Of a stretch of DNA of 64,000 nt, positions 1 to 64,000 are shown piece after piece; positions within the stretch are counted from its first letter, which is position 1, and the number at the start of each line of letters is the position of its first letter. Source of the stretch: Verrucomicrobiia bacterium (GTDB lineage Bacteria; Verrucomicrobiota; Verrucomicrobiia; Limisphaerales; Pedosphaeraceae); the NCBI GenBank assembly GCA_036268055.1, contig DATAUW010000001.1, positions 62,001-126,000 of the forward strand, written 5' to 3'. The notes under the pieces were generated by a model. The model was not told where the DNA came from and made no database searches. It was given only the letters and a program-made list of their open reading frames with translations. The translations under genes and the position numbers were made by a program.

Positions 1-338
1 AACGACATGCCAAGCAAAACATTTTCGAGACAGGTGTAGCCTTGCAAGAGATTGAACGTCTGGAAAATATAACCGACCGTAGTCGCCCGCAGGCGATCGC
101 GCGCGGGTTCACTCAAAGCCGACATTTCTCGTCCGGCAAGCAGGATTGAACCCGAGTCCGGCTTGAGGATTCCCGCGATGAGATGAAGAAAGGTGGTTTT
201 CCCCGAACCGCTTTCGCCGCTCAAGGCACATTGCGCCTTTTCGGCGAGGTCGAAGGATTCAATGTCCACAACCGTATGAATTTCGCCGTCCGGGGAACAA
301 AACGATTTTTTGAGCTGTCTTATCTCTAGCAGCGGCAT
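1..338 (-). CDS. ABC transporter ATP-binding protein (partial, LolD/MacB type)
   Basis: Only the N-terminal 112 or so residues are inside the window; the gene continues past the left edge. The ATG lies at 336-338. The Walker A motif GESGSGKTT is at residues 41-49 and a Q-loop (FQTFNLL) at about 92-98. The text around them (LHLIAGILKPDSGSI) is typical of the small ATPases of lipoprotein-release or macrolide-export type ABC systems. The Walker B and signature motifs lie outside the window. The protein would hydrolyse ATP at the cytoplasmic face of the membrane to drive a partner permease, presumably encoded further left. The substrate cannot be told from this fragment. Confidence 0.9.
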   Translation of the reverse strand, partial: MPLLEIRQLKKSFCSPDGEIHTVVDIESFDLAEKAQCALSGESGSGKTTFLHLIAGILKPDSGSILLAGREMSALSEPARDRLRATTVGYIFQTFNLLQGYTCLENVLLGMS

Positions 339-570
339 AATAACCACGATTATGACGACGGAAGTGGTTCCATCGTTCCAATCGCGTCACAGTTAAAAAC
401 AAATTATCGAGGGTGAATAGAATATTCGCATTCGCGCAAATTATAAGTGGCGCTTCTTGCAAAAGCAGCGTGGATATGCTTGAATCGGAGTGTTCCACGC
501 GGTGATGCATCTGTGCCGCACCATGCGAGAACCGTGTGAGAGTAACTATAGTCAGATTGAGAGTGAATTC

Positions 571-3057
571 GTGAGTTGCAGGCGTTTATCAGGTGGCTCG
601 GTCGTTTTAGTCCTTCTCTTTTGGGCTGCAACCGCCTTTCCCGCCCAATTAACCAACGCCATCTGGCAATCTATGGACCGCGCGCCGAATGTTGCTGCGG
701 CCTCTTCCCCTTGGATTCACCCGCAAGTATTTCACAGTTTCAATCTCAACCATGCCGCGTTGCGCGCGCTGCTCAATCGCGTGCCGATGGAATTTTCCAG
801 CAATGCCGCGCCTTCGGAAATATCTCTGCCAATGCCGGACGGTTCGCTCGCCCGGTTCCACATTTTTGAATCGCCGGTGATGGCGTCCGAACTCGCCGCC
901 AAGTTTCCCGCGCTTAAAACCTATCGCGGTCAGGGCATTGACGATCCGCTGGCCACGGTGCGATTCGATTACACTCCCGCTGGATTTCACGCGCAGATTT
1001 TATCGCCAAACGGCGCGGTGTATCTGGATCCGCTGGAGAAGGGCGAGACGAATTTCTACGCCTGTTATTACAAGCACGATTATCATCGGACCGCGGATGA
1101 TTTTCATTGCCTCGCCGAATCGCCGAATTCGCCGCTCGCGCTGAATAAGCCTACGCCGCTTGGTTTGGCTTACGGCGATAACATGCTGCGCACTTACCGG
1201 CTCGCCTGCGCCGCGACGGCGGAATACGTCGCATTTCAAAGCGCGCCAGACCCGCCGAATGTGCCCGCCGGCATGGCCGCAATCGTGACGGCGATCAATC
1301 GCGTAGATGGCATTTACGAAACGGAAGTGGCGATTCACATGGTGCTCGTCGCCAGCAATGACGCCATTATTTACACCGACACCACAAACGAGCCTTACAG
1401 CAATGCCGACGGCAATGCCATGCTTTCCCAAAATCAGGCGAACCTCGACAATGTCATCGGCGATGCCAATTACGACATCGGCCACGTTTTCAGCACGGGC
1501 GGCGGCGGCATCGCGGGATTGGGCGTCGTTTGCCAAAGCGGAATGAAAGCCCAAGGCGTGACGGGTTTGCCGATGCCCATTGGCGATGCTTTTTATGTAG
1601 ATTATGTCTCGCATGAAATCGGCCACGAGTTTGGCGCGCATCATCCGTTCAATGGCGTGCAGGGAAATTGTGCCGGCACGCAGCGCAATCCGGCGACGGC
1701 TTACGAACCCGGCAGCGGCTCGACGATCATGGCCTACGCGGGAATTTGCGCCGGGGACGATTTGCAGAAACACAGCGACCCGTATTTTCACTCGGTCAAC
1801 CTCGCCGAAATCATCACTTACACGACTCAAGGCGCGGGCAGCAGTTGTCCGGTCCTGACACCAACTGGACGCACCGGCCCCAACGTGGATGCCGGCTCCA
1901 ACTTCACCATTCCCGTCGGCACACCGTTCACGCTCACCGCGACGGGCAGCGATGCCAATACCAACCTGCTCACCTATTGCTGGGAGGAACGCGATCTCGG
2001 CCCCGCGCAAACGCTTCAACAAGCCGACAATGGCAGCAGCCCGCTCTTCCGCTCATTTCTGCCCACGCAAAATCCTTCGCGCACTTTTCCGCAAATTGGC
2101 GACATCCTCAGCGGCACGCAAACGCCCGGCGAACAACTTCCGCAGCTTGCCCGCACGATGAATTTCCGCGTCACCGCGCGCGATAACCAACCCGGCGGCG
2201 GCGCAATCAGCACAGCGGACACGCAGGTGTTTGTTGATCCCGGCGCGGGGCCTTTCACCATCATTGCGCCCGCCGCAGGTGCGACATGGTTCGAGACGCA
2301 GACGGTGATGTGGGACGTCGCGGGCACGACGGACACGAACGTGAACACGATGTTCGTGAATATTTTATTGTCCACCAACGGCGGAACGAATTTCCCGATC
2401 GTGCTCGCCGCGAACGCACCCAACACCGGCAGCGCCGATGTCACCTTGCCGGTCATCGCCACTTCGCAAGCGCGCATCCGGGTCGAGGCTGTGGGAAATA
2501 TTTTCTTCGCCATCTCACCCGAAGATTTCAACCTCACGACCGAAACAAATCCGCCGCCCGCGCTCGCGCCCATCGCGGACGTCACAATCCATCTCGGCGC
2601 CACTTTGATCATCACGAATCAAGTGGCCGATTCGGTCGTGCCTCCACACACACTGGCTTTTAGCCTGGATACCAATTCCCCGCCAACCGCGGAAATCAAT
2701 CCAACCACCGGCATCCTCACGTGGACGCCTGACACCAACTATCTCGACACCACAAATGCCTTCACCGTGGATGTCAGCGACAATACTGACCCGCTATTGA
2801 ACGACTCGCAATCATTCAACGTCACCGTCGTACCCGCGCCGACAATTCAATCCATCAGCCTCGAGGACACAAACGTGGTGCTGACGTGGAGTTCCATTCC
2901 CGGCGATAATTACCTCGTGCAATACACGACGAATTTAGCGCCGGTGAATTGGCTGGATGCCGGCCCCTCAGTGACCGCGAATCACTTCGTCGCGACCAAC
3001 GCCGCCGCCATCAACGCGGCGATGGCGAGCTTCTATCGCATCCGGCTAGTGCCCTGA
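571..3057 (+). CDS. Secreted reprolysin-like zinc metallopeptidase with C-terminal Ig-like modules
   Basis: The reading frame is open from a GTG at 490. The GTG at 571 is preferred because it starts MSCRR followed by a hydrophobic stretch ending in A-x-A (AATAFPA), a good signal peptide, with a weak GAGAG ribosome site just upstream. The product is about 828 residues. An M12B-type propeptide-like region comes first, then the catalytic zinc motif [11 protein letters not shown] at about residues 348-358 with a downstream Met-turn-like MAY. Beta-sandwich modules follow: a PKD-like region from about 436, another from about 562, and a putative-Ig region ([10 protein letters not shown]) near 661-755. 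The last 70 residues end in FYRIRLVP and resemble the C-terminus of the beta-propeller protein at 40078-41892. It probably acts outside the cytoplasm as a protease; the substrate is unknown. Confidence 0.88.
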
Positions 3058-3073
3058 CGCCGCGCGAATATTC

Positions 3074-6000
3074 TTATCGTCCGCAACAGTTCTTATACTT
3101 CTTCCCGCTGCCGCAAGGACAAGGATCGTTTCGTCCAACCTTCGGTCCCGAACGCACTGGCTTGGCTTTTTCGACCGCCGCATTCGCTTCACTGACCACG
3201 TCGCTGGCGTTGCCTTTGGCCGCCGGAGCATCGCCGCCAAACGCGCTCGAAGATTGATGCAAGGTTCTTTGCGGAGCGTTCTTCAAAAAATTCTCGAACG
3301 CCATCAGGCTCGATGCGCTGCGGAAAATGCCGTGACAGATTTCCGTTTTGATGTTGATCATCAATTCCTCGAAAATCTTGAAAGCCTCCGCCTTGTATTC
3401 GATCAGCGGATCGCGCTGGCCGTGGGCGCGCAGGCCGATGCTGTAACGCAAGCTGTCCATCTCGTAAAGATGCTCCTGCCACAACCGGTCAATCGCCGTC
3501 AAAATCGTGTAACGCTCGACCGACTTGATCGCCTCGGGATTCTCGAAACTGATCTTCAACTCGTACGCCTTGCGCACGCTGTCGGAAATAAAATTGCACG
3601 CCCCAAATTGCGCCGGGCTCAAGCCATCGAACACCGATCCGGGCACGGGCGTTTCCTGGTTGTCATGCGCCGCTTTGACGATTTCCTCCTCCGGCATGCC
3701 GAGCGGGAAATTCAAATTCACCCAATCCGACAACGAGCGCAAACGCCATTCAGCCGTGTCCTGCGTGTTCGAGGTGAACTGCTCGATCTTCTGGATGACC
3801 ACCTCTTCCATGATGTCCATGAGGCGGTCGCGGACATCCGGCGAATTGATGATTTCATTGCGGAAGCCGTAGATGACTTCGCGCTGCTTGTTCATCACGT
3901 CGTCATATTCCAACGTGCGTTTGCGGATCTGGAAATTGTGTTCTTCAACGCGTTTTTGCGCCTGCTCGATCGAACGATTCAGCCACGGATGTTCCAACTC
4001 CTGGTTCTCCTCGAGGCCCATGCGCTCCATCACTTTTACAATGCGGTCGGAACCGAACAAGCGCATCAAATCGTCTTCCAGCGAAATGAAAAAATGCGTC
4101 GAACCCGGATCGCCCTGGCGCGCGCAACGTCCGCGCAACTGCCGGTCAATGCGGCGGGATTCATGCCGCTCCGTGCCGATGACGTGCAAACCGCCAAGCT
4201 CGGAAACCCCCTGCCCCAGTTTAATATCCGTGCCGCGGCCCGCCATGTTCGTCGCGATGGTGACCGCGCCTAATTGGCCGGCACGCTGGACGATCTCCGC
4301 TTCCTGCTGGTGGAATTTCGCGTTCAACACCGAATGCACGATGCCCGCCTTCTTCAACAGGCGGGAAAGAAATTCGCTGACCTCAACCGAAATCGTGCCT
4401 ACCAGAATCGGACGGCCCTGCTGATGGATGGTCTGGATTTCCTTGAGCGCCGCTTCGAATTTTTCGCGCTTGGTCTTATAGACGGAATCGTTTTTGTCTT
4501 TGCGCGCGACCACCCGATTGGTCGGGATGACGGCCACGCCCAATTTATAAATGTCGAGAAATTCGCCCGCCTCGGTTTCCGCCGTGCCGGTCATGCCTGC
4601 GAGTTTGCGATAGAGGCGGAAATAATTCTGGATCGTGATCGTCGCGAGCGTTTGCGTTTCGCGTTCGATCTCCACGCCTTCCTTCGCTTCGACGGCTTGA
4701 TGCAACCCATCGCTCCAGCGGCGGCCCGTCATCAAGCGGCCCGTGTTTTCATCCACGATGATGACTTTGTTATCCTGGACTACATACTGCACGTCCTTGA
4801 TGTAAAGACTGTAGGCCTTGAGCAACTGCGCGATGGAATGGATGCGCTGCGCCTTGGCCTCAAACTCGGATTGCAGCTTGGCCTTCGCTTCCAGCCGCTT
4901 GCGCGGGTCGGTTTCGACGCCCGTATCCACTTCATGCAACGCCGTGCCGAGGTCGGGCAGCATGAAAGCGTCGGGATCTTTCGGACTGAGAAAATTGCGG
5001 CCCTTCTCGGTCAGGTCCGCCTCGTGGCTCTTCTCATCAATCGCGAAAAATAATTCTTCCTTCTCCGCGTAAAGTTCCTTCTTCGATTGATCGCCGTGCA
5101 ACGACAACTCGGCATCCTGCATCAACCGCTGGTTCGAGGGCTCTTCCAGAATCTTCATCAACTCGAGCGACGTCGGCTGGCCGAGTTTAACGCGATAAAG
5201 CAACAAACCGATTTGCCGTTCGAGATTTTCCGAACTCGACTTGTCATTCGCGCGCAACTTAACCAGCAGTTCTTCCGCTTCCTTGAGGAAACGCCCGCAA
5301 AGCTTTTGCTGCGCAAACACCACCGATTCCACCACCGGCTTGAATTCGCCGTATTGATTGTTCACCTGCACCACGGCCGGCCCGCTGATGATCAGCGGCG
5401 TGCGGGCTTCATCAATCAGGATCGAATCCACTTCGTCAACAATCGCGAAATAATGACCGCGCTGGACTTGGTCCTCCCGGCGCGTGGCCATGCCGTTATC
5501 GCGCAGATAATCGAAACCGAACTCCGCATTGGTTCCGTAAGTGATGTCGCAATTATATTGCTCGCGGCGGACGCTCGGCGACTGATCATGCACGATACAA
5601 CCCACAGTCAGGCCGAGAAATTTATAAACCGCGCCCATCCATTCGCTATCGCGCGACGCCAGATAATCATTCACCGTCACGACATGCACGCCGCGGCCAG
5701 TAAGGGCATTCAGATAAACCGGCAGCGTGGCGACGAGGGTTTTGCCTTCGCCCGTGGCCATTTCGGCGATCTTGCCAGTGTGCAGGGAAACTCCGCCGAC
5801 GAGCTGCACATCAAATGGAACCATCTCCCATCTGAGCGGCTGGCCTCGCACAATGACATCCCGCCCGCACATGCGGCGGCAGGCATTTTTGACGACCGCA
5901 AAAGCTTCGGGCAAAATTTCATCCACCGCCGCCGCCAGCTCTGTCGGATTATCAATCGCGGCGAGGCGCGCCTTCCAATCGGCGGTCTTTTGCCGCAAAG

Positions 6001-6124
6001 CATCCTCGGGAAGCTTCTGTAATTCCGCCTCGGCCTGGTTGATGCGCTCCACCATGGGACGCAGCTTCCGGATTTCCCGGTCATTCTTCGACCCGATGAA
6101 CTTTTTGACAATATATCCGATCAT
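3074..6124 (-). CDS. secA: Preprotein translocase subunit SecA
   Basis: SecA is the ATPase motor that pushes unfolded preproteins through the SecYEG channel. The product is 1016 residues, somewhat longer than the E. coli protein (901). Visible motifs are MATGEGKT (Walker A), a DEVDSILIDEARTPLIISG stretch (Walker B and following), the cross-linking domain insert, and SMAGRGTDIKLG-like motif V text. The C-terminal zinc site CPCGSGKKYKNCC is intact. An insertion of roughly 100 residues rich in Lys and Glu sits in nucleotide-binding domain 1 (about 250-370). Its stop lies 16 bases from the stop of the convergent metallopeptidase gene. No strong ribosome site precedes the ATG. Confidence 0.98.
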   Translation of the reverse strand: MIGYIVKKFIGSKNDREIRKLRPMVERINQAEAELQKLPEDALRQKTADWKARLAAIDNPTELAAAVDEILPEAFAVVKNACRRMCGRDVIVRGQPLRWEMVPFDVQLVGGVSLHTGKIAEMATGEGKTLVATLPVYLNALTGRGVHVVTVNDYLASRDSEWMGAVYKFLGLTVGCIVHDQSPSVRREQYNCDITYGTNAEFGFDYLRDNGMATRREDQVQRGHYFAIVDEVDSILIDEARTPLIISGPAVVQVNNQYGEFKPVVESVVFAQQKLCGRFLKEAEELLVKLRANDKSSSENLERQIGLLLYRVKLGQPTSLELMKILEEPSNQRLMQDAELSLHGDQSKKELYAEKEELFFAIDEKSHEADLTEKGRNFLSPKDPDAFMLPDLGTALHEVDTGVETDPRKRLEAKAKLQSEFEAKAQRIHSIAQLLKAYSLYIKDVQYVVQDNKVIIVDENTGRLMTGRRWSDGLHQAVEAKEGVEIERETQTLATITIQNYFRLYRKLAGMTGTAETEAGEFLDIYKLGVAVIPTNRVVARKDKNDSVYKTKREKFEAALKEIQTIHQQGRPILVGTISVEVSEFLSRLLKKAGIVHSVLNAKFHQQEAEIVQRAGQLGAVTIATNMAGRGTDIKLGQGVSELGGLHVIGTERHESRRIDRQLRGRCARQGDPGSTHFFISLEDDLMRLFGSDRIVKVMERMGLEENQELEHPWLNRSIEQAQKRVEEHNFQIRKRTLEYDDVMNKQREVIYGFRNEIINSPDVRDRLMDIMEEVVIQKIEQFTSNTQDTAEWRLRSLSDWVNLNFPLGMPEEEIVKAAHDNQETPVPGSVFDGLSPAQFGACNFISDSVRKAYELKISFENPEAIKSVERYTILTAIDRLWQEHLYEMDSLRYSIGLRAHGQRDPLIEYKAEAFKIFEELMINIKTEICHGIFRSASSLMAFENFLKNAPQRTLHQSSSAFGGDAPAAKGNASDVVSEANAAVEKAKPVRSGPKVGRNDPCPCGSGKKYKNCCGR

Positions 6125-6502
6125 GCAAAATCTTTAAAAAGAGTCATGGAAATTACGGCATCCATCCCCATGCGTCAAAGACTTTAAAATCACACTCAAC
6201 GCACTGAACCAACGCCATCTCCTTTACTGCCATTTTGGCTACGCCGCATCATAGCCCAACGCGCCGGCTATTGCAAATGCAGCCATGAACCGGCTAACCG
6301 CAGGGGCGCATCTCAGTTTCTTGCAACCCGGAGGGTTGCCGGACCTTAGCCAAGGATAACATCCCCGAAACGGCATCCAAACAGAATATCCGTCCCGGCT
6401 GGGACGGCGGATCTCATCACAAATAGAATTTAAATGCGTTGAGGCCATGATTTTCCCGCGCCCAACCCGGCACCGGCCTCCGCCAATAATTTTTTCCTCC
6501 CA

Positions 6503-6572
6503 TTAAGCGACCTTAAGCGGACTTATCCGAACTTATCCGAACTTATCCGAGCCAACGCGAACTTTTCCGGCC
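6503..6572. repeat. Seven-unit 10-bp tandem array
   Basis: Seven units follow one another with an exact 10-bp period: TTAAGCGACC, TTAAGCGGAC, TTATCCGAAC twice, TTATCCGAGC, CAACGCGAAC, TTTTCCGGCC. All share a CG at unit positions 6-7. The period places every unit on the same helix face. A degenerate relative (TTAAGCGCAC, TTAACCGCAC) lies at 20449-20469. Confidence 0.8.
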
Positions 6573-6847
6573 TTTTTGGCTCGCTTAACGTCGTTTGAAG
6601 AGCCGAGCCAAACCCGGCCGTTGGCGTTTTTTATCCACTTGCGGATTTGAACCCGCTGCCATCGTCCAACTCGCCTTAGAGCAAACCATTACCTCCATTT
6701 CAAAGAACCATCCCTACCATACCGCATCCCCAAGATACAGTCCACCCTTCCATAGGATACAAAAATAGAAATAACCTCCCCTCATCCACAAACTAAATCC
6801 CTCCACCAACGCCTCCGCCAACCGTATGCCCCCATTAAGGGGAGGGC

Positions 6848-6864
6848 GAGCGTACTCGCGAGCC
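6848..6864. repeat. 17-bp interspersed word, copy 1
   Basis: GAGCGTACTCGCGAGCC is identical to 22037-22053. It contains the palindrome CTCGCGAG and lies in gene-free sequence in both places, each time preceded by a G/A-rich stretch. Confidence 0.75.
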
Positions 6865-7094
6865 GTAAAATGATCATCCACTCACGCCCCGCCCAGATTA
6901 TCCACACCCTCCACCGCTTCTCATTAACCTCCAGATTCATCTAGGGGGTCGCCGCGTCCACCCTTCCAACCACACCATCCCGAGCGCAGCGAGGCCGCAC
7001 CGTTCCCTGGAACCATCCTCCACGAACTTCACTTCAGGTTATCGCCCGATTATTGCGCCCCACCATTCCCCACTCGCACAGGCTTTCCCCCAGC

Positions 7095-7562
7095 CTACTC
7101 CTCCGCCGCCAGCGGCCCAAAAGGCAACCCCGTCTCCTCAAGAATTTCCCGAATCTGCGCCGAAAACCAATCCTCCGAGCGCTTCATGGAAATATCCTGT
7201 GGGGGCACCGGAAAATAATCTTCCCCCACGATGCCGTCCACCGAATCCGCCATCGGCAACTGAATGTCCGCGGGAAAATAATTGTCATCCACCTGAAAAC
7301 ATTTTTTGGGCGGCGGCGGCAATTTGCTCTTTGCATTCACGTCCGCGTCTTCGACTTCCACAAAACGAAAGTGCCCGCGGTCATTTACCGTGACCAGCTT
7401 CGCTTCCACCAGCCGCGTCATCAATCCCCTCGCCCAATCCGGCTTTTCACGAAATTTCCGGCGGCCACCGGCGCAACGGGAAATCTCCGCGAGCGGAACC
7501 GAAGTGCCCTTCCAGGATTTGAGGTAATCCAAAACTTCCAACTCATCCGCACTAAGAATCAT
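7095..7562 (-). CDS. Conserved hypothetical protein, possible winged-helix N-terminus
   Basis: About 155 residues if started at the ATG at 7560-7562 (MILSADELEVLDYL). The open frame extends upstream to 7679, but that text looks non-coding. The N-terminal half (LSADELEVLDYLKSWKGTSVPLAEISRCAGG, then VEAKLVTVNDRGHFRF) has the helix-helix-wing look of a small winged-helix domain. The C-terminal half is rich in Pro, Asp and Phe (KLPPPPKKCF, DDNYFPADIQLP) and ends without a membrane segment. There is no signal peptide, so it is probably cytoplasmic. I do not recognise the family beyond its likeness to uncharacterised verrucomicrobial proteins. Confidence 0.72.
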   Translation of the reverse strand: MILSADELEVLDYLKSWKGTSVPLAEISRCAGGRRKFREKPDWARGLMTRLVEAKLVTVNDRGHFRFVEVEDADVNAKSKLPPPPKKCFQVDDNYFPADIQLPMADSVDGIVGEDYFPVPPQDISMKRSEDWFSAQIREILEETGLPFGPLAAEE

Positions 7563-7751
7563 ACGACTTAAAACAACCTGCCTAATTTGAACGTGGCAAT
7601 TTCGGAGCAGAAGAAATGCCATGAAGTCGAAAATGCAGAGGACACCTTTCCTCCCCGTAAATAAGTAGAAACTCTTCATCCGCGCCCGCCACGCAACGCG
7701 CGCGCTGTATATAAATGAGGCACGCGCGCCAGCGAACTGGCGGTTGCGAAG

Positions 7752-8669
7752 TTATGCCGCTGTCCCAACCGTCTGCGGTTTCGCGCGCAATTCCGACTGC
7801 ACTTCCTTCACCAGTTTTTCCATCCGGCGGCCGTACTCGACGTAATTATTATACTGCACTTCCGGCGCGGCGGTGACGCTCTTGTCATGAAACACCACCG
7901 CCATGTGCGGCTCGATGGAAATGCCCGCATCATAACCATGCGCCAGCAAGTCCTTGATGATCTTGCGCACCTGCCCGTCGCCTTCGCCGGGAAATTTATA
8001 ATCGCCGTCTTTTTTCGCGGGCGCCCAAACAGCGTCCTTCACATGCACATGAACAATGTGCTCGCGCACGTGCGAATAAAATTCCCACGCGTCCTGCTGC
8101 GACCACGGTTTCGGCTTCGTGCGATCCGCCGTGATCACGGGATTGCCCGTATCAAAAACCAATTTCAGCCCCGGCACATTCTCCAGCATCTTCAGCGTGA
8201 ACGGCCAGCCCATGCCGCCATAGTTCGCGCAATTCTCATGCACCGGCTGGATGCCCGCATCGAGAAACAGTTTGGTGATCTCGCGCAAACGGCGAAAACG
8301 CTCCTCCTCCATTTGATCATCACCATCGCGCGGCGCAAAACTCATGATGCGCACCATCTTCGTGCCGAGCCGCTGCATGCGCGGAATCGCCCGGCGCGTT
8401 TCCGCCAATGACGATTCCCCCGGCTGATCAATTTTCTTCCCCCAGTTGCCAATCGCCGAACCAAACCCGCTGATGTGAACTCCCGTCTGCGCCAGTTTCT
8501 CGACGACTATATCAAACGCCGCCTCGGGAATATCATGAATATTCCCCGCCGGAAAACCGGGTGCCTCAACCATGCGCGCCTCGATATTTTTCCAGCCCAA
8601 TTCCGTCGTCGCCTTGATTTGCGTATCAATCGCGGCGCCCGCTTCATCAGCAATGCCAGTTAGAAACAT
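7752..8669 (-). CDS. Sugar phosphate isomerase/epimerase-like TIM-barrel protein
   Basis: A 305-residue cytoplasmic protein of the xylose-isomerase-like TIM-barrel superfamily. Typical segments are GWKNIEARM near the N-terminus, VHENCANYGGMG around residue 150, LVFDTGNPV around 175, HVHVKDAVW near 215, and GISIEPHM near 255. The Glu, Asp and His residues in these strands are the usual metal ligands of the fold. Members isomerise or epimerise sugars, inositols or keto-acids; the exact substrate is not visible. It lies next to a Gfo/Idh/MocA oxidoreductase, a common pairing in sugar or inositol catabolism. The two may act together, but the lipoprotein gene lies between them. Confidence 0.88.
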   Translation of the reverse strand: MFLTGIADEAGAAIDTQIKATTELGWKNIEARMVEAPGFPAGNIHDIPEAAFDIVVEKLAQTGVHISGFGSAIGNWGKKIDQPGESSLAETRRAIPRMQRLGTKMVRIMSFAPRDGDDQMEEERFRRLREITKLFLDAGIQPVHENCANYGGMGWPFTLKMLENVPGLKLVFDTGNPVITADRTKPKPWSQQDAWEFYSHVREHIVHVHVKDAVWAPAKKDGDYKFPGEGDGQVRKIIKDLLAHGYDAGISIEPHMAVVFHDKSVTAAPEVQYNNYVEYGRRMEKLVKEVQSELRAKPQTVGTAA

Positions 8670-8678
8670 AAATTTGAT

Positions 8679-9062
8679 CTATGGGAAAATGCGGGGAAAT
8701 TCCAGGTAATCCCCATCCTTTAAAGTCACCGCCTTTGCGGCTGGCTCCAAACGATTGACATAATAACGCTTTTTTTTCACGTTGCCGTTCACGGAAGAAC
8801 CAAGAATCACCGCTTTGTGACTAAAGTCATTAAAATTGCTTGAAATGTTCAAAGCTGTTTCCAGTGTCGTTCCATTTGTAAAATAGTAAATGCCGTTTCG
8901 CGATCCCATCGGCCCCCACATGCTCACCCGCACAAAGCCGGGCGCTGCGTGCCCCGAGACTATCGCCGGCTCTCCCGCAGTTTCAGCGCATGAACTCAAC
9001 AAGCATGCAACGAACCCGAAGAGAATTGCGAAAATGATCTGGTTGCTTTTAGTCCCCGTCAT
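8679..9062 (-). CDS. Small lipoprotein with possible SLBB-like region
   Basis: About 127 residues from the ATG at 9060-9062. The frame is open to 9092, but the internal start leaves a 7-base gap after the oxidoreductase stop and gives a normal lipoprotein signal: MTGTKSNQ, a hydrophobic run, then the lipobox LLSSC. The mature part has alternating beta-rich segments (GFVRVSMWGPM, NGIYYFTNGTTLETAL) and ends with KAVTLKDGDYLEFPRIF. That ending recalls the ligand-binding beta-grasp (SLBB) repeats of polysaccharide export proteins. It would be anchored in a cell-envelope membrane. The function is unknown and the SLBB link is only a resemblance. Confidence 0.72.
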   Translation of the reverse strand: MTGTKSNQIIFAILFGFVACLLSSCAETAGEPAIVSGHAAPGFVRVSMWGPMGSRNGIYYFTNGTTLETALNISSNFNDFSHKAVILGSSVNGNVKKKRYYVNRLEPAAKAVTLKDGDYLEFPRIFP

Positions 9063-9069
9063 TCGCTTC

Positions 9070-10236
9070 CTATCGGCTGAACGATTTCGCAAAATCTTCC
9101 GTGGAAACTTTCACCACTTTCTTTTTCGCCGTGGAACCTGCGATCAACTGCTTCAATTTTTTCTCGTAAGCCTTGCTGTCCATCGGCAATTCCACTGTCT
9201 TGCCCGTCAGCGACGAATATAACATCACATTCGCCAGTTCGACAGAATGAATTCCATCCGGCCCGGGCGCAATCAGCGGCGCGCCGTCCAGAATCGCATC
9301 CACAAAATTCTGCATCAGGGCCGCATGCGGCGCGGTGGCATTCTCAATCGGAATTTCCACATTCCACACTTCCGGTTTCAGAAATCCCACCTTGGACGAT
9401 TTGCAAAACTCATCCATCGGAACTTCGTTGCGCGTGAAAAACAATTTGTCCTTTTCCAAAACAATCTTGCCGCGCGTGCCGGCGATTTCAAACCGGTTCG
9501 TTCCCGGCGCTTCCCCGGTGGACGTGATAAAAACGCCCGTCGCCCCGTTCGGATATTCAAAATACGCGGTGACATTGTCTTCAACCTCGATCTTGTGAAA
9601 CCGCCCAAGCTGGCAAAACCCGCGCACCCGCGCCGGCATGCCACAAAGCCATTGCAGCACGTCGAGATTATGCAGGCATTGATTCAGCAGCACGCCCCCG
9701 CCCTCGCCCTTCCACGTCGCGCGCCACTCGCTGCTCGAATAATAGGCATCCGTGCGATACCAATCAGTGATGATCCAATTCACCCGCGTGATTTCCCCCA
9801 ACTCACCGCTCTCGATTAACCGGCGAATCTTCGCGTAACGCGATTCCACGCGCAGTTGAAACATTCCCCCGAAAACCAGCCCCTTATTTTTCTGCTTTTG
9901 CTTTTGATACGTGGCGATCAACTTTTCCGCATCCGCCTTGTGCGCTGAAATCGGTTTTTCCACCATCGCATGCACGCCGTTTTCGAGCGCGCAAATCCCC
10001 AGGCTGGTATGCTGATAATGCGGCGTGGCGATGAGCACCGCATCCACCTCCCCCGAACGAATCAGTTCCTCACCATCAGCAAAAATTTTCAACGGCGCGT
10101 ACTTCTCAAGCTTCTCCGGCGACGTCGAACAAACCGCCACCAGTTCGCACCGGCCGACTTTTCCCGCGCGCAAATAATCGGCGTGATGCCTGCCAATATT
10201 TCCCATGCCGATAATCCCAAGCCGCACTGTGTTCAT
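9070..10236 (-). CDS. Gfo/Idh/MocA family oxidoreductase
   Basis: A 388-residue NAD(P)-dependent dehydrogenase. The Rossmann motif GIIGMGNIGRHHADYL is at residues 8-23, and the strand-helix ATPHYQH lies near residue 70. The family signature EKPISAH is near residue 94. The second half is the beta-sheet domain that binds the sugar. Family members oxidise or reduce sugars, inositols or related polyols in the cytoplasm. There is no Tat signal, unlike many verrucomicrobial members. It is the first gene of a short minus-strand run with the lipoprotein and the TIM-barrel gene. The substrate cannot be assigned. Confidence 0.93.
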   Translation of the reverse strand: MNTVRLGIIGMGNIGRHHADYLRAGKVGRCELVAVCSTSPEKLEKYAPLKIFADGEELIRSGEVDAVLIATPHYQHTSLGICALENGVHAMVEKPISAHKADAEKLIATYQKQKQKNKGLVFGGMFQLRVESRYAKIRRLIESGELGEITRVNWIITDWYRTDAYYSSSEWRATWKGEGGGVLLNQCLHNLDVLQWLCGMPARVRGFCQLGRFHKIEVEDNVTAYFEYPNGATGVFITSTGEAPGTNRFEIAGTRGKIVLEKDKLFFTRNEVPMDEFCKSSKVGFLKPEVWNVEIPIENATAPHAALMQNFVDAILDGAPLIAPGPDGIHSVELANVMLYSSLTGKTVELPMDSKAYEKKLKQLIAGSTAKKKVVKVSTEDFAKSFSR

Positions 10237-10352
10237 GCAAAAAGATTACCGGCCTCACCAAATAATTCAAACCCGCAATTCCATCGTATCGCAACCTCAG
10301 TCACCTCGCACACCATCCGCGTCGTAACGCGACTTGCCGCTCCGCCGCCGAA

Positions 10353-10674
10353 GTCCCGCAGGGACGACAGATCTTAGCCCAGCAATTTATTGCTGGGTTG
10401 AACTCCCCTTCAATCCAAGTCCCGGAGGGACGAAAGAAATTCCCGTATGGAACCAACGCTAACCTACTCGTCCAACACTTCTCATTAACCCCCGACTTCA
10501 GTGGGGGGAAAATTCAATCGCCTGCGTCAGAAACGGTTTCCAACCGTTTCTCAAATTTAAATTTTGCCACCATGAAGACAAACGTAGGCGCATTCTTCAA
10601 CCCCGTACACCTCAACGGGACATCGCCCTCGCGATGTCCCTGGCCCAGCAATGGCAGTGTCACTGCCTCGCTGG
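10353..10674. repeat. Mosaic of seven perfect or near-perfect hairpins
   Basis: The 456 gene-free bases between the oxidoreductase and the secreted protein at 10693 contain a chain of unrelated palindromes. They are 10353-10365 (GTCCC/GGGAC), 10378-10397 (CCCAGCAA/TTGCTGGG), 10419-10431 (GTCCC/GGGAC again), 10489-10508 (CCCCC/GGGGG), 10530-10550 (GAAACGGTT/AACCGTTTC), 10617-10640 (GGGACATCGC/GCGATGTCCC) and 10645-10674 (GGCAGTG/CACTGCC inside CCAGC/GCTGG). None has a T-tract typical of a terminator. Confidence 0.85.
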
Positions 10675-10692
10675 AGAACCTCCTCCTTTTCT

Positions 10693-11775
10693 TCAGTAGA
10701 GCAGCACCGTCGTCTTGCCGCGGAACTCCTCCAGGTTCAGCTTGCCCTTGCCGAAAGCATCAATGTCCGATTTCTTCGCGCGAATCGTCAGCACCGGCCC
10801 GCCCGACGAATGCCCGGAACTCGACGAACCCACCCACGCCGCCCCCGGCGGAACCGGTCCGCCATACCCGCCACCACTGACAGTCACAGTGCCAGTACTG
10901 CTGGTGCTCATGCCTCCACCTCCCACGCGTCCACCCTTTTGATCTTTATGAAATGCGAAGTGCGGAGCATTCCCCCCACTTTCCGTGGAGACAACCAGCG
11001 TCACCGTCTCATCCGATTTCAAGTTGCGGATATTGCTCGCGTTTTTTAAAGCCGACGTAAGCGCCTTTTTAAGATTCTCCACCTGCGCCGGATCAAATTC
11101 CGGCTTCGCATCTCCGGCGTTGGCCGCATCGGAAGGATCGCCGTAAAGTTCATGCTTGGTTTCGTCCCACGGCGAATTGGCGTGCTCCTTCGTCTCCGCG
11201 TCGTCCACTTTTTTCACTGGACCCGCCAGCGGAAAATTTACATTCAACATAAAAATCGCTCCGTAACCCTGGATCAACAGATTCTTTGGACTGTCGGAAT
11301 TGCCGAAATTAAATATCTTGATGCCCATCGCCTGATGATCCTCATCTTCGTCCGCGTGCGCCAACGCCTTCTCCAAAATGCGGCCCATGATGCTCAAATC
11401 CTCCTGCCCCGCTTCGAGAACTTTCGGGTCCGCGTCGCTGGAACAAATGACCAATCCCCGTTCCGCACGATTTTCGCCTTTGGAAGCATACTGTAACCTG
11501 TTCAGCAGGGTTGCGGTGCGAAATTGTTCCTCCCTCGTCGCGTTCGCGTCCTGCGACGCCTGGGCCATAACCATGCGCTGTTGTTTTGCGGCAGCGCGAA
11601 TCTGGTCCGCCGCCGCCGCTTCCGCCTGAGATGCCGTGGCATAATCCGTCCCCGCGAGGCCGGACGCGCTGCCTTCCGACGCGTCATGATTATAGGCCGC
11701 AGCCGGCTCGGCATTAACCGTAAGTGCCAGCGACAACGCCACCGCCACCACGCTTGAGTATAATTTAATTCTCAT
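10693..11775 (-). CDS. Secreted protein with Gly/Ser-rich tail, third gene of the sigma/anti-sigma operon
   Basis: A 360-residue protein with a Sec signal peptide (MRIKLYSSVVAVALSLALTV, cut near NAEPAAA). An Ala/Gln-rich helical stretch covers about residues 40-90. A central mixed region contains LIQGYGAIFMLNVNFPLAGP, and a segment around 225-275 reads FDPAQVENLKKALTSALKNA. Residues about 280-325 are rich in Gly and Ser (GGRVGGGGMSTSS, VSGGGYGGP), and the end reads DIDAFGKGKLNLEEF. It follows the anti-sigma gene by 20 bases and is probably co-transcribed with it, which suggests an envelope target of that regulator. I do not recognise the family. Confidence 0.83.
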   Translation of the reverse strand: MRIKLYSSVVAVALSLALTVNAEPAAAYNHDASEGSASGLAGTDYATASQAEAAAADQIRAAAKQQRMVMAQASQDANATREEQFRTATLLNRLQYASKGENRAERGLVICSSDADPKVLEAGQEDLSIMGRILEKALAHADEDEDHQAMGIKIFNFGNSDSPKNLLIQGYGAIFMLNVNFPLAGPVKKVDDAETKEHANSPWDETKHELYGDPSDAANAGDAKPEFDPAQVENLKKALTSALKNASNIRNLKSDETVTLVVSTESGGNAPHFAFHKDQKGGRVGGGGMSTSSTGTVTVSGGGYGGPVPPGAAWVGSSSSGHSSGGPVLTIRAKKSDIDAFGKGKLNLEEFRGKTTVLLY

Positions 11776-11795
11776 ATTTCTTCTTGGTTTGATGA

Positions 11796-12356
11796 TTATT
11801 CCGTTTTGTTTTCCGGCCGCGAATAGTTCGCCAGCGTGACGATTTGCTGTTGTGTCTGTTGAAACGTGTTCTGCGTCAGCACCGCAACCGTCTCAAGGTC
11901 CTTGTGCAACTGCGCGTAATCCGTCACTCGATCCACATTCACTTTTTCAATCGCCTCCAAAATCACTTTATTGTCCTGCGCCGCTTTTTCATCCGCTGCC
12001 TTTTTGTAACTCGCCAGTTGCTGCGCCATTTCAACCGATAACTCAGCCTTCAGCGACGCCCGCAGCTCCCGCGCCTGCGCCGCCCCCGGCGAAATCTCCC
12101 GGCCCACCGCAAATCCGATCGCCAGCATAAAACCCGCGGCCATTCCCCATTTCAACCACGGTGCCACCGCTCGCGCGCGCACCTTTGGCATCTCCACTTT
12201 GCCCAGGTCAAGCGTTTGGCGCGTGCGCTCCCAGCGCTGCACTTCCGCCCGGCATTGGCCGCATTGCTTGAGATGCCCCGCGAGCCGCGCGGCTTCCTCC
12301 GGTGAACTTTCGCCGTAAAGAAACTCCATCCATTCCTCGTTGCGCGGATGTTTCAT
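11796..12356 (-). CDS. Anti-sigma factor with zinc-finger (ZAS) motif and one membrane segment
   Basis: About 186 residues from the ATG at 12354-12356, which overlaps the sigma-factor stop as ATGA and starts MKHPRNEEWMEFLYGE, the usual beginning of this family. An alternative ATG at 12392 has a better ribosome site (GAAAGAGA) and adds 12 residues. The zinc motif HLKQCGQC follows, then one transmembrane helix (WLKWGMAAGFMLAIGFAVG, about residues 77-95). An extracytoplasmic coiled-coil-like tail follows, rich in Ala, Glu and Gln. It would hold the cognate ECF sigma factor at the membrane until a signal frees it. Confidence 0.9.
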   Translation of the reverse strand: MKHPRNEEWMEFLYGESSPEEAARLAGHLKQCGQCRAEVQRWERTRQTLDLGKVEMPKVRARAVAPWLKWGMAAGFMLAIGFAVGREISPGAAQARELRASLKAELSVEMAQQLASYKKAADEKAAQDNKVILEAIEKVNVDRVTDYAQLHKDLETVAVLTQNTFQQTQQQIVTLANYSRPENKTE

Positions 12357-13048
12357 ATCGCGGGGACTTGCGGACTCGTTTTCGTTTTGCATACGGATTC
12401 TCTTTCGTTCAATAAACCGGTTAATATGTCGTTTAGTTGCGCAAGCGCCTCGGCCATGCGCGATTTCACGGTGCCTTCGGGAATTTCCAAAACCTCGCTG
12501 ATCTCGCGGAATTTCAGCCCCTCGTAATGCCGCATGACCACCACGGTGCGATACGGCTCGGACAATTTCAGCAGCGCGCAACGCACCGCCTCGGCGCGCT
12601 CCTGTTCCACCAGCGCAAAATCCGGCGCGGGATTTGCCGCCACGAGAGTTTCGCTTTCGCTTTCCTCACCGCCGTCTTCGAGCAGCGATTCCCGGCGGCG
12701 GCCGACCTTGCGCAACTCGTCGTAGCACAAGTTCAGCGCGACCCGCCAAAGGAACGTCGCGAATTTTCCCGACGCCTGGTAATCCTTCCGCCCCGCGAAC
12801 ACCCGCGCGAACGCCTCCTGCGTCAAATCCTGTCCGCGATGCGTATCGCCGGTCATGCGCGCGCAAAGCGATTGGATCGGCTTCTCCCAGCGCCGCACCA
12901 GTTGGGCAAACGCCTGCGCGTCGTCGTCCATCTTGACGCGCCACATCGCCTGCTCGTCCGTGACGCCAAAAATCCCCGCGCTCAAAAATGTTCCCGCCAT
13001 GCTGGTTTCCACTTCGCGTTTCCCACCCGTCACAAGGTTTAACGCCAT
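12353..13048 (-). CDS. ECF-type RNA polymerase sigma factor (sigma-70 family)
   Basis: A 231-residue sigma factor with region 2 at about residues 45-110 (FAQLVRRWEKPIQSL, then QDLTQEAFARVFAG) and region 4 at about 160-215. Region 4 carries the helix-turn-helix text KFREISEVLEIPEGTVKSRM. The linker is acidic (EDGGEESESE). It directs RNA polymerase to a small envelope regulon. It is the first gene of a three-gene operon with the overlapping anti-sigma factor and a secreted protein. The N-terminus may start later, at the ATG at 13000, because the first 16 residues look unlike the family. Confidence 0.95.
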   Translation of the reverse strand: MALNLVTGGKREVETSMAGTFLSAGIFGVTDEQAMWRVKMDDDAQAFAQLVRRWEKPIQSLCARMTGDTHRGQDLTQEAFARVFAGRKDYQASGKFATFLWRVALNLCYDELRKVGRRRESLLEDGGEESESETLVAANPAPDFALVEQERAEAVRCALLKLSEPYRTVVVMRHYEGLKFREISEVLEIPEGTVKSRMAEALAQLNDILTGLLNERESVCKTKTSPQVPAI

Positions 13049-13106
13049 CAGGGTAGATTTAGTTCGGAAAAATCTTCACTTTTCTTGGATACCGCTCCCT
13101 TGGTAA

Positions 13107-13291
13107 GGCGGCGCGGCAGCGCCGCCGTCCCTTTTCTCCAAAAATCAATCCTCCACCATCCGGGAACCTCAATGAGGTTCAGGCAACAAAGCCCAATGGT
13201 TGCGCCGTCCAACGGCGCTACCTTGGGTCAACCACCAAAAATCCCCCACCATATAGAGCGAAGCGAGTCGCGCCCAAGGCGCGTTACCGCC
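13107..13291. repeat. Chain of four hairpins including one recurrent element
   Basis: Between the sigma factor and the DUF554 gene lie perfect hairpins at 13107-13126 (GGCGGCGC/GCGCCGCC), 13164-13180 (GAACCTC/GAGGTTC), 13198-13222 (GCGCCGT/ACGGCGC) and 13254-13291. The last one is 38 bases long and has a close relative at 20858-20896. Its stem is CGCGCC/GGCGCG here and CTCGCC/GGCGAG there, a compensated change. Confidence 0.8.
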
Positions 13292-13330
13292 TTCTCCCTC
13301 AAAACTCTATTTCCACTGCCGCATACGGTA

Positions 13331-14050
13331 CTACTGCAAAATCCACGTGATGATCGGCGCCATCAACATGCTCGGCAAATAATCCGCCAACTCCAGCTTC
13401 TTCAATTCCAAAACAATCAACGCCACGCAAAAAATCAACATCCCGCCCACGGCACAAAGCGAATCCACTAAATGATGCGCCTGCAAAAACGGCTCCATCG
13501 TGCGAACCGCCAGCGTGATCGTCCCCTCATAAACCAGCACCGGAATCGCCGAAAGCAAAACGCCCGGACCGAACACACACACAAAACCCATCGCCGCCAA
13601 TCCGTCCATCACCATCTTCACCGCGAGCGGCCCCCAATAACCCATCAAGCCATCCTGCACCGCGCCGATTGGCCCCAAAGGTCCTGCGCAAAACAGCAGC
13701 GCGCAAATCGTGAACCCTTCACTCACGCGATTGGGATCGTCCGGTCGCGCCGCGGCAAACCGCTGGCTCGCCGATTGCCCCAGCCGATTCAACGTCGCCT
13801 GAATGCGACACAACCGCCCCACAAACCGGCCAAGCATCAGGGAAAATATCACCACCACCACCTGCTTGAAGATTTGGTAAGCGTTTCCGTTAAGGCCGAT
13901 CCACGTCAGGTGCAGCCCGATCACCACCGTCATCACCCCCATCAATCCGCGCCACGCCAGTTGCGTGCTCCCGGAGAATTGGCGCTTGAGATTCAACCCC
14001 AGCAGGCCACCCACGAGAATTCCAATCGCATTCAGGATGGCTCCGGTCAT
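13331..14050 (-). CDS. DUF554 family membrane protein
   Basis: About 239 residues from the ATG at 14048-14050 (MTGAILNAIGILVGGLLGL), which matches the usual family start; the frame is open six codons further. Five to seven hydrophobic helices are seen, with the family's Gly-rich texts VIGLHLTW, GPLGPIGAVQDGL, KMVMDGLAAMGF and VLLSAIPVLVYEG. DUF554 proteins are inner-membrane proteins of unknown, possibly transport, function. The gene is monocistronic between a repeat region and tRNA-Pro. Confidence 0.9.
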   Translation of the reverse strand: MTGAILNAIGILVGGLLGLNLKRQFSGSTQLAWRGLMGVMTVVIGLHLTWIGLNGNAYQIFKQVVVVIFSLMLGRFVGRLCRIQATLNRLGQSASQRFAAARPDDPNRVSEGFTICALLFCAGPLGPIGAVQDGLMGYWGPLAVKMVMDGLAAMGFVCVFGPGVLLSAIPVLVYEGTITLAVRTMEPFLQAHHLVDSLCAVGGMLIFCVALIVLELKKLELADYLPSMLMAPIITWILQ

Positions 14051-14178
14051 CGGCACCCGCCCACTCAAACACGGCGATTTGGAACTTCAAAGCGGAAAAT
14101 GCTCCGGCAGCGCACAAAAACTAAAATCAAATCGTCATTGCATTTCGGACGAAGCACAGGCAAGTTAGCCGTCCGGTT

Positions 14179-14255
14179 CGGGACGTAGCGTAGCCTGGTA
14201 GCGCGCGTGGTTCGGGTCCACGAGGTCGTGAGTTCAATTCTCACCGTCCCGACCA
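14179..14255 (+). tRNA. tRNA-Pro (CGG)
   Basis: The cloverleaf reads acceptor CGGGACG/CGTCCCG and anticodon stem CGTGG/CCACG around the loop TTCGGGT. The anticodon is therefore CGG. The T-arm contains GTTCAATTC and the CCA end is encoded at 14253-14255. A 9-bp inverted repeat begins at the last acceptor base (14251-14275). Confidence 0.96.
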
Positions 14256-14275
14256 TCTTCCTCTTCAAGATGGTC
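14251..14275 (+). other. Inverted repeat overlapping the tRNA-Pro 3' end
   Basis: GACCATCTT at 14251-14259 pairs with AAGATGGTC at 14267-14275 across a 7-base loop. It includes the tRNA discriminator base and the encoded CCA. The following bases are not a clear T-tract, so this may be a weak terminator or a processing structure. Confidence 0.5.
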
Positions 14276-14348
14276 AGCCCTTAATTTCATTCGCTAAATT
14301 CTTTTGTCGTCTATTGATTCTCCGCGCGTCCCTGCTAATTTCCCCGCG

Positions 14349-14966
14349 ATGCACGAACCCGTTCCGAACTCGCCCGCCCGCCTCACGTTGATTTACCAAA
14401 TCATTTCCATCATCGAACGGCTCGATTTCGCGTCCCTTTTTCCCACATCGCAACCGCTCGAAGTGGAACTCGGCAGCGGCGATGGCTCATTCCTCGTGAA
14501 TTACGCCAAGCTGCATCCCGAACGCAATTTTTTGGGCGTGGAACGGTTGCTCGGACGCCTGCGCAAGCTCGACCGCAAGGCTCGCCGCGCCGGTCTCGCC
14601 AACCTCTGCGGCGTGCGAATCGAGTCGGCGTATCTCGTGGAATATTTGCTCCCCCCGCAATCCGTGTCCGCCCTGCACATTTATTTTCCCGACCCGTGGC
14701 CCAAGCGCAAACATCGCAAAAATCGTTTGATCAACGACCGCTTTACCCAAATCGCGCACAAAGTTCTGGCTCCAAAAGGCATCGTTTATTTGCGCACCGA
14801 CGACGAGGATTATTTTAATCAAATGGTGACCGCCTTCGCCGCGAATAAAGATTTCGGCCTCACCGAAACACCGGAAGAACTAAGCGCCGTCGTGACCGAT
14901 TTCGAGCGAAACTTCCACGCCCGCGGCGTCGGCACCTTGCGCGCCGCTTATTTCAAGATGGGCTGA
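14349..14966 (+). CDS. trmB: tRNA (guanine-N7-)-methyltransferase
   Basis: A 205-residue SAM-dependent enzyme that methylates G46 of tRNAs to m7G. The frame opens at a TTG at 14304, but the ATG at 14349 (MHEPVPNSP) is the normal start. The SAM-binding motif VELGSGDGSFLV is at about residues 38-49. The hallmark HIYFPDPWPKRKHRKNRL is at about 109-126. The TDDEDYF near the C-terminal third is also typical of TrmB. It lies just downstream of tRNA-Pro on the same strand, which may be coincidence. Confidence 0.95.
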   Translation: MHEPVPNSPARLTLIYQIISIIERLDFASLFPTSQPLEVELGSGDGSFLVNYAKLHPERNFLGVERLLGRLRKLDRKARRAGLANLCGVRIESAYLVEYLLPPQSVSALHIYFPDPWPKRKHRKNRLINDRFTQIAHKVLAPKGIVYLRTDDEDYFNQMVTAFAANKDFGLTETPEELSAVVTDFERNFHARGVGTLRAAYFKMG

Positions 14967-14969
14967 CGA

Positions 14970-15437
14970 TTAAACGTCAATGATCGGCCCCGTGCCCGGC
15001 GGAGGTCCAGCCGGGGCGCGTGGGCGCGGCGGCGGCGGCGCAGCCGATTGGCGAAATGTCTGCACGACTTTCACGCCAAAGAAAAGCTTCTCGAACACAA
15101 AGACCATTCCCGAGACGATCATGACGATGATCCCGCCCCAAAACGCCGACCAAAAACCAGCAACGTAAAAGTTCGCCCCAAGCATCCATCCCACCAAAAG
15201 CAGCATCCCTGCATTGATCACCAGCGTCAACAAACCGAGCGTCATGAAATTCAGAATGCGCAGAAACGCCTTGAGCGGCGGCCTCACAAAGTAATGCAGC
15301 ACGCTCAACAAAAACGTCCCCATCAACAAATCCACCAGTCGGTAAAAATGTATCCCGCGGACCATCTCCGCCGCCAGTGCGACGCCCAGGACATTCTTCA
15401 ACCAGCGCCATAAAAATTCTTTTAGCTTCGGTGACAT
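14970..15437 (-). CDS. Phage-holin-like four-helix membrane protein (PF04020 type)
   Basis: A 155-residue protein with four hydrophobic helices within residues 12-118 (LVDLLMGTFLLSVLHYFV, FMTLGLLTLVINAGMLLLVG, AGFWSAFWGGIIVMIVSGMV). The conserved pattern RPPLKAFLRILNFMTLG is typical of the phage_holin_4_2 family, which is chromosomal in most bacteria. The cytoplasmic tail is Pro-rich (PPPPRPRAPAGPPPGTGP). The function is unknown. Its stop lies 3 bases from that of convergent trmB. Nothing suggests a prophage. Confidence 0.88.
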   Translation of the reverse strand: MSPKLKEFLWRWLKNVLGVALAAEMVRGIHFYRLVDLLMGTFLLSVLHYFVRPPLKAFLRILNFMTLGLLTLVINAGMLLLVGWMLGANFYVAGFWSAFWGGIIVMIVSGMVFVFEKLFFGVKVVQTFRQSAAPPPPRPRAPAGPPPGTGPIIDV

Positions 15438-15591
15438 TTATTTGATCGGCACTCGCCAAACCTTCGCCCCATCAACATGCCGCAACCGCGCCCGCTTAAC
15501 AAGAGCGGGTAGCCTCGCCACGAATTGAACACGGATTAAACCCAGAAGAATGATTATTAATCTGTTCTAAATGATCAAAACCTTTCCCCAT

Positions 15592-15633
15592 TGGCCGTCC
15601 GCAAGGACCTCCGCGCCTCCGCGTCTCCGCGGT
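15592..15633. repeat. 42-bp repeat, copy 1 (3' of manA)
   Basis: The 42 bases starting TGGCCGTCCGCAAGGACC are identical to 27749-27790. The second half contains three successive 8-bp units, CTCCGCGC, CTCCGCGT and CTCCGCGG. It ends 18 bases beyond the manA stop, in the same orientation relative to the gene as copy 2 beyond hypE. Confidence 0.9.
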
Positions 15634-15651
15634 TAAAATCAAGTTTCAAGA

Positions 15652-16626
15652 TCACCGATTCTGCACATGCAAATACTCTGCCTGCGTTTCCGCAATGATC
15701 GTCACCCGCCCCAAACACGCTGGCAGCAAAACAAATTGCCCCGGTCCAACCATCAGTTTCGTGTCCTCGTAAATAATCTCCATGCGCCCATGCAGCATCG
15801 CAAGAATTTGCAACCCCTCGCTGCGGATGTGAAACCGCTCGCCGCGTTTCACCAGGCACGCATCAATGCGAAACAACGGATCATCCACCAGCACGCGCAC
15901 CTTGAACGCGCCATGCTCGGGATAAACACTCTTCACCAGACCCGGCTCGAAATCCTCAAAATCAATGCTCGCCAGCGATTGCTCAACGTGCAACTCGCGC
16001 GGCTTGCCGTCGAGCCCCACGCGATGCCAATCATACACGCGATACGTCGTGTCGGAATTCTGCTGGATCTCGAATACCACACTCCCCGCGCCCAGCGCAT
16101 GCACACGCCCGCTGCGCAAAAACATCACGTCGCCCTTCTTCACCATGATGCGATGAAAACATTCCGCCACCGTGCCGTCTTCAATCTTGCGCTCGAACTC
16201 CGCGCGCGTCGCGCCGTGTTTAAGCCCGGCGTAAACATCTGCTTCCGGCGTGGCTTCCGCGATGTACCACATCTCCGTCTTGGGTTCGCCGCCCATCTTC
16301 GCCGCGATGCTCGCCGGCGGATGCACTTGCAGCGAGAGCTTGTCCTGCGCGTCGAGAATTTTTGCGAGCAACGGAAAACGGTCGAGCTTCTCCTTGCCCT
16401 TGCCCAGCAACTCGCCCGCGTGATGCTCCATCAGCCAGCGCAAATCGCGTCCCGCCAGCGGGCCATTCGCGATCACACTTTCATCGCCCGGCCGGTCCGA
16501 GATTTCCCACGACTCGCCAATCGGCACACTAGGTGGCAATTTCTTTTGGTAAAGCGTTTCAAGCCGGCGTCCGCCCCAGACGCGTTCCTTGAAAATGGGC
16601 GTGAATATGAATGGATACAATGTCAT
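15652..16626 (-). CDS. manA: Mannose-6-phosphate isomerase, class I
   Basis: A 324-residue zinc enzyme that interconverts mannose 6-phosphate and fructose 6-phosphate, linking mannose use and glycan precursor synthesis to glycolysis. It starts LYPFIFTPIFKERVWGG, as in the short bacterial class (ManA/YvyI type). The metal-binding cupin text SLQVHPP is near residue 100, followed by TEMWYIAEA and later FLRSGRVHALGAGSVVFEIQ. The length fits the roughly 315-residue Bacillus-type enzymes. It could supply fructose 6-phosphate from mannose freed by the GH92 enzyme at 43 kb, but no operon link exists. Confidence 0.94.
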   Translation of the reverse strand: MTLYPFIFTPIFKERVWGGRRLETLYQKKLPPSVPIGESWEISDRPGDESVIANGPLAGRDLRWLMEHHAGELLGKGKEKLDRFPLLAKILDAQDKLSLQVHPPASIAAKMGGEPKTEMWYIAEATPEADVYAGLKHGATRAEFERKIEDGTVAECFHRIMVKKGDVMFLRSGRVHALGAGSVVFEIQQNSDTTYRVYDWHRVGLDGKPRELHVEQSLASIDFEDFEPGLVKSVYPEHGAFKVRVLVDDPLFRIDACLVKRGERFHIRSEGLQILAMLHGRMEIIYEDTKLMVGPGQFVLLPACLGRVTIIAETQAEYLHVQNR

Positions 16627-16685
16627 GGAAAAAATGAGGTGTGCCGGTGGCGCGGAAAATCAGCGTCGTGATGCGTCATCCGATT

Positions 16686-17663
16686 TCAAGCGCCATTCGT
16701 GGACTTCTCGAGCACCTGGCCGTGCGAACGAAACCGCTGGTAACGCTGCTTGAGACGCTTCGTCGGCGAAATTTTGTCCAGTTCCTGCAAATGCGCGAGC
16801 AGATATTTTTTGAGCGTATCGGACATGGCGGCTTTGTCATTATGCGCGCCACCCAGCGGCTCAGGAATCACGTCGTCCACCAGTTTGAATTCCAATAGAT
16901 TGCGGGCGGTAATTTTCAACGCTTCCGCCGCCTTGGGCGCGGCGGTGCGGTCCCGCCACAAAATACTCGCGCAAGCTTCCGGCGCGATGACGGAATAATA
17001 CGCATTCTCCATGATCAAAACGCGGTCCGTCACGCCGATGCCCAGCGCCCCGCCCGACCCGCCTTCACCGATGATCACGGCAATAGACGGAACTTCCAGC
17101 AGCATCATCTCGCGCAGATTCACCGCAATGGATTCAGCAATATGCCGCTCCTCTGCGCCGATGCCCGGGTAAGCGCCCATCGTGTCAATCAAAGTAATGA
17201 TCGGCAGATTGAATTTATCGGCCAGGCGCATCAGGCGAAGCGCCTTGCGATAACCCTCAGGATTCGCATAACCGAAATTGCGCAAAACATTTTCCTTCGC
17301 ATCGCGGCCTTTCTGCGTGCCGATCACCATGACCTTGCGGCCATCCAGACGGGCAAATCCACCGACCATCGCGCGGTCTTCACCGAACAAACGGTCGCCG
17401 TGCAGTTCATTGAAATCCGTAAAGGTGGACGAAAGATAATCCAGCGTGAATGGCCGCTTGGGGTGCCGCGCGAGCTGGATGCGTTGCCACGGAGTCAGGT
17501 TTGAAAAAATCTGGCGGCTGGTCTCCGTGATCTTTTTCTCCATTTGCACAATCTCGTCCTCGAAGCTGACATCCAGCGAGTGGGTTTCCGGATGTTTTTT
17601 CAACTCATCCAGTTTCTTCTGCAACTCGAAGATGGGCTTCTCGAAATCGAGCAGGTTTTTCAT
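16686..17663 (-). CDS. accA: Acetyl-CoA carboxylase carboxyltransferase subunit alpha
   Basis: A 325-residue subunit of the carboxyltransferase that moves the carboxyl group from biotin to acetyl-CoA, the first step of fatty-acid synthesis. The frame is open to 17717, but the ATG at 17661-17663 (MKNLLDFEKPIFELQKKL) matches the family start. Typical segments are PKRPFTLDYL, FNELHGDRLFGEDRA, NFGYANPEGYRKALRLM, the oxyanion-hole region VIGEGGSGGALGIG, and CASILWRDRTAAPKAAEAL. A strong terminator lies 48 bases upstream, so accA has its own promoter or depends on antitermination. Confidence 0.97.
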   Translation of the reverse strand: MKNLLDFEKPIFELQKKLDELKKHPETHSLDVSFEDEIVQMEKKITETSRQIFSNLTPWQRIQLARHPKRPFTLDYLSSTFTDFNELHGDRLFGEDRAMVGGFARLDGRKVMVIGTQKGRDAKENVLRNFGYANPEGYRKALRLMRLADKFNLPIITLIDTMGAYPGIGAEERHIAESIAVNLREMMLLEVPSIAVIIGEGGSGGALGIGVTDRVLIMENAYYSVIAPEACASILWRDRTAAPKAAEALKITARNLLEFKLVDDVIPEPLGGAHNDKAAMSDTLKKYLLAHLQELDKISPTKRLKQRYQRFRSHGQVLEKSTNGA

Positions 17664-17710
17664 CGGCTGCCAGTTTAAGTTTTCCCAGCGCGCCGCGCAA
17701 CGCCGAATTC

Positions 17711-17743
17711 GAAACAAAAAAAAGAGCCAGATTTCTCTGGCTC
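17711..17743 (-). terminator. Rho-independent terminator upstream of accA
   Basis: A perfect 8-bp stem (GAGCCAGA at 17724-17731 with TCTGGCTC at 17736-17743), a 4-base loop, then eight T on the minus strand (17723-17716). It ends transcription coming from pgl/zwf or from the structured element at 17754-17839. Confidence 0.9.
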
Positions 17744-17753
17744 AGTGATGATA

Positions 17754-17839
17754 AGGTTATGACGCCCTCATCCGGGCGCTCAGAAGGGTAGTGAGGCCAA
17801 CTATGTGACGCTGCTCGAACCTCACTACTGGCACAACCT
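17754..17839 (-). ncRNA. Candidate structured RNA (three-way junction) before the terminator
   Basis: On the minus strand an outer helix AGGTTGTG/CATAACCT (17839-17832 with 17761-17754) encloses two more. One is a 9-bp helix GTAGTGAGG/CCTCACTAC (17828-17820 with 17796-17788). The other is a hairpin with CGCCC/GGGCG stem (17778-17774 with 17767-17763). The terminator follows 10 bases later. The 355 bases between pgl and accA carry no convincing gene. It may be a leader or riboswitch-like attenuator of accA, a 3' element of the pgl transcript, or a separate small RNA. I do not recognise a known family. Confidence 0.45.
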
Positions 17840-18018
17840 CTCTGCCAACCCTAAACGAACAGCGACATCTACAATTAATAGATAACCGCCAATAGCAATT
17901 CGTTCGGAATTATTTCCATTTATTTTTGAAGGTGACCCGCAGAAAAAACTTGTCGCAATTTGCGATGAGGTTAGCGCCGCTTTGGCGCATGAAGAAGAGA
18001 ACTTGCCGAAATTTTGTC

Positions 18019-18744
18019 TTACCGCTGCGGAATATCCGTCAAAATTTTCGTATCCTCGCGTGAACGCAGGACGCGTCCCAGCGGAGTCTTGCCGTTGGCC
18101 GAAAGCGATTCCTTCAACGCGCCTTCCTTGCCCGCGCCCGAAGCCACCACCCAAACTTCCGTCGCAGCCGCGAGCACTGCGTAGCCAAGCGTGATGCGCC
18201 GCGGCGGTGGCTTCACCGCCGTCACCGCGCGATAAACCAGTCCGTTGTTGATCACGTCCTCCGTTTCGCCGGGAAACAGCGATGCCACATGCCCGTCTTC
18301 GCCCATGCCAAGAAAAATCATGTCCAGCACTGGTTGGCCCTTGACGGAAGGCGCCCCCGCACAAATATCAATGATCGCCTCACGCAACACTTGTGGCTCC
18401 GGCCCTTCGCCGCGCAAACGATGGATCTGCGCCTCGGGAATTTTGAGCGGGCCGAACAACAGTCTTTGTGCCGCGCCGAAATTGCTTTCCGCATCCGTCG
18501 GCGGCACGCAGCGCTCATCCGCCCAGTAGAAATGGACGTTTTGAAAAAGACTCGCGGCTTCCGTGGCGGTCCCGACCAGAGTCACGATCTCTGAAAAAAA
18601 AGTTTGCGTGATGCGCCCGCCCGAAAGCGCCACGTTGTAACGCGCCGCCGGTTGGTTGCGTTTGCGCAATTCCATCAGCCAGCTCGTGGCCGCGCCCTTG
18701 GCCAATTCTGCCGGATTCGCGAATGGAATGAGTTTATGACCCAT
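18019..18744 (-). CDS. pgl: 6-phosphogluconolactonase
   Basis: A 241-residue DevB-type lactonase that hydrolyses 6-phosphogluconolactone to 6-phosphogluconate, the second step of the oxidative pentose phosphate route. Family segments are VALSGGRITQTFF, HFYWADERCVPPTDAESNFGAAQRLL, DMIFLGMGEDGHVASLFPG and PPPRRITLGYAVL. It lies 46 bases after zwf on the same strand, so the two consecutive enzymes are probably one operon. No gnd gene follows in the window. Confidence 0.95.
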   Translation of the reverse strand: MGHKLIPFANPAELAKGAATSWLMELRKRNQPAARYNVALSGGRITQTFFSEIVTLVGTATEAASLFQNVHFYWADERCVPPTDAESNFGAAQRLLFGPLKIPEAQIHRLRGEGPEPQVLREAIIDICAGAPSVKGQPVLDMIFLGMGEDGHVASLFPGETEDVINNGLVYRAVTAVKPPPRRITLGYAVLAAATEVWVVASGAGKEGALKESLSANGKTPLGRVLRSREDTKILTDIPQR

Positions 18745-18790
18745 GCTAAAATTTAATCCACGTTGGCCATCTGCGCCACACCGCGGCCCA

Positions 18791-20347
18791 TTATTTTATC
18801 GGCTGCGGATTCACCCAGGCATGGCCGCGTTGCGCGAGCAAATCGTCTGCCGCCATCGGCCCCCACGTGCCCGCCGCGTAAAATTCCTTGTTCGTGAGCG
18901 GCTTGTTTTCCCAGCCTTTGCGGATGGCATCCACAATGCCCCAGGCCGCTTCGACTTCGTCGCGCCGGATGAACAACGTCGCATCGCCCGCCATCGCTTC
19001 CAGCAGCAGACGCTCATAAGCCTCGGGCGTGTAAGCGCCGAACTCGGTATTATAACTGAACGCCATCCGCACCGGGCGCACACTCGTGCTGATGCCCGGG
19101 ACTTTGCCGTTGAACTTCAGCGAAATGCCTTCATTCGGCTGCAAGCGCAAGGTCAGCGCGTTTTGATCAAGTTTATTTTCGCACTTCGCCGCGAACAGCA
19201 CATTCGGCGTTGGCTTGAATTGGATGCGCACTTCGCTCGCGCTGAACGGCAGATATTTTCCCGTGCGCAAATAGAACGGCACGCCCGACCAGCGCCAATT
19301 ATCCACCAGCAACTTCAACGCCGCGAAGGTTTCTGTGTTCGAGTCCGGCTTGACCTTCGTTTCCTGGCGATAACCCAAAGTGGATTTGCCATTCACCGTT
19401 CCCGCAAAATATTGTCCGCGCACCACCTGTTTCGCGACCGCATCCGGTGTCAACGCGCGAATGGATTTCAACAGCTTCACTTTTTCATCGCGAATCGGTT
19501 CTGCGTCGAGCGATACCGGCGGCTCCATCGCCACCAGCGACATCACTTGCAGCAAATGGTTCTGCACCATGTCGCGCAACGCGCCCGCTTCTTCGTAATA
19601 ACCGCCGCGCCCGCCCACACCGAGATTCTCACTCACCGTGATCTGCACGTGGTCCACCGACTCGCGATTCCACAGATGTTCAAAAATCGAATTGGCAAAG
19701 CGGAACATCAAAATGTTCTGCACCGTTTCCTTGCCGAGATAATGATCAATGCGGAAGACCTGCTGTTCATTCGCGAACCGCGTGAGTTCGGAATTCAACT
19801 GCGTCGCCGATTCCAGATCATGTCCGAACGGTTTTTCCACGACAATGCGCTGCCAGCCTTTCGACGCTTCCTTGTGGAGAATGCCCGCCTCATGCAATTT
19901 CTCGACGCATTCGCCAAACTGGCTCGGCGAGGTAGCCAGATAGATCAATACATTATTGCGCAACTGCTCATTGCCGAAACCGCTGAGCATCTTCTCTAGC
20001 TTTTGATAAGCGCCGAGGTCGCCGAACTCACCCATGCAATAGGAGATCTTCTGGGAAAACTCCGCCCAAATCGCCTCGTCCACCGGCTTGGTGCGGGAGA
20101 ATTGGTCCAGCGCCTGCCGCAATTCCGTGCGCCACGATTCATCCGATTTTTCGCGCCGCGCAAAACCGATCACGCGAAAATCCGGCGGCATTTGCTTGTC
20201 TTTAAAAAGATGGTAGAGCGCGGGAATAAGCTTGCGCGCGGTGAGGTCCCCACTTGCCCCATAGATGACGACGGAACAAGGTTCCACCGTTTTGTGAACT
20301 GCATCCAGACGGCATTCCGTTACTTCATCCAAATGATCTTGTTCCAT
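18791..20347 (-). CDS. zwf: Glucose-6-phosphate 1-dehydrogenase
   Basis: A 518-residue NAD(P)-dependent enzyme that oxidises glucose 6-phosphate to the lactone. The coenzyme motif GASGDLTARKLIPALYHL starts near residue 30. The active-site signature RIDHYLGKETVQN lies near residue 200, with its His and Lys intact. The C-terminal half contains FYLRTGKYL and PEAYERLLLEAMAGDATLF, as in other Zwf proteins. It is first in a two-gene run with pgl. Its upstream region carries the degenerate 10-11 bp units at 20449-20469. Confidence 0.97.
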   Translation of the reverse strand: MEQDHLDEVTECRLDAVHKTVEPCSVVIYGASGDLTARKLIPALYHLFKDKQMPPDFRVIGFARREKSDESWRTELRQALDQFSRTKPVDEAIWAEFSQKISYCMGEFGDLGAYQKLEKMLSGFGNEQLRNNVLIYLATSPSQFGECVEKLHEAGILHKEASKGWQRIVVEKPFGHDLESATQLNSELTRFANEQQVFRIDHYLGKETVQNILMFRFANSIFEHLWNRESVDHVQITVSENLGVGGRGGYYEEAGALRDMVQNHLLQVMSLVAMEPPVSLDAEPIRDEKVKLLKSIRALTPDAVAKQVVRGQYFAGTVNGKSTLGYRQETKVKPDSNTETFAALKLLVDNWRWSGVPFYLRTGKYLPFSASEVRIQFKPTPNVLFAAKCENKLDQNALTLRLQPNEGISLKFNGKVPGISTSVRPVRMAFSYNTEFGAYTPEAYERLLLEAMAGDATLFIRRDEVEAAWGIVDAIRKGWENKPLTNKEFYAAGTWGPMAADDLLAQRGHAWVNPQPIK

Positions 20348-20538
20348 GCGCCGCAGGATGCACGAATCTTGAATTCATTTCAACAGTTTCTTATAAACAC
20401 TTTCGCAATCAGATAACTCGCCCGTTTCTCTCAAACATTCTTAAAAATTTAAGCGCACTTTAACCGCACTTGCGCGTCCAGCGCGAACTTAGAACAGCGC
20501 ATTGGCATAACCACCCACCGTATGAAAAGCTCCATCCT

Positions 20539-20569
20539 GACGGACCGCGGGTCTCTGACCCGCAGCAAG
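20539..20569 (+). repeat. REP-like hairpin family A, copy 1
   Basis: Stem GCGGGTC/GACCCGC with a 3-base loop, preceded by CGGACC and followed by AGCAA. It forms an inverted pair with the copy at 20694-20724. Confidence 0.82.
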
Positions 20570-20693
20570 GTACACCAGGTCAAGCCGCGTGCAGATCAGC
20601 CCATTGTACGACCCGTCTGGGTCATCCATCTCAAAAGCAGGACCGGTGATATTCAAAAGACTTGCACAATCGGCAGCGGCATTCTCGCGTGGA

Positions 20694-20724
20694 TTGCTGC
20701 GGGTCACAGACCCGCGGTCCGCTG
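20694..20724 (-). repeat. REP-like hairpin family A, copy 2 (inverted)
   Basis: The reverse complement of copy 1 apart from the loop base. The two copies bound a 186-base segment that contains no gene, like the paired REP units (BIMEs) of other bacteria. Confidence 0.82.
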
Positions 20725-20857
20725 GAATGGTATCCAAACACTTCCAAGTAGATAGACTTCTCAGATTTTCAGCCTTAGCTTTTTCGCATTTGTATTTTCA
20801 CAACATGAAAAACCCACCCCTTCTCATTAACCCCGCGCCATTAATCTCCAAACTAAA

Positions 20858-20896
20858 TAGAGCGAAGCGAGTCTCGCCCCGAGGCGAGTTACCGCC
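20858..20896. repeat. Recurrent hairpin family C, copy 2
   Basis: Begins TAGAGCGAAGCGAGTC like the copy at 13254, then a CTCGCC/GGCGAG stem, then GTTACCGCC. Relative to copy 1 the second stem pair changed from G-C to T-A on both sides. Confidence 0.8.
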
Positions 20897-20988
20897 CCCA
20901 ATCCTTGATCGGGAAAAACAATCGTCCACGGCGCCCTAACATAATTTGGCAAGCCACCAGCTAAAGCTTCAGGCCACCACGCGCCAAA

Positions 20989-22014
20989 ATGAAAACCACC
21001 TCCAAACGCACCCAAATCATCTGCACTATCGGCCCCGCCTGCCGTTCGCCCGAAAAAATCGCCGCGTTAATCAAAGCCGGCATGGATATCGCGCGCCTGC
21101 ATTTTTCCTACGCCGGCCAGGAGGAACACGCCGAAAACATCCGTCGCATCCGCGCCGCCGCGCGCCATCTTCATCGTCCCGTGAAAATCCTCCAGGACCT
21201 CACCGGCGCCAAAGTCCGCATGGGCGAATTCACCCGCGGCTCAGTCCAGTTGAAATCCGGCTCCGAATTCACCCTCACCGCCCGCACCGTCCCTGGCAAT
21301 GCCCGCATCGTCTCGCTCAAAATTCCCGAACTCATCTCCGTCATCCGCCCTCGCGATACCATCCTCCTCAATGACGGTGAACTCCGTTTGCAAGCTCTCT
21401 CCGTGACGAGCACCGATGCCCATTGCCGCGTCCTCATCGGCGGACGCATCAAGTCCGGCCAATCCGTCCGTGTGCCCGGCAAAGCCGCGCCCGTCTGCGT
21501 GCCCACTTTGAAAGATCTCAACGACGTCGCCTTCGGCCTCGCCCACCAGGTGGATTTCATCGCGCTATCCTTCGCCACCACGGCCGCCGAGATAAACACC
21601 CTGCGCAAATTCATCCGTGATCAAGGCGCGCAAACGCCCATCATCGCAAAGATCGAACGCCGCGAAGCCTTCGCGAACCTAAATGAAATCATCCGCGCCG
21701 CCGACCTCGTGATGGTTGCGCGTGGCGATCTCGGTCAGGAAATTCCGCTCGAAGAAATCGGCATAGCCCAGAAAAAAATCATCCGCTGCGCCAACCGCCT
21801 CGGCAAGCCCGCCATCACCGCCACCGAGATGCTCCTCTCCATGATGGAAAAGCCCCATCCCACCCGCGCCGAAGTCACCGACGCCACCAACGCCATCCTC
21901 GACGGGTCCAGCGCCGTCATGCTCTCCGGCGAAACCGCCATGGGCAAATTCCCCATCGAAGCCACCCAAACGCTCGCAAAAATCGCCGCCCTCACCGACG
22001 CCACAAAAAAATAA
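20989..22014 (+). CDS. pyk: Short pyruvate kinase-like protein lacking the C-terminal domain
   Basis: A 341-residue protein that aligns by eye with the A and B domains of pyruvate kinase and stops where the roughly 120-residue allosteric C domain should begin. Retained are IICTIGPA, the Arg of [23 protein letters not shown] (catalytic Lys and Glu), [16 protein letters not shown] and the PTRAEV...MLSGET region. Altered sites are N to H and H to Y in the usual NFSHG, TKGPEIR to LTGAKVR, and Q to E in ATQML. It may be an unregulated pyruvate kinase or a relative acting on another phosphoenol compound. It is monocistronic and flanked by REP-like hairpins. Confidence 0.85.
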
Positions 22015-22036
22015 ACTCCTCCCAAATTGGGAGAGA

Positions 22037-22053
22037 GAGCGTACTCGCGAGCC
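22037..22053. repeat. 17-bp interspersed word, copy 2
   Basis: Identical to 6848-6864 (GAGCGTACTCGCGAGCC) and located 23 bases after the pyruvate kinase stop. Confidence 0.75.
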
Positions 22054-22070
22054 CCATATAAATCCCTTCT

Positions 22071-22100
22071 AACGGATCGCGGGTCTATGACCCGCAGCAA
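22071..22100 (+). repeat. REP-like hairpin family A, copy 3
   Basis: Same GCGGGTC/GACCCGC stem with loop TAT, followed by AGCAA, in the orientation of copy 1. With copies 1 and 2 it brackets the pyruvate kinase gene. Confidence 0.8.
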
Positions 22101-22299
22101 CTAAAGAAAAGATTGCCGCGCCAAATTGAAACCAGATCCACCAAAACTTTTTCTCTTCTAAACCGCCCGCGCCAACCCTTTCCCAAACCCGCCCCGCAAA
22201 TTGCAAAAAAATCCCCACCAAACTGCATTTTGCATGATACAATTTCCAACTCTCCTCAACTCCTTCCACGCCCATCGAAACAATTCCCTCGCATGATTC

Positions 22300-22315
22300 T
22301 GGCATCCTTCCTGCA
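22300..22315 (+). promoter_or_regulatory. Possible sigma-54 promoter of the efflux pair
   Basis: TGGCATCCTTCCTGCA has the GG and GC pairs 12 bases apart as sigma-54 requires, with two departures from TGGCAC-N5-TTGCA. A start near 22327 would leave a leader of about 45 bases. Upstream lie TTGCAAAA at 22201 and the inverted pair TGCA-TTT-TGCA near 22223, possible activator sites. The rest of the 357-base gap after the pyruvate kinase gene holds two repeat copies and no gene. Confidence 0.45.
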
Positions 22316-22371
22316 CAACCACCTCCAATGATTGTTTCGTAACTGTCTGCCGTCTGAAGGGCTAAAAGTTT

Positions 22372-23775
22372 ATGAGCGAATCCGACGAAGACGAATCGGA
22401 ACAAGCAGAAGAAAAAAAGTCCGCCGCCTCCAGCGACGGCCATGATGAATCCTCCGGTTCCGGCCAATCGGAAAATGAGGATTCCAATGTTAAATCAGGC
22501 AGCCAGCCGGGTGCTGATTCTAAATCCGAAAATAAGACGCTCGTCTTCAACCAGCCGGTCACCGTCACCATTTCCACGAAGGAAAAAGGCAAGGACGATG
22601 GCGATAAAGCGGACGGTAAAGACAGCGATAAAAAATCCGACGATAACGAAGACAAAAATGAAAACGACGAAGACAAAGACAAAAAATCAGACGGCAAAGA
22701 CAAAAAGTCCGAGGACCAAGATGACCAGTCAGGCAAGCGCAAAAAGCCTCCCCTCTACAAACGCCCAGCCTTCATCATCACCGCTGCCATCATTCTGGTG
22801 CTCCTCCTGGTCGGCGGCATTATCCTCTGGCTCATCCTTCGCCAATACGTTTCAACCGACGACGCGTACATAGATACCCACGTCGTTCAGATTAGCCCGC
22901 AAGTCAGCGCCCGCGTGCAGGCGCTCTACATTGACGACAACCAACTCGTCCACAAAGGCGATCTGGTAATCCAACTCGACCCGATAGATTACCAGGTCGC
23001 CCTCCAGCAGACCCAGGCGCAAGTCATCGCCGCGCGCGGCCGCGTGGATCAGGGGCATGCCCAAATCGAGGCCGCCAAAACCGCCGTGCCCGAAGCGCTC
23101 GCCCGCGAGAAATCCGCCCAGGCCCAACTCGATAACGCCACGAAGGATTTGCACCGCTTCCAAAGCGTGGACGAACGCGCCCGTTCCAAACAACAACTCG
23201 ACAACGCCGCCACCGCCCAGACCAACGCGCAGGCCCAGCTCGAAGTCGCCCACGCCAGCGTGGATTCCGCCAGGGCCGACGTCGTCACCGCCGAAGCCTC
23301 GCTCAAAGCCGCTGAAGGCGATTTGAAAACCGCCGAAGCCAATGTCCATCGCGCCGAGGTTAATTTGTCTTACTGCCAGATTTACGCCCCTTGCGATGGT
23401 CGCGTAACCGAGCGCACCGTCGAGGCCGGCAATTTCGCCACCGCCGGCCAAACATTGTTCATGCTCGTGGACCTCAACGTCTGGGTCACCGCCAACTTCA
23501 AGGAAACCCAGCTTACCCACATGCAGCCCGGCCAGCCCGTCACCATCAAAGTGGATGCCTTTCCGCATCACAAATTTCATGGCCACGTGGATTCCATCCA
23601 GGCCGGTTCGGGTTCGCGTTTCTCCGTCCTGCCCGCCGAAAATGCCACCGGCAATTACGTCAAAGTCGTCCAGCGCATTCCCGTGAAAATCATTTTCGAG
23701 CACGACGCCAACACCAACAACGCCTACATGCTTTCGCCCGGCCTCTCCGTGGAACCGCGCGTGAAAGTCCGCTAG
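22372..23775 (+). CDS. HlyD/EmrA-type membrane fusion protein with long charged N-terminus
   Basis: A 467-residue periplasmic adaptor of an EmrAB-TolC-like drug efflux pump. Residues 1-128 are unusual: a low-complexity tract of Asp, Glu, Lys and Ser (KDDGDKADGKDSDKKSDD), interrupted only by LVFNQPVTVTI. One transmembrane helix follows at about 131-155, then the biotinyl-lipoyl-like strand TDDAYIDTHVVQISPQVSARV. A long coiled-coil hairpin rich in Ala and Gln spans about 195-315, followed by the second lipoyl half and beta-barrel (VTERTVEAGNFATAGQTLF, HMQPGQPVTIKVD). It is followed after 3 bases by the EmrB-type permease. Confidence 0.93.
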   Translation: MSESDEDESEQAEEKKSAASSDGHDESSGSGQSENEDSNVKSGSQPGADSKSENKTLVFNQPVTVTISTKEKGKDDGDKADGKDSDKKSDDNEDKNENDEDKDKKSDGKDKKSEDQDDQSGKRKKPPLYKRPAFIITAAIILVLLLVGGIILWLILRQYVSTDDAYIDTHVVQISPQVSARVQALYIDDNQLVHKGDLVIQLDPIDYQVALQQTQAQVIAARGRVDQGHAQIEAAKTAVPEALAREKSAQAQLDNATKDLHRFQSVDERARSKQQLDNAATAQTNAQAQLEVAHASVDSARADVVTAEASLKAAEGDLKTAEANVHRAEVNLSYCQIYAPCDGRVTERTVEAGNFATAGQTLFMLVDLNVWVTANFKETQLTHMQPGQPVTIKVDAFPHHKFHGHVDSIQAGSGSRFSVLPAENATGNYVKVVQRIPVKIIFEHDANTNNAYMLSPGLSVEPRVKVR

Positions 23776-23778
23776 TTT

Positions 23779-25350
23779 ATGCCGCAAAGCGGAAAAGTGA
23801 CGAACCCGTGGCTCATCGCCGTGACCGTCTCGCTCGCCACGTTCATGGAAGTGATGGATACCTCCATCGCCAACATCGCCCTTCGCCACATCGCCGGAAG
23901 CGTCGCCGCCAGCCAGAGCGAAGCCACCTGGGTTTTAACCAGCTACTTGGTAAGCAACGCCATCGTCGTGCCTATCAGCGGCTGGCTCGCGTCCATCATG
24001 GGCCGCAAACGCTTTTACATGTCGTGCGTCGCGTTGTTCACCGTCAGTTCCTTCGCTTGTGGAATCGCGCCCACCCTTGGCATTCTCCTTTTATGCCGCA
24101 TTCTTCAAGGCATCGGCGGCGGCGGCCTCGCGCCATCCGAGCAATCCATCCTTACCGATACTTTTTCCGCCGAGCAGCGCGGCATGGCTTTCGCCGTCTA
24201 TGGCGTGGCTGTGGTCGTCGCGCCCGCCATCGGCCCCGCGCTGGGCGGCTGGATTACCGACCAATTTTCCTGGCGTTGGATTTTTTTCATCAACGTGCCC
24301 GTCGGCATTATCTCGCTCATCATGACTTCCATGCTGGTCACGGATTCTGCAACTGCAAAAAAAGAACATGAGAAGGCGACCAAAGGCGGCATCAAAGTGG
24401 ATTACATCGGCTTCGCGTTCGTTGCGATCGGACTCGGCTCGTTACAAATCGTTCTCGACAAGGGCCAGGAGGACGATTGGTTCGGCAGCGTCTTCATCAC
24501 CACCTTCGCCATTCTCGCTTTGGTCGGCATCATCGGCGGCATCATTTGGGAGTTGTGCATTACCAAAAATCCCATCGTGGACCTCCCGCTCTTTCGCGAC
24601 CGCGGATTTCTTTTCACCAACATAATGATGTTCGCCACGCTGTTCGTCCTGCAATCCACCACCCAACTTCTCCCCCAGTTCGTCCAGGAAATCCTCCCCT
24701 ACAATGCCACCAAGGCCGGTCTTATCCTCATGCCCGGCGGATTCATCATCATGGCGCTCATGCCCGTGGTCGGTTTCCTCGTGCGCAAAGTGCAGCCGAA
24801 ATATCTCATCGCCTTTGGCTTCATCATCATCGGATTCGCGATGGCCAACCTCGGCGGCATCGAAACGGGAGTTTCCTTTCGCGTGCTCGCCATCGCGCGC
24901 GTCTTTCAAGCCGCCGGACTCGCCTTCCTGTTCGTGCCCATCAACACCCTCGCTTACTCCAGGTTGCCCAAGGGTAAATCCAACAACGCCTCCGCGCTCA
25001 TCAATCTTATGCGCAACCTCGGCGGCAGCGTCGGCATCTCCCTCGCCACCACCCTGCTCGCCCGCCGCAGCCAGACGCATCAGGAACGCCTCATCTCCAA
25101 CCTCACGCCCACGTCGTTGGCCTTCCAAACCCGCCTCCATTTCATCACGCAACGCCTCATCGCGCACGGCATGGATTCCGTCACCGCCAGTAAACAAGCC
25201 CTCGCCAATCTCTATCGCGTCGTGAACACCCAGGCCAGCATGCTCTCCTACCTCGACATCTTCGCCGTCCTGATGTTCTGCAGCTTCTTCGCCGCCTTCC
25301 TCACGCTATTTCTAAAACGCATGGACCTCTCAAAAGCCCAGACGCATTAA
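23779..25350 (+). CDS. DHA2-family MFS drug efflux permease (EmrB/QacA type)
   Basis: A 523-residue inner-membrane protein with about 14 hydrophobic helices. It starts MPQSGKVTNPWLIAVTVSL and carries family motifs: MEVMDTSIANIALRHI (motif D1), ISGWLASIMGRKRFYM (motif A), GIGGGGLAPSEQSIL (motif B-like) and GPALGGWI (motif C). DHA2 members export amphipathic drugs by proton antiport. Paired with the adaptor upstream it should form a tripartite pump; the outer-membrane partner is not adjacent. A TolC-family gene lies at 60.6 kb but belongs with an RND pump. Confidence 0.95.
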   Translation: MPQSGKVTNPWLIAVTVSLATFMEVMDTSIANIALRHIAGSVAASQSEATWVLTSYLVSNAIVVPISGWLASIMGRKRFYMSCVALFTVSSFACGIAPTLGILLLCRILQGIGGGGLAPSEQSILTDTFSAEQRGMAFAVYGVAVVVAPAIGPALGGWITDQFSWRWIFFINVPVGIISLIMTSMLVTDSATAKKEHEKATKGGIKVDYIGFAFVAIGLGSLQIVLDKGQEDDWFGSVFITTFAILALVGIIGGIIWELCITKNPIVDLPLFRDRGFLFTNIMMFATLFVLQSTTQLLPQFVQEILPYNATKAGLILMPGGFIIMALMPVVGFLVRKVQPKYLIAFGFIIIGFAMANLGGIETGVSFRVLAIARVFQAAGLAFLFVPINTLAYSRLPKGKSNNASALINLMRNLGGSVGISLATTLLARRSQTHQERLISNLTPTSLAFQTRLHFITQRLIAHGMDSVTASKQALANLYRVVNTQASMLSYLDIFAVLMFCSFFAAFLTLFLKRMDLSKAQTH

Positions 25351-25360
25351 AATGCCCCAT

Positions 25361-25387
25361 CCGTGTTCTTCCGTGTTGAATCCGTGG
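25361..25387. repeat. CCGTGTT word array
   Basis: CCGTGTTCTT, CCGTGTTGAAT and CCGTGG follow in near 10-bp steps between the convergent permease and metallopeptidase-like genes. Short period-10 words of this kind recur in several gaps of this window. Confidence 0.6.
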
Positions 25388-25396
25388 GTAGAGCCT

Positions 25397-27268
25397 TTAC
25401 CGCCCCACTTTCGCGTCCACCCAAATGGCCCATGAACTGTGGTTATGGCCCTCACCACCTTCCGTCAGCAGTTCGAGTTCTTTCACCTTCGCGATGTCCA
25501 CGTTCACCTCCGCTTGCTGGCCCGCTCGCAAAATCTTCGAGCGAAAAAGTTCCCGGCCATCGCCGCGCACCGTGAAAATCGCCGAACCTTGTGCGTTCGC
25601 GCCATCGCGCAGACCGATCTTCGCCGTGAAGGTTTTCCATTTTCCTTTCACGGGAAAAACATAGCGCGCGTCGGAATGCGCATATAATCCCTTGTCATAA
25701 AATTTTCCGTTGAGCAAAAGCAGGATTCCATTCTGGATGTTTTCATCGAACCAATAATGGTTTCGCGCCACGTGCCCCCAACCGACTTTGGCCTTGGTCC
25801 AAATCGCGTCGGACACAAAAGCGCTGTCACCCGTCATCGTCGCAAGATCGAACGGCGCCGGCGGATTCAACACCTCGCGCAACGAGCGAAGTTCGCGCGC
25901 CGCTTCCGGCGTGTAAGCCGCCGCCACCGCCGCATCGCTTAGAAAATCCTTCGCGTCGGCCTGATGTTGCATGATGGCCCGCTCCGCCTGCCCGACTTGC
26001 CATTCGGCGTTCAAAGCGGCCACGTCGGGAATGTATGACAAATCATAATGAAGCGAAAAATCATTCGCAGCCGTGGCTCCGTTTACGTGCAGTCTGGCCA
26101 CCTTCAAATGCCAATCCCGCTTGGCGCCAGGATGTGGCTTCTTCAGCGTCAAATGGAACACTCCATCGCGCACGACACACGGAAATGTCTCCGCAAAATG
26201 ATCGTCGTCTTGCCAAACGTAGGCGATGACTCCATAAGCAGGAATTTCGCCCGTGATTGTCCCGTCAATCACCAGCGTGCCATTCGTCGTCGAAAATTCG
26301 AGCGACTTGAATCGGCTGTCCACTGCGTCCCATCGCCCGCGATCCGAACCCGTAATGAGTGGATGCGAAATAATTTGCAGCGCCGACCCGCGGCTAAGAT
26401 AGCTCGATGACTTGCCGCCCCACAAATAAGCGCGGTAATTCAAATTCCCCAATCCCATCAGCGACAGTCCCAGCGATTGCTCCGTCGGCCCGCCATTATC
26501 GTGCGGCAAGCCGAGCCCGTGACCCAGTTCGTGCGCCACACCGCCGAGATAAAGACTATTGAACTTGGCCACCGACTGCTTGACGTGCGGATAATAATGT
26601 TCGGTAAAAACAATTTGGTGATTGGTGTCCGTCAGCAGCATCGGATCAAGCAATTCACAATCCGCCACGTGACAGAACCCGCTGCGCTGCGAACTGCCGC
26701 CATCGCCATAGTACGGCGCATGAAAGACGTAAGCGCCATCGTTCGTTTTGTCGCACAGCGCGTAAAACACCAGGACATGCTCGCGTTCAAAGTCTATCTT
26801 TCCGCCGAGCGCGTTGCGAATCTCCTGGCCCGTGACGCCGCCGGAATCGTAGCTATAACTGCTCGCCGGCAATTTCCCCTTAACCATGTAGATCACCAGC
26901 TTGCCGTCTTTCCGCTCCAGCGGCAGCCCTGAGTTGGTGATGCCAAAACGCTCAAGCCCCTCCTGATAAAATTGGCTCACATCCGTGACGATGCGATCCA
27001 CCCGCTCCGCGTAATTCGCCAAAGGTTCGCCTCCCTTGGGAACAAAATAAACAACTCGCAACGTGTGATTCCCCTTCGGCTGCCCTTCGTGATAAGCCGC
27101 GATAATCTTCTGCGCCTCCTGCAACATCGCGCGGCCATCCGGGTCCTCAGGAAAAATCCCGGTAGGCCCCGCCGAATTTTGTGCCGCGATCTGACAAACT
27201 CCAACCCACCACGCGACCACAATAAAAAAATAGCAAAACCACTTCTGCGTTTTTGTTTGGGAATTCAT
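25397..27268 (-). CDS. Secreted metallopeptidase-like protein with C-terminal NPCBM domain
   Basis: A 623-residue exported protein with a signal segment at about residues 10-29. The zinc motif HELGHGLGLPH is at 246-256, in the met-zincin pattern HExxHxxGxxH. The region before it (residues 70-240) matches no protease family I can name. Residues about 475-623 form an NPCBM carbohydrate-binding module (FDENIQNGILLLLNGKFYDKG-like text, then KGLYAHSDARYVF, and the FTAKIGLRDGANAQG core). An NPCBM domain also starts the GH36 enzyme at 57861. The enzyme may cleave glycoproteins or sugar-associated proteins outside the cell; this is inferred from the domain pair. Confidence 0.85.
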   Translation of the reverse strand: MNSQTKTQKWFCYFFIVVAWWVGVCQIAAQNSAGPTGIFPEDPDGRAMLQEAQKIIAAYHEGQPKGNHTLRVVYFVPKGGEPLANYAERVDRIVTDVSQFYQEGLERFGITNSGLPLERKDGKLVIYMVKGKLPASSYSYDSGGVTGQEIRNALGGKIDFEREHVLVFYALCDKTNDGAYVFHAPYYGDGGSSQRSGFCHVADCELLDPMLLTDTNHQIVFTEHYYPHVKQSVAKFNSLYLGGVAHELGHGLGLPHDNGGPTEQSLGLSLMGLGNLNYRAYLWGGKSSSYLSRGSALQIISHPLITGSDRGRWDAVDSRFKSLEFSTTNGTLVIDGTITGEIPAYGVIAYVWQDDDHFAETFPCVVRDGVFHLTLKKPHPGAKRDWHLKVARLHVNGATAANDFSLHYDLSYIPDVAALNAEWQVGQAERAIMQHQADAKDFLSDAAVAAAYTPEAARELRSLREVLNPPAPFDLATMTGDSAFVSDAIWTKAKVGWGHVARNHYWFDENIQNGILLLLNGKFYDKGLYAHSDARYVFPVKGKWKTFTAKIGLRDGANAQGSAIFTVRGDGRELFRSKILRAGQQAEVNVDIAKVKELELLTEGGEGHNHSSWAIWVDAKVGR

Positions 27269-27416
27269 TCACCCCGACCTTAGCGAGTCGCCCCCGAAAA
27301 TCAATTCGCTCGTGTTGCGGAGGCATATCTGTTTGAACTGGGACGATCTACGACCACCGAATTCCTCGCAAAACGAAAAACATACATCACTGCTAAATTC
27401 ATTTAGAGTTATTATT

Positions 27417-27463
27417 ATTCACATAGCGCCTCTACATTCACATAGGTGTCATTACATTCACAT
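27417..27463. repeat. Three direct ATTCACAT repeats, 19-20 bp apart
   Basis: ATTCACAT occurs at 27417-27424, 27436-27443 and 27456-27463; the last two lie in TACATTCACAT. The even spacing in AT-rich DNA resembles repeated protein-binding sites, as at ends of Tn7/Mu-like elements or in iteron arrays. No transposase or Rep gene is nearby. Confidence 0.7.
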
Positions 27464-27496
27464 TTAACTCGACATCTTAAATAACCTGTATTTAAA

Positions 27497-27540
27497 ATTC
27501 GATGTAGGCAAATGCGCGGTTTCATTTGCCTACATCGAAT
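27497..27540 (+). repeat. 18-bp perfect inverted repeat followed by a T-run
   Basis: ATTCGATGTAGGCAAATG pairs completely with CATTTGCCTACATCGAAT across the loop CGCGGTTT, and TACTTTTTTG follows on the plus strand. It has the form of a strong plus-strand terminator, but no plus-strand gene precedes it within 2 kb. Confidence 0.85.
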
Positions 27541-27748
27541 ACTTTTTTGATAAAAGATTAAGCTCCCATTTCACATGCGACGAAAAGCTTGGCGAGCGGG
27601 TTCTAACCGAGCGCGGCGATTCGGTTCTCAAAATAAAAATTTCTCCTTTAATATTCTCCAAAAAAATTTAAGTGCCTTTGCCTTGGTGAAGTAACGAACC
27701 CACATTTCTCGCCCGGTCAATCCACATCAAAAAAACTCCTTCCTCCAG

Positions 27749-27790
27749 TGGCCGTCCGCAAGGACCTCCGCGCCTCCGCGTCTCCGCGGT
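27749..27790. repeat. 42-bp repeat, copy 2 (3' of hypE)
   Basis: Identical over 42 bases to 15592-15633. It ends 9 bases beyond the hypE stop, again on the 3' side of a minus-strand gene. Confidence 0.9.
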
Positions 27791-27799
27791 AAAAATTAG

Positions 27800-28888
27800 T
27801 CAGCAAATCCGCGGCAACTGCTCCCCCGACAACATATCCACCACGCGATTTCCCCCCACCCGCGTCCGCATCGTCACAAACCCCGCATGATTTTCCACGA
27901 CCTCGCCGATGATCATCGCGCCCCGGCCGTAAGGATGCTCGCGCATCGCCGCCAGCGCCGCATCCGCGCCCGGCGCCGGCACCACCGCCAGCATCTTTCC
28001 TTCATTCGCCACATACAACGGATCGAACCCCAAAATCTCGCACGCGCCCTTCACCTCTTCGCTGATCGGAATCGCCGCCTCGTGTAAATGCACGCCCACA
28101 TTCGACGCCTCCGCAATCTCCGTCAACGCGCTCGCCACCCCGCCGCGCGTCGGGTCTCGCATCACATGAACCTCCGGGCAAGCCTGCAACAACGCCGCCA
28201 CCAATGAATTCAACGGCGCGCAATCACTCACAATCTCCGTCTCAAAATTCAATCCCTCGCGCACCGACATGATCGCGATCCCGTGCATCGCGATCGGCCC
28301 GTTGATAATAATTTTATCACCCACCTGCGCGAGCCGCGGATCAATCCTCACCCCCTGCTCCACCACGCCGATGCCCGACGTATTGATAAAAATTTTATCG
28401 CCCTTACCACGCTCCACCACCTTCGTGTCACCGGTCACCAGTTGCACGCCCGCCTCTTCCGCCGCCTGCCGCATCGAAGCCGTCACGCGCCACACTTCGC
28501 TGATGGTAACGCCCTCCTCCAAAATCAATCCGACCGATAAATACTTCGGCACCGCCCCGCACATCGCCAGGTCGTTCACCGTGCCGCACACCGCCAATCT
28601 GCCAATGTCACCTCCCGGAAAAAAAATCGGATTCACCACGAACGAATCCGTGCTGAACGCAAACCGCGTCCCGTTCAGCGAAAAAATCGCGCCGTCGTGC
28701 AGCGGTTCAAGCAATTCATTCTTGAACATCGGCACGATCAATTTCTCTACCAACTGATGCGATAATTTCCCGCCGCTCCCGTGCCCGAGCACAATCTCCT
28801 TGTGGTCGGAAATCGGTATCGGGCACGAGCCGAACAAAATGCTCGCCGCCGATTCCTTGCTGTTTGGTTCGCCACTTTTAAACGACAT
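27800..28888 (-). CDS. hypE: Hydrogenase expression/formation protein HypE
   Basis: A 362-residue enzyme that dehydrates a C-terminal thiocarboxamide to thiocyanate, the cyanide donor for the Fe(CN)2CO centre of [NiFe]-hydrogenases. The start at 28886-28888 (MSFKSGEPN) is chosen for the GGGAGAAG ribosome site just before it; the frame opens at 28909. The N-terminal GHGSGGKLSHQLVEKLI is the family signature, TGDTKVVERGKGDKIFINTSGIG follows, and the modifiable terminal Cys is present in PRIC. It overlaps the upstream SIS gene by 11 bases and ends the operon. HypF, needed to load the carbamoyl group, is not in the window. Confidence 0.96.
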   Translation of the reverse strand: MSFKSGEPNSKESAASILFGSCPIPISDHKEIVLGHGSGGKLSHQLVEKLIVPMFKNELLEPLHDGAIFSLNGTRFAFSTDSFVVNPIFFPGGDIGRLAVCGTVNDLAMCGAVPKYLSVGLILEEGVTISEVWRVTASMRQAAEEAGVQLVTGDTKVVERGKGDKIFINTSGIGVVEQGVRIDPRLAQVGDKIIINGPIAMHGIAIMSVREGLNFETEIVSDCAPLNSLVAALLQACPEVHVMRDPTRGGVASALTEIAEASNVGVHLHEAAIPISEEVKGACEILGFDPLYVANEGKMLAVVPAPGADAALAAMREHPYGRGAMIIGEVVENHAGFVTMRTRVGGNRVVDMLSGEQLPRIC

Positions 28889-29480
28889 CTTCTTCTCCCA
28901 ATGCCACATGAATTAAGTCCCACGCGATATGCACCAGCGTCGCATGCACTTCCTGGATGCGATGAATGCTGTAACTCGGAACAATAAAACTATAATCCAC
29001 CATTTCCGCCAGCCGTCCCCCATCCTTTCCCAGCCACGCGATCGTCATGAGCCCGCGCGCCCGCGCCGCTTCCACCGCATAAATCAAATTCGCGGATTTC
29101 CCGCTCGTGCTCACCGCTAGCACCATGTCGCCCGCCTGCCCAAAAAGCGCGATCTGATTTGCGAACACTTGCGAATAATCCAAATCATTTCCAATCGCCG
29201 AAATCGTTGCGATGTCCGTCATCAATGGAATTACCGGGAACGCCCGCCGCTTCTCGATGATCGGATGGGTAAACTCCACACCGAAATGCAGCGCATCACA
29301 CAAACTGCCGCCGTTGCCCATCACCAGCAATTTTTTCCCCTGCTCAAACCGCGCCGCCATGTCGCGCGCCATCGCCTCGATTTTTTCGGCGTACGTGTCG
29401 AAAAATTTCTGCTTCATCTCCACGCTCTCGCCGCATTTGCGCAGGATTTTTTCGCGGAAATTTTCAAAGTTGGCAGCCAT
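28878..29480 (-). CDS. gmhA: SIS-domain phosphosugar isomerase (GmhA-like)
   Basis: A 200-residue single SIS-domain protein resembling sedoheptulose-7-phosphate isomerase. Visible are VMGNGGSLCDALHFGVEF (phosphosugar loop), TISAIGNDLDYSQVFANQI, and the VSTSGKSANLIYAVEAAR motif. The expected sugar-binding Glu and His near the C-terminus lie in HRIQEVHATLVHIAWD. Isolated SIS genes of this type occur inside hyp operons in other phyla, so its place between hypD and hypE is not random. Its role in hydrogenase maturation is unknown; otherwise it would make ADP-heptose precursors for lipopolysaccharide. One position of the usual NGGSAxxA loop is replaced by Cys. Confidence 0.88.
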   Translation of the reverse strand: MAANFENFREKILRKCGESVEMKQKFFDTYAEKIEAMARDMAARFEQGKKLLVMGNGGSLCDALHFGVEFTHPIIEKRRAFPVIPLMTDIATISAIGNDLDYSQVFANQIALFGQAGDMVLAVSTSGKSANLIYAVEAARARGLMTIAWLGKDGGRLAEMVDYSFIVPSYSIHRIQEVHATLVHIAWDLIHVALGEEDVV

Positions 29481-29489
29481 GATTCACTA

Positions 29490-30604
<1,115 letters not shown>

Positions 30605-30608
<4 letters not shown>

Positions 30609-30892
30609 GGGGAATTCCCTCGCTCGCGCGCGAGCGCCTCAATGTCCGGCGGCTCCAATTCCTCAAGCTGCCCAAGTTCTTCCAGCGCCTTGTAAGTGCG
30701 TTCCGCCTCCGCCTCATCCACTTTCCCAATCGCCACGCCCACATGCACCAGCACGTAATCGCCGACTTGCACCTCCGGCATGTATGTAAGGCAGATTTGT
30801 TTGACCACCCCGCCGAAGTTTGTTCGCGCCATGCGCAAACCCTCGGCATCGTTAGCGATTTCGATCACCTTCCCAGGTATGGCCAGGCACAT
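30605..30892 (-). CDS. hypC: Hydrogenase assembly chaperone HypC/HupF
   Basis: A 95-residue chaperone starting [12 protein letters not shown], with the essential Cys2 that carries the iron unit between HypD and the hydrogenase large subunit. A typical [20 protein letters not shown] segment follows. The C-terminal 25 residues are Glu- and Leu-rich, as in many HypC proteins. It lies 4 bases after the NifU/Rieske-like gene and overlaps hypD. Confidence 0.96.
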
Positions 30893-30896
30893 TTTT

Positions 30897-31823
30897 TTAT
30901 TTAGAAAATGGTTCCACCGAAATTTTTACCGCGTCATTCGCCGTCAGCAACGGAAACAACTCGAGATGAATCTCCCGCCGGTGTGGGCACATGCCCGCGC
31001 GGCGCGCGTCGAATTCATGTCCTCGGCGGCATTTCAAGATATTCAGTTTTAACGTCCCCTCGTCAAGCCGCGTACCGCACGCCGGACAAAGATTGCGATA
31101 CGCATAAAGATTCCCGCCGGTCTTCACCACCAGCACCGGCGCATCTTCTAATTCAATGGATCGCATCTCGCCTTCATCGAGTTCACCCAAATCCTCCAGC
31201 ACGATCCAATGCAAAGGCTCCGTCGGCGCAACTCCGGCAATGGGTGGCTGCATCAGCACGGCTTCAACTTCGAATCTCAGCAAATCCGGGCATGCTTCTT
31301 CCACCGCCTCGCGCACTGCCAATTCCATTGTCAGCGAAGAGGACGGAAAATCCTGGCATTCGCTTCGCACCCGCAATCGCGCGTGATTGTTTTCAAACGT
31401 GATGAGTTCCACGTTCCCGCCCTGGCTTTGCATGAAGGGACGCACCCGATCCAACGCCTCAAGCAATCGCTTTTCCAGCGGCACCGGATGTAATCCATGA
31501 ATCAACAGCAATCCCCGGATGACACCATCGCGCAACAACCCATCGCTCAACTCCCTGCCCGCCGCGCCCGCGTTCTTGAGCAGTTGCATGATCCGTCTCA
31601 GCCCGTCTTCGTGCAGTTCCAAAACCGATTCCAAACACTCCCGCAAAAGCTCGCGCGCCTGGGTATCCTGAAGCGAACTGATTTTGCCGGTCAATTCCTG
31701 GATGCGCCGGCCACGCGATTTCGTTTCGACTTGCGGGAAGTGCGCCGCATCACCCGCCGGTCCGTCCAACTTCGACGGAATAGAGGTGAGGGCTAAAATC
31801 GCATTCATACCGTTCAACACCAT
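30897..31823 (-). CDS. NifU-like/Rieske-like fusion protein with altered metal-ligand motifs
   Basis: A 308-residue cytoplasmic protein. A helical region (to about 130) precedes a NifU C-terminal-type domain (LDRVRPFMQSQGGNVELI). In place of the usual iron-sulfur CxxC, this domain reads ECQDFPSS, with the second Cys replaced by Phe. The C-terminal 90 residues look Rieske-like (VLVVKTGGNLYAYRNLCPAC, then CRRGHEFDARRAG). The first pair is CPAC rather than CxH, and the second is CRRGH, one residue longer than CxxH. NifU/Rieske-like proteins accompany some uptake hydrogenases and may deliver clusters or carry electrons. Its place in this operon supports a hydrogenase role, but cluster type and binding are uncertain. 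Confidence 0.85.
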   Translation of the reverse strand: MVLNGMNAILALTSIPSKLDGPAGDAAHFPQVETKSRGRRIQELTGKISSLQDTQARELLRECLESVLELHEDGLRRIMQLLKNAGAAGRELSDGLLRDGVIRGLLLIHGLHPVPLEKRLLEALDRVRPFMQSQGGNVELITFENNHARLRVRSECQDFPSSSLTMELAVREAVEEACPDLLRFEVEAVLMQPPIAGVAPTEPLHWIVLEDLGELDEGEMRSIELEDAPVLVVKTGGNLYAYRNLCPACGTRLDEGTLKLNILKCRRGHEFDARRAGMCPHRREIHLELFPLLTANDAVKISVEPFSK

Positions 31824-31830
31824 TTACAAA

Positions 31831-32358
31831 CTAAACTTCTTTTGTTACCGCCGGAGCAAGGCCGGACGATTTCGTTTTTCCGCCAGTAAGTTCCCGGATC
31901 AATTCACCAATCATTGCCATCGCGCCTGGTATTGCCGCTTTCACTTTCTCGCTCAATTCCAGCGCACCGTCCTCGTTCTCAACCATCGCCGGTTCACAGC
32001 CAACCAAAAATAATTTCCCCCGCACGCCACCGCCGAGCGATTGCGCCATTTGTATCACCGCGACCGGATCCATCGAATGCGCATCCACCGAAGTGCGGTC
32101 AAGTTCGTTCAAATGGTTCATATCCGGCTCGATCAGATAAACCGTCCCCGGCGCCTGGCCGCGCGTCGTGGCATCCACCAGAATGATCGCATCAAAATCA
32201 TTCGTCAGCGCATAAGCCAGATCGTAACTGCGAATGCCGAAGTCCGTGACCGTCACATTTTCAGGAAGCTTCACCCGTTTCAATTCGCGCGCGACTTCGC
32301 AGCCAAAGGCATCGTCGCCGTAAAAAATATTTCCAATGCCCGCGACGAGTATTTTCAT
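31831..32358 (-). CDS. [NiFe]-hydrogenase maturation endopeptidase (HyaD/HybD family)
   Basis: A 175-residue protease that trims the C-terminus of the hydrogenase large subunit after nickel insertion. The start at 32356-32358 (MKILVAGIGNIFYGDDAFG) is the classical family start; the frame is open 13 codons upstream. The nickel-sensing acidic residue is in GDDAFG, a second Asp in LVDATTRG, and the conserved His in VDAHSMDP. It is the first gene of the maturation operon. Its presence implies that hydrogenase subunits are encoded elsewhere in the genome. Confidence 0.95.
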   Translation of the reverse strand: MKILVAGIGNIFYGDDAFGCEVARELKRVKLPENVTVTDFGIRSYDLAYALTNDFDAIILVDATTRGQAPGTVYLIEPDMNHLNELDRTSVDAHSMDPVAVIQMAQSLGGGVRGKLFLVGCEPAMVENEDGALELSEKVKAAIPGAMAMIGELIRELTGGKTKSSGLAPAVTKEV

Positions 32359-32662
32359 GCGAGTGCCTTCATGGATGGATGGGTATTTTTCCGGCACGAA
32401 GTCGGCGGAGAAATTTCAGAGATGAGAGTGATGCTTTTCATTCTGCTCCAAGCCTTGTCATCCCTCCATCCCCGGCCCGGCTTAAAGGCCATCAACCATT
32501 GCTATTATTATCGCCAGCAAAATCTTGCGGCTTCTCGAATGTTCAGCACGACATATACCACCCGTAAAATGCAATAAAATCAGCAAAAGAAAAGCGACAC
32601 CTCTTGCAGATTGCAAAAAAGTGCCGCATTTTATTCGCAAATTGCGCGAGACGTTTTTGTCG
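32359..32662. other. Upstream region of the hydrogenase maturation operon
   Basis: About 300 bases without a supported gene, expected to contain the operon promoter on the minus strand. GGCAC and TTGCA occur on that strand at 32626-32611, but the GG and GC pairs are 11 rather than 12 bases apart, so this is not called a sigma-54 promoter. A 65-codon minus-strand frame at 32482-32679 overlaps the next gene and lacks support. Confidence 0.5.
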
Positions 32663-33199
32663 TCAGGCGAATTCTTCAATCATCTTTTTGTTGAAAGCCG
32701 GAATATCATCCGGCTTCCGGCTGGTGATCAAGCCTTCATCTACGACAACTTTTTCGTCCACCCAACTTGCGCCCGCGTTGATCAAGTCCGTTTTGATGGA
32801 AGGATACGACGTCATTTTTCGTCCGTTCACGACACCCGCTTCGATGAGCGTCTGCGGCCCGTGACAAATTGCTGCCACCGGTTTATGCGCGTCAAAAAAC
32901 TCCCGCACAAATCTCACCGCCAGGGGCAGCGTGCGCAATTTATCGGGATTCATCACGCCGCCCGGCAGCACTAGGGCGTCGTAATCGCCGCTTTTGGCAT
33001 CCTTCAATTTCACATCCACGTCGAATTCTTTGCCATAGTCCGTTTCATCCCACCCTTTGACCTTTCCGTTCTCTGGCGAGATGATATCGGTCTCAGCGCC
33101 GGCCTCCTTCAAGGCTTCATTCGGCCCTTCCAATTCGCTTTGTTCAAAACCGTTCGCGACGAGTATCGCGATCCGTTTGCCTTTCAATTCGGTTTTCAT
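32663..33199 (-). CDS. DJ-1/PfpI family protein (class I glutamine amidotransferase-like)
   Basis: A 178-residue protein of the PfpI/YhbO type. The N-terminal RIAILVANGFEQSELEGP contains the conserved Glu. The nucleophile elbow AICHGPQTLIEAG lies near residue 110, with the reactive Cys followed by His. Other landmarks are YDALVLPGGVMNPD and VVDEGLITSRKPDDIPAF. Members act as deglycases, chaperones or peptidases under stress in the cytoplasm. It is separate from the hydrogenase operon and precedes a DUF4142 gene in the same direction, a frequent stress-related pairing. Confidence 0.94.
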   Translation of the reverse strand: MKTELKGKRIAILVANGFEQSELEGPNEALKEAGAETDIISPENGKVKGWDETDYGKEFDVDVKLKDAKSGDYDALVLPGGVMNPDKLRTLPLAVRFVREFFDAHKPVAAICHGPQTLIEAGVVNGRKMTSYPSIKTDLINAGASWVDEKVVVDEGLITSRKPDDIPAFNKKMIEEFA

Positions 33200-33225
33200 G
33201 GCTTAATGCGTGGCCGAATTACCAA

Positions 33226-33768
33226 TCAAGGTTTCGCTTTCACGGCGGCTTCCGTCGTCTGCGCCATGCTCAAATGTTCCTGCAAGGTCGGCAGCGTCTT
33301 GGAAACCCAGCCCTTCAAATCGGCGTCGTCCCCGTGGTCCGCTTCTTTCTGAAACATTTTCACCGTTTTTTCGTGGTCGCTAAGCATGATCTTCATATAC
33401 GCCTTGTCGAAATCGTTGCCGGAAAGATTTTGCAATTTCTCCGTCTCCTTTTCGACTTTCTTCGGCTCGGCGTCCGGCAGCGTCGCGCCTTTCTGCGACA
33501 CCAGTCCGGTCAATTCATGGTTGGCCTTGGTGTGGTCGGTCACCATCCGTTGCGCAAAATCGCGCACGGCCGAATCCGATGCCTTGCTCACGGCAACCTG
33601 GCTGAAGCTGACTTCCGCATTGCCACCCTCGGCAGCCTTGCAAACGAAGCTAAAATCGTGCTCCGAAAGCTGGCCACGATTTTCCGCCGCCTGCGCCACG
33701 GTAAACTGCCCCAGCGCGAACAAAGTTCCGACTGTGATATAACTCAAAAGTTTCGATGACTGTTTCAT
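33226..33768 (-). CDS. DUF4142 exported protein
   Basis: About 180 residues from the ATG at 33766-33768, which starts a clear signal peptide (MKQSSKLLSYITVGTLFALG, cut after AQA). The frame is open 63 codons upstream, but that text is not protein-like. The DUF4142 four-helix core shows DFSFVCKAAEGGNAEVSFSQ, RDFAQRMVTDHTKANHEL and YMKIMLSDHEKTVKMF, with the regularly placed His and Asp typical of this ferritin-like family. It is periplasmic with unknown function. It lies 26 bases before the PfpI gene on the same strand. Confidence 0.92.
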   Translation of the reverse strand: MKQSSKLLSYITVGTLFALGQFTVAQAAENRGQLSEHDFSFVCKAAEGGNAEVSFSQVAVSKASDSAVRDFAQRMVTDHTKANHELTGLVSQKGATLPDAEPKKVEKETEKLQNLSGNDFDKAYMKIMLSDHEKTVKMFQKEADHGDDADLKGWVSKTLPTLQEHLSMAQTTEAAVKAKP

Positions 33769-34008
33769 AGGTTTTGTTAATTTGTGTTGTTGGCTGACGA
33801 ACTTCAAAACCGGCCTGTTCTCAAGGCCGTTGCTGACTTCAGCGAAAGTTGTGCCAAGCCGGTTTCGGCCCATTCCTTGGTTAAAACCACCTTTAATGCC
33901 CTCAATGGATGGACTTTCCAGCCGGTCTGGCCTTTTCCTCAAAAATGCCTTATGCAATTTGCGCCGGAAAAGATTGCGAATTGCGTGGAATCGCGGCCAT
34001 TGCTCGGA

Positions 34009-34677
34009 TCAACGCGAAGGCACTGTCAATTCCATCACTTCATTATCCACGCGGCTGATCGCAAAAATCCGGTCGCCGCGTTGCGGTTGTAAATTGCTCA
34101 TGCCCGTGAAACTGCCGAACGCCGGAAGAATCGCGCTGCGCTTACCAAAACAAAAGCACGGCGCCCGGACGCCGCCGCCGTAAGCCTCGCGCAAAACAAT
34201 CGCCGGATGCAGATGGCCCGACAGCATGTAACTTTCTGGTTCCGCGTGCGGCTCGTGGCAAAATAAAAACGGCGGGCGGCTCCAGCATTCCTCCGTCTCC
34301 AAAACGCGCCACAAAGCCGGCGGCGATCCCGATTTCCTGTCGTGGTTTCCGGGAATCAAAATGATTTCCAGCGCGGCGTTTTGTTCGCGCCACGCGGCGA
34401 CGGTGTCCAGCATCTCCGGTTGCAACCCGGCCCGCGCATGAAAAAAATCTCCCAGCACAATGAGGCGGCGGCTATCGGTTTCGCGCAAAATTTTATCCAG
34501 GCGTTCCAGATCCCCAAGCGTGGTCCCTTCCGGCACGGCCACGCCCGCCCTGCGAAACGCCGCGGGTTTCCCTAAATGCAAATCGGCGATGATCATCGCC
34601 CGTTCGCGCGGCCAAAAAACCGCCTTCTCCGCCAGCAACGCCAGCCGTTCGCCCGCACAATCAATTTCCAGCATCAT
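34009..34677 (-). CDS. pdeM: Ligase-associated metallophosphoesterase PdeM
   Basis: A 222-residue calcineurin-like phosphoesterase with the four metal-binding blocks IADLHLGKPAAFRRAG, LGDFFHAR, IPGNHDRKSG and LSGHLHPAI. In the ligase-associated cassette this protein is the predicted nuclease or phosphodiesterase partner. Its start overlaps the helicase stop by four bases (ATGA). It is the last gene of the four-gene operon. It acts in the cytoplasm, probably on DNA ends or nucleotides. Confidence 0.94.
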   Translation of the reverse strand: MMLEIDCAGERLALLAEKAVFWPRERAMIIADLHLGKPAAFRRAGVAVPEGTTLGDLERLDKILRETDSRRLIVLGDFFHARAGLQPEMLDTVAAWREQNAALEIILIPGNHDRKSGSPPALWRVLETEECWSRPPFLFCHEPHAEPESYMLSGHLHPAIVLREAYGGGVRAPCFCFGKRSAILPAFGSFTGMSNLQPQRGDRIFAISRVDNEVMELTVPSR

Positions 34678-37196
34678 TTCTTTGCCGCCGCCTGTTCTTC
34701 CGCGACGACGTCCTGCAACTGTAACGCCATCCGCTTGACGCGGTCAGCCCATTTTTCCGAAGTCACGTTCGCCTGCACGAAAGACGCCCACAGCGGAAAC
34801 GAAAGTGGCGTAAGCCGCGGCGTCTCACAGCGCACAATTTTCATCGTCTTCAATTCGCCCAGCGTTCCGTTGAGCCGGCCCACTTCAAGCTGGCGTTCCA
34901 AAACTTCTCGCCGCGCCTGTTCGAGCAACAAATTCTGCGGATCGTATTGCGTGAAGACATCGTAAAAAAGTCCGCTGGAAGATTGCAACTGCCGCGTGGT
35001 CTTGCCGCTGCCGGGATAACCCTGGAACACGAGCCCGGCGATGCGCGCGATCTCGCGAAATTGCCTGCGCGCCAGTTCCGCCGAGTTCAAACACGCAAGC
35101 AAATCCGTCAAAAGATTCTCCTGCGAAAAAACCTTTTGCCAATCTTCATCGCTCAATGAAAGCGCCGTCGCTGACAACAAACCAAACCCGTAATCGTTCA
35201 ACGTCACCGCGATAGAAGCCGGAAAAAGTTTCGAGACGCGATGCGCCACCAACGCCGCGAGCCCTTCATGCACCAACCGCCCCGCGAAGGGAAAAATAAA
35301 ATGATGCACGCCATCGCGCATCTGCAATCGCTCGATCAGCAATTCATCCGGCTCAGGAATACGCGACCAGTGCGCCTGGATTTTTAAAACCGGCTCGACC
35401 GCGCGCATCTCGCGCCCGTCAAAAATCCCATGGTTCGCCTGCGAAAGTTTTTGCCGCACCACGCGCGCAAGTTGGGATGAAAGGGGCATTCGCCCGCCCA
35501 TCCATTGCGGAACCACGCCGCTCATTTTCTTCGAGCGCCGCACCCACGCGGTCATGTCGCGAATGCGCACGAGTTCCAATGTTTGTCCCGCAAACGAAAA
35601 TTTATCACCCGGCTTGAATCGCCCGATGAACGATTCTTCAACCGTGCCGAGCATCGGCCCGCGCACGACGCGCACCGCGACCGCGCTATCGCTCGTGATC
35701 GTGCCGACGGACATGCGATGCAGCCGCCCGATGAATTCGTCAGGCACGCCATAAAGCCCGTTCGTTTCGCGCACGCGCGAGTATTGCGGATACGCGCGCA
35801 ACGCATGGCCGCCAAGCGTCACGAAGTCCATGCACCAGCGCCACTCCTCATCCGTGAGATCGCGATACGCATGGCTGCTGCGCACTTCCGCGAGCATTTC
35901 CTTTTCATCGAATCCGCTGCCCAGCGCGACCGTCACGAGATGTTGCGCGAGCACGTCCAGCGGATGTTCCAGCGGCCGGCGCGATTCCAAATCCCCCGCC
36001 GCAATCGCCTCGCGCACGGCGGCAAATTCCACCAGTTCGAGCGCATGCGCCGGCACGCACACGATTCGGCTCACCGCATTCGGCTGATGCCCGCTGCGTC
36101 CCGCGCGTTGCAGCATCCGCGCGACGCCTTTCGGCGCGCCAATTTGGATCACCTGCTCCACCGGCGAAAAATCCACGCCCAAATCCAAACTCGCCGTACA
36201 TACGACGCACCGAATCGTCCCCGCGCGCAACCGTTGTTCAACCTCCTCGCGAGCCGCGCGATCAATCGAACCGTGATGCAGCGCAATCTCATTCTCCCAC
36301 GCGGGCTTGGCTTTCAACAAAGCCTGGAACCAAATCTCCGTTTGCGAACGCGTGTTCGTGAACAAAAGCGTCGTCTGTTTTTTCTCCAGATATTTCAACA
36401 CCTGCGGCAGCAAATCCAAACCCAGGTGGCCGCCCCACGGAAACGTCTCGAGATTTTTCGGCAGCAAGGTTTCAACGGCCACGCGTTTTTTCAGATCCCC
36501 CGAAATCAGCCGCGCGGACGCGGCATTTTGCCCCATCAGGACAGCAAGCGCCTCGTCCAAATTCCCAAGCGTCGCCGAAAGCCCCCACGTGCGAAGCTGT
36601 GGAAACCAATGGCGCAATCGCGCCAGGCAAAGCTCGGTTTGCACGCCGCGCTTCGTGCCGAGAAGATCGTGCCATTCGTCCACGACAATGCTTTTGAGCG
36701 ACGCCATTTTCTCTCGCGTGCCCGGATACGAAAGCAGGAGCGACAAACTTTCTGGCGTAGTCACCAGCACCGTGGGAAAACGCTCGCGTTGCTTCGCGCG
36801 CGTGGCGGAGGATGTATCGCCGGTGCGCAACTCCACCGTCCACGGCAATCCCAAATCCTCAATCGGCGCGCGAATGGATTTCGCCGTGTCATTCGCCAGC
36901 GCGCGCAACGGCGTGATCCATAACATGCGCAGCGGAACTTCCTTCGGCCACTGCTCCCGGTCGGGATTTTCCGTGAGCCATTCTATCAATGGCGGAATCG
37001 CAACGGCGTAGGTTTTCCCCGTGCCCGTCGGTGCGTGAATCAATCCGCCCCGCCCCGCCAAATAATCTGCCCATGTTTCACGTTGAAAATCAAAAGGCTT
37101 CCAACGATGCTCCTTAAACCACTGTAAACATTGGTTCAAAGCAGCTTCACCAGCAGCTTGGCTTGCTGGCGTATTGAATAAATTTTGCTCTTCCAT
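34674..37196 (-). CDS. Ligase-associated DEXH-box DNA helicase (Lhr-core family)
   Basis: An 840-residue superfamily 2 helicase. The Q-motif region RPFDFQ-like text lies before HAPTGTGKTYAVAIP (Walker A, near residue 57). Further on come VVDEWHDLL (motif II, DEWH), LSATLGNLDEA (motif III), ITCTASLDLGVD-like motif V, and LQRAGRSGHQ (motif VI). A winged-helix and an Lhr-specific C-terminal domain fill residues 450-840. It would translocate on DNA with 3'-5' polarity, as its family does. It overlaps the ligase stop by one base and pdeM by four. Confidence 0.95.
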   Translation of the reverse strand: MEEQNLFNTPASQAAGEAALNQCLQWFKEHRWKPFDFQRETWADYLAGRGGLIHAPTGTGKTYAVAIPPLIEWLTENPDREQWPKEVPLRMLWITPLRALANDTAKSIRAPIEDLGLPWTVELRTGDTSSATRAKQRERFPTVLVTTPESLSLLLSYPGTREKMASLKSIVVDEWHDLLGTKRGVQTELCLARLRHWFPQLRTWGLSATLGNLDEALAVLMGQNAASARLISGDLKKRVAVETLLPKNLETFPWGGHLGLDLLPQVLKYLEKKQTTLLFTNTRSQTEIWFQALLKAKPAWENEIALHHGSIDRAAREEVEQRLRAGTIRCVVCTASLDLGVDFSPVEQVIQIGAPKGVARMLQRAGRSGHQPNAVSRIVCVPAHALELVEFAAVREAIAAGDLESRRPLEHPLDVLAQHLVTVALGSGFDEKEMLAEVRSSHAYRDLTDEEWRWCMDFVTLGGHALRAYPQYSRVRETNGLYGVPDEFIGRLHRMSVGTITSDSAVAVRVVRGPMLGTVEESFIGRFKPGDKFSFAGQTLELVRIRDMTAWVRRSKKMSGVVPQWMGGRMPLSSQLARVVRQKLSQANHGIFDGREMRAVEPVLKIQAHWSRIPEPDELLIERLQMRDGVHHFIFPFAGRLVHEGLAALVAHRVSKLFPASIAVTLNDYGFGLLSATALSLSDEDWQKVFSQENLLTDLLACLNSAELARRQFREIARIAGLVFQGYPGSGKTTRQLQSSSGLFYDVFTQYDPQNLLLEQARREVLERQLEVGRLNGTLGELKTMKIVRCETPRLTPLSFPLWASFVQANVTSEKWADRVKRMALQLQDVVAEEQAAAKK

Positions 37197-38923
37197 CAGG
37201 CCGCATCCTCAAAATTAGCAAGTGCGCGCAAATTATCCAGCGTATCGGCTTCCTCAGGTTTCTTGTCCTGCCGCCAGCGACTCATGCGCGGGAACCGGAC
37301 CGCCACGCCGGACTTGTGGCGCGTGGATTTTTGGATCGCCTCGAATGCGATTTCAAAAACTTGCGCGGGCGCCACGGTTCGCACCGGGCCAAATTTCCCG
37401 GTCGTGTTGTGCCGCACGAAATTATCCACCTGCAAAATTTCTTCATCAGTTAAACCCGAATAAGCTTTCGCAACCGGGACCAGTTGGCCTTGATCCCAAA
37501 GACCAAAAGTATAATCGGTGTAAAGGCTCGCGCGGCGCCCGTGGCCGAGTTGTGCGCAAATCAAAACGGCATCAATCACGAACGGATCAATCTTCCACTT
37601 CCACCAATCGCCGCGCTGCCGCCCAACGCCATAAAGAGAATCCTTTTTCTTCAGCATCAGTCCTTCAACTCCGCGTGCACGCGCTTCGGTTTGCAGGCGC
37701 GCGAGTTCCTCCCAGGATTGGACCTCCACCAATGGCGAGAGGCGCAATGGAAATACTGGCTTGAGCGCAAGGTCTTCGTGAACTGAATTCCCAATTTCCA
37801 ATCCTGGCAACAATGGCGTTTCCAAAGATGGCATCGCGATCCCGATCGTTTTCTGCGACGCCTCGGCAGTCACTTGCGCGACAATTTCTTCGAGATTTTT
37901 CCTTCGCTCGACCAGTGGGCGCGCGCGCAAATCCTTCCCATCCAATTCAAGCAAATCATAAGCAACAAAAACGATGGGAAATTCACTGCGAGTGCGCACG
38001 CCGACTTTTTTCCGGCCAAGACGTCGCTGCAGTTTGCCGAACGGTAGCGGACGATCATTTTGCCACGCGAGAATTTCGCCATCCAGCACCGTGCCCGGCG
38101 GCAGGTTCGCGCCCGCTTCCACAATTTCCGGAAATGAATCCGTGACCATTTCATCCCCGCGCGACCACACCAGCGTATCATCGCCACGGCGGATTAGTTG
38201 CGCGCGGATGCCATCCCATTTCCATTCAGCGAACCAATCGCGCACATCACCAAGCGATGAAATATCCTCACCACGTTTGATTTTGATTTCGATCGGCGAC
38301 GCCAAAAAAAATGGATACGGCTTGGCGGTTTCCACGACGCCATCCGCGCTGCTCATCAACCGCTGAAAATCCTCGGGCGTCGGCTGCCACGAACCGAGAA
38401 CGCGATGCGCCATGATCGCCGGGTCCACGTTCGCGACCGCCGCCAAAGCGCGGATGACCAGCGTGCGCGCCACGCCAATGCGAAAATTTCCCGTGATGAG
38501 TTTGTTCCATACCAGCCGTTCGCTGGTTTTGAGTTCACGCCACGTCCGCCGCAACAATTCGCGCCGCGCCAACTCCGATAATGAGCGCAAGGGAACCAGC
38601 CGTTGCTCCACAATTTGCGAAAGCGAAAGTTTGGAACCTTCGCCTGGGTCGCGCATCAGCAGCGCCATCGCCTCGGCCATGTCGCCGACGGCGTCATAGC
38701 ATTCGTCAATCAACCACTCCGGCAGATTCGTTTCCTCGGCGGTCAGTTGCCAAAGCGTTTTGGTGGGCACGGCTCGCGGCAAAGTGCGGCCGCAAAGAAA
38801 TTGCAAAGCCCACGCGGCATCGGCGGGCGGCGCTTCACGAAAATAACTTTCCAGCGCGGCGACTTTTTCATTCGTGCGCGTCGTTTGATCCAACTCACAA
38901 AATAATTGGGTGAACCGTTTCAC
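37196..38923 (-). CDS. ATP-dependent DNA ligase (ligase-associated cassette)
   Basis: A 575-residue LigB/LigC-like ligase. The N-terminal 200 residues are an alpha-helical DNA-binding domain. The nucleotidyltransferase domain starts near 205, with the lysine motif EWKWDGIRAQLI giving the AMP-accepting Lys (KxDG). The OB-fold C-terminus contains DWWKWKIDPF (motif V) and the final RFPRMSRWRQDKKPEEADT. It seals nicks in double-stranded DNA. Replicative ligation is normally done by an NAD-dependent enzyme, so this is an accessory repair ligase. The exonuclease stop upstream overlaps its ATG by four bases. Confidence 0.96.
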   Translation of the reverse strand: MKRFTQLFCELDQTTRTNEKVAALESYFREAPPADAAWALQFLCGRTLPRAVPTKTLWQLTAEETNLPEWLIDECYDAVGDMAEAMALLMRDPGEGSKLSLSQIVEQRLVPLRSLSELARRELLRRTWRELKTSERLVWNKLITGNFRIGVARTLVIRALAAVANVDPAIMAHRVLGSWQPTPEDFQRLMSSADGVVETAKPYPFFLASPIEIKIKRGEDISSLGDVRDWFAEWKWDGIRAQLIRRGDDTLVWSRGDEMVTDSFPEIVEAGANLPPGTVLDGEILAWQNDRPLPFGKLQRRLGRKKVGVRTRSEFPIVFVAYDLLELDGKDLRARPLVERRKNLEEIVAQVTAEASQKTIGIAMPSLETPLLPGLEIGNSVHEDLALKPVFPLRLSPLVEVQSWEELARLQTEARARGVEGLMLKKKDSLYGVGRQRGDWWKWKIDPFVIDAVLICAQLGHGRRASLYTDYTFGLWDQGQLVPVAKAYSGLTDEEILQVDNFVRHNTTGKFGPVRTVAPAQVFEIAFEAIQKSTRHKSGVAVRFPRMSRWRQDKKPEEADTLDNLRALANFEDAA

Positions 38924-39972
38924 GATGGCTCGGTGGCTGTCTCGGTCACCTCGGCGGCGGGCGTTTCTTCTGGTTTATCCGCTTCCTCATCCAACTCGCC
39001 GGCAAAACGCGTTTCGATGGCCTCAGCCGCGATTCCCTTTTCACGTAAGTAGCGCGCGAATGCGTTCGTATATCCGTGCGTGACCCAAACCGTTTCCGCG
39101 CCGGTGGCCTCCACAGTTTGGCACAATCCATCCCAATCGGCGTGATCGGACAGTACAAATCCCCGGTCGAGCGAACGGCGACGGCGCGGCCCACGAATTT
39201 GCATCCACCCCGAGGCGAAGGCAGTCGAGATGTCGCCAAACTTTCGCAGCCACGGCGAATTGTCCGCCGAACCCGGCGCGAGAATGAATCCTTTGCCTTC
39301 AGCACTTTTCACCGTGTCAGCGTCCGCTTTGGCCGTCGGCGGCAACTTCACGCCGGCAGCGCGATATGCGGGCAAAAATCGTTCCATCGCGCCGTGCAAA
39401 AAAATCGGCCCGAGGTTCGCATCGAGCCCCGTCAAAAGGCGTTGCGCCTTGCCGAGCGAATAACAAAACAAAACGCTCGTGCGTTTTTCCATTTGGTTTT
39501 GCCGCCACCAATCGTTGATCTCGCGAAAAATGTCCGCCTGTGGCCGCCATTGATAGATGGGCAGGCCAAAAGTGGATTCCGTCACGAACATATTGCAACG
39601 AACCAGCTCGAACGGCTGCGAGATGCCGTCGTTCTCCAATTTATAATCGCCACTGACCACACACACTTCGCCGCCGTGTTCAATGCGCACCTGCGCCGAA
39701 CCAAGAATGTGACCGGCGGGATGCAGTGAAACCTTGACGCCGTTGCGCGAAAAAGTTTCTCCATAAGCATGCGTCTCAATGCGGGCGTCGGCACCGAGGC
39801 GCACCTGCAAAATCTCTCGTCCAGTGGTTTCCGTAAGATATTGCCGCGAACCGGGACGCGCGTGATCCGAGTGGCCGTGAGTGATGACGGCCATGTCCAC
39901 TGGTCGCCACGGGTCAATGTAGAAATCGCCCGCAACGCAGTAAAGTCCGCGTTCTGTATTCTGCAAAAGCAT
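38920..39972 (-). CDS. Ligase-associated MBL-fold exonuclease
   Basis: A 350-residue metallo-beta-lactamase-fold nuclease of the SNM1/CPSF-like type. The ATG at 39970-39972 (MLLQNTERGLYC) is chosen; the frame is open 22 codons further. The metal motif HGHSDHARPGS is near residue 32. VSGDYKLENDG lies near 105 and TESTFGLP near 125, and SDHADWDGLC with the later VTHGYTNAF completes the beta-CASP part. The tail is acidic (DEEADKPEETPAAEVTETATE). It is the first gene of the cassette and presumably trims DNA ends before ligation. Confidence 0.94.
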   Translation of the reverse strand: MLLQNTERGLYCVAGDFYIDPWRPVDMAVITHGHSDHARPGSRQYLTETTGREILQVRLGADARIETHAYGETFSRNGVKVSLHPAGHILGSAQVRIEHGGEVCVVSGDYKLENDGISQPFELVRCNMFVTESTFGLPIYQWRPQADIFREINDWWRQNQMEKRTSVLFCYSLGKAQRLLTGLDANLGPIFLHGAMERFLPAYRAAGVKLPPTAKADADTVKSAEGKGFILAPGSADNSPWLRKFGDISTAFASGWMQIRGPRRRRSLDRGFVLSDHADWDGLCQTVEATGAETVWVTHGYTNAFARYLREKGIAAEAIETRFAGELDEEADKPEETPAAEVTETATEPS

Positions 39973-40020
39973 CGTGCGAACTATAACACAAGTGGCACGG
40001 ATGCGAATGCGGCGGCGAAA

Positions 40021-40058
40021 AGAAAAGTAACTCCGCACAGGTCGGCGGAGTTACTTCA
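40021..40058 (-). terminator. Terminator of the beta-propeller gene
   Basis: A perfect 12-bp stem AAGTAACTCCGC/GCGGAGTTACTT (40025-40036 with 40045-40056) and an 8-base loop. A T-rich tail follows on the minus strand. Confidence 0.85.
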
Positions 40059-40077
40059 TTCCTGGCCAGCTTCGTCG

Positions 40078-41892
40078 TTACGGATTCGAGACGCGGTAGA
40101 AGCGGGCGGTGTTCGTTGTGCTGACTTCGTTATATTCCTGAGTGCCGGAGCTGGTGGCCACGGATGAGCCGAGCGCCGTCCAATGCGCCATATCGCTCGA
40201 TGCCTGAACGCGGTAACTAAACCCGGCGGGCGCATTAAATTTCAGGTGCGAAAATCCATTCGCGAGTTTGGAAACCCCGCCGAGGCGCAAGGCGTTCGTG
40301 TTCGCGAGCGGGCTGTTGTTGTGATAAAGGGCGAGCACGGGATTGACGTTGGTATCATAACCGGTGATCACCAGATCCAGACGTCCGTCATTGTCGGTGT
40401 CCACCCACGTGGCCGTGCCGAAGGAAAGTCCGGTGAACCCGGTGGACATATTGGTGAAAACATTGTTGCCGAGGTTGCGCCAGATTTGCGCCACGAAATT
40501 GCTGTTCGCATCCACACCGGTGATCGCAATGTCCAGCTTCCCGTCATTATCGAAATCTGCGACGGCAACTGAACTCTCCGACACGCCGGTAAGTCCCGCA
40601 TTCACATTGGCGAACGTGCCATTGCCAAGATTGCGCCAGATTTGCGCGATCGGTCCGTTGGACGCGAATCCAGTGATGACCAGGTCAAGTTTACCATCGC
40701 CATCGAAATCGCCCCACGCGACTGCGCCCTGCGAAACTCCCGGAAGATTGGCGTTGATATTGGCGAACGTGCCGTTGCCCAGATTGCGCCATACCTGACA
40801 AATAGAATCGTTATTCAAATCCGTAGTCGTCCCAGCGATGACGAAATCCTGGTTGCCGTCTCCATCAAAATCTCCCCACGCAGTGGAACTATAAAATACC
40901 CCCGACAAAGGAACATTCAGGTTGGCAAAAGTTCCGTTGCCTTGATTGTGCCACACCTGCGCGACGGCGCCGCTGTCGCCGAACCCGGTAAGGAGAACAT
41001 CGAGCCGCCCGTCATTATCCATGTCGCCCAGCGAAATCGAACCGGTATCCAACCCCGGAAGCGAAGTCGTCACCTCACTAAAAGATCCGCCGCCAAGATT
41101 GCGGTAGAGTTTGGTCACGCGCACGGGAAAACCCTGTCCGTCCACCCCCGCGAAACCGGAAAGCATGATGTCCTGGTTGCCATCATTATACATATCTCCC
41201 ACTGCGGCCGCGCTGCTGCTGACGCCGGCAATCGTAGCGTTGAGATTGGCAAAAACATTATTGCCGGTGTTACGCCAGACCTGCGAGATATTATTGAAGC
41301 TCGCGTTTTCGCCGGTGACCAGAAGATCGAGTTTGCCGTCGCCATCAAAATCTCCCCACGCAATCGCGCCATGCCCCACCGGCGGCAAAGCAATGGACGC
41401 AAGACTGAAGACCGTGGATGCGGAAGCCACGAACGAAATATCGTCGCCATTGGTAACACCTGCGGAACTGCTGGCAACAATACGATAATGATAAGTGGCG
41501 CCCGGAGTGAGGCCCGTCTGCAAGTGCGTGAAAGTGAATGTCACCGATCCCGAACCAATCGGCGTGGAAAACGTAGTGGTCCCGTAATTGGTCGTGGGAC
41601 CGATCTCAAAGGATACCGAGGTGGCGATACCGCCGGGATTGACCGAGGCATTCAACACCGCGCTGGTGGAGGTGATGGTCGTGGCGGCGAGAGTCTGCAC
41701 GAAGCCCGCAGCAGAACTGGTTTCGGGCGCAATGAGACTCATCAATAAAATGGAAAACCCGAAAGCCGCGCGCCAAAAAACTCGCCGCAAGATTTTCAGA
41801 AATCCAGTGAGCGAAAAAAGTTGTTGGTGTGGATTAATAATGGATGCGATACGGAAACGGTCGTCGTCTGGTGCAGGCTGCATCTTATTCAT
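40078..41892 (-). CDS. Secreted seven-repeat FG-GAP/VCBS beta-propeller protein
   Basis: About 604 residues from the ATG at 41890-41892; another ATG follows at 41883. The frame is open to 42138 but would run through a sigma-54 promoter. An exported signal (FWRAAFGFSILLMSLIAP) is preceded by a 45-residue basic N-region. A fibronectin-III-like domain spans about 65-155. Seven repeats with the calcium-loop pattern WGDFDGDGKLDLLVTG then fill about 165-535, the right number for an integrin-like propeller. The last 65 residues end in FYRVSNP, like the metallopeptidase at 571-3057. It is likely a surface adhesion or binding protein. Confidence 0.88.
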   Translation of the reverse strand: MNKMQPAPDDDRFRIASIINPHQQLFSLTGFLKILRRVFWRAAFGFSILLMSLIAPETSSAAGFVQTLAATTITSTSAVLNASVNPGGIATSVSFEIGPTTNYGTTTFSTPIGSGSVTFTFTHLQTGLTPGATYHYRIVASSSAGVTNGDDISFVASASTVFSLASIALPPVGHGAIAWGDFDGDGKLDLLVTGENASFNNISQVWRNTGNNVFANLNATIAGVSSSAAAVGDMYNDGNQDIMLSGFAGVDGQGFPVRVTKLYRNLGGGSFSEVTTSLPGLDTGSISLGDMDNDGRLDVLLTGFGDSGAVAQVWHNQGNGTFANLNVPLSGVFYSSTAWGDFDGDGNQDFVIAGTTTDLNNDSICQVWRNLGNGTFANINANLPGVSQGAVAWGDFDGDGKLDLVITGFASNGPIAQIWRNLGNGTFANVNAGLTGVSESSVAVADFDNDGKLDIAITGVDANSNFVAQIWRNLGNNVFTNMSTGFTGLSFGTATWVDTDNDGRLDLVITGYDTNVNPVLALYHNNSPLANTNALRLGGVSKLANGFSHLKFNAPAGFSYRVQASSDMAHWTALGSSVATSSGTQEYNEVSTTNTARFYRVSNP

Positions 41893-42014
41893 AATATAAT
41901 AACAGTTGCTTGAGGCATGTGCCGTGCTGGCATCGCCCTTCTGATTTTTGTTTGGCCGATCCGCTACCCATCGGGGCGGATGTCCGCTCGAAACGATTGG
42001 ACTCCGTAGCCTTT

Positions 42015-42030
42015 TGCAAATTAAGTGCCA
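42015..42030 (-). promoter_or_regulatory. Sigma-54 promoter of the beta-propeller gene
   Basis: On the minus strand TGGCACTTAATTTGCA is an exact TGGCAC-N5-TTGCA match, with GG and GC 12 bases apart. Transcription would start near 42004, about 110 bases before the ATG. Confidence 0.75.
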
Positions 42031-42369
42031 CGATGTCTCGCCGCTGGCTCCGTTGCAAAAGGCCGGTTTACAAAGGCTCCTTTTGCACGCTGCTTGCAAA
42101 ATACCTATTGCAAAAAGTTTTTCCTTAGCATTTTGCAAGTGTGCCGCGATGGCGAATTGCGACGAAACCTCGCCGCAGGCGTGCGGTTATCCGCATCCGC
42201 CCCGCGACAATTTGCAAGGTTCCACTTGGGAAATAAAAATCGTGCGGCGAAAAGGAACTGTTACTTGAAGGAGTTAGAAGAATTTGCAAATCGCATTTTT
42301 TTTTGCGCGCCCAAACCACGAATTGAGTGTTACCTCCGCCGGAACAGCGCGGGCCTTGCAAAATACCGG

Positions 42370-42385
42370 TGGCACTGGCCGTGCT
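42370..42385 (+). promoter_or_regulatory. Sigma-54 promoter of the VPD-CTERM gene
   Basis: TGGCACTGGCCGTGCT has the -24 box intact and the -12 box GTGCT in place of TTGCT, with correct 12-base GG-GC spacing. Transcription would start near 42397, about 70 bases before the ATG. Confidence 0.65.
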
Positions 42386-42465
42386 GAAACCTTCGCTAAT
42401 TGGTATGCGGAATGAGCAAACCGACCACGATCACTAACCAGAATCATCAGATAGAGCCAAACAAA

Positions 42466-43050
42466 ATGAAAAATAAACCAGCTACACTCGCCTGCGCCGC
42501 GGCCCTCACCCTCGGCGCATTGGGACTCACCGGAACCGCGCAAGCCGGTTCCATCTCGGGAACGGTTTCGTTCTCCGGCACCGCCGTCACTGACAGCGCC
42601 AACTTCATGACCTCAACGCGCTTCCTGTCATTTCAGGACGTATTCGTCGGCGCGAACTCAGCGCTGTTCGGAGATTACACCGGCACTTCCGGCGCCGCTG
42701 TGACCGTCACGCCCTTTATCTGGAACCCGGCCAACGCCAGCACGCCGATTGATCCCCTGTGGACTTTCACCGTTGGCGCAAAAACGTATTCCTTCGACAT
42801 CAGTTCCATTCATGAAGACTTCGCTGACCCGACCGGCATGTTGCTTTCGGGCATGGGCACGGCCTTCATCACTGGTGAAACCCCTACCAGCGGTGAATTC
42901 ATGCTGTCAGCCCAAACCATCGGCGTAGCTACCTTCACGTTCTCCTCCACCACCGAGGTCCCCGTGCCCGACAATGCGAACACGGTCATGCTGCTGGGTG
43001 GCGTCCTTTTCAGTTGCGCGCTCGTGCAACGCAAATTCAAAAAAGTCTGA
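42466..43050 (+). CDS. VPD-CTERM sorting-domain protein
   Basis: About 194 residues from the ATG at 42466 (MKNKPATLACAAALTLGALG, a signal peptide cut after AQA). The frame opens at 42400 but includes the promoter. The mature domain is a 140-residue beta-rich region without a recognised family. The C-terminus reads VPDNANTVMLLGGVLFSC followed by a basic RKFKK end. This is the VPDSG-CTERM arrangement of verrucomicrobial exosortase substrates: a short motif, a membrane helix and a positive tail. It should be processed and placed on the cell surface by an exosortase encoded elsewhere. The motif VPDNANT differs from VPDSGST at several positions. Confidence 0.87.
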   Translation: MKNKPATLACAAALTLGALGLTGTAQAGSISGTVSFSGTAVTDSANFMTSTRFLSFQDVFVGANSALFGDYTGTSGAAVTVTPFIWNPANASTPIDPLWTFTVGAKTYSFDISSIHEDFADPTGMLLSGMGTAFITGETPTSGEFMLSAQTIGVATFTFSSTTEVPVPDNANTVMLLGGVLFSCALVQRKFKKV

Positions 43051-43088
43051 TCCATCGCGCCAGTTTATCCGGCGCCGATCAAACTCCA

Positions 43089-43121
43089 GGCGAAGTGATT
43101 TTTAAATCCTTCGCCTTTTTT
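43089..43121 (+). terminator. Terminator of the VPD-CTERM gene
   Basis: GGCGAAG at 43089-43095 pairs with CTTCGCC at 43109-43115, with an additional inner GATTT/AAATC pairing, followed by six T. Confidence 0.9.
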
Positions 43122-43227
43122 CTGTACCGGAAGATCAACCGTGCCGACAAATGTTGCAGCTTTGGAAGTGTGTCCTGCTCTGCGAATCGGGCTCATTGGA
43201 AATGGATGCGAGAATAGTTGAGTTCCG

Positions 43228-45552
43228 CTATTTCAAATAAATTTTCATCTCCTTGCCTTGCAGCATATCGGTGTGTTTTACAAACCATCCGTCAAGCGGC
43301 TTGTCGCCGATGGTGATTTTATCAATATTATCGCCTTTGCCTTTTTTGACGATGGTGAAAGTCTCGCCGTTGCCCAGGGTTATGGCGATTTTGTCGAAAA
43401 TAGGCACTGATACGATGTATTCAGGGTCGGCTGGGGAGTAAGGGTAGATGCCCATGGCATTGAAGACATACCATCCCGTGAGCGAACCCTGATCGTCCAT
43501 TCCTGGCAAAGCCAGACCTTCAGCACCCATGCCAAAGTAATGGAAGAGCAGCTTGGTGAGAACGGCCTGTGATTTCTCCGGCTTATTCACGAAATAATAG
43601 AGGTAAGGATAGTTGAAGTCGGGCTGGTTACCCATGCAGAACTGTCCGAGAAAACACGATAGATTGTCCCTGGCATATCCTTTCCAGGGAATAGTAAACA
43701 GATCGTCGAGTTTCCGCTCGAAATCCGCCGGGCTTTTGTAAAGGCTGATTAAGCCCTGCGTATCCTGCGGCACGAAGAAAGATGCCTGCCAGGCATTAGC
43801 CTCGCGATACATAAACTCATAGTAGGGATAATATGGATCGAACGGCGCATACCAGGTTCCATCGGCAAGGCGGCCTCTCATCAGCTCAGTTTCCGGATCG
43901 AATACATTTTTGTAGTTCTGGCTGCGCTTCAACATTTCGTTGTACGTGTTGGTGTCGCCCAGCGCTTGGGCAAGCCGCGCGATGGAATAATCGGAATAGG
44001 CATACTCCAGCGTCTTGGTGGTTCCAGCGGTAGATTTAGTTTCGGTCACCGGGTGGGCGAGGTTGGCTTCGGGAACATAGCCGAGCGCCATATATTCTTT
44101 GTTGTGAGGCCTTGCCCGATTGCCGTCGCCAGTGTTGGCATTGTTAAGCATGTAGTGGAATGCCTCCTGAACATCAAAGTTCGTGACGCCGCGCAGATAC
44201 GACCCCGTTATGTAAGCCGAACCAAAATCGCCGTGGAACGAGGTGGGCAGAAATCCCGAACGCGCGCTGCGGCGCAACATGGAGTTGATAATCTCGTTGC
44301 TGACATCAGGAAGCAGCATGTCCAACAGGACCAGTTTAGTGCGGAAAGTATCCCACAAGGCCGGACTCGTCAGCGCTTCGAATTCTGCGCCGGCGTCGCT
44401 GGTAAGACTCGGGAACCAGAACTGCCGGAACAGGCAGGAGTAGAACAATTCTTTCTGCCGGTCAGTTCCGCCGGTTACCTGAATTTTGTCGAGCATCGTT
44501 TCCCAGTTTTGATTCGCCTCTTTGCGAACCTGAATGAAACTTTTTCCGCCAATCTCAACTTCCAGATTGTGTTTTGCCGCTTCGATGCTCGTATAGGAAA
44601 GGGCGATCTTTACCTCCAAAGGCTTGCTTTCCTTTTCGAAGCTGATTACCGGAACGTCAATCTTCCCGCTGATTCTTCTTCGACCGCCAGCGCCCTGGCC
44701 GGAACGCGGAATGACGGGCTGGTTGGGATCACGCTTGTAGGTATCTATGCTTTTGATGCGCTCATTCATCACGCAATAAAAGCACAAGCCACCCTGCTTT
44801 CCCGAAACGGCATAATCACCCGACTGCTGCAAATCCCAATCGCTGCTGCCGCCTCCTGAATGAACTAGATCGAATGCGAGTTTCTTCTCTTGCCCGCCCA
44901 GGTAGGTGAATTTGTAGTAAGCACACCGCCTGGTGGCAGTTACTTCAGCGTTGATGTCGTAGCGTTCCAGGCGAACCTGATAATAACCCGGGTGGGCCGA
45001 TTCACCGGCGTGGTTAAATTTCGATGCAAAATCATCGGCAGTGAATCCGCTGCCTTCAAGTGGCATGATGGGAATGTTCTGCTTTCCCCACTGCGTATCG
45101 CTCGTTTGAGCAAAAGCCTTGATCGTATTGACTTCGTATTCATATCCGCTCCCGCTGCCATAAGTAGTAATGGGAACTGCCTGAACCATGGCAAAGGGAA
45201 CAGTCGCTGCGGGCGCGTTCAAGCCATTCCAAGTCCGCCAGGACGCAACATAGCCGAGGTCGGCGCTGTTGGTCAGAACGGTGGTTCCGACAAAGGGATT
45301 CACATAGCTCGTCAGCGAACGACCTGTTTGGCTGAGATGACTGCAACCTGTTACGACCATCATCAACGCCGCAATCACAAGCTGTATTGAATTTCCAACG
45401 CAATTAAAAATGTTTGTTTTGCTATCTACCGGCCGGAATATTGATTTGCCGTTGGCAATTCCGGCAGGCCGGGGAGTGTTGGATTTTAATTTCCCAAATC
45501 TGAGGACTTCTCCTCTGATGGTTTCGGCTTGGGAGATTTTCGTGGTTTGCAT
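43228..45552 (-). CDS. GH92 family glycosidase (alpha-mannosidase type), lipoprotein
   Basis: About 774 residues from the ATG at 45550-45552; the longer frame begins with TTG at 45630. An N-terminal hydrophobic run ends in the lipobox-like VVTGC, preceded by a long region. GH92 landmarks are SYVNPFVGT, the aromatic and Pro-rich PAATVPFAMVQ, SGSGYEYEVN, FSHTS-like FAQTSDTQWG, GNQPDFNYPYLYYF and GMDDQGSLTGWYVFNAMG. GH92 enzymes are calcium-dependent exo-alpha-mannosidases that trim N-glycans or fungal mannan, using an inverting mechanism. It is probably anchored in the envelope. Which linkage is cut cannot be told here. Confidence 0.94.
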   Translation of the reverse strand: MQTTKISQAETIRGEVLRFGKLKSNTPRPAGIANGKSIFRPVDSKTNIFNCVGNSIQLVIAALMMVVTGCSHLSQTGRSLTSYVNPFVGTTVLTNSADLGYVASWRTWNGLNAPAATVPFAMVQAVPITTYGSGSGYEYEVNTIKAFAQTSDTQWGKQNIPIMPLEGSGFTADDFASKFNHAGESAHPGYYQVRLERYDINAEVTATRRCAYYKFTYLGGQEKKLAFDLVHSGGGSSDWDLQQSGDYAVSGKQGGLCFYCVMNERIKSIDTYKRDPNQPVIPRSGQGAGGRRRISGKIDVPVISFEKESKPLEVKIALSYTSIEAAKHNLEVEIGGKSFIQVRKEANQNWETMLDKIQVTGGTDRQKELFYSCLFRQFWFPSLTSDAGAEFEALTSPALWDTFRTKLVLLDMLLPDVSNEIINSMLRRSARSGFLPTSFHGDFGSAYITGSYLRGVTNFDVQEAFHYMLNNANTGDGNRARPHNKEYMALGYVPEANLAHPVTETKSTAGTTKTLEYAYSDYSIARLAQALGDTNTYNEMLKRSQNYKNVFDPETELMRGRLADGTWYAPFDPYYPYYEFMYREANAWQASFFVPQDTQGLISLYKSPADFERKLDDLFTIPWKGYARDNLSCFLGQFCMGNQPDFNYPYLYYFVNKPEKSQAVLTKLLFHYFGMGAEGLALPGMDDQGSLTGWYVFNAMGIYPYSPADPEYIVSVPIFDKIAITLGNGETFTIVKKGKGDNIDKITIGDKPLDGWFVKHTDMLQGKEMKIYLK

Positions 45553-45829
45553 AACCTTTTTTACTCCGTAGCCATCCGATGCACCATTCTGAATTTTGAC
45601 ACCCACGCTAACAAAGTCGCCTGCTTTCAAAGTCCGCGAATTGGACGCTTGCGTTCATTGTGAACTCTCTGGTAGAGTTAAGTCGTGATGTCGGCGTGTG
45701 CGAGCAAAACTGCTGGTTGCGGTCAGGAAATGGTTGCTTTGGCTTCCATGACCTTACACTCGTAAGCTTCGTAGCACACTGCCCAATCAGACATTCAATC
45801 AGCGACGCAAGTGATTGATTGTCAATGCA

Positions 45830-45916
45830 GCCGATGTGGCGGAATTGGCAGACGCGCTAGACTCAAAATCTAGTGTCTTTATTGACGTGTGGGTTCGACC
45901 CCCTCCATCGGTACCA
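45830..45916 (+). tRNA. tRNA-Leu (CAA)
   Basis: Acceptor GCCGATG/CATCGGT and anticodon stem CTAGA/TCTAG around the loop CTCAAAA give anticodon CAA. A long variable arm typical of class II tRNAs follows. The T-loop reads GGTTCGACC and CCA is encoded at 45914-45916. Confidence 0.95.
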
Positions 45917-45932
45917 CTTTCTTGTATGCTCT

Positions 45933-48419
45933 GTGTCTGACGGCGAAAAAGTGCAGTTGTCCTGCCCCAAGTGCGGGCAGCGGATTGCCGCACCGGCCAA
46001 CCGGGGCGGCGCTCGCGCCAAATGTCCTAATTGCCAAACGGTCTTTACCCTCCCTGGCCCGCGCACGGACGCTCCCTCTCCGCCGCGCCGCTACGATGGT
46101 CTTCCCCCTTTTCCAATCATTCGCGTTTATCGCGCCTGGCTTTGGTATGACGTCGTCGCCATTTACGAAAAACATCTTGTCTGCGGAAAACGCTTTTTGC
46201 TTCCGCCCAACATCACCGAGGAAATGTGCGCGCCTTCGGGCGAAGCCGCTCTGAAAAAAATTCTGTTCCGGCCCCGGAGCATTTTTTTCTCGGACATCAC
46301 GGAATTCAGGGAGGACGGTATAATTGCGCTGCCGTCTGCCGGCAACCGCGCGAATTCCTTCAGCATCGTTGGGAAAAAAAAGGAGCGGCTGCGCTTTTCC
46401 GTGCAAGCCTCGCAACTCAAAACTCCCCGCTCCTATTTTGCCACCATGCTTGGCGACCGCTACTGGCTCGCGAAAGGATCGTGGCTTTCGCGTTACTTTC
46501 TAGTGCGCTTGTTTTTGATTTGTGGTGTTCTGGCCCTCTTGTTCGGTTTCACTTCTTTCATTTATCGGTATCCAGTCCTTGCCTTGCTCGGTGTCGCGCC
46601 CGGCGCGGCTTTGTGCGGGCTCGGTTCATGGCTTCAATTCGGAAAAAAACGGCCCGAGAAAAAACAATTCAATAAATATCCCTCAAGTGAAGTCACGCCG
46701 TTGCGCTCAAAAACATCCGACGCGTCAGCACGCCCGCCCTTTCGCGCCGTATGGCTCGGTCTGCCGCTCAAGTTGCTTGGCGTGGCATATCTGATCGTTA
46801 TCGCCAGCCCGCTCACAAACGGGCTCGGCCCCATAGTCTTCCAACATTTTCATCACGCGAACACCATCATCTATTCGATTTGGGGATTGGTCTGGCTGCC
46901 CGCGCCGCTGTTGATATTGGCCGGCTATCGCCTGTGCGTGCGCCAGCGCGAACGCCTGAACAGCGCGGATGCGCGCAAACCCATCGTCATTCTCCGGCCA
47001 TTTGAAATGGATCCGGCCATTTCGCTTCAGCCCGCCGGTCCGCTGGCGTGGCTAATGGGAATCCGTTCCCGCTGGCTCATGCCGCCGGACCCGAAACCAA
47101 AACCCAAAAAACGCCGCTGGCATTTCCCGCTTTGGGACCTGTTGATGTTGAACCATCCGGTGAAACTTTTCCGGATGCTGCTTGATTTTTACGTCAAGCC
47201 CGCCGAGGAATCGCTCGTGAATTATTTTCGGAGACTTGGGCCCGTCCTGGCCATTGGCAAATCCGGCAATCCCACGACGCCGGAAAAAGAGCGCAAATAT
47301 TCCGACTATTCGCAATGGCAAAACACCGTTCGCAGTCAGCTTGCCCACGCGCAAGGCGTTGTCGTACTGCCCGGCGCGCCGGCGGGCGTCCGCTGGGAAC
47401 TCGAACAAGTCCACGCCAGCGTGGACCCATCGCGCGTCCTGCTTTGCCCAGCCGCCGATTGGCAAAATCCGCAGGCGTACGAGGAACTGTCCATGTTCGC
47501 GCGCAATATTTTGGAAGCAAACTTGCCGCGCGCATTGCCGTTCAGAAAACGGCCGGTATTTATTTTGTTTGATGAAAATTGGAAGCCGCGAGTTCACGAA
47601 CTGAATTACAAATTCCAATTACTTTGGCCGTTTATGAGCGATGCGGCGAGCCTGCGTCGTTCATTAAAACCCTTCGTCAAAGGCTGGGAGGGAAAGAAAT
47701 TGCCGGTGACGCGCCGCCCGAATTGGTTGCGCGCCACGCTCAACTGGTCCGGCACGGCCCTCGCTCTCGCATTCGCATTGGCTTTGATTTGCCTGCCCTT
47801 TTTTGGCGCGGATTCCACTGCCGAGGCGATCATTGATCCCGAATTTTCCGCCACAGTTGCGAGCGCGATCACTTTTGATGACGACAAAGAACCTGCGCCG
47901 TTTACCGCAATGGCGTCCGACGATCCGCAAGTCCAGGAAGCCACCAGCAACGCGGCCAAACAACTCGCCGCTCAAAATCATAAAACGCTCAAGGGCAAAT
48001 CCGTTTCGTACGAATTTGAAATTCCTGAAACGATGATCGAAGTGCCGGGTGACAATGACCTGATGGAATTCTCGCGCGAAAGTCCTGATGGCCGTCTTCG
48101 CCTCCAGGTTGTCGCCGCGGCGGGCAAGGAGGATTTGAATTCCTTGCCGGAATTGCGGCTGTCGCAAAACAATGTGCTCGGCAAATCCGAGGCTCGATTG
48201 GAATCCACGCAAAAAATTCGCGAAGGTAACGTGACGTGGACCGAGGCCCGCGTCCTGGCGAAGTCCAAGGATGGAATCGTCCGTGAAATCTCGCGCGGAA
48301 CCAGTGGCGATTACGGCACGATCATCGTCATCATTTCGTTGAATAATTCCGCCGAAACCGACCCGACCTATCAAACCATCGTGGACGATATTTTAAAATC
48401 GTTCAACGTGACGCATTGA
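45933..48419 (+). CDS. Zinc-ribbon multi-pass membrane protein with a conserved Rossmann-like central domain
   Basis: About 828 residues from the GTG at 45933. The frame opens inside tRNA-Leu at 45873, which cannot be the real start; GTG 45951 is an alternative. A zinc ribbon (CPKC...CPNC, Cys 11, 14, 31 and 34) is followed by membrane helix pairs near 189-236 and 279-336. A cytoplasmic domain at about 350-590 carries ILRPFEMD, GPVLAIGKSGNPTTPEKERK, WQNTVRSQLAHAQGVVVLPG and GVRWELEQV, then VFILFDENW. Another helix lies near 600-622, then a C-terminal alpha/beta domain at about 660-828 of PsbP-like look. The central block resembles membrane proteins of unknown role seen in many bacteria. The function is not known. 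Confidence 0.83.
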   Translation: MSDGEKVQLSCPKCGQRIAAPANRGGARAKCPNCQTVFTLPGPRTDAPSPPRRYDGLPPFPIIRVYRAWLWYDVVAIYEKHLVCGKRFLLPPNITEEMCAPSGEAALKKILFRPRSIFFSDITEFREDGIIALPSAGNRANSFSIVGKKKERLRFSVQASQLKTPRSYFATMLGDRYWLAKGSWLSRYFLVRLFLICGVLALLFGFTSFIYRYPVLALLGVAPGAALCGLGSWLQFGKKRPEKKQFNKYPSSEVTPLRSKTSDASARPPFRAVWLGLPLKLLGVAYLIVIASPLTNGLGPIVFQHFHHANTIIYSIWGLVWLPAPLLILAGYRLCVRQRERLNSADARKPIVILRPFEMDPAISLQPAGPLAWLMGIRSRWLMPPDPKPKPKKRRWHFPLWDLLMLNHPVKLFRMLLDFYVKPAEESLVNYFRRLGPVLAIGKSGNPTTPEKERKYSDYSQWQNTVRSQLAHAQGVVVLPGAPAGVRWELEQVHASVDPSRVLLCPAADWQNPQAYEELSMFARNILEANLPRALPFRKRPVFILFDENWKPRVHELNYKFQLLWPFMSDAASLRRSLKPFVKGWEGKKLPVTRRPNWLRATLNWSGTALALAFALALICLPFFGADSTAEAIIDPEFSATVASAITFDDDKEPAPFTAMASDDPQVQEATSNAAKQLAAQNHKTLKGKSVSYEFEIPETMIEVPGDNDLMEFSRESPDGRLRLQVVAAAGKEDLNSLPELRLSQNNVLGKSEARLESTQKIREGNVTWTEARVLAKSKDGIVREISRGTSGDYGTIIVIISLNNSAETDPTYQTIVDDILKSFNVTH

Positions 48420-48427
48420 TCGGTACA

Positions 48428-48470
48428 CAAAAAAAGCTGAAACCCGTTATCGGATTTCAGCTTGGTTTTA
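48428..48470. terminator. Bidirectional terminator between convergent genes
   Basis: AAGCTGAAA (48434-48442) pairs with TTTCAGCTT (48455-48463), with inner CCG/CGG pairing. A T-run on the minus-strand side and GGTTTT on the plus side suit both flanking genes. Confidence 0.88.
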
Positions 48471-48481
48471 AGGACTAAAAT

Positions 48482-49213
48482 TTATTTCGCGTCAATCACG
48501 CGGACCTTGATGTTCCGGAACGAAACCTGGCCGTGGTCGCCTTGCAGCGCGATATAACCGGTGGGCGATTTCGCAAAGCCCGGCATTTTCGAGAATTTGC
48601 TCTTCGCGACGCGTGCGTTGAAGTCATCGCTGCCGAGCACGTATTCAAAATATTTCACACCATTGATATCGTGCTCGCACTTGTCCGGGCTGATGAGCAG
48701 GCGCACATGGTTCCATTCGCCAACAGGCTTGGTGGCATCAAGCGTTTTGCCGGTGGCGGGATCAATCGGCGGCTGATACAACTGGTAAAGCCAGCCGCAA
48801 CGAATCGGATCGCGCGCTTCCTTATTGTCCTCAAGCTGGAACTCCGGCCCCGTCGCCCATACCGCGCCGCCCGTGTCGCCCACGTGATACATGATGCCGC
48901 TGTTGCCCGCCTCAGAGATATTATAATCCAGTTGCAACTCGAACCATTGATATTGATTGCTGGTCACGATATCGCCTGCGTTGTGCGGATCGGAACAAAC
49001 CAAAACGCCATCCTTCACTTCCCAGCCGGGGCGCACGCCGTCGTGCTTGAAATTATGCCAGCCATTGAAGTCCTTGCCGTCGAACAAAAGCTGCCAGCCC
49101 GCGGCGCGCTCACTGGAGCTAAGAGTATTAGGCTCGTCCTGCGCGTAAGCGGATGTGCCGGCGGCAAACGCGAGGGACAAACAAGTTAAAGAAATCAATA
49201 GGGTATTTTTCAT
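48482..49213 (-). CDS. DUF1080 (3-keto-disaccharide hydrolase-like) secreted protein
   Basis: A 243-residue exported protein (signal MKNTLLISLTCLSLAFAAGTS, cut near AYA). It has a single DUF1080 concanavalin-like jelly roll: GWQLLFDGKDFNGWHNFK, DGVLVCSDPHN, WFELQLDYNISEAGNSGIMYHVG, then WNHVRLLI and the closing GYIALQGDHGQVSFRNIKVR. DUF1080 members are very abundant in Verrucomicrobiota and Planctomycetota, and some cleave 3-keto-glycosides. It may act on glycosides first oxidised by Gfo/Idh/MocA enzymes such as the one at 9070-10236, but the genes are far apart. Confidence 0.94.
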   Translation of the reverse strand: MKNTLLISLTCLSLAFAAGTSAYAQDEPNTLSSSERAAGWQLLFDGKDFNGWHNFKHDGVRPGWEVKDGVLVCSDPHNAGDIVTSNQYQWFELQLDYNISEAGNSGIMYHVGDTGGAVWATGPEFQLEDNKEARDPIRCGWLYQLYQPPIDPATGKTLDATKPVGEWNHVRLLISPDKCEHDINGVKYFEYVLGSDDFNARVAKSKFSKMPGFAKSPTGYIALQGDHGQVSFRNIKVRVIDAK

Positions 49214-49301
49214 GAGTGCGAGATTAAGACGAAAGCCCCCGCCAACGCCAGCGAAAATCGTCTCCTCATTTTCGGGGAGCCGTAACCCTCTACACTTCCC
49301 T

Positions 49302-49712
49302 TTATCCGCCCGATTCGACTTTCTGCAATCGTTCCAGCGCGCCCTGGATGGCTTGAAGCGACCGCAGCATTTCCATTTTCAATTCGTCGCTCGGCGGATG
49401 CTCGGTGTCGGTCATGATCGCGCCTAATTTCTCCAGCAACGCAGGCGCGCGCTTTTTGAAACTGGCGATCTGGGTTTCCCACGCGAGTTTCTTTTTGGCG
49501 CAATCGAGCAGAACTTTCAAAAATTCCACTTCTTCGCGCGTCGTGCGCGTGCCCTGATATTTCGCGTTGACCACATTCAAATCCGCCATCACCGACGCAA
49601 TGGTGCGTTCGCTTCGCGCGATGTCGGCGGCGAATTTATTTACCTCAACCAAAACTTTTTGGCGTTCGGCCGCTTTGATGTGCGCCCTTTCAGTATAACG
49701 ATTCAAGGACAT
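49302..49712 (-). CDS. Small helical hypothetical protein
   Basis: A 136-residue, wholly alpha-helical, charged protein starting MSLNRYTERAHIKAAERQKV. There is no signal peptide or membrane segment, and heptad-like spacing of Leu, Ile and Val suggests a coiled coil through most of its length. Parts read FAADIARSERTIASVMADL and EFLKVLLDCAKKKLAWE. I do not recognise the family. It lies between the DUF1080 and GH3 genes on the same strand, separated from GH3 by a terminator, so it is probably transcribed alone. Confidence 0.7.
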   Translation of the reverse strand: MSLNRYTERAHIKAAERQKVLVEVNKFAADIARSERTIASVMADLNVVNAKYQGTRTTREEVEFLKVLLDCAKKKLAWETQIASFKKRAPALLEKLGAIMTDTEHPPSDELKMEMLRSLQAIQGALERLQKVESGG

Positions 49713-49754
49713 ATTTGCAGGTTGCGCAACAAATTCGGCTAAATCAAGCGCTCA

Positions 49755-49795
49755 ATAAAAAAATGCAGCGGTTGCCGCTTTCGCCGCAACCGCTG
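49755..49795 (-). terminator. Terminator of the GH3 gene
   Basis: AGCGGTTGC (49767-49775) and GCAACCGCT (49786-49794) form a perfect 9-bp stem, followed on the minus strand by a T-run at 49763-49757. Confidence 0.9.
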
Positions 49796-49812
49796 AATGT
49801 GTTCAAGATTTT

Positions 49813-51708
49813 TTAGTAGCTCAAACCAAAACCATAGGAAAACTGCGGCGCTTCAACCACCGTCGTCGGATTCAGGATTTGCTCATTGCTGCGCGGCCAG
49901 GTGCGCGAAAGTTTGCCTTTGAATTTATAATCGCCGAACAAAACATCCGCCACGCCTTCGCCTTCCGAACCCGGCAGCCATGCGGCGACAAACGCATCGC
50001 TCATATCAAATGAATTTCCCAGCACCAGCGGACGGCCCGAAAGCAAAATGGTGACCACCGGCACGCCGGCGCCTTTCGCTTTTTTGATCAACGCCGCATC
50101 GGCCGCGGCGAGGTTCAGGTCTTTGCGGTCGCCCTTCATTTCCGCATAAGGCTGTTCGCCCACCACGACAATGATTTCGTCCGCGCCGGAAAGATTTTCG
50201 CCGTTCGCGGAGTAACTCACCTGGATTTCCTTGATCGCCGCTTCTTTGCGAATGCCATCAAGAATCGTCGTGCCGCCATCCACTCGCTGGCCCGCTTCGC
50301 CCTGCCAGCCGATAGTCCAACCGCCGCATTGGATACCCAAATCATTCGCGCCTTTGCCCACGACCGCGAGGCGTTTCAAGTTCTTCGAGAGCGGCAGCGC
50401 GCGATTGCTATTCTTCAGCAACACCAACGATTCCCGCACACATTCACGCGCCACGAGACGATGCTCCGGCGAACCGACTTCCTCCGTCAGCTTGGGATCG
50501 GTCGAGATGTTTTCAAAAATGCCGAGCATATATTTCTCGCGCAGGATGCGATGCACCGCATCGTCAATGCGCGATTGCGGAATCTTTCCTTCGCTCACAA
50601 GTTCCTTCATATAGCGGATGAATTCCTCGTAATTATTTTTCTGCCCCGGGCCGTTCGGAATCATGATCATGTCGAGACCCGCATTGATCGAAATCTCCAC
50701 GCAACTCTTATAATTATTCGTGATCTGGTCAATCGCCGCCCAATCCGAGATGAGAAATCCTTTGAAACCGAGTTCGCCCTTCAACACGCCCGTCAGCAAA
50801 TCCTTGTTCGCGTGCATTCTGACGCCGTTCCAACTGTTGTACGAAACCATGATCGAACCGACGCCCGCCTTCACGGTCGCAACGTAAGGCGCCAAAAATA
50901 ATTTGCGCATCCGCTCGTCGTCGCCCACGGAATTTCCCTGATCAATGCCATCGGTCGTGCCGCCGTCCGCGAGGAAATGTTTGGCGCACGCGAGCACCGA
51001 GCCATCATCGGAAAGTTTCTTGCCCTGATAACCATGCACCGCCGCCGCGCCGAGTTCCGAGCACAATTCCGGGTTCTCGCCAAAGCTCTCGTAGGTGCGG
51101 CCCCAGCGTTCATTCTGCGCCACCGCCACGCACGGGGCAAAGGCCCATCGGATGCCTGTGCCCGCGACTTCTTCCGCCGTCACGCGCGCGGCTTTCTCGA
51201 TCAATTTTGGATTGCGCGTCGCGCCCAAACCGACGTTGTGCGGGAACATGACCGCGCCCTGCACGTTATTATGGCCGTGCACGGCGTCAATGCCGTAGAG
51301 CAGCGGAATCTTGAGACGCGTCTTGAGCGCGTAAGATTGAAATTCGTCGGTCGCCGCGAGCCAGCCTTTCGCCGTGATGTCCGCCGGGTCGGAACTGCCG
51401 CCGCTCAACACCGAGCCAAAACCATATTTCTGGACATCGCTCATGTTCTTCTTCAACGCGTCCATATCTACTTGCGTCATCTGCCCGATCTTTTCGTCGA
51501 GCGTCATCTTCGCCAGCAACGCATCGGCTTCGCTATCTGCCTTCGCCGCGCTCTGCGCAAACACACTCTGGCTGGGAAAGGCAAGCGCGCTTGCCAGCAT
51601 GAGAGACAGGACGCCTGCTCGCGTGCAAACATGTTGCGCGAGGCTGATCTTAAAAAACGAATTCCGATGACCGTGCGAGGACGGTGGTTGCGTAGATTGT
51701 GAAAACAT
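49813..51708 (-). CDS. GH3 family beta-glucosidase, secreted
   Basis: A 631-residue retaining beta-glycosidase. The signal region is VLSLMLASALAFPSQSVFAQ, preceded by about 30 residues. The N-terminal barrel starts LLAKMTLDEKIGQMTQVD and contains YGIDAVHGHNNVQGAVMFPH, AKHFLADGGT and the nucleophile block GFLISDWAAID. The second domain contains LVLLKNSNRALPL and ends near SRTWPRSNEQILN and FSYGFGLSY. Length and motifs match barley-exoglucanase-like GH3 enzymes that act on beta-1,3/1,4-gluco-oligosaccharides. It is divergent from GH30, and the two share a 99-base promoter region. Confidence 0.96.
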   Translation of the reverse strand: MFSQSTQPPSSHGHRNSFFKISLAQHVCTRAGVLSLMLASALAFPSQSVFAQSAAKADSEADALLAKMTLDEKIGQMTQVDMDALKKNMSDVQKYGFGSVLSGGSSDPADITAKGWLAATDEFQSYALKTRLKIPLLYGIDAVHGHNNVQGAVMFPHNVGLGATRNPKLIEKAARVTAEEVAGTGIRWAFAPCVAVAQNERWGRTYESFGENPELCSELGAAAVHGYQGKKLSDDGSVLACAKHFLADGGTTDGIDQGNSVGDDERMRKLFLAPYVATVKAGVGSIMVSYNSWNGVRMHANKDLLTGVLKGELGFKGFLISDWAAIDQITNNYKSCVEISINAGLDMIMIPNGPGQKNNYEEFIRYMKELVSEGKIPQSRIDDAVHRILREKYMLGIFENISTDPKLTEEVGSPEHRLVARECVRESLVLLKNSNRALPLSKNLKRLAVVGKGANDLGIQCGGWTIGWQGEAGQRVDGGTTILDGIRKEAAIKEIQVSYSANGENLSGADEIIVVVGEQPYAEMKGDRKDLNLAAADAALIKKAKGAGVPVVTILLSGRPLVLGNSFDMSDAFVAAWLPGSEGEGVADVLFGDYKFKGKLSRTWPRSNEQILNPTTVVEAPQFSYGFGLSY

Positions 51709-51753
51709 AATGGTTTATTGAGCGCCAAGGTTACTGAGTTACTAATACGACGC

Positions 51754-51776
51754 CACCCCTCTTTAGAGGGGTGCGC
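51754..51776. repeat. CACCCCTC hairpin, copy 1
   Basis: CACCCCTC/GAGGGGTG with loop TTTA, followed by CGC; the 23 bases are identical to 57827-57849. It lies between the divergent GH3 and GH30 genes. Confidence 0.85.
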
Positions 51777-51807
51777 ACCGCGATATAAATGAATACGTTC
51801 TAGCCGT

Positions 51808-53214
51808 ATGCAACCCGTTCACACACGATTTTTGCGCGTCTGCGCGTGCGCTCTGATTTCGTTTTTCGTGACCCTGACAGGTTTTGCGCAGGTGCATCTG
51901 TGGCTCACGAATCCCGACCAATCCATATTGTTTCAGGACCAAAAAGACAGCCTTAATTTTGTCACCACGTCCAATGATAACCCAACCATCGTCGTGGATG
52001 AATCCCAAACTTTTCAAACGATGGATGGCTTTGGTTGCTGTCTCACCGGCGGGAGCGCGATGCACTTGATTCGCATGGATGCCAATGCCCGCGTGAAGTT
52101 ATTGCAGGAATTATTTTCCACCAGCGGCACCAACATCGGCCTGAGTTACTTGCGCGTAAGCATCGGCGCATCGGATTTGAACGACCACGTTTTTTCCTAT
52201 GACGATCTGCCCGCGGGACAAACCGATCCCGCCATGAAACAATTCAGCCTGGCGCAAGACCGCGAGGACGTGATTCCCATTCTCAAGGAAATTCTCGCGA
52301 TCAATCCCGACGTCTTGATTCTTGGCTCGCCCTGGTCGCCACCGGCGTGGATGAAGGACAACCACGACACGCGCGGCGGCAAGCTGCTCAAGGAATATTA
52401 CCCCGCTTATGCAAATTACTTCGTAAAATATATCGAAGGCATGAAGGCCGAAAGCATCCGCATTGATGCCATCACCGTTCAAAACGAACCACTCAATCCC
52501 AAGAACAATCCCAGCGTGGAAATGGAAGCGCCCGAGGAAGCCGATTTCATCAAAAATAATCTCGGCCCCGCCTTCGCCAAGGCGAACATTCACACCAAAA
52601 TCATTCTCTACGACCATAATTGCGATCACCCTGAATATCCCATCTCGATTCTCGACGATCCTGGTGTCAGCAAATACGTGGACGGCTCGGCCTTCCATTT
52701 ATACGCCGGCGATATCAAAGCCCTCACCAAAGTCCATGAGGCGCACCCCGATAAATCGGTCTATTTTACTGAACAATGGGTCGGTGCTTCCACTAGCATT
52801 AAACGCGGATTGACCGAGCACATGCGCAATCTGATCATCGGCGCCACGCGCAACTGGAGCCGCAACGTCCTCGAATGGAATCTTGCCGCCGATGCCAAGC
52901 ATGAGCCCCATACAGATCGAGGCGGCTGCACGACCTGTCTCGGTGCGGTCACGATCGAGGGCAACGAAGTCTCCCGCAATGCCGCATATTATATAATGGC
53001 GCACGCGGCGAAATTCGTCCGCCCCGGCTCCGTGCGTATCGCTTCCAATTATCTCACTACACTGCCCAACGTCGCCTTCCACGCGCCCAACGGTGAAAAA
53101 GTTTTGGTCGTTCTCAACAGCAGTTCGCATTCCCAAAATTTCAACATTGAGTATCAAGGCCGGCAGGTGGATTCGGTCTTGAACAGCGGCGCGGTCGGCA
53201 CTTACGTTTGGTAA
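51808..53214 (+). CDS. GH30 family glycosidase (glucosylceramidase-like), secreted
   Basis: A 468-residue retaining enzyme with a signal peptide (ACALISFFVTLTGFAQ). The family start QTMDGFGCCLTGGSAMHL is followed by SYLRVSIGASD, LGSPWSPPAWMKDN, the acid/base ITVQNEPLNP and the nucleophile FTEQWVG. The C-terminal beta-sandwich is short (SVRIASNY to NSGAVGTYVW). GH30 members of this form cleave beta-glucosylceramide, beta-1,6-glucan or related beta-glucosides. With the adjacent GH3 and the symporter it probably degrades a beta-glucan to glucose for uptake. Subfamily assignment needs alignment. Confidence 0.94.
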   Translation: MQPVHTRFLRVCACALISFFVTLTGFAQVHLWLTNPDQSILFQDQKDSLNFVTTSNDNPTIVVDESQTFQTMDGFGCCLTGGSAMHLIRMDANARVKLLQELFSTSGTNIGLSYLRVSIGASDLNDHVFSYDDLPAGQTDPAMKQFSLAQDREDVIPILKEILAINPDVLILGSPWSPPAWMKDNHDTRGGKLLKEYYPAYANYFVKYIEGMKAESIRIDAITVQNEPLNPKNNPSVEMEAPEEADFIKNNLGPAFAKANIHTKIILYDHNCDHPEYPISILDDPGVSKYVDGSAFHLYAGDIKALTKVHEAHPDKSVYFTEQWVGASTSIKRGLTEHMRNLIIGATRNWSRNVLEWNLAADAKHEPHTDRGGCTTCLGAVTIEGNEVSRNAAYYIMAHAAKFVRPGSVRIASNYLTTLPNVAFHAPNGEKVLVVLNSSSHSQNFNIEYQGRQVDSVLNSGAVGTYVW

Positions 53215-53227
53215 ACACGGCATTCCG

Positions 53228-53248
53228 TTTCGCAAAAGTATTGCGAAA
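53228..53248. promoter_or_regulatory. Possible operator or hairpin before the symporter gene
   Basis: TTTCGCAA and TTGCGAAA form a perfect 8-bp inverted repeat around AAGTA, 14 bases after the GH30 stop and 56 before the symporter ATG. No T-tract follows, so an operator or attenuating hairpin is as likely as a terminator. Confidence 0.4.
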
Positions 53249-53304
53249 GAAAATCACGGCAGCTAAATTCCGTTCAATCGCCTTTTTGCAACTGAACTAA
53301 AAAC

Positions 53305-55011
53305 ATGCACATTCATCTCGCCTGGATAGATAAAGCCATTCTCGCCATTTATTTCATCTTTGTGATTGGCATCGGTTGGATGCTCAAGCGCTACATGAAA
53401 GGCAGCGCGGAATTCTTCATGTCCGGGCGTTCCATCCCCGCGTGGGTGACCGGCCTGGCATTTCTTTCCGCCAATCTCGGCGCGCAGGAAGTCATCGGCA
53501 TGGCGGCTTCCGGCGCAAAATACGGCATCATGACCAGCCATTTTTATTGGGTGGGCGCGATTCCCGCGATGGTGTTTCTTGCGATTTTCATGATGCCATT
53601 TTATTACGGCTCCAAAGCGCGCTCGGTGCCGGAATATTTGAAACTGCGCTTTGATGAAAAGACGCGCGGACTGAATGCGTTTTCGTTCGCCATCATGACG
53701 GTGTTTTCCTCCGGCATTTCGATGTATGCGCTCGCGCGCCTGCTGGAAATTTTGCTCGGTTGGTCGTTCGACGGCAGCATTATCGTCTCCGCGACGGTCG
53801 TGCTCGTATATATTTTTCTCGGCGGCCTCACCTCCGCCATCTACAACGAAGTGCTGCAATTTTTTATGATTGTGCTCGGCTTTACGCCGCTGGTTTTTCT
53901 CGCGCTCAAGGACATCGGCGGCTGGTCGGCCCTCAAGGCAAAACTTATCCCGGTCGCCACATCGCAGGGTTATGCCGCCGGCACCTGGACGGATTCATGG
54001 ACTCATATGGGCAGCACCGCGTCGAACCCGATGGGCGTGGAATGGTTCGGCCTCGTGATGGGGCTCGGCTTTGTGTTGTCGTTTGGTTACTGGTGCACGG
54101 ACTTCCTCGTCGTGCAACGCGCGATGGCCGCCAACTCCATGTCTGCCGCTCGCCGCACGCCTCTCATCGCCGCCATTCCCAAAATGCTTTTTCCCGCGCT
54201 GGTGATTTTGCCCGGCATGATCGCCATCGCCTTGCATTATGGCAGTGGAAATAAATTCCTGCCACTAGCCGCCGATGGCACGCCCGATTACAACATGACT
54301 ATTCCGACGCTGCTCGCGAAATATCTTCCGACGGGAATTTTGGGCATCGGTTTCACGGCATTGATGGCGTCGTTCATGTCCGGCATGGCGGGCAACGTCA
54401 CCGCTTTTAACACGGTTTGGACTTACGACATTTATCAAAGTTACATCGCGCCCAAAAAATCGGACGTGCATTATCTTTGGATGGGCCGGATGGCGACGGT
54501 CTTCGGCATCATCATCAGTATCGGTTGCGCCTACCTCGCGGCCCGATTCAACAACATCATGGACATGTTGCAGTTGGTCTTCGGTTTCGTGAATGCGCCG
54601 CTGTTCGCGACCTTTCTCCTGGGCATGTTTTGGAAACGCGCGAATGGCCACGGGGCTTTCTTCGGCCTGCTTGGCGGAACGCTTGCCGCCGCCATTTTCC
54701 ACGGGTTGGCGCTGCCTGAAGGCGCCGTCGTCGGCATCAAGGGCGGATGGATCACTCCCATGTTTCATTTCCACAACGATCTCGGCCAAACTTTCTATAT
54801 GGCCCTCACCGCGTGGACGAGCTGCTTCGTGCTGACCATTTTGATTTCGCTGGCGACCAAACGCAATCGCACCGAGGAGGAATTGAAAGGTCTCGTTTAC
54901 TCGCTGACGCCGAAACTCAAGTCCACTGACGAACCCTGGTATAAGCAACCTGCGACGCTTGGCATTCTTATCCTTATCGCCACGCTGATCCTCAACATCA
55001 TTTTCTGGTAA
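53305..55011 (+). CDS. Sodium:solute symporter family transporter (SGLT type)
   Basis: A 568-residue inner-membrane protein with about 14 hydrophobic helices. It starts WIDKAILAIYFIFVIGIGWM and carries the SSS marks GSAEFFMSGRSIPAWVTGLA, SANLGAQEVIGMAASG, GLTSAIYNEVLQFFMI and GFTALMASFMSGMAGNVTAFNTV. The family couples sodium entry to uptake of sugars, inositol or similar solutes. Its position after GH30, close to GH3 and GH2, suggests glucose or galactose as substrate. A small membrane protein follows after 15 bases, probably co-transcribed. Confidence 0.95.
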   Translation: MHIHLAWIDKAILAIYFIFVIGIGWMLKRYMKGSAEFFMSGRSIPAWVTGLAFLSANLGAQEVIGMAASGAKYGIMTSHFYWVGAIPAMVFLAIFMMPFYYGSKARSVPEYLKLRFDEKTRGLNAFSFAIMTVFSSGISMYALARLLEILLGWSFDGSIIVSATVVLVYIFLGGLTSAIYNEVLQFFMIVLGFTPLVFLALKDIGGWSALKAKLIPVATSQGYAAGTWTDSWTHMGSTASNPMGVEWFGLVMGLGFVLSFGYWCTDFLVVQRAMAANSMSAARRTPLIAAIPKMLFPALVILPGMIAIALHYGSGNKFLPLAADGTPDYNMTIPTLLAKYLPTGILGIGFTALMASFMSGMAGNVTAFNTVWTYDIYQSYIAPKKSDVHYLWMGRMATVFGIIISIGCAYLAARFNNIMDMLQLVFGFVNAPLFATFLLGMFWKRANGHGAFFGLLGGTLAAAIFHGLALPEGAVVGIKGGWITPMFHFHNDLGQTFYMALTAWTSCFVLTILISLATKRNRTEEELKGLVYSLTPKLKSTDEPWYKQPATLGILILIATLILNIIFW

Positions 55012-55026
55012 ACTCCACCACCGCTT

Positions 55027-55245
55027 ATGAAATTTGACCTGCGCTTCCCCATCGGCATTCTCTTCACCATTTACGGGATCATGCTCGTCGGCTACGGCGC
55101 GGCGACCAACTCCGATACCGCGATGTACCAAAACTCCTCGCTCGGCATCAACATCAACCTGTGGTGGGGAATCGTGCTGCTCGTGTTCGGCCTCCTGATG
55201 CTCGGCGGCGCCTTGCTCGGACGCAAAACACCGCCGTCGGAATAG
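55027..55245 (+). CDS. Small two-helix membrane protein next to the symporter
   Basis: A 72-residue protein with two hydrophobic helices (PIGILFTIYGIMLVGYGA and LWWGIVLLVFGLLMLGGALL) joined by a polar loop with NSDTAMYQ and GININ. It starts MKFDLRFPIG. The 15-base gap and shared strand make it part of the symporter transcript. It could be an accessory subunit or stabiliser of the transporter; this is inferred only from position. Its stop is 5 bases from the convergent GH2 stop. Confidence 0.82.
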   Translation: MKFDLRFPIGILFTIYGIMLVGYGAATNSDTAMYQNSSLGININLWWGIVLLVFGLLMLGGALLGRKTPPSE

Positions 55246-55250
55246 TTTCT

Positions 55251-57752
55251 TCAGCGTGTGGCAGACGCCGCCGTGCCAACCAGACTCACAAATTCTGTCG
55301 GTAATCCTTCGCTTGAAACCGACGCCACCGCGCGCCCTTTCAAATGCAAACTGATTTGCGCGCGTCCATTATAAAGCTGCACCACGCGCGAACCCGTTGA
55401 AGTCCCCAAATCATCAATCAACTGGCCGTCTCCCACGAGCCCGAATCGCACTTCATTGATGGCGTCGAGACACGGCACGTTCGCCTGATCAAAGGCCCGT
55501 ACTTCAATGGTCGCCACGCCGTTGGTGCGCCCAATCTCTTTCAACGTCAGTTTCGCCGGCTTGCTCCACATCGCCGTCTGATAACCTTGCGTCATTTCGT
55601 CCGCCACTTCCACGCCGTCGCGATGCCCCACCGCGCGCAATGTATTCATGCCCGCTTTGAACTTCACCATCCACCGCAGACCCGACGCCGGAAAATCTTC
55701 CTGGTTGCGGCGCTTCATTCCCAGGGAAACGCCGTTCACAAAAAGCTCGGCCTCGCGGCAATTTGAAAACACTTTCACTTCCCTGGCTTCGCCCGCCCTG
55801 CCCCAGCGCGTTTGCCACGTGTGGCCGAAGATGTGGATCATCGGTTTCTCCGTCCAGTAACTTTGGAAAATGTAATAGCTTTCCTTGGGCGTGCCATCGC
55901 GCTCGACGACGCCTTTCTGGTTCACTCGCGGCACCGGATTTTCCGGACGCAACGGCGTGGCGAAATCCTTGAAGATCCATTGAGCCGCGCCGGTGAGGTT
56001 CGTCATGCGCTCCTGCTCGCGCAAATGCCAGTCGAACAGATTCGCGATGTAACTCTCCGACCAGTCGCCGTCCTTCGCCGCGCGCGCCGAGCCGCCGCTG
56101 CGCTTGTAAGCCGTGCCTGTCTCCGCCGTTCCGCGATTCGTCGCCACGTCCTGCAAAAATTTCTCCGGCTCCTCCGAGAAACGCCGCGCATGGCTGTCGC
56201 CGCCCCACTCGGCGTGGAAAAAGTGCGGCACGCTTTTGATCGCGCGATCCAGTGTCGCGCGATACTCCGGGTATCTTCCCGAATACCAGCCCGCCCAAAT
56301 GCTCGGCGAATAAACATCCGTCACGTCCGTGCAAAAATTGCAGTAACGAATCGTCGTCTTGCGCGAAGGATCGAGTTGATGCGCGAGCCCATTCAGTTCG
56401 ATCATGAAATCGCGAACCGCATTTGTGTTGAACACTTCAAAATCTCCCGGCCAGCCATTCTCGTTGCCCAGCCCCCACAAAATCACCGCCGGATGATTAT
56501 AATGCTGGTCAATCATCGCGCCCAGCATGTCGCGGCATTGCTGCTTATAACGATCTCCACCGAGGCCACCGCGGCACCACGGAATTTCTTCCCAAACTAG
56601 AATGCCCAGTTCATCACACTGTTCGAGCACGAGCTGCGATTGCTGATAATGACTGAGGCGGATAAAGTTCGCGCCCATGTCTTTGATCTGGCGAAAGGTC
56701 TGGCGCACGACATCGTCTGGGACCGCTCCACCCACGCCCGCGTGGTCTTCGTGATAATGCGTGCCGCGCAAAAGCAATCGCTGGCCGTTCAACTTGAACG
56801 GACCGTGATCGACCCACTCGTACGAACGCACACCAAAATGCTCCGTCACTTGCTGCGAGCCCCCGGCGTATTTCAACGTCGCGGTGCAGGTATAAAGCGC
56901 CGGTGATTTCGGCGACCAAAGTTGGGGCGCGGCGATTTCAAAGTTCGCCACGTCCTTCATCCCATCCCACGGCGCATCTTTTATCGCGAACATCTGGATC
57001 AATTTTCCCGCCGGATCGGTCACGCGAATAGTGACTTCGACCGGCTCCCGCGAACCCGTCGGATTATAAAAACGCGAAAGAACTTTTACCGATGCGTTGC
57101 CGTTCGCATTCAAAGTGGACTCGATATGCACGCGCTCCACCGAGATCGCCGGCGCATAAACCAAACTTACGTGGCGATACAGCCCGCCGTATTTGGTGAA
57201 ATCGCTCAGGTCGGACGGGATGGATTCCGCGTCGCGCCCGTTATCGCACATCACCGAAATCGGCACCGTGCCTTTGTTGAAAGCATTGGTCAACGCCTGC
57301 GCCGCCAGGTCCGTGATGTCCACGTCCCATTGATCGTATCCGCCCACGTGTTCGCCCGCCTTCTGCAACCACACGAACACCTGTGCCTTTTGACCCGCGC
57401 CGTCAAAATGCAAAATCGTGCGCCCATGCGGAAACGGATTCGCCAGTTTCAACCGCGTGCGATACCATCCCTGCCCCTGATAATAATGCTCGTCGGGGTC
57501 CACCGCATCGAACGCATTGAAACAATGCGGCAAGATCACGCGCAACCACGCTACATTGTCGCTCGCCTTGTCGCCGCGCCAGATTTCCCACACGCTTCCG
57601 AGCGTGCCCTGATGATATTCCCAACCGGAATCAAGCCGCGTGGTGTTCGTATCCGCCGATGCCGTGCTGGCAAAAGCGAAGGTCAACATCAACGCCATCA
57701 CGGCGTAATAACTATTAATAATACGCGTAAGAGCATCTGCAAAAGTTCGCAT
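55251..57752 (-). CDS. GH2 family glycosidase (beta-galactosidase type), secreted
   Basis: An 833-residue retaining enzyme with a signal peptide (NSYYAVMALMLTFAFASTASA). The jelly-roll domain begins GWEYHQGTLGSVWE. Two Ig-like domains follow, then the barrel start LRGTHYHEDHAGVGGAVPDD, and the acid/base block ILWGLGNENGWPGD near residue 430. The nucleophile is probably the Glu of FFHAEWGGD near 515. C-terminal domains carry VFSNCREAELFVNGVSLG. Activity may be beta-galactosidase, beta-mannosidase or beta-glucuronidase-like. It is transcribed toward the symporter module and lies 3' of GH36 on the same strand. Confidence 0.94.
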   Translation of the reverse strand: MRTFADALTRIINSYYAVMALMLTFAFASTASADTNTTRLDSGWEYHQGTLGSVWEIWRGDKASDNVAWLRVILPHCFNAFDAVDPDEHYYQGQGWYRTRLKLANPFPHGRTILHFDGAGQKAQVFVWLQKAGEHVGGYDQWDVDITDLAAQALTNAFNKGTVPISVMCDNGRDAESIPSDLSDFTKYGGLYRHVSLVYAPAISVERVHIESTLNANGNASVKVLSRFYNPTGSREPVEVTIRVTDPAGKLIQMFAIKDAPWDGMKDVANFEIAAPQLWSPKSPALYTCTATLKYAGGSQQVTEHFGVRSYEWVDHGPFKLNGQRLLLRGTHYHEDHAGVGGAVPDDVVRQTFRQIKDMGANFIRLSHYQQSQLVLEQCDELGILVWEEIPWCRGGLGGDRYKQQCRDMLGAMIDQHYNHPAVILWGLGNENGWPGDFEVFNTNAVRDFMIELNGLAHQLDPSRKTTIRYCNFCTDVTDVYSPSIWAGWYSGRYPEYRATLDRAIKSVPHFFHAEWGGDSHARRFSEEPEKFLQDVATNRGTAETGTAYKRSGGSARAAKDGDWSESYIANLFDWHLREQERMTNLTGAAQWIFKDFATPLRPENPVPRVNQKGVVERDGTPKESYYIFQSYWTEKPMIHIFGHTWQTRWGRAGEAREVKVFSNCREAELFVNGVSLGMKRRNQEDFPASGLRWMVKFKAGMNTLRAVGHRDGVEVADEMTQGYQTAMWSKPAKLTLKEIGRTNGVATIEVRAFDQANVPCLDAINEVRFGLVGDGQLIDDLGTSTGSRVVQLYNGRAQISLHLKGRAVASVSSEGLPTEFVSLVGTAASATR

Positions 57753-57826
57753 GTGTGAATAAGTGTTATCGTTTCGACTCAGGCCAAGGTTCAGCCTATG
57801 AACCTAGATTTTTCGGATAAAAGCAA

Positions 57827-57849
57827 CACCCCTCTTTAGAGGGGTGCGC
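57827..57849. repeat. CACCCCTC hairpin, copy 2
   Basis: Identical over 23 bases to 51754-51776, here between the GH36 stop and the GH2 start. No other gene-scale similarity links the two places, though the word GCCAAGGTT precedes both. Confidence 0.85.
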
Positions 57850-57860
57850 CAATCACGCAG

Positions 57861-60437
57861 TTATTTTGCCGTTGTCAATTCAACCACGCAAGCCTCGACC
57901 GCTTTCGAGCACGATGGAACGATGCCCTCGCGTATGAGCTGATCGCCCGTCAAAGTCTGCCCTTCCTGCGGCATGGCCGCGCGGCCCGGCGCGGGATTCA
58001 ATTCCTTGACCAGATAATGCCTCGTAGGATCAAGTCCCTGCGGACGCACCGGCAGCGCTTCTCCGTCCTTTAACTGAAATACGAATACCGACGCGTGCGC
58101 CGCGCCAGGCGACACAAAATTCAATGCCCCGCGCACCGAGTCTTGCGGCGCTTCAAGCCGGTACAAATCGCCAAGTTGCGTATCGCGAATGCGTTTGTAG
58201 GCGCTGATGGCCCCCGCGCAAATCGCCTTGTCGGACGCTGATAATTTATTCAGATCCAGGTCCATCCCGAACCGCGCGCTCATCGCCACTGAGCACGCGA
58301 AGTGCATCGGCCGGTTTCCCCAATGCGTCACGTGACTCGCAATCGCCATCGGCGGAAAAAAGTACGAATAATTCCACTGCATGCCCACCCGCACAGTCGG
58401 GTCGGTATTATCGCTCGGCCAAAATTCATGAAAATAACGCAGCGCGCCGTAATCCACGCGCCCGCCGCCGCCCGAGCAAAGCATCAACTCCGTGTTCGGA
58501 AAAGTCGCCGCCGTTTTTTGCATCATCGCGTACAGCGCGTGCACATAATCAATCCACAAATGCGTCTGGCGATCCGGCGCGAGCCACGACGAACCCGGTT
58601 GCGTGAGGTAGCGATTGCAATCCCACTTCGCATAACTGATGTCCGGCACCGCAAGAATATTCGAGATGACATTCCACTCAAAGTCCTGCACCGCGGGCCG
58701 CGTGAGATCGAGCACCAGCTGGTTGCGCTGCAATTCGATCTCGCGCTTCGGCTGCACAATCGCCCAGTCGGGATGAGCCTCGTACAATTCACTTTTCGGA
58801 TTCACCATTTCCGGCTCGATCCAAATTCCGAATCGCAAACCATCCTTCACCGCTTCGCTCGCGAGCGGCGCGAGCCCATCCGGCAACCGCTGGCGATTCG
58901 GCTGCCAATCGCCCAAACCCGCCGCATCATTTACGCGCGGATACTTGTTCCCAAACCAGCCGTCGTCCAAAAGAAAAAGTTCCACGCCCAACTCCTTCGC
59001 CGGCTTGAACAGTCCCGCGATACGTTGGAAATTAAAATCAAATCCCGTCGCCTCCCAGTTGTTCAACAGCACCGAACGCGTCTCGTGTCCGCCGCGCATG
59101 CCGAAGTCCCGCGCCCAGCGATGCAGCTTGCGGCTCATCCCACCGAGGCCATTGTCATTCCACGTCCAAATCATGACCGGCGTGGTAAATGTCTCGCCGG
59201 ACGCAAGGTGATAGGTCGAATCGAAAGGATTCACCCCGCAAAGCACTCGCACACGCTGTCCGGTGTGATCAAACGCGCATTGAAAACTTCCCGACCATGC
59301 CAGCGAGCCCGCCACCACCCGTCCCGAATCTTCACGCGGCGGACCATCCAGCGACAGAATAAACGATGGATTGCCAAATTGATCGGCGCGCACGCCGGTT
59401 TTTGAATCGAGAATCTTCAAGCCGGGCGTGATCGCTTCGGTCACGGGATTCATCTCCTTCGCCCAGTCGCCGTAAAAATGCCGCAGATATAAATTATTCG
59501 TCGCGAACAACAGCGCGGACGACGCCATGCGTTCCAATTTAATTATACCCGCTTCCTTATTCTGTATCTCATTCCACTCCTCGATCACGTCCTCATTCGG
59601 ATGAACGCGCAGACAAAGCGTGACGTTCAGCGGATAAGCCGGGTCCCGCATTTCTATGCGCGTGACCTTGCCCATTTCATCATTCGTTTGAGTCATGCCC
59701 TGATACAAAAGTGCCGTGGAAGTGTTGCCGTCCGCGTGAACTACCTGCAACGCCGGCTCCCAGATATAACCATCGCCCGCCTGCGGATAAAATTCATCGT
59801 CGCGATGGTCGCGGCCCTTGCCCGCGTCGTCACCCAACGGCTGCTGGTAAAGCCGCCCGTCATCACCCACTTCGAAATTCAATTTAAAATGCTCCGTGCC
59901 GACGGTGAATTTTTCACGTGCCGCAAGCGCCACTGGCGCGGCAGAATTCTCCGCCATGACGATTTGCGCATCGGCCCAGTCCGCGTGATCATAACTATTG
60001 CCGTCGCCGCCATCGCCAACGCGCAAAGTCAAAGTCTTCACGCCAGTAACATCCACCTCGACAATCGCCGGAGCCATGCCGCCCTTAAGTACGCCGCTTT
60101 TCCAAAGTGTTTTGCCATCGCCAATGATAAAAAATTCCACGCTCCCCTGCCCGCCCGTGTCGTCATCCACGCCGGCCTGCGCCGTAAACAGTTTGGCCTT
60201 GCCGCCAAGATTGACGCGAAAAATGCTCGGCGCATGTGTGCCGATGCCGTGCGCAAAATGTTTTCCCGCGATCATCAAAGGTTTGCCGCTGATGCTTTGG
60301 TCGGCCCTGGCTTCGCCCCAGCCGCTCGCGACCTGTTTGACATCGAGCGAGGAGAGCGAAACCGTTTCGGCGAAGAGCGAAGGCGCAACCAGGCAGAACG
60401 CGGCGACAAAGAGCCGGTGGGCAAAGGGAAATTTCAT
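57861..60437 (-). CDS. GH36 alpha-galactosidase with N-terminal NPCBM domain, secreted
   Basis: About 858 residues from the ATG at 60435-60437, which begins a signal peptide (RLFVAAFCLVAPSLFAE). Residues about 25-165 are an NPCBM carbohydrate-binding module (GKHFAHGIGTHAPSIFRVNL, FTAQAGVDDDTGGQGSVEFF, ADWADAQIV). A GH36/GH-D clan enzyme follows: LNNWEATGFDFN, LFLLDDGWFG, RFGIWIEPEMVNP and the nucleophile block YAKWDCNRYL. The last markers are CSGGGGRVDYGALRYF and the acid/base WPSDNTD. It should remove terminal alpha-galactose from oligo- or polysaccharides such as galactomannan, outside the cytoplasm. It may share a transcript with downstream GH2. Confidence 0.95.
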   Translation of the reverse strand: MKFPFAHRLFVAAFCLVAPSLFAETVSLSSLDVKQVASGWGEARADQSISGKPLMIAGKHFAHGIGTHAPSIFRVNLGGKAKLFTAQAGVDDDTGGQGSVEFFIIGDGKTLWKSGVLKGGMAPAIVEVDVTGVKTLTLRVGDGGDGNSYDHADWADAQIVMAENSAAPVALAAREKFTVGTEHFKLNFEVGDDGRLYQQPLGDDAGKGRDHRDDEFYPQAGDGYIWEPALQVVHADGNTSTALLYQGMTQTNDEMGKVTRIEMRDPAYPLNVTLCLRVHPNEDVIEEWNEIQNKEAGIIKLERMASSALLFATNNLYLRHFYGDWAKEMNPVTEAITPGLKILDSKTGVRADQFGNPSFILSLDGPPREDSGRVVAGSLAWSGSFQCAFDHTGQRVRVLCGVNPFDSTYHLASGETFTTPVMIWTWNDNGLGGMSRKLHRWARDFGMRGGHETRSVLLNNWEATGFDFNFQRIAGLFKPAKELGVELFLLDDGWFGNKYPRVNDAAGLGDWQPNRQRLPDGLAPLASEAVKDGLRFGIWIEPEMVNPKSELYEAHPDWAIVQPKREIELQRNQLVLDLTRPAVQDFEWNVISNILAVPDISYAKWDCNRYLTQPGSSWLAPDRQTHLWIDYVHALYAMMQKTAATFPNTELMLCSGGGGRVDYGALRYFHEFWPSDNTDPTVRVGMQWNYSYFFPPMAIASHVTHWGNRPMHFACSVAMSARFGMDLDLNKLSASDKAICAGAISAYKRIRDTQLGDLYRLEAPQDSVRGALNFVSPGAAHASVFVFQLKDGEALPVRPQGLDPTRHYLVKELNPAPGRAAMPQEGQTLTGDQLIREGIVPSCSKAVEACVVELTTAK

Positions 60438-60566
60438 TGTGTAAAAATGCCGGATTCGAGATGCGAAAAACTTGCAATATTGTTCAGTGACGAAGATTGA
60501 ACACACGCGCCGAAGTGGATTCAACTACAAACCACTAATCAGACAGAGCTGGCGCGCACGAACGAG

Positions 60567-61853
60567 TTACGGATTTTGTCCCAACTGAAAATTCAAAATA
60601 CTGGTGCGCGTTTGATACTCATATTTCGCCCTCGCTTGCGCAATCTCAGCCTCCGTCTGGTTCAACTGCGCCTGGCTCAACTCCACGATGGAACTTGATC
60701 CCACCTTGTAACGCGCTTGTGCCAGTTCAAAAGATTCGTTGGCGCTTTCGAGCAGTTCTTCGGTGAGCGTCAGCCGTTGCGCGGCGTAATTCAAATTTAG
60801 CCCGGCGATGCGCACGTCGCGAATCACATTGTCCTCGGCATCGCGCAGTACCTCTTCGCTGGCGCGTTCGCGCAATTCCGCTTCGCGCTCGCGCGCCGAA
60901 AAAAGCATCCCGTCGAAAATCGGCACACTGACATTGACCCCGGCGGCGGCATAATTTGCGCGCAACGATTCGTCATGCAACGGAACCACGCCCGCGCTGC
61001 CGATTGCGCTGACGGTCGGATATTGCAAATCTTTCTCCGCGCGCGCGAAACGTCCCGCGGCGTCCTTTTGCAAGCGCAGTTGGATGATGTCTGGGCGATT
61101 TCGCAAGGCCGTTTGCACCAGTTCAGAATCAGCGGGCACGGTGTTCGTCGTAACGGGTTGGTCAACGAGCAGATAATTTTGCTGCACGCGTTCGCCAAGA
61201 ACATTCGAGAGCGTGGCGAATGACGCCTGTAAATCGTTGCCCGCATTGGCGAGCAAAAGCTTGCTCGAAGCCAGGTCCACCTTGGCGAAACTCACGTCGA
61301 GGCCCGACTTGAGTTTGTTGCTCGCGAGTTCGCTGACTTGGTCGTAGGTAAGCTGGCGCGTGGACACGGTTTGTTTGGCCACCGTGAGAATGGATTGCGC
61401 CTGCAACGCCTCGAAATAGGCGGTGTTGACCGCCAGCAGAATTTCCGCGCGTGTGGCCAGCGCGTTTTGCTCTTGCGCGCGCGCTTGCAATTTGGAACTC
61501 GCCGTCAAATTGATGCTACGGCCAAAATCTGTGATGAGTTGACTGACGTTCACGCCGTCGGCTTCGCGCGTGAGGATCAGCGGATTATTCAAGCCACCGG
61601 CGGCGATGCGCGTATTGCTCGCCGTCGAATCCACGGCGGTCGCATTCGCCGTCGCCACAGGAAAATAGGCTGACTGAGCTTCACGCACGACTTGTTTCGC
61701 CGCGAGCGCGATCAGTTCCGCTTCGCTGATTCGCGGATGATGCTGGATCGCTGCCGCCTGCGCTTGCTGAAGCGTGAACGGCTTCATCTCTTCCGCGCGG
61801 GCGCCGCCGATCATCAATGCGACCACGGCCAGGAATGAAAAAAGTTTTTTCAT
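60567..61853 (-). CDS. TolC-family outer membrane efflux protein
   Basis: About 428 residues from the ATG at 61851-61853 (MKKLFSFLAVVALMIGGARA, signal peptide). Two structural repeats of long alpha-helices with Gln and Ala are visible (FTLQQAQAAAIQHHPRISEAE and later LVQTALRNRPDIIQLRLQKDAAG). The family's closing texts are LNLNYAAQRLTLTEELLESANE and YKVGSSSIVELSQAQLNQTEAE. It forms the outer-membrane tunnel of an efflux pump. It follows the RND permease by 19 bases, so both belong to one operon; the adaptor gene is presumably upstream, beyond the right edge. Confidence 0.95.
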   Translation of the reverse strand: MKKLFSFLAVVALMIGGARAEEMKPFTLQQAQAAAIQHHPRISEAELIALAAKQVVREAQSAYFPVATANATAVDSTASNTRIAAGGLNNPLILTREADGVNVSQLITDFGRSINLTASSKLQARAQEQNALATRAEILLAVNTAYFEALQAQSILTVAKQTVSTRQLTYDQVSELASNKLKSGLDVSFAKVDLASSKLLLANAGNDLQASFATLSNVLGERVQQNYLLVDQPVTTNTVPADSELVQTALRNRPDIIQLRLQKDAAGRFARAEKDLQYPTVSAIGSAGVVPLHDESLRANYAAAGVNVSVPIFDGMLFSAREREAELRERASEEVLRDAEDNVIRDVRIAGLNLNYAAQRLTLTEELLESANESFELAQARYKVGSSSIVELSQAQLNQTEAEIAQARAKYEYQTRTSILNFQLGQNP

Positions 61854-61872
61854 ATCGTGAAACATTTTTCGC

Positions 61873-64000
61873 TCAATGCCCTGCCTCGGGTTTGTCATCG
61901 CGATTACGGTACACAATCAAATAAGCCGCTGGAACAATGAACATCGTCAACACGACCGACACCGCCAGTCCGCCGATGATGGCGCGCGCCAGCGGAGCGT
62001 AAGCTTCCGAACCCGTCCCTAGTTTCGCCGCCATGGGAATCAACCCGATCAGCGTCGCCAGCGAAGTCATCAGCACTGGACGCAACCGCACGCGGCACGC
62101 TGTGGCTACCGCTTCACGCAACGGCATCCCATCCGCCCGCAGGCGATGAGTAAATTCCACGATGAGAATACTGTTGGAAACCACGATGCCCACCATCATC
62201 ACCACGCCCATCAACGACATCACGTTCAGCGTCGTCCCCGTGAGCAGCATGATCAACAACGCGCCGGTGAGCCCGGTCGGAACCGCCAACAAAATCAGCG
62301 AAGGGTCAACGAACGATTTGAATTGCGCGACCAGAATTAAATAAACCAGCGCCACGGACAAAATCAATCCCAACCCAAACTTTTGAAAGGACGCATACAT
62401 GCTCTCGACCTGCCCGCGCAAGTTGATGCGCACACCGGTCGGCAGATGAGTGTCCTTCATGATCTTATCAATCCCGCGCGTCACTATGCCCAGGTCTTCT
62501 CCCTTGGTCGAAACATACACGTCAATCACGCGGCCCAGTTGGTAATGGTCCACTTCGGTCGGCGAATCAATCTGATGAATCTTCACCACCGAATCGAGCC
62601 GCGTGGCGTCTTTGAATTTCGGCCCGCGAATCGGAATGGCGCGCAGGCCTTCCAAATCCTTCACCTCGTTCTCGGGAAATTGCACCGTGAGCATGTATTC
62701 ATTGCCGCTGCGCGGGTCCACCCAAAAGCTCGGCGCGATCATGCCGTCGGAATTCACCGCCGTGACCACATTGTCCATCACTTCTTTCGACGACAAGCCC
62801 AGTTCACCCGCGCGATAACGATCCACGTCGAGTTGCAGCGCAGGATAATCCAGGTCCTGCGGAATCAAGACATCGCTTACGCCCGGCAATTTTTTGACCT
62901 CCGCCGCGATTTCCTGCGCGGTCTTGTAAGAGTCGGCGAGCTTCGAGCCGCGGACTTGAATATCAATCGGCGCGGGCAAGCCCAGGTTCAACACCGCATC
63001 CACCAAACCACCTGACTGAAAATACGTGCTGAGTTCCGGCACTTCCACATTCAACTTTTTGCGCACGCGTTCCATGTATTCATAGCTGCCGACGCGATGG
63101 CCTTCCTTGAGGCTCGTTTGCACGAAGGCGGTGTGCTGTCCCGAGTTTGGCGTGTAGATCGCGGAGAAATCCGGCGTGATGCCGATGTTCGCAACGACCA
63201 CATCCAGGTCATTCGTGTTCACCACTTCGCGCACGACTTTCTCCACTTTCTCGACCAGTTGCTTTGTTACTTCGAGCCGCGTGCCGGTGGGCGCTTTTAG
63301 ATTAACGACGAATTGGCCGGGGTCAGTCCGCGGAAAATAGGAAAGCCCCATCCACGGCATCAGCGCGAGGCTGAGAACAAAAATTCCCGTGATGCCAACC
63401 ACCGTCGCCACGGGCCGCAACAACGACCGGTTCAACACGCGCCCATAATCATCCAGCATGCGGTTGAATTTATCGTTGAACCACGCGTTGAAACGTCCGC
63501 CCCACGAGCGTGGTTTTTCGGACGTGGCGCCGTGACCGGCGTGGCCCTTGATGTACCTCGCGCAAAAAAGTGGCACGACCGTCATCGCCACGAAATACGA
63601 CGCAAACAAGGACAACACCACCGCAAGCGCAAGCGCGCTGAAAAGATAACGGCTCGCGCCATAGAGAAATGTGACCGGAAAGAAAACGACGACCGTCGTG
63701 AGCGTCGCCGCAAGCACGGGCAATGCGACTTCCTCGCCGCCCTTCTCGGCCGCGACGGCCGGCGTCTCGCCATGTTCGAGATGCCGGAAAATATTTTCGA
63801 GCACGACCACCGAATTATCAATCAAGCGCGAGAATGCCAGGGCGAGTCCGCCTAGCACCATCGAGTTCACCGTATTCCCGCCCATGTAAAGCGCGATGAA
63901 CGCCGCCAGTGCCGAAAGCGGAATGGAAAGGAAAACGGCCACCGTCGCGCGCATGCTTCCCAGAAAAACCAGAATCATCAATCCCGTCAGCACCAATCCG
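61873..64000 (-). CDS. RND efflux transporter permease (partial)
   Basis: The N-terminal part lies beyond the right edge; about 709 C-terminal residues are present. Visible are the end of the first membrane bundle (MVLTGLMILVFLGSMRATVA, VNSMVLGGLALAFSRLIDNS, VVVLENIFRHLEHG), the loop SYFPRTDPGQFVVNLKAPTG, and a second porter domain. The last bundle carries NSILIVEFTHRLRADGMPLREAV and MTSLATLIGLIPMA. In the first bundle the usual acidic proton-relay position reads SRLIDNSVVVLEN, which keeps Asp. The pump takes drugs or lipids from the periplasm and works with the TolC-family product downstream. Confidence 0.95.
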   Translation of the reverse strand, partial: GLVLTGLMILVFLGSMRATVAVFLSIPLSALAAFIALYMGGNTVNSMVLGGLALAFSRLIDNSVVVLENIFRHLEHGETPAVAAEKGGEEVALPVLAATLTTVVVFFPVTFLYGASRYLFSALALAVVLSLFASYFVAMTVVPLFCARYIKGHAGHGATSEKPRSWGGRFNAWFNDKFNRMLDDYGRVLNRSLLRPVATVVGITGIFVLSLALMPWMGLSYFPRTDPGQFVVNLKAPTGTRLEVTKQLVEKVEKVVREVVNTNDLDVVVANIGITPDFSAIYTPNSGQHTAFVQTSLKEGHRVGSYEYMERVRKKLNVEVPELSTYFQSGGLVDAVLNLGLPAPIDIQVRGSKLADSYKTAQEIAAEVKKLPGVSDVLIPQDLDYPALQLDVDRYRAGELGLSSKEVMDNVVTAVNSDGMIAPSFWVDPRSGNEYMLTVQFPENEVKDLEGLRAIPIRGPKFKDATRLDSVVKIHQIDSPTEVDHYQLGRVIDVYVSTKGEDLGIVTRGIDKIMKDTHLPTGVRINLRGQVESMYASFQKFGLGLILSVALVYLILVAQFKSFVDPSLILLAVPTGLTGALLIMLLTGTTLNVMSLMGVVMMVGIVVSNSILIVEFTHRLRADGMPLREAVATACRVRLRPVLMTSLATLIGLIPMAAKLGTGSEAYAPLARAIIGGLAVSVVLTMFIVPAAYLIVYRNRDDKPEAGH

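Follow-up and report, generated by a model that had tools for sequence, protein, structure and literature searches.

The hairpin chain at positions 10353 to 10674 of the window (the whole 64,000-nucleotide stretch analyzed here) is built mainly from a repeated three-hairpin unit, T1, and its usual companion modules. From the sequence comparisons below, we consider it probable (roughly 0.8) that T1 is a transposon end of the Y1/HUH type, present here as a solo copy, that the full form consists of T1, a tnpA gene of subclass 1.2, and an inverted T1 (T1'), and that chains of this kind would arise by transposition in trans at replication forks. The architecture of the unit, its occurrence as inverted copies on both sides of tnpA in several phyla, its tnpA-less dimers and solo copies, the co-variation of its stems, and its skew-following orientation were all observed.

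Composition of the hairpin chain

The gap from 10237 to 10692 contained eight perfect stems of 5 to 10 pairs each, spread over 10353 to 10667 (10353-10365, 10378-10397, 10398-10413, 10419-10431, 10489-10507, 10529-10551, 10617-10640, and 10653-10667). Dinucleotide-preserving shuffles gave a mean of 2.2 stems, and none of 200 reached eight; three stems had at least 8 pairs, against a shuffle mean of 0.005, with none of 200 shuffles reaching three. The hairpins reported in the initial annotation are real and nonrandom. The left neighbor of the gap is a Gfo/Idh-type oxidoreductase gene (9073-10236, minus strand) and the right neighbor is a gene (10693-11775, minus strand) whose protein has no Pfam or NCBIfam match. 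As annotated initially, no convincing gene was found within the gap: with gene calls made by longest-ORF heuristics, the plus-strand reading frames at 9970-10377 and 10398-10880 overlapped the minus-strand genes and looked spurious.

The first four hairpins (10351-10440) form one tripartite unit, T1, and are not separate words (Table 1). T1 consists of H1, a TTAGCCCAGC-hairpin (H2) that starts with TAGCC, a variable linker of about 19 nt, and H3, which is a direct copy of the H1 hairpin on the inner side; each such end measures about 85 to 90 bp. The initial annotation had counted at least six hairpin families, and this was too many, as the hairpins at 10353 and 10419 belong to one family and four of the eight lie in one unit. 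It had also expected the hairpins to recur in the genome. This was true of the AGTCCCGNNGGGACG hairpin of H1 and H3, with 141 copies in the 5.1-Mb genome and none of the reversed control, and of the T1 core, for which a strict pattern found 86 copies (47 plus and 39 minus; reversed control, 0), but not of H7, which had a single copy in the 1.14 Mb of own sequence examined. Many H1/H3 copies were paired exactly 66 bp apart genome-wide, and 130 distinct matches in 75 loci were classed as 71 first copies, 53 second copies, and 6 others, a rough sorting with a slightly looser loop pattern in which a few second copies were called first. The strict core pattern was present in 7 of 57 relatives. Tandem copies of the T1 composite with a period of about 345 bp occurred at the end of contig C27. 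T1 copies lay no more than a few hundred bases from contig ends in C1, C2, C3, C4, C8, C24, C25, C27, and C30, among others, and T1 composites therefore probably break the assembly.

Table 1. Hairpin features and modules in the window
Feature	Position	Strand	Details
T3 (P4), CAACCCGGAGGGTTG - TTAGCC.. - CCGTCCCGGCTGGGACGG	6319-6407	+	P4 match 6319-6343; central hairpin decayed
D - A4 - H5 chain without T1	6840-6995	+	
T1, tripartite unit with GAAAGAAAT tail	10351-10440	+	nhmmer E 9e-26; about 86 genome copies
Parts of T1			H1 10352-10366; H2 10376-10399; weak linker hairpin 10398-10413; H3 10418-10432
Acido-Lenti-1 (RF01687), H2'-H1', outer 46 nt of T1	10352-10397	-	cmscan 55.3 bits, E 1.2e-10
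Partial Acido-Lenti-1 match, H3	10419-10441	-	cmscan 19 bits, below gathering
A4, CTTCTCATTAACCCCC hairpin	10458-10510	+	H4 10489-10507; nhmmer E 1e-15; usual 3' companion of T1
H6, AGAAACGGTTtccAACCGTTTCT	10524-10559	+	nhmmer E 2.6e-10; after A4 at other loci
H7 hairpin, GGGACATCGC..GCGATGTCCC	10614-10642	+	Separate from T1
H8, two-step hairpin	10645-10674	-	Just 3' of gene 10693-11775
H0 hairpin, second chain	13101-13130	+	nhmmer E 2.8e-4
T2, second tripartite family	13165-13258	+	nhmmer E 6.6e-15
P1 inverted pair, REPIN-like	20540-20721		P1+ 20540-20568; P1- 20694-20721

In sum, the chain reads T1-A4-H6, then H7, and then the hairpin 3' of the next gene. Four same-family genomes (G001, G002, G005, and G007) hold both neighbor genes. 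The syntenic gap is about 137 bp in G002 and about 140 bp in G005, and both contain a single strong hairpin, with a run of T after it on the gene strand, and lack the T1 composite; H8 occupies the position of this single, terminator-like 3' hairpin. The gaps in G001 and G007 were longer and had other content, with an H7-like hairpin in G001. No occupied and empty pair at base resolution was found among the relatives, a set without a genome of the same genus, because the flanks of the same-family syntenic gaps were too diverged.

Other chains and the order of modules

The similar chain that had been described at 13107-13291 was recovered and consists of H0 and T2. The one around 6323-6407, composed of T3/P4, was also present but weaker, with 2 stems of 7 (0 of 200 shuffles reached 2 stems of 7, and 18 of 200 reached two of 5). 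By eye, T1, T2, and T3 have a common layout of a hairpin, a (TT)AGCC hairpin, a linker, and a hairpin, the layout of T3 being taken from fuller copies elsewhere. Because other regions had been selected for carrying the hairpin, module densities came solely from an unbiased 464-kb sample (the window plus 400 kb), in which profile searches, with models trained iteratively on the same sequence, counted 16 T1, 15 H0, 9 A4, 7 H5, 6 H6, 7 T2, 22 P1, 7 P4, 6 B, 7 D, 5 P5, and 1 H7; the L2 module had no match in this sample. An exact-word repeat search of the 464 kb found two families only, the method being too strict. The P1 module (GGACCGCGGGTCtatGACCCGCAGCAA) formed REPIN-like inverted pairs about 85 or 142 bp apart.

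In the sample plus further loci partly chosen for T1, neighboring pairs of different modules had the same orientation in 195 of 202 cases, and the common pairs had a fixed order. The initial annotation had named conservation of the whole chain as one unit as the result that would speak against it, and, given this co-orientation and order, six of the eight hairpins do largely show it. The alternative that it had favored, in which separate small palindromes, each mobile by itself, were inserted side by side, has some points to recommend it, since H7 and H8 stand apart from T1, the modules T1, T2, T3, D, and P1 do adjoin one another, and the common strand bias of most modules alone would give co-orientation. 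We nevertheless regard it as unlikely, at perhaps one chance in a handful, because H1, H2, and H3 recur jointly with the 66-bp spacing and because the order is fixed too: H0 preceded T1 in 49 cases versus 3, T1 preceded A4 in 37 versus 1, A4 preceded H5 in 26 versus 1, and A4 preceded H6 in 9 versus 0, in loci partly chosen for T1. Rarer modules were less strict (D before T1 in 4 cases and T1 before D in 4). Fixed spacing, order, and orientation rule out independent single palindromes for H1 to H3 and largely do so for A4 and H6. Thus, of the "small mobile palindromic words" originally proposed, the repeated and mobile-looking character stands, but an independent random pile-up does not, as four hairpins are one unit. 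Different modules (T1, T2, T3, D, and P1) do stack in one gap, and accretion may therefore occur at the level of modules.

T1 contains the Acido-Lenti-1 structure

The outer part of T1 scored above the gathering threshold (37) of RF01687, Acido-Lenti-1, on the minus strand. Rfam models this family as a 46-nt small RNA, whereas here it corresponds to the outer two of three hairpins at a probable transposon end and lies in inverted copies around tnpA. PMC2864571 introduced the family, and Table 1 of that paper, in the available text, lists it as a probable RNA that is probably not cis-regulatory. A 2026 paper describes its function as little known and suggests, in the text available, that it may regulate protease genes of Tannerella (PMC13298647). 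No published link between Acido-Lenti-1 and transposition was found in a literature search of the main text of open-licence papers. Of the 58 genomes in the relatives set, 45 had the family, with at least 86 matches in the own genome and in G043; it was also present in 126 of 381 genomes of the phylum, and there was no match in 14 named control genomes.

The stems of the unit co-varied strongly. All 416 pair cells in 32 distinct 46-mers of the own genome were Watson-Crick, a count for which the search pattern itself restricted H1 and the first two pairs of H2. In 63 foreign sequences (H1 loosely constrained, the inner six H2 pairs free, and a few rows misaligned), 92 percent of 819 pair cells were Watson-Crick, with only 5 G.T and 8 A.C cells, and 162 cells were changed on both sides, compared with 16 to 18 when the partners were slid by one. 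Structured RNAs usually show more G.U pairs. Such strong co-variation with so little wobble would fit a DNA inverted repeat better than an RNA.

A tnpA gene between inverted T1 copies

The own genome has five Y1 genes (L001 to L005). L001, L004, L003, and L002 scored 86, 57, 57, and 64 bits against the NCBIfam IS200/IS605 cutoff of 55, and all four failed the REP model (19 to 40 bits; cutoff, 80). The own TnpA proteins match PF01797 and NF033573 and are related by sequence to the solved ISHp608 transposase (solved relatives, 2a6m and 2xm3). The L001 tnpA gene has T1 on one side and an inverted T1' on the other, the two having nearly identical linkers, and the L004 gene sits between direct copies of T2. 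L001 is the only one of the four IS200-type genes with T1 ends; the flanks of L002 and L003 differ. GGCGCTCCTACGGAGCTT repeats occur on the flanks of L002 (G000:C6:45826-49170), and the L003 gene (G000:C11:233706-237050) begins just after A4- and H6-like hairpins. Among 12 loci with L001-like TnpA that were examined by eye, an ORF was recognized in seven, and five of these (L189, which is the own locus, L191, L192, L193, and L200) had inverted hairpins of the same kind on both sides. All 13 aligned TnpA proteins carried the signature Y---Q--HH, which is that of TnpA_Y1 subclass 1.2 (Quentin et al. 2018; PMC6006769, available text), and they had a common TFQEEY..FL.KH tail, a candidate for the specific C-terminal domain of that subclass.

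The fifth gene, L005 (G000:C19:52439-54784), passed the REP model (82.4 bits versus 80), and its flanks carry other palindromes. The initial annotation had anticipated a REP-associated tyrosine transposase (RAYT), and one does exist, inside alaS, but the T1-flanked transposase is of the IS200 type and not a RAYT. A classical RAYT/REPIN (BIME) system, for which this gene and the REPIN-like inverted family P1 could be cited, is accordingly very improbable as an explanation of the chain: the TnpA between T1 copies scores above the IS200 cutoff and below the REP one, T1 is made of three hairpins of which the outer two are direct copies, inspection by eye showed no GTAG foot, and the RAYT sits in alaS with other palindromes. 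Family models and flanks rule out a RAYT as the driver of T1.

The RAYT-type Y1 domain of L005 lies in frame inside alaS, and this alaS was the sole one found in the own genome. Relatives G021, G009, and G017 carry such an insert at this site (about 263 in Pfam coordinates), and G012 carries one at about 375. The inserts of the relatives (L355, L356, L357, and L359) were all in open frames, with REP_Tyr_transpos scores of 71, 74, 58, and 68 bits, below the cutoff of 80. These domains may mark repeated in-frame invasion of an essential gene by a transposase, or they may be an insertion domain.

Inverted Acido-Lenti-1 copies flank tnpA in several phyla

A search of GTDB genomes returned 553 TnpA relatives, and the best 80 of 553 were used and scanned with all of Rfam. 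These 80 came mostly from Verrucomicrobiota, Planctomycetota, and Acidobacteriota, with Calditrichaceae, Bacteroidota, Armatimonadetes, and, by title, proteobacterial records as well. RF01687 scored above gathering in 30 of the best 80 loci, and in all 30 a copy lay within 300 bp of tnpA. The nearest upstream match was on the minus strand in 20 of 22 cases (30 to 123 bp from tnpA), and the nearest downstream match was on the plus strand in 22 of 23 (49 to 103 bp). In Terriglobus albidus, RF01687 matches flank tnpA on both sides. The only other Rfam matches in the 80 loci were 2 tRNAs.

When the upstream flank was aligned with the reverse complement of the downstream flank, the real pair outscored every one of 100 shuffles in 64 of 78 testable loci, including 30 of 30 with an Rfam match and 34 of 48 without one; the sample was the closest 80 and the seed alignment included T1-flanked members, so this fraction gives no prevalence for subclass 1.2. 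A direct-repeat control also beat the shuffles in 37 of 78 loci, because palindromes score as direct repeats too. Eight alignments were inspected (the first eight without an Rfam match), and all showed the layout of T1 in full, in part, or in closely related form; the TAGCC hairpin was seen in 8 of 8 and the linker and inner hairpin as well in 7 of 8.

The mirrored placement of RF01687 around tnpA in many bacteria makes it most likely that RF01687 forms the end of a Y1/HUH transposon and is not an RNA. Acido-Lenti-1 could still be a genuine noncoding RNA, in the form of RNA genes or cis elements, with an incidental link to the transposase: its structure is conserved with co-variation, its published rating is that of a probable RNA (PMC2864571, available text), and the polarity of the model strand around tnpA is consistent. 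We consider this improbable, at less than one chance in ten, given the inverted flanking of tnpA at fixed distances, the near absence of G.T pairs on either strand, the lineage-specific bursts, and an orientation that tracks regional skew and not genes (see below).

Dimers and solo copies without tnpA

Five near-complete genomes of the class had 65, 40, 47, 39, and 24 RF01687 matches, many of them minus-then-plus pairs about 130 to 215 bp apart. All 20 inspected pairs (16 from G233 and 4 from G329, chosen as pairs and judged by eye) had the structure T1, spacer, and mirrored T1'. In G043, 19 of 20 loci were T1-T1' dimers without tnpA (mirror layout by eye). The own genome had mostly solo T1s.

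Orientation of T1 follows GC skew in the own genome

With the 800 bp beside the element excluded, 61 of 68 T1 clusters lay on whichever strand was richer in C over the surrounding 20 kb. Most other modules behaved similarly (D, 24/24; H5, 26/26; A4, 37/38; H0, 28/32; T2, 11/12; H6, 11/13; B, 7/7; P4, 7/9), while P5 was on the C-rich strand in 2 of 15 cases, its direction label being arbitrary, and P1 in 22 of 33. Within a 20-kb region, plus- and minus-strand genes had matching skews (Spearman 0.81), and the skew is thus regional. T1 agreed with intergenic skew in 65 of 71 cases versus 48 of 71 for the net gene strand (P = 0.004), and, where the two conflicted, T1 sided with the skew in 18 of 21. 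The genes flanking T1 were ++ in 10 cases, -- in 17, divergent in 18, and convergent in 19. These even gene contexts and the better agreement with skew than with gene strand exclude a gene-directed orientation, as of a terminator or mRNA element. Asymmetric dimers of G043 showed no strand bias (12 of 20, at sites selected as clearly asymmetric, with the arm of higher Rfam score taken as the strong one), a failed replicate, and the bias therefore rests on one genome; the two arms of G043 dimers differ little, and most of the skew in that genome is weak. Along contigs C13 and C18, the sign of the skew flips several times within 300 to 360 kb, and the orientation of T1 switches with it. These flips would be odd for two simple replichores; inversions, several origins, or misjoins are possible.

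The G-rich strand is generally the leading strand. If this applies here, the Acido-Lenti-1 strand of T1 would be the lagging-strand template, as expected for IS200/IS605-like elements. Orientation that follows replication is a trait of that group in the available text of a review (PMC5371812), and the solo T1s agreed with regional skew to the extent given above, whereas the G043 dimers did not. The strand bias could come from strand-biased deletion of dimers, with solos as the leftover halves, rather than from insertion. A function selected for its strand bias, with T1 kept as an oriented chromosomal signal of the type of polar segregation or recombination motifs, would account for so strong a bias, but T1 is patchy across 57 relatives, is attached to a transposase, and forms near-symmetric dimers in other genomes, which makes such a role highly doubtful.

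Discussion

HUH/Y1 elements, PATEs (PMC3119063), and REPINs/BIMEs and TIRtrons (PMC3733652) are already known. In typical IS200/IS605 elements, each end has a single imperfect hairpin, and the two ends do not form inverted repeats. T1 resembles these elements in its HUH/Y1 transposase and subterminal hairpins, but its ends are tripartite and mutually inverted instead of single and noninverted. PATEs of Haloquadratum are similar in being transposase-free and IS605-derived, with near-terminal palindromes and terminal-only forms, and one type carries a direct 22-bp copy; however, they are archaeal, and the available text of PMC3119063 does not describe for them an inverted tnpA element with the same ends or a central TAGCC hairpin. 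REP/BIME/REPIN sequences with RAYTs, and TIRtrons, share intergenic palindrome mosaics, a repeat-flanked Y1 gene, and dimers (PMC3733652, available text), whereas T1 goes with another transposase class and has hairpin triplets and skew-oriented solos. A REP sequence flanks its cognate RAYT, but the TnpA flanked by T1 is not of the REP type. By eye, no unpaired GTAG/GTGG (or CGTC) foot was found in T1, where a CGTC string lay largely within the stem.

The TnpA proteins studied here resemble subclass 1.2 in the Y---Q--HH signature, the relationship to IS200 transposases, and the few copies per genome (PMC6006769). According to the available text of that paper, members of the subclass are near IS200/IS605 transposases, lack IS properties, generally lack typical terminal structures, and occur mostly in Cyanobacteria and Bacteroidetes. 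Here, they come from Verrucomicrobiota, Planctomycetota, Acidobacteriota, and others, with T1-like ends, and the inverted-repeat flanks at most of the testable loci depart from the general lack of terminal structures. In the main text of open-licence papers, we found no report of T1-like ends for subclass 1.2.

Comparison of the sequences suggests a mechanism in which TnpA would cut T1, act in trans, and be coupled to the replication fork. TnpA would fold one T1 strand exposed on the lagging-strand template and would cut at the H1 and H3 hairpins, which face the same way, as do the left and right ends of IS200/IS605 elements; the excised T1 would then be inserted into single strands exposed at forks. 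The modules beside T1 (H0, A4, and H5/H6) may travel and duplicate in tandem with it, which would produce ordered mosaic chains, and the chain described here would have been inserted beside the 3' hairpin of the neighboring gene. The broader reading, to which we give slightly better than even odds, is that T1 represents a widespread third HUH/Y1 architecture, in which a subclass 1.2 TnpA goes with three-hairpin terminal inverted repeats, that Acido-Lenti-1 is its terminus and not an RNA, and that mobile single-stranded half-elements of about 90 nt, loaded at forks in one orientation, build the ordered and directional mosaics between genes.

The finding joins two orphans, an Rfam "RNA" without a known role and a transposase subclass described without IS ends. 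If it is correct, the annotation of RF01687 should change from noncoding RNA to mobile DNA, and subclass 1.2 would gain a testable substrate. The strand bias would then be a genome-scale record, in an uncultured group, of what appears to be fork-coupled single-strand transposition.

Follow-up and report, generated by a model that had tools for sequence, protein, structure and literature searches.

Background

Regulons governed by NtrC-type enhancer-binding proteins (EBPs) have -24/-12 promoters preceded at about 80-200 bp by dyad operators, and include autoregulated response-regulator EBPs with a Fis-type helix-turn-helix. The proteobacterial PEP-CTERM regulon combines motif 1, a 17-nt sequence ending in TTTACA, with a sigma-54 promoter (motif 2) and with PrsK/PrsR; the authors who described it found these motifs in no group other than Proteobacteria (Haft et al. 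2006, PMC1569441). The pepA gene of Aquincola tertiaricarbonis is RpoN-dependent and has a mapped sigma-54 promoter of the TGGCAC/-12 form (PMC9850573).

The window (the whole 64-kb stretch of verrucomicrobial DNA analysed here) presents, like pepA, a CTERM gene with a sigma-54 promoter, here a predicted one; pepA differs in being of the PEP type, in being proteobacterial, and in having a previously predicted enhancer, with no mention of a TTGCAA array (PMC9850573). Motif 1, part of the regulon of the 2006 paper (PMC1569441), is missing from the window locus. Sigma-54 regulons of Verrucomicrobia seem hardly described in the literature searched, and no comparable case was found there, as the initial annotation of this DNA had supposed. 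It would appear, with a rough probability of 0.6, that the gap between two divergent genes of the window is a divergent sigma-54 control region, in which an array of TTGCAA sites serves as the upstream activator sites of one of the genome's own EBPs.

Divergent promoters and a TTGCAA array in the 41.9-42.5 kb gap

The gap separates two divergent surface-protein genes, whose start codons lie at 41892 (minus strand) and 42466 (plus strand). The minus-strand gene (40078..41892) encodes, by its translation, a secreted beta-propeller protein of the FG-GAP/VCBS type, 604 aa long from the ATG at 41892 (Pfam FG-GAP_3, E 2e-50; FG-GAP, E 1e-19); a longer open reading frame starts at 42138. The plus-strand gene (42466..43050) translates into a small protein that is secreted and ends in a VPD-type CTERM tail (VPVPDNANTVMLLGG...RKFKKV). 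It matched no named family, and its homologues end in PDGG/PDSG tails.

Both sigma-54 sites proposed earlier for the gap are present, share the -24/-12 pattern GG-N10-GC, and are the sole strict-pattern matches in 64 kb. TGGCACTTAATTTGCA (42015..42030, minus strand) stands 122 bp before the beta-propeller ATG and scores 11.2 bits, and TGGCACTGGCCGTGCT (42370..42385, plus strand) stands 80 bp before the VPD-CTERM ATG and scores 13.7 bits, using a matrix derived from other genes of the same genome. Individually these scores are moderate, as 508 kb contain 19 sites equal to or better than the plus site and 56 equal to or better than the minus site. The minus site is a perfect textbook consensus, found 8 times in the genome vs 2 for the reversed pattern; the plus promoter has counterparts before homologues of the VPD-CTERM gene (L030, L032, L034). 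A sigma-54 reading depends on rpoN, and the genome has one match (E 4e-60, C34:97440). An 11-bp perfect inverted repeat (GCCTTTTGCAA / TTGCAAAAGGC, 42009-42064) encloses the -24 element of the minus promoter.

Between and beside the two promoters are nine distinct TTGCA/TGCAA sites, from 42012 to 42363. The initial annotation had counted about nine, along with two perfect palindromes (TTTGCAAA at 42013 and ATTTGCAAAT at 42282) and a duplicated 13-mer (CTTGCAAAATACC at 42093 and 42355), all of which were recovered. Site 1 (42014..42019, minus strand) covers part of the minus promoter's -12 element. It is followed by site 2 (TTGCAAAAGGC, 42053..42058, plus), site 3 (42083..42088, minus; GTGCAAAAGGA on that strand), site 4 (TTGCAAAATACCTA, 42094..42099, plus), site 5 (TTGCAAAAAGT, 42108..42113, plus) and site 6 (TTGCAAAATGC, 42133..42138, minus). 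The remaining three, site 7 (TTGCAAATTGT, 42212..42217, minus), site 8 (TTGCAAATCGC, 42284..42289, plus) and site 9 (TTGCAAAATACC, 42356..42361, plus), precede the plus sigma-54 site by 158, 86 and 14 bp, the last abutting the -24 element. The core is exactly TTGCAA at eight sites, and TTGCAC on the plus strand at site 3.

TTGCAA occurs 8 times in these 573 bp vs 0.24 expected, the maximum for the genome in 508 kb. The most over-represented 6-mers of the region are TGCAAA (11 vs 0.48, P 5e-12) and TTGCAA itself (P 2e-10), and three TTGCAA spaced by 4-30 bp occur at one place in 5.1 Mb, the reversed pattern at none. The gap is AT-richer than its surroundings (50% GC vs 55.6% for the window), and a coincidence of composition might be imagined, with fortuitous TTGCAA and sigma-54 look-alikes. 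Given the significance of the excess, its rank as the densest of 508 kb and the unique spacing pattern, this account is extremely improbable: the 508 kb average 0.24 TTGCAA per 573 bp rather than the equal density that would have undone the earlier reading. For the array chance is refuted; for either sigma-54 site taken singly it is possible.

No period near 10.5 has useful support in the placement of the array sites. RNA structure in the gap (z -2.2 and -2.7) is accounted for by the self-complementary sites, and a replication origin was rejected, the skew being unchanged there. No orthologous locus was found in close relatives, so comparison yields no footprint of the array.

Putative operator GCA-WWW-TGC at other sigma-54-like promoters

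The stretches read directly cover about half of the genome. Strong single matches to TTGCAAAA elsewhere in the genome are nearly all intragenic, and the exceptions pointed to sigma-54-like promoters. With a permissive promoter definition, which lets in false promoters, a matrix built from the array alone (array masked, top 400 matches in 1.72 Mb, zone 30-200 bp upstream) yields 19 matches upstream of sigma-54-like promoters vs 6.9 +/- 2.9 for permuted matrices (0/300). The core GCA-WWW-TGC occurs 15 times upstream of sigma-54-like sites vs 1.38 expected, the clear top of 24 palindromes of the same composition (the remainder, pooled, give 18 vs 13.2 expected), in a count where the core was recognised in the very sample counted and two stretches (L092, L279) were chosen knowing their matches. 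Because the core came from the same data, a held-out 400 kb was tested; this small test gives 2 vs 0.24 (P 0.025), or 2 vs 0.11 (P 0.006) with a stricter promoter cut, a weak but concordant result. One of the held-out targets is presumably a DUF892/YciF-like protein.

The array itself contains one perfect GCA-WWW-TGC among its nine sites, within site 6: the dyad GCATTTTGC (42128..42136), a putative operator that precedes the minus sigma-54 site by 98-106 bp. In their right half the array sites resemble TGC more often than chance predicts (17/27, P 6e-5). The operator is probably GCA-WWW-TGC (extended TTGCA-WWW-TGC), with the nine sites as its copies, whether intact or degenerate. The distance from dyad to promoter is 76-111 bp at the DUF4142, C5, C24 and BON/UbiB promoters, and array site 4 shares its 14-mer TTGCAAAATACCTA with a position about 100 bp upstream of a canonical sigma-54 site (G000:C5:127175). 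The proposal that the TTGCAA cores act as upstream activator sites gains from this, the same motif being tied to sigma-54-like promoters elsewhere in the genome; with similar sites before other sigma-54 genes, the array seems to belong to an undescribed regulon and not to be a product of chance.

Most of the putative targets have to do with stress or the envelope: DUF883, DUF4142, YciF-like, BON, PRC-barrel plus BON, AI-2E transporter and UbiB-type kinase. A hydrogenase maturation protease and an HlyD-MFS pair are further putative targets. A putative member within the window is the DUF4142 gene (33226-33768), with the sigma-54-like promoter TGGCACAACTTTCGCT (33841..33856, minus strand) and the putative operator GCAATTTGC (33954..33962) about 100 bp upstream of 33856. 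The sigma-54-like promoter TGGTATATGTCGTGCT (32545..32560, minus strand) precedes the hydrogenase maturation protease gene (31831-32397), with TTGCAGATTGCAA (32604-32616) and GCAAATTGC (32637-32645) upstream of 32560, and TGGCATCCTTCCTGCA (22300..22315, plus strand) precedes the HlyD-MFS efflux gene pair, with GCAAATTGC (22196) and GCATTTTGC (22225) spanning 22196..22233 upstream of 22300. Behind the promoter at 32560, positions 27800-32560 hold genes for hydrogenase maturation (HycI-type protease, HypC/HypD/HypE-like and NifU-Rieske fusion proteins).

A different kind of regulator could also account for an operator cluster of this sort. The array might belong to a repressor or a sigma-70 activator, for instance a RamB/PrpR-like protein binding TTTGCAAA, with the sigma-54 sites incidental or separately controlled. 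Operators of the TTTGCAAA type are on record for mycobacterial PrpR and RamB, and the overlap of site 1 with a -12 element and the abutment of site 9 on a -24 element are positions typical of repression. The source genome has no match to the ScfR family (PF09856), on which ground a regulator of the RamB/PrpR type was rejected, and the linkage of the motif to sigma-54-like promoters elsewhere speaks against a non-EBP regulator. We regard this alternative as unlikely.

Candidate activators

A Pfam scan of 30 window proteins brought up no local regulator. Nine EBP genes of the genome were examined, and one has the operator in the promoter of its own operon, in two copies: the DUF883-EBP operon on contig C24, where CGCATTTTGCAA and TTGCATAATGCGG lie upstream of TGGCACGATTCCAGCA. 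This EBP, whose gene follows the DUF883 gene, has a receiver domain and a Fis-type helix-turn-helix. Since none of the other eight shares this feature, the response-regulator EBP of C24 is the best candidate and the most likely activator of the array, a choice made only on the logic of autoregulation. A recurring upstream dyad common to sigma-54 promoters, together with a candidate EBP that has the operator in its own promoter, matches the general plan of NtrC-type regulons. What sets this one apart from such regulons in general is the operator sequence GCA-WWW-TGC, the crowding of nine sites into a single gap, and a stress/envelope gene set for which no match among named regulons was found.

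The family's only other cluster of three TTGCAA (L037, G002:C13, 1480-1700) sits in the relative G002 between a gene for a receiver-less EBP and an exosortase gene, and an EBP like that one could be supposed to act on the array. Ahead of eight orthologous EBP genes TTGCA sites are about 12-fold enriched (20 vs 1.7), a sign that this EBP family may regulate itself. The cluster and the enrichment are real, but an orthologue is absent from the source genome (36% identity for the best match), the G002 sites are TTGCAAT repeats and not GCA-WWW-TGC, and in the stretches read an exosortase neighbour occurs only at the G002 orthologue. An activator of this kind is very improbable, and the candidate was rejected.

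The PrsR-type regulon and the VPD-CTERM gene

The TTGCAA cluster was at first taken as the mark of a VPD-CTERM regulon. That view does not hold: the cluster is absent at 18 candidate CTERM loci, most of which share a different box. This box, CGTCGG-N5-YTTACA (17 nt, ending in TTTACA or a close variant), is found with a sigma-54 site before eleven PD-type CTERM genes, none of which has a TTGCAA array. The form CGTCGR-N5-YTTACA occurs 13 times in the genome vs 2 for the reversed pattern, 12 of the 13 being before PD-type CTERM genes; no such box stands before the PEP-type CTERM genes of the genome (L008, L012, L015, L018). Contig C10 carries a complete exosortase locus (L068, 1094-19074), which encodes an XrtC-like exosortase, PrsT, PrsK, PrsR and two CTERM proteins. 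PrsK, PrsR and PrsT score over curated cut-offs (422.7/300, 609.5/502.6 and 496.5/312.2 bits), and the exosortase has XrtC as its best match at 273.5 bits, just below the model cut-off of 300. Sigma-54 promoters with an upstream EBP box at CTERM genes, and the presence of PrsK, PrsR and PrsT, recall the proteobacterial system, although box and promoter are here 81-127 bp apart from start to start (about 100 bp) vs a mean spacer of 62.8 nt there (PMC1569441). Across 144 genomes of the order the box is mostly at control level, and the source genome stands out (11 vs 1).

For the VPD-CTERM gene of the window, the homologues in G015 and G007 and the paralogue on C10 all have a PrsR-type box and a sigma-54 promoter, while in 41800-42500 the best box score is 1.3 bits vs 20-26 for real boxes. 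Because its relatives have both elements and the window gene has no box, the plus promoter is, judged from sequence, a promoter of the family type with its usual activator site missing. The gene might still be a normal PrsK/PrsR target acting through an unrecognised site, with the array serving the beta-propeller gene only. The Prs proteins and XrtC-like exosortase of the genome, the boxes of the homologues and paralogue, and the resemblance of the plus sigma-54 site to theirs all fit such an arrangement, and the very low box score here makes it quite improbable. Another CTERM gene of the PrsR type (G000:C17:536185) carries boxes and a sigma-54 site with a full dyad TTGCATACTGCAA (L124, 9104) in between, which may link the PrsR-type and GCA-WWW-TGC regulons.

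Proposed mechanism

Since the PrsR-type box is missing at the window gene and the array is missing at other CTERM genes, the array most likely puts the beta-propeller gene under a separate sigma-54 activator, and probably the VPD-CTERM gene too. We infer the following course for binding, looping and co-regulation. The active EBP would bind the array as dimers and then oligomerise, and looping would let it open sigma-54 polymerase at 42030 on the minus strand, for transcription of the beta-propeller gene. Probably the polymerase at 42370 on the plus strand would be opened as well, from sites 7 and 8, for transcription of the VPD-CTERM gene. A single activator would then serve both divergent genes, with the VPD-CTERM promoter clearly less well supported than that of the beta-propeller gene. 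Since the same operator stands before sigma-54-like promoters of stress and envelope genes, the physiological role would be to make the two surface proteins together with a stress-type regulon. Speculatively, negative feedback may come from site 1, which covers part of a -12 element, and from site 9, which adjoins a -24 element; from their positions these two sites could equally well repress.

A bolder version of this proposal is offered tentatively, at somewhat less than even odds: the VPD-CTERM gene would have kept its sigma-54 promoter while nine sites for a stress-type EBP took the place of the PrsR box, and an undescribed verrucomicrobial stress regulon under sigma-54 would turn on an exosortase substrate along with a beta-propeller protein. 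If true, the window locus would represent an exosortase substrate with a changed activator and the same sigma factor. One genome yields two testable regulons. The first is a CTERM regulon of the PrsR type that lies outside Proteobacteria and whose box and spacing are defined; the second is a putative GCA-WWW-TGC stress/envelope regulon with a named candidate activator.

Other features of the window

An 848-aa protein encoded at 45873-48419 has an apparent N-terminal zinc-ribbon and membrane segments, and matches no Pfam family. Positions 43228-60524 hold a carbohydrate-use cluster, with GH92, GH3-like, GH30, sodium:solute symporter and GH2 genes and a GH36 gene with an NPCBM domain.
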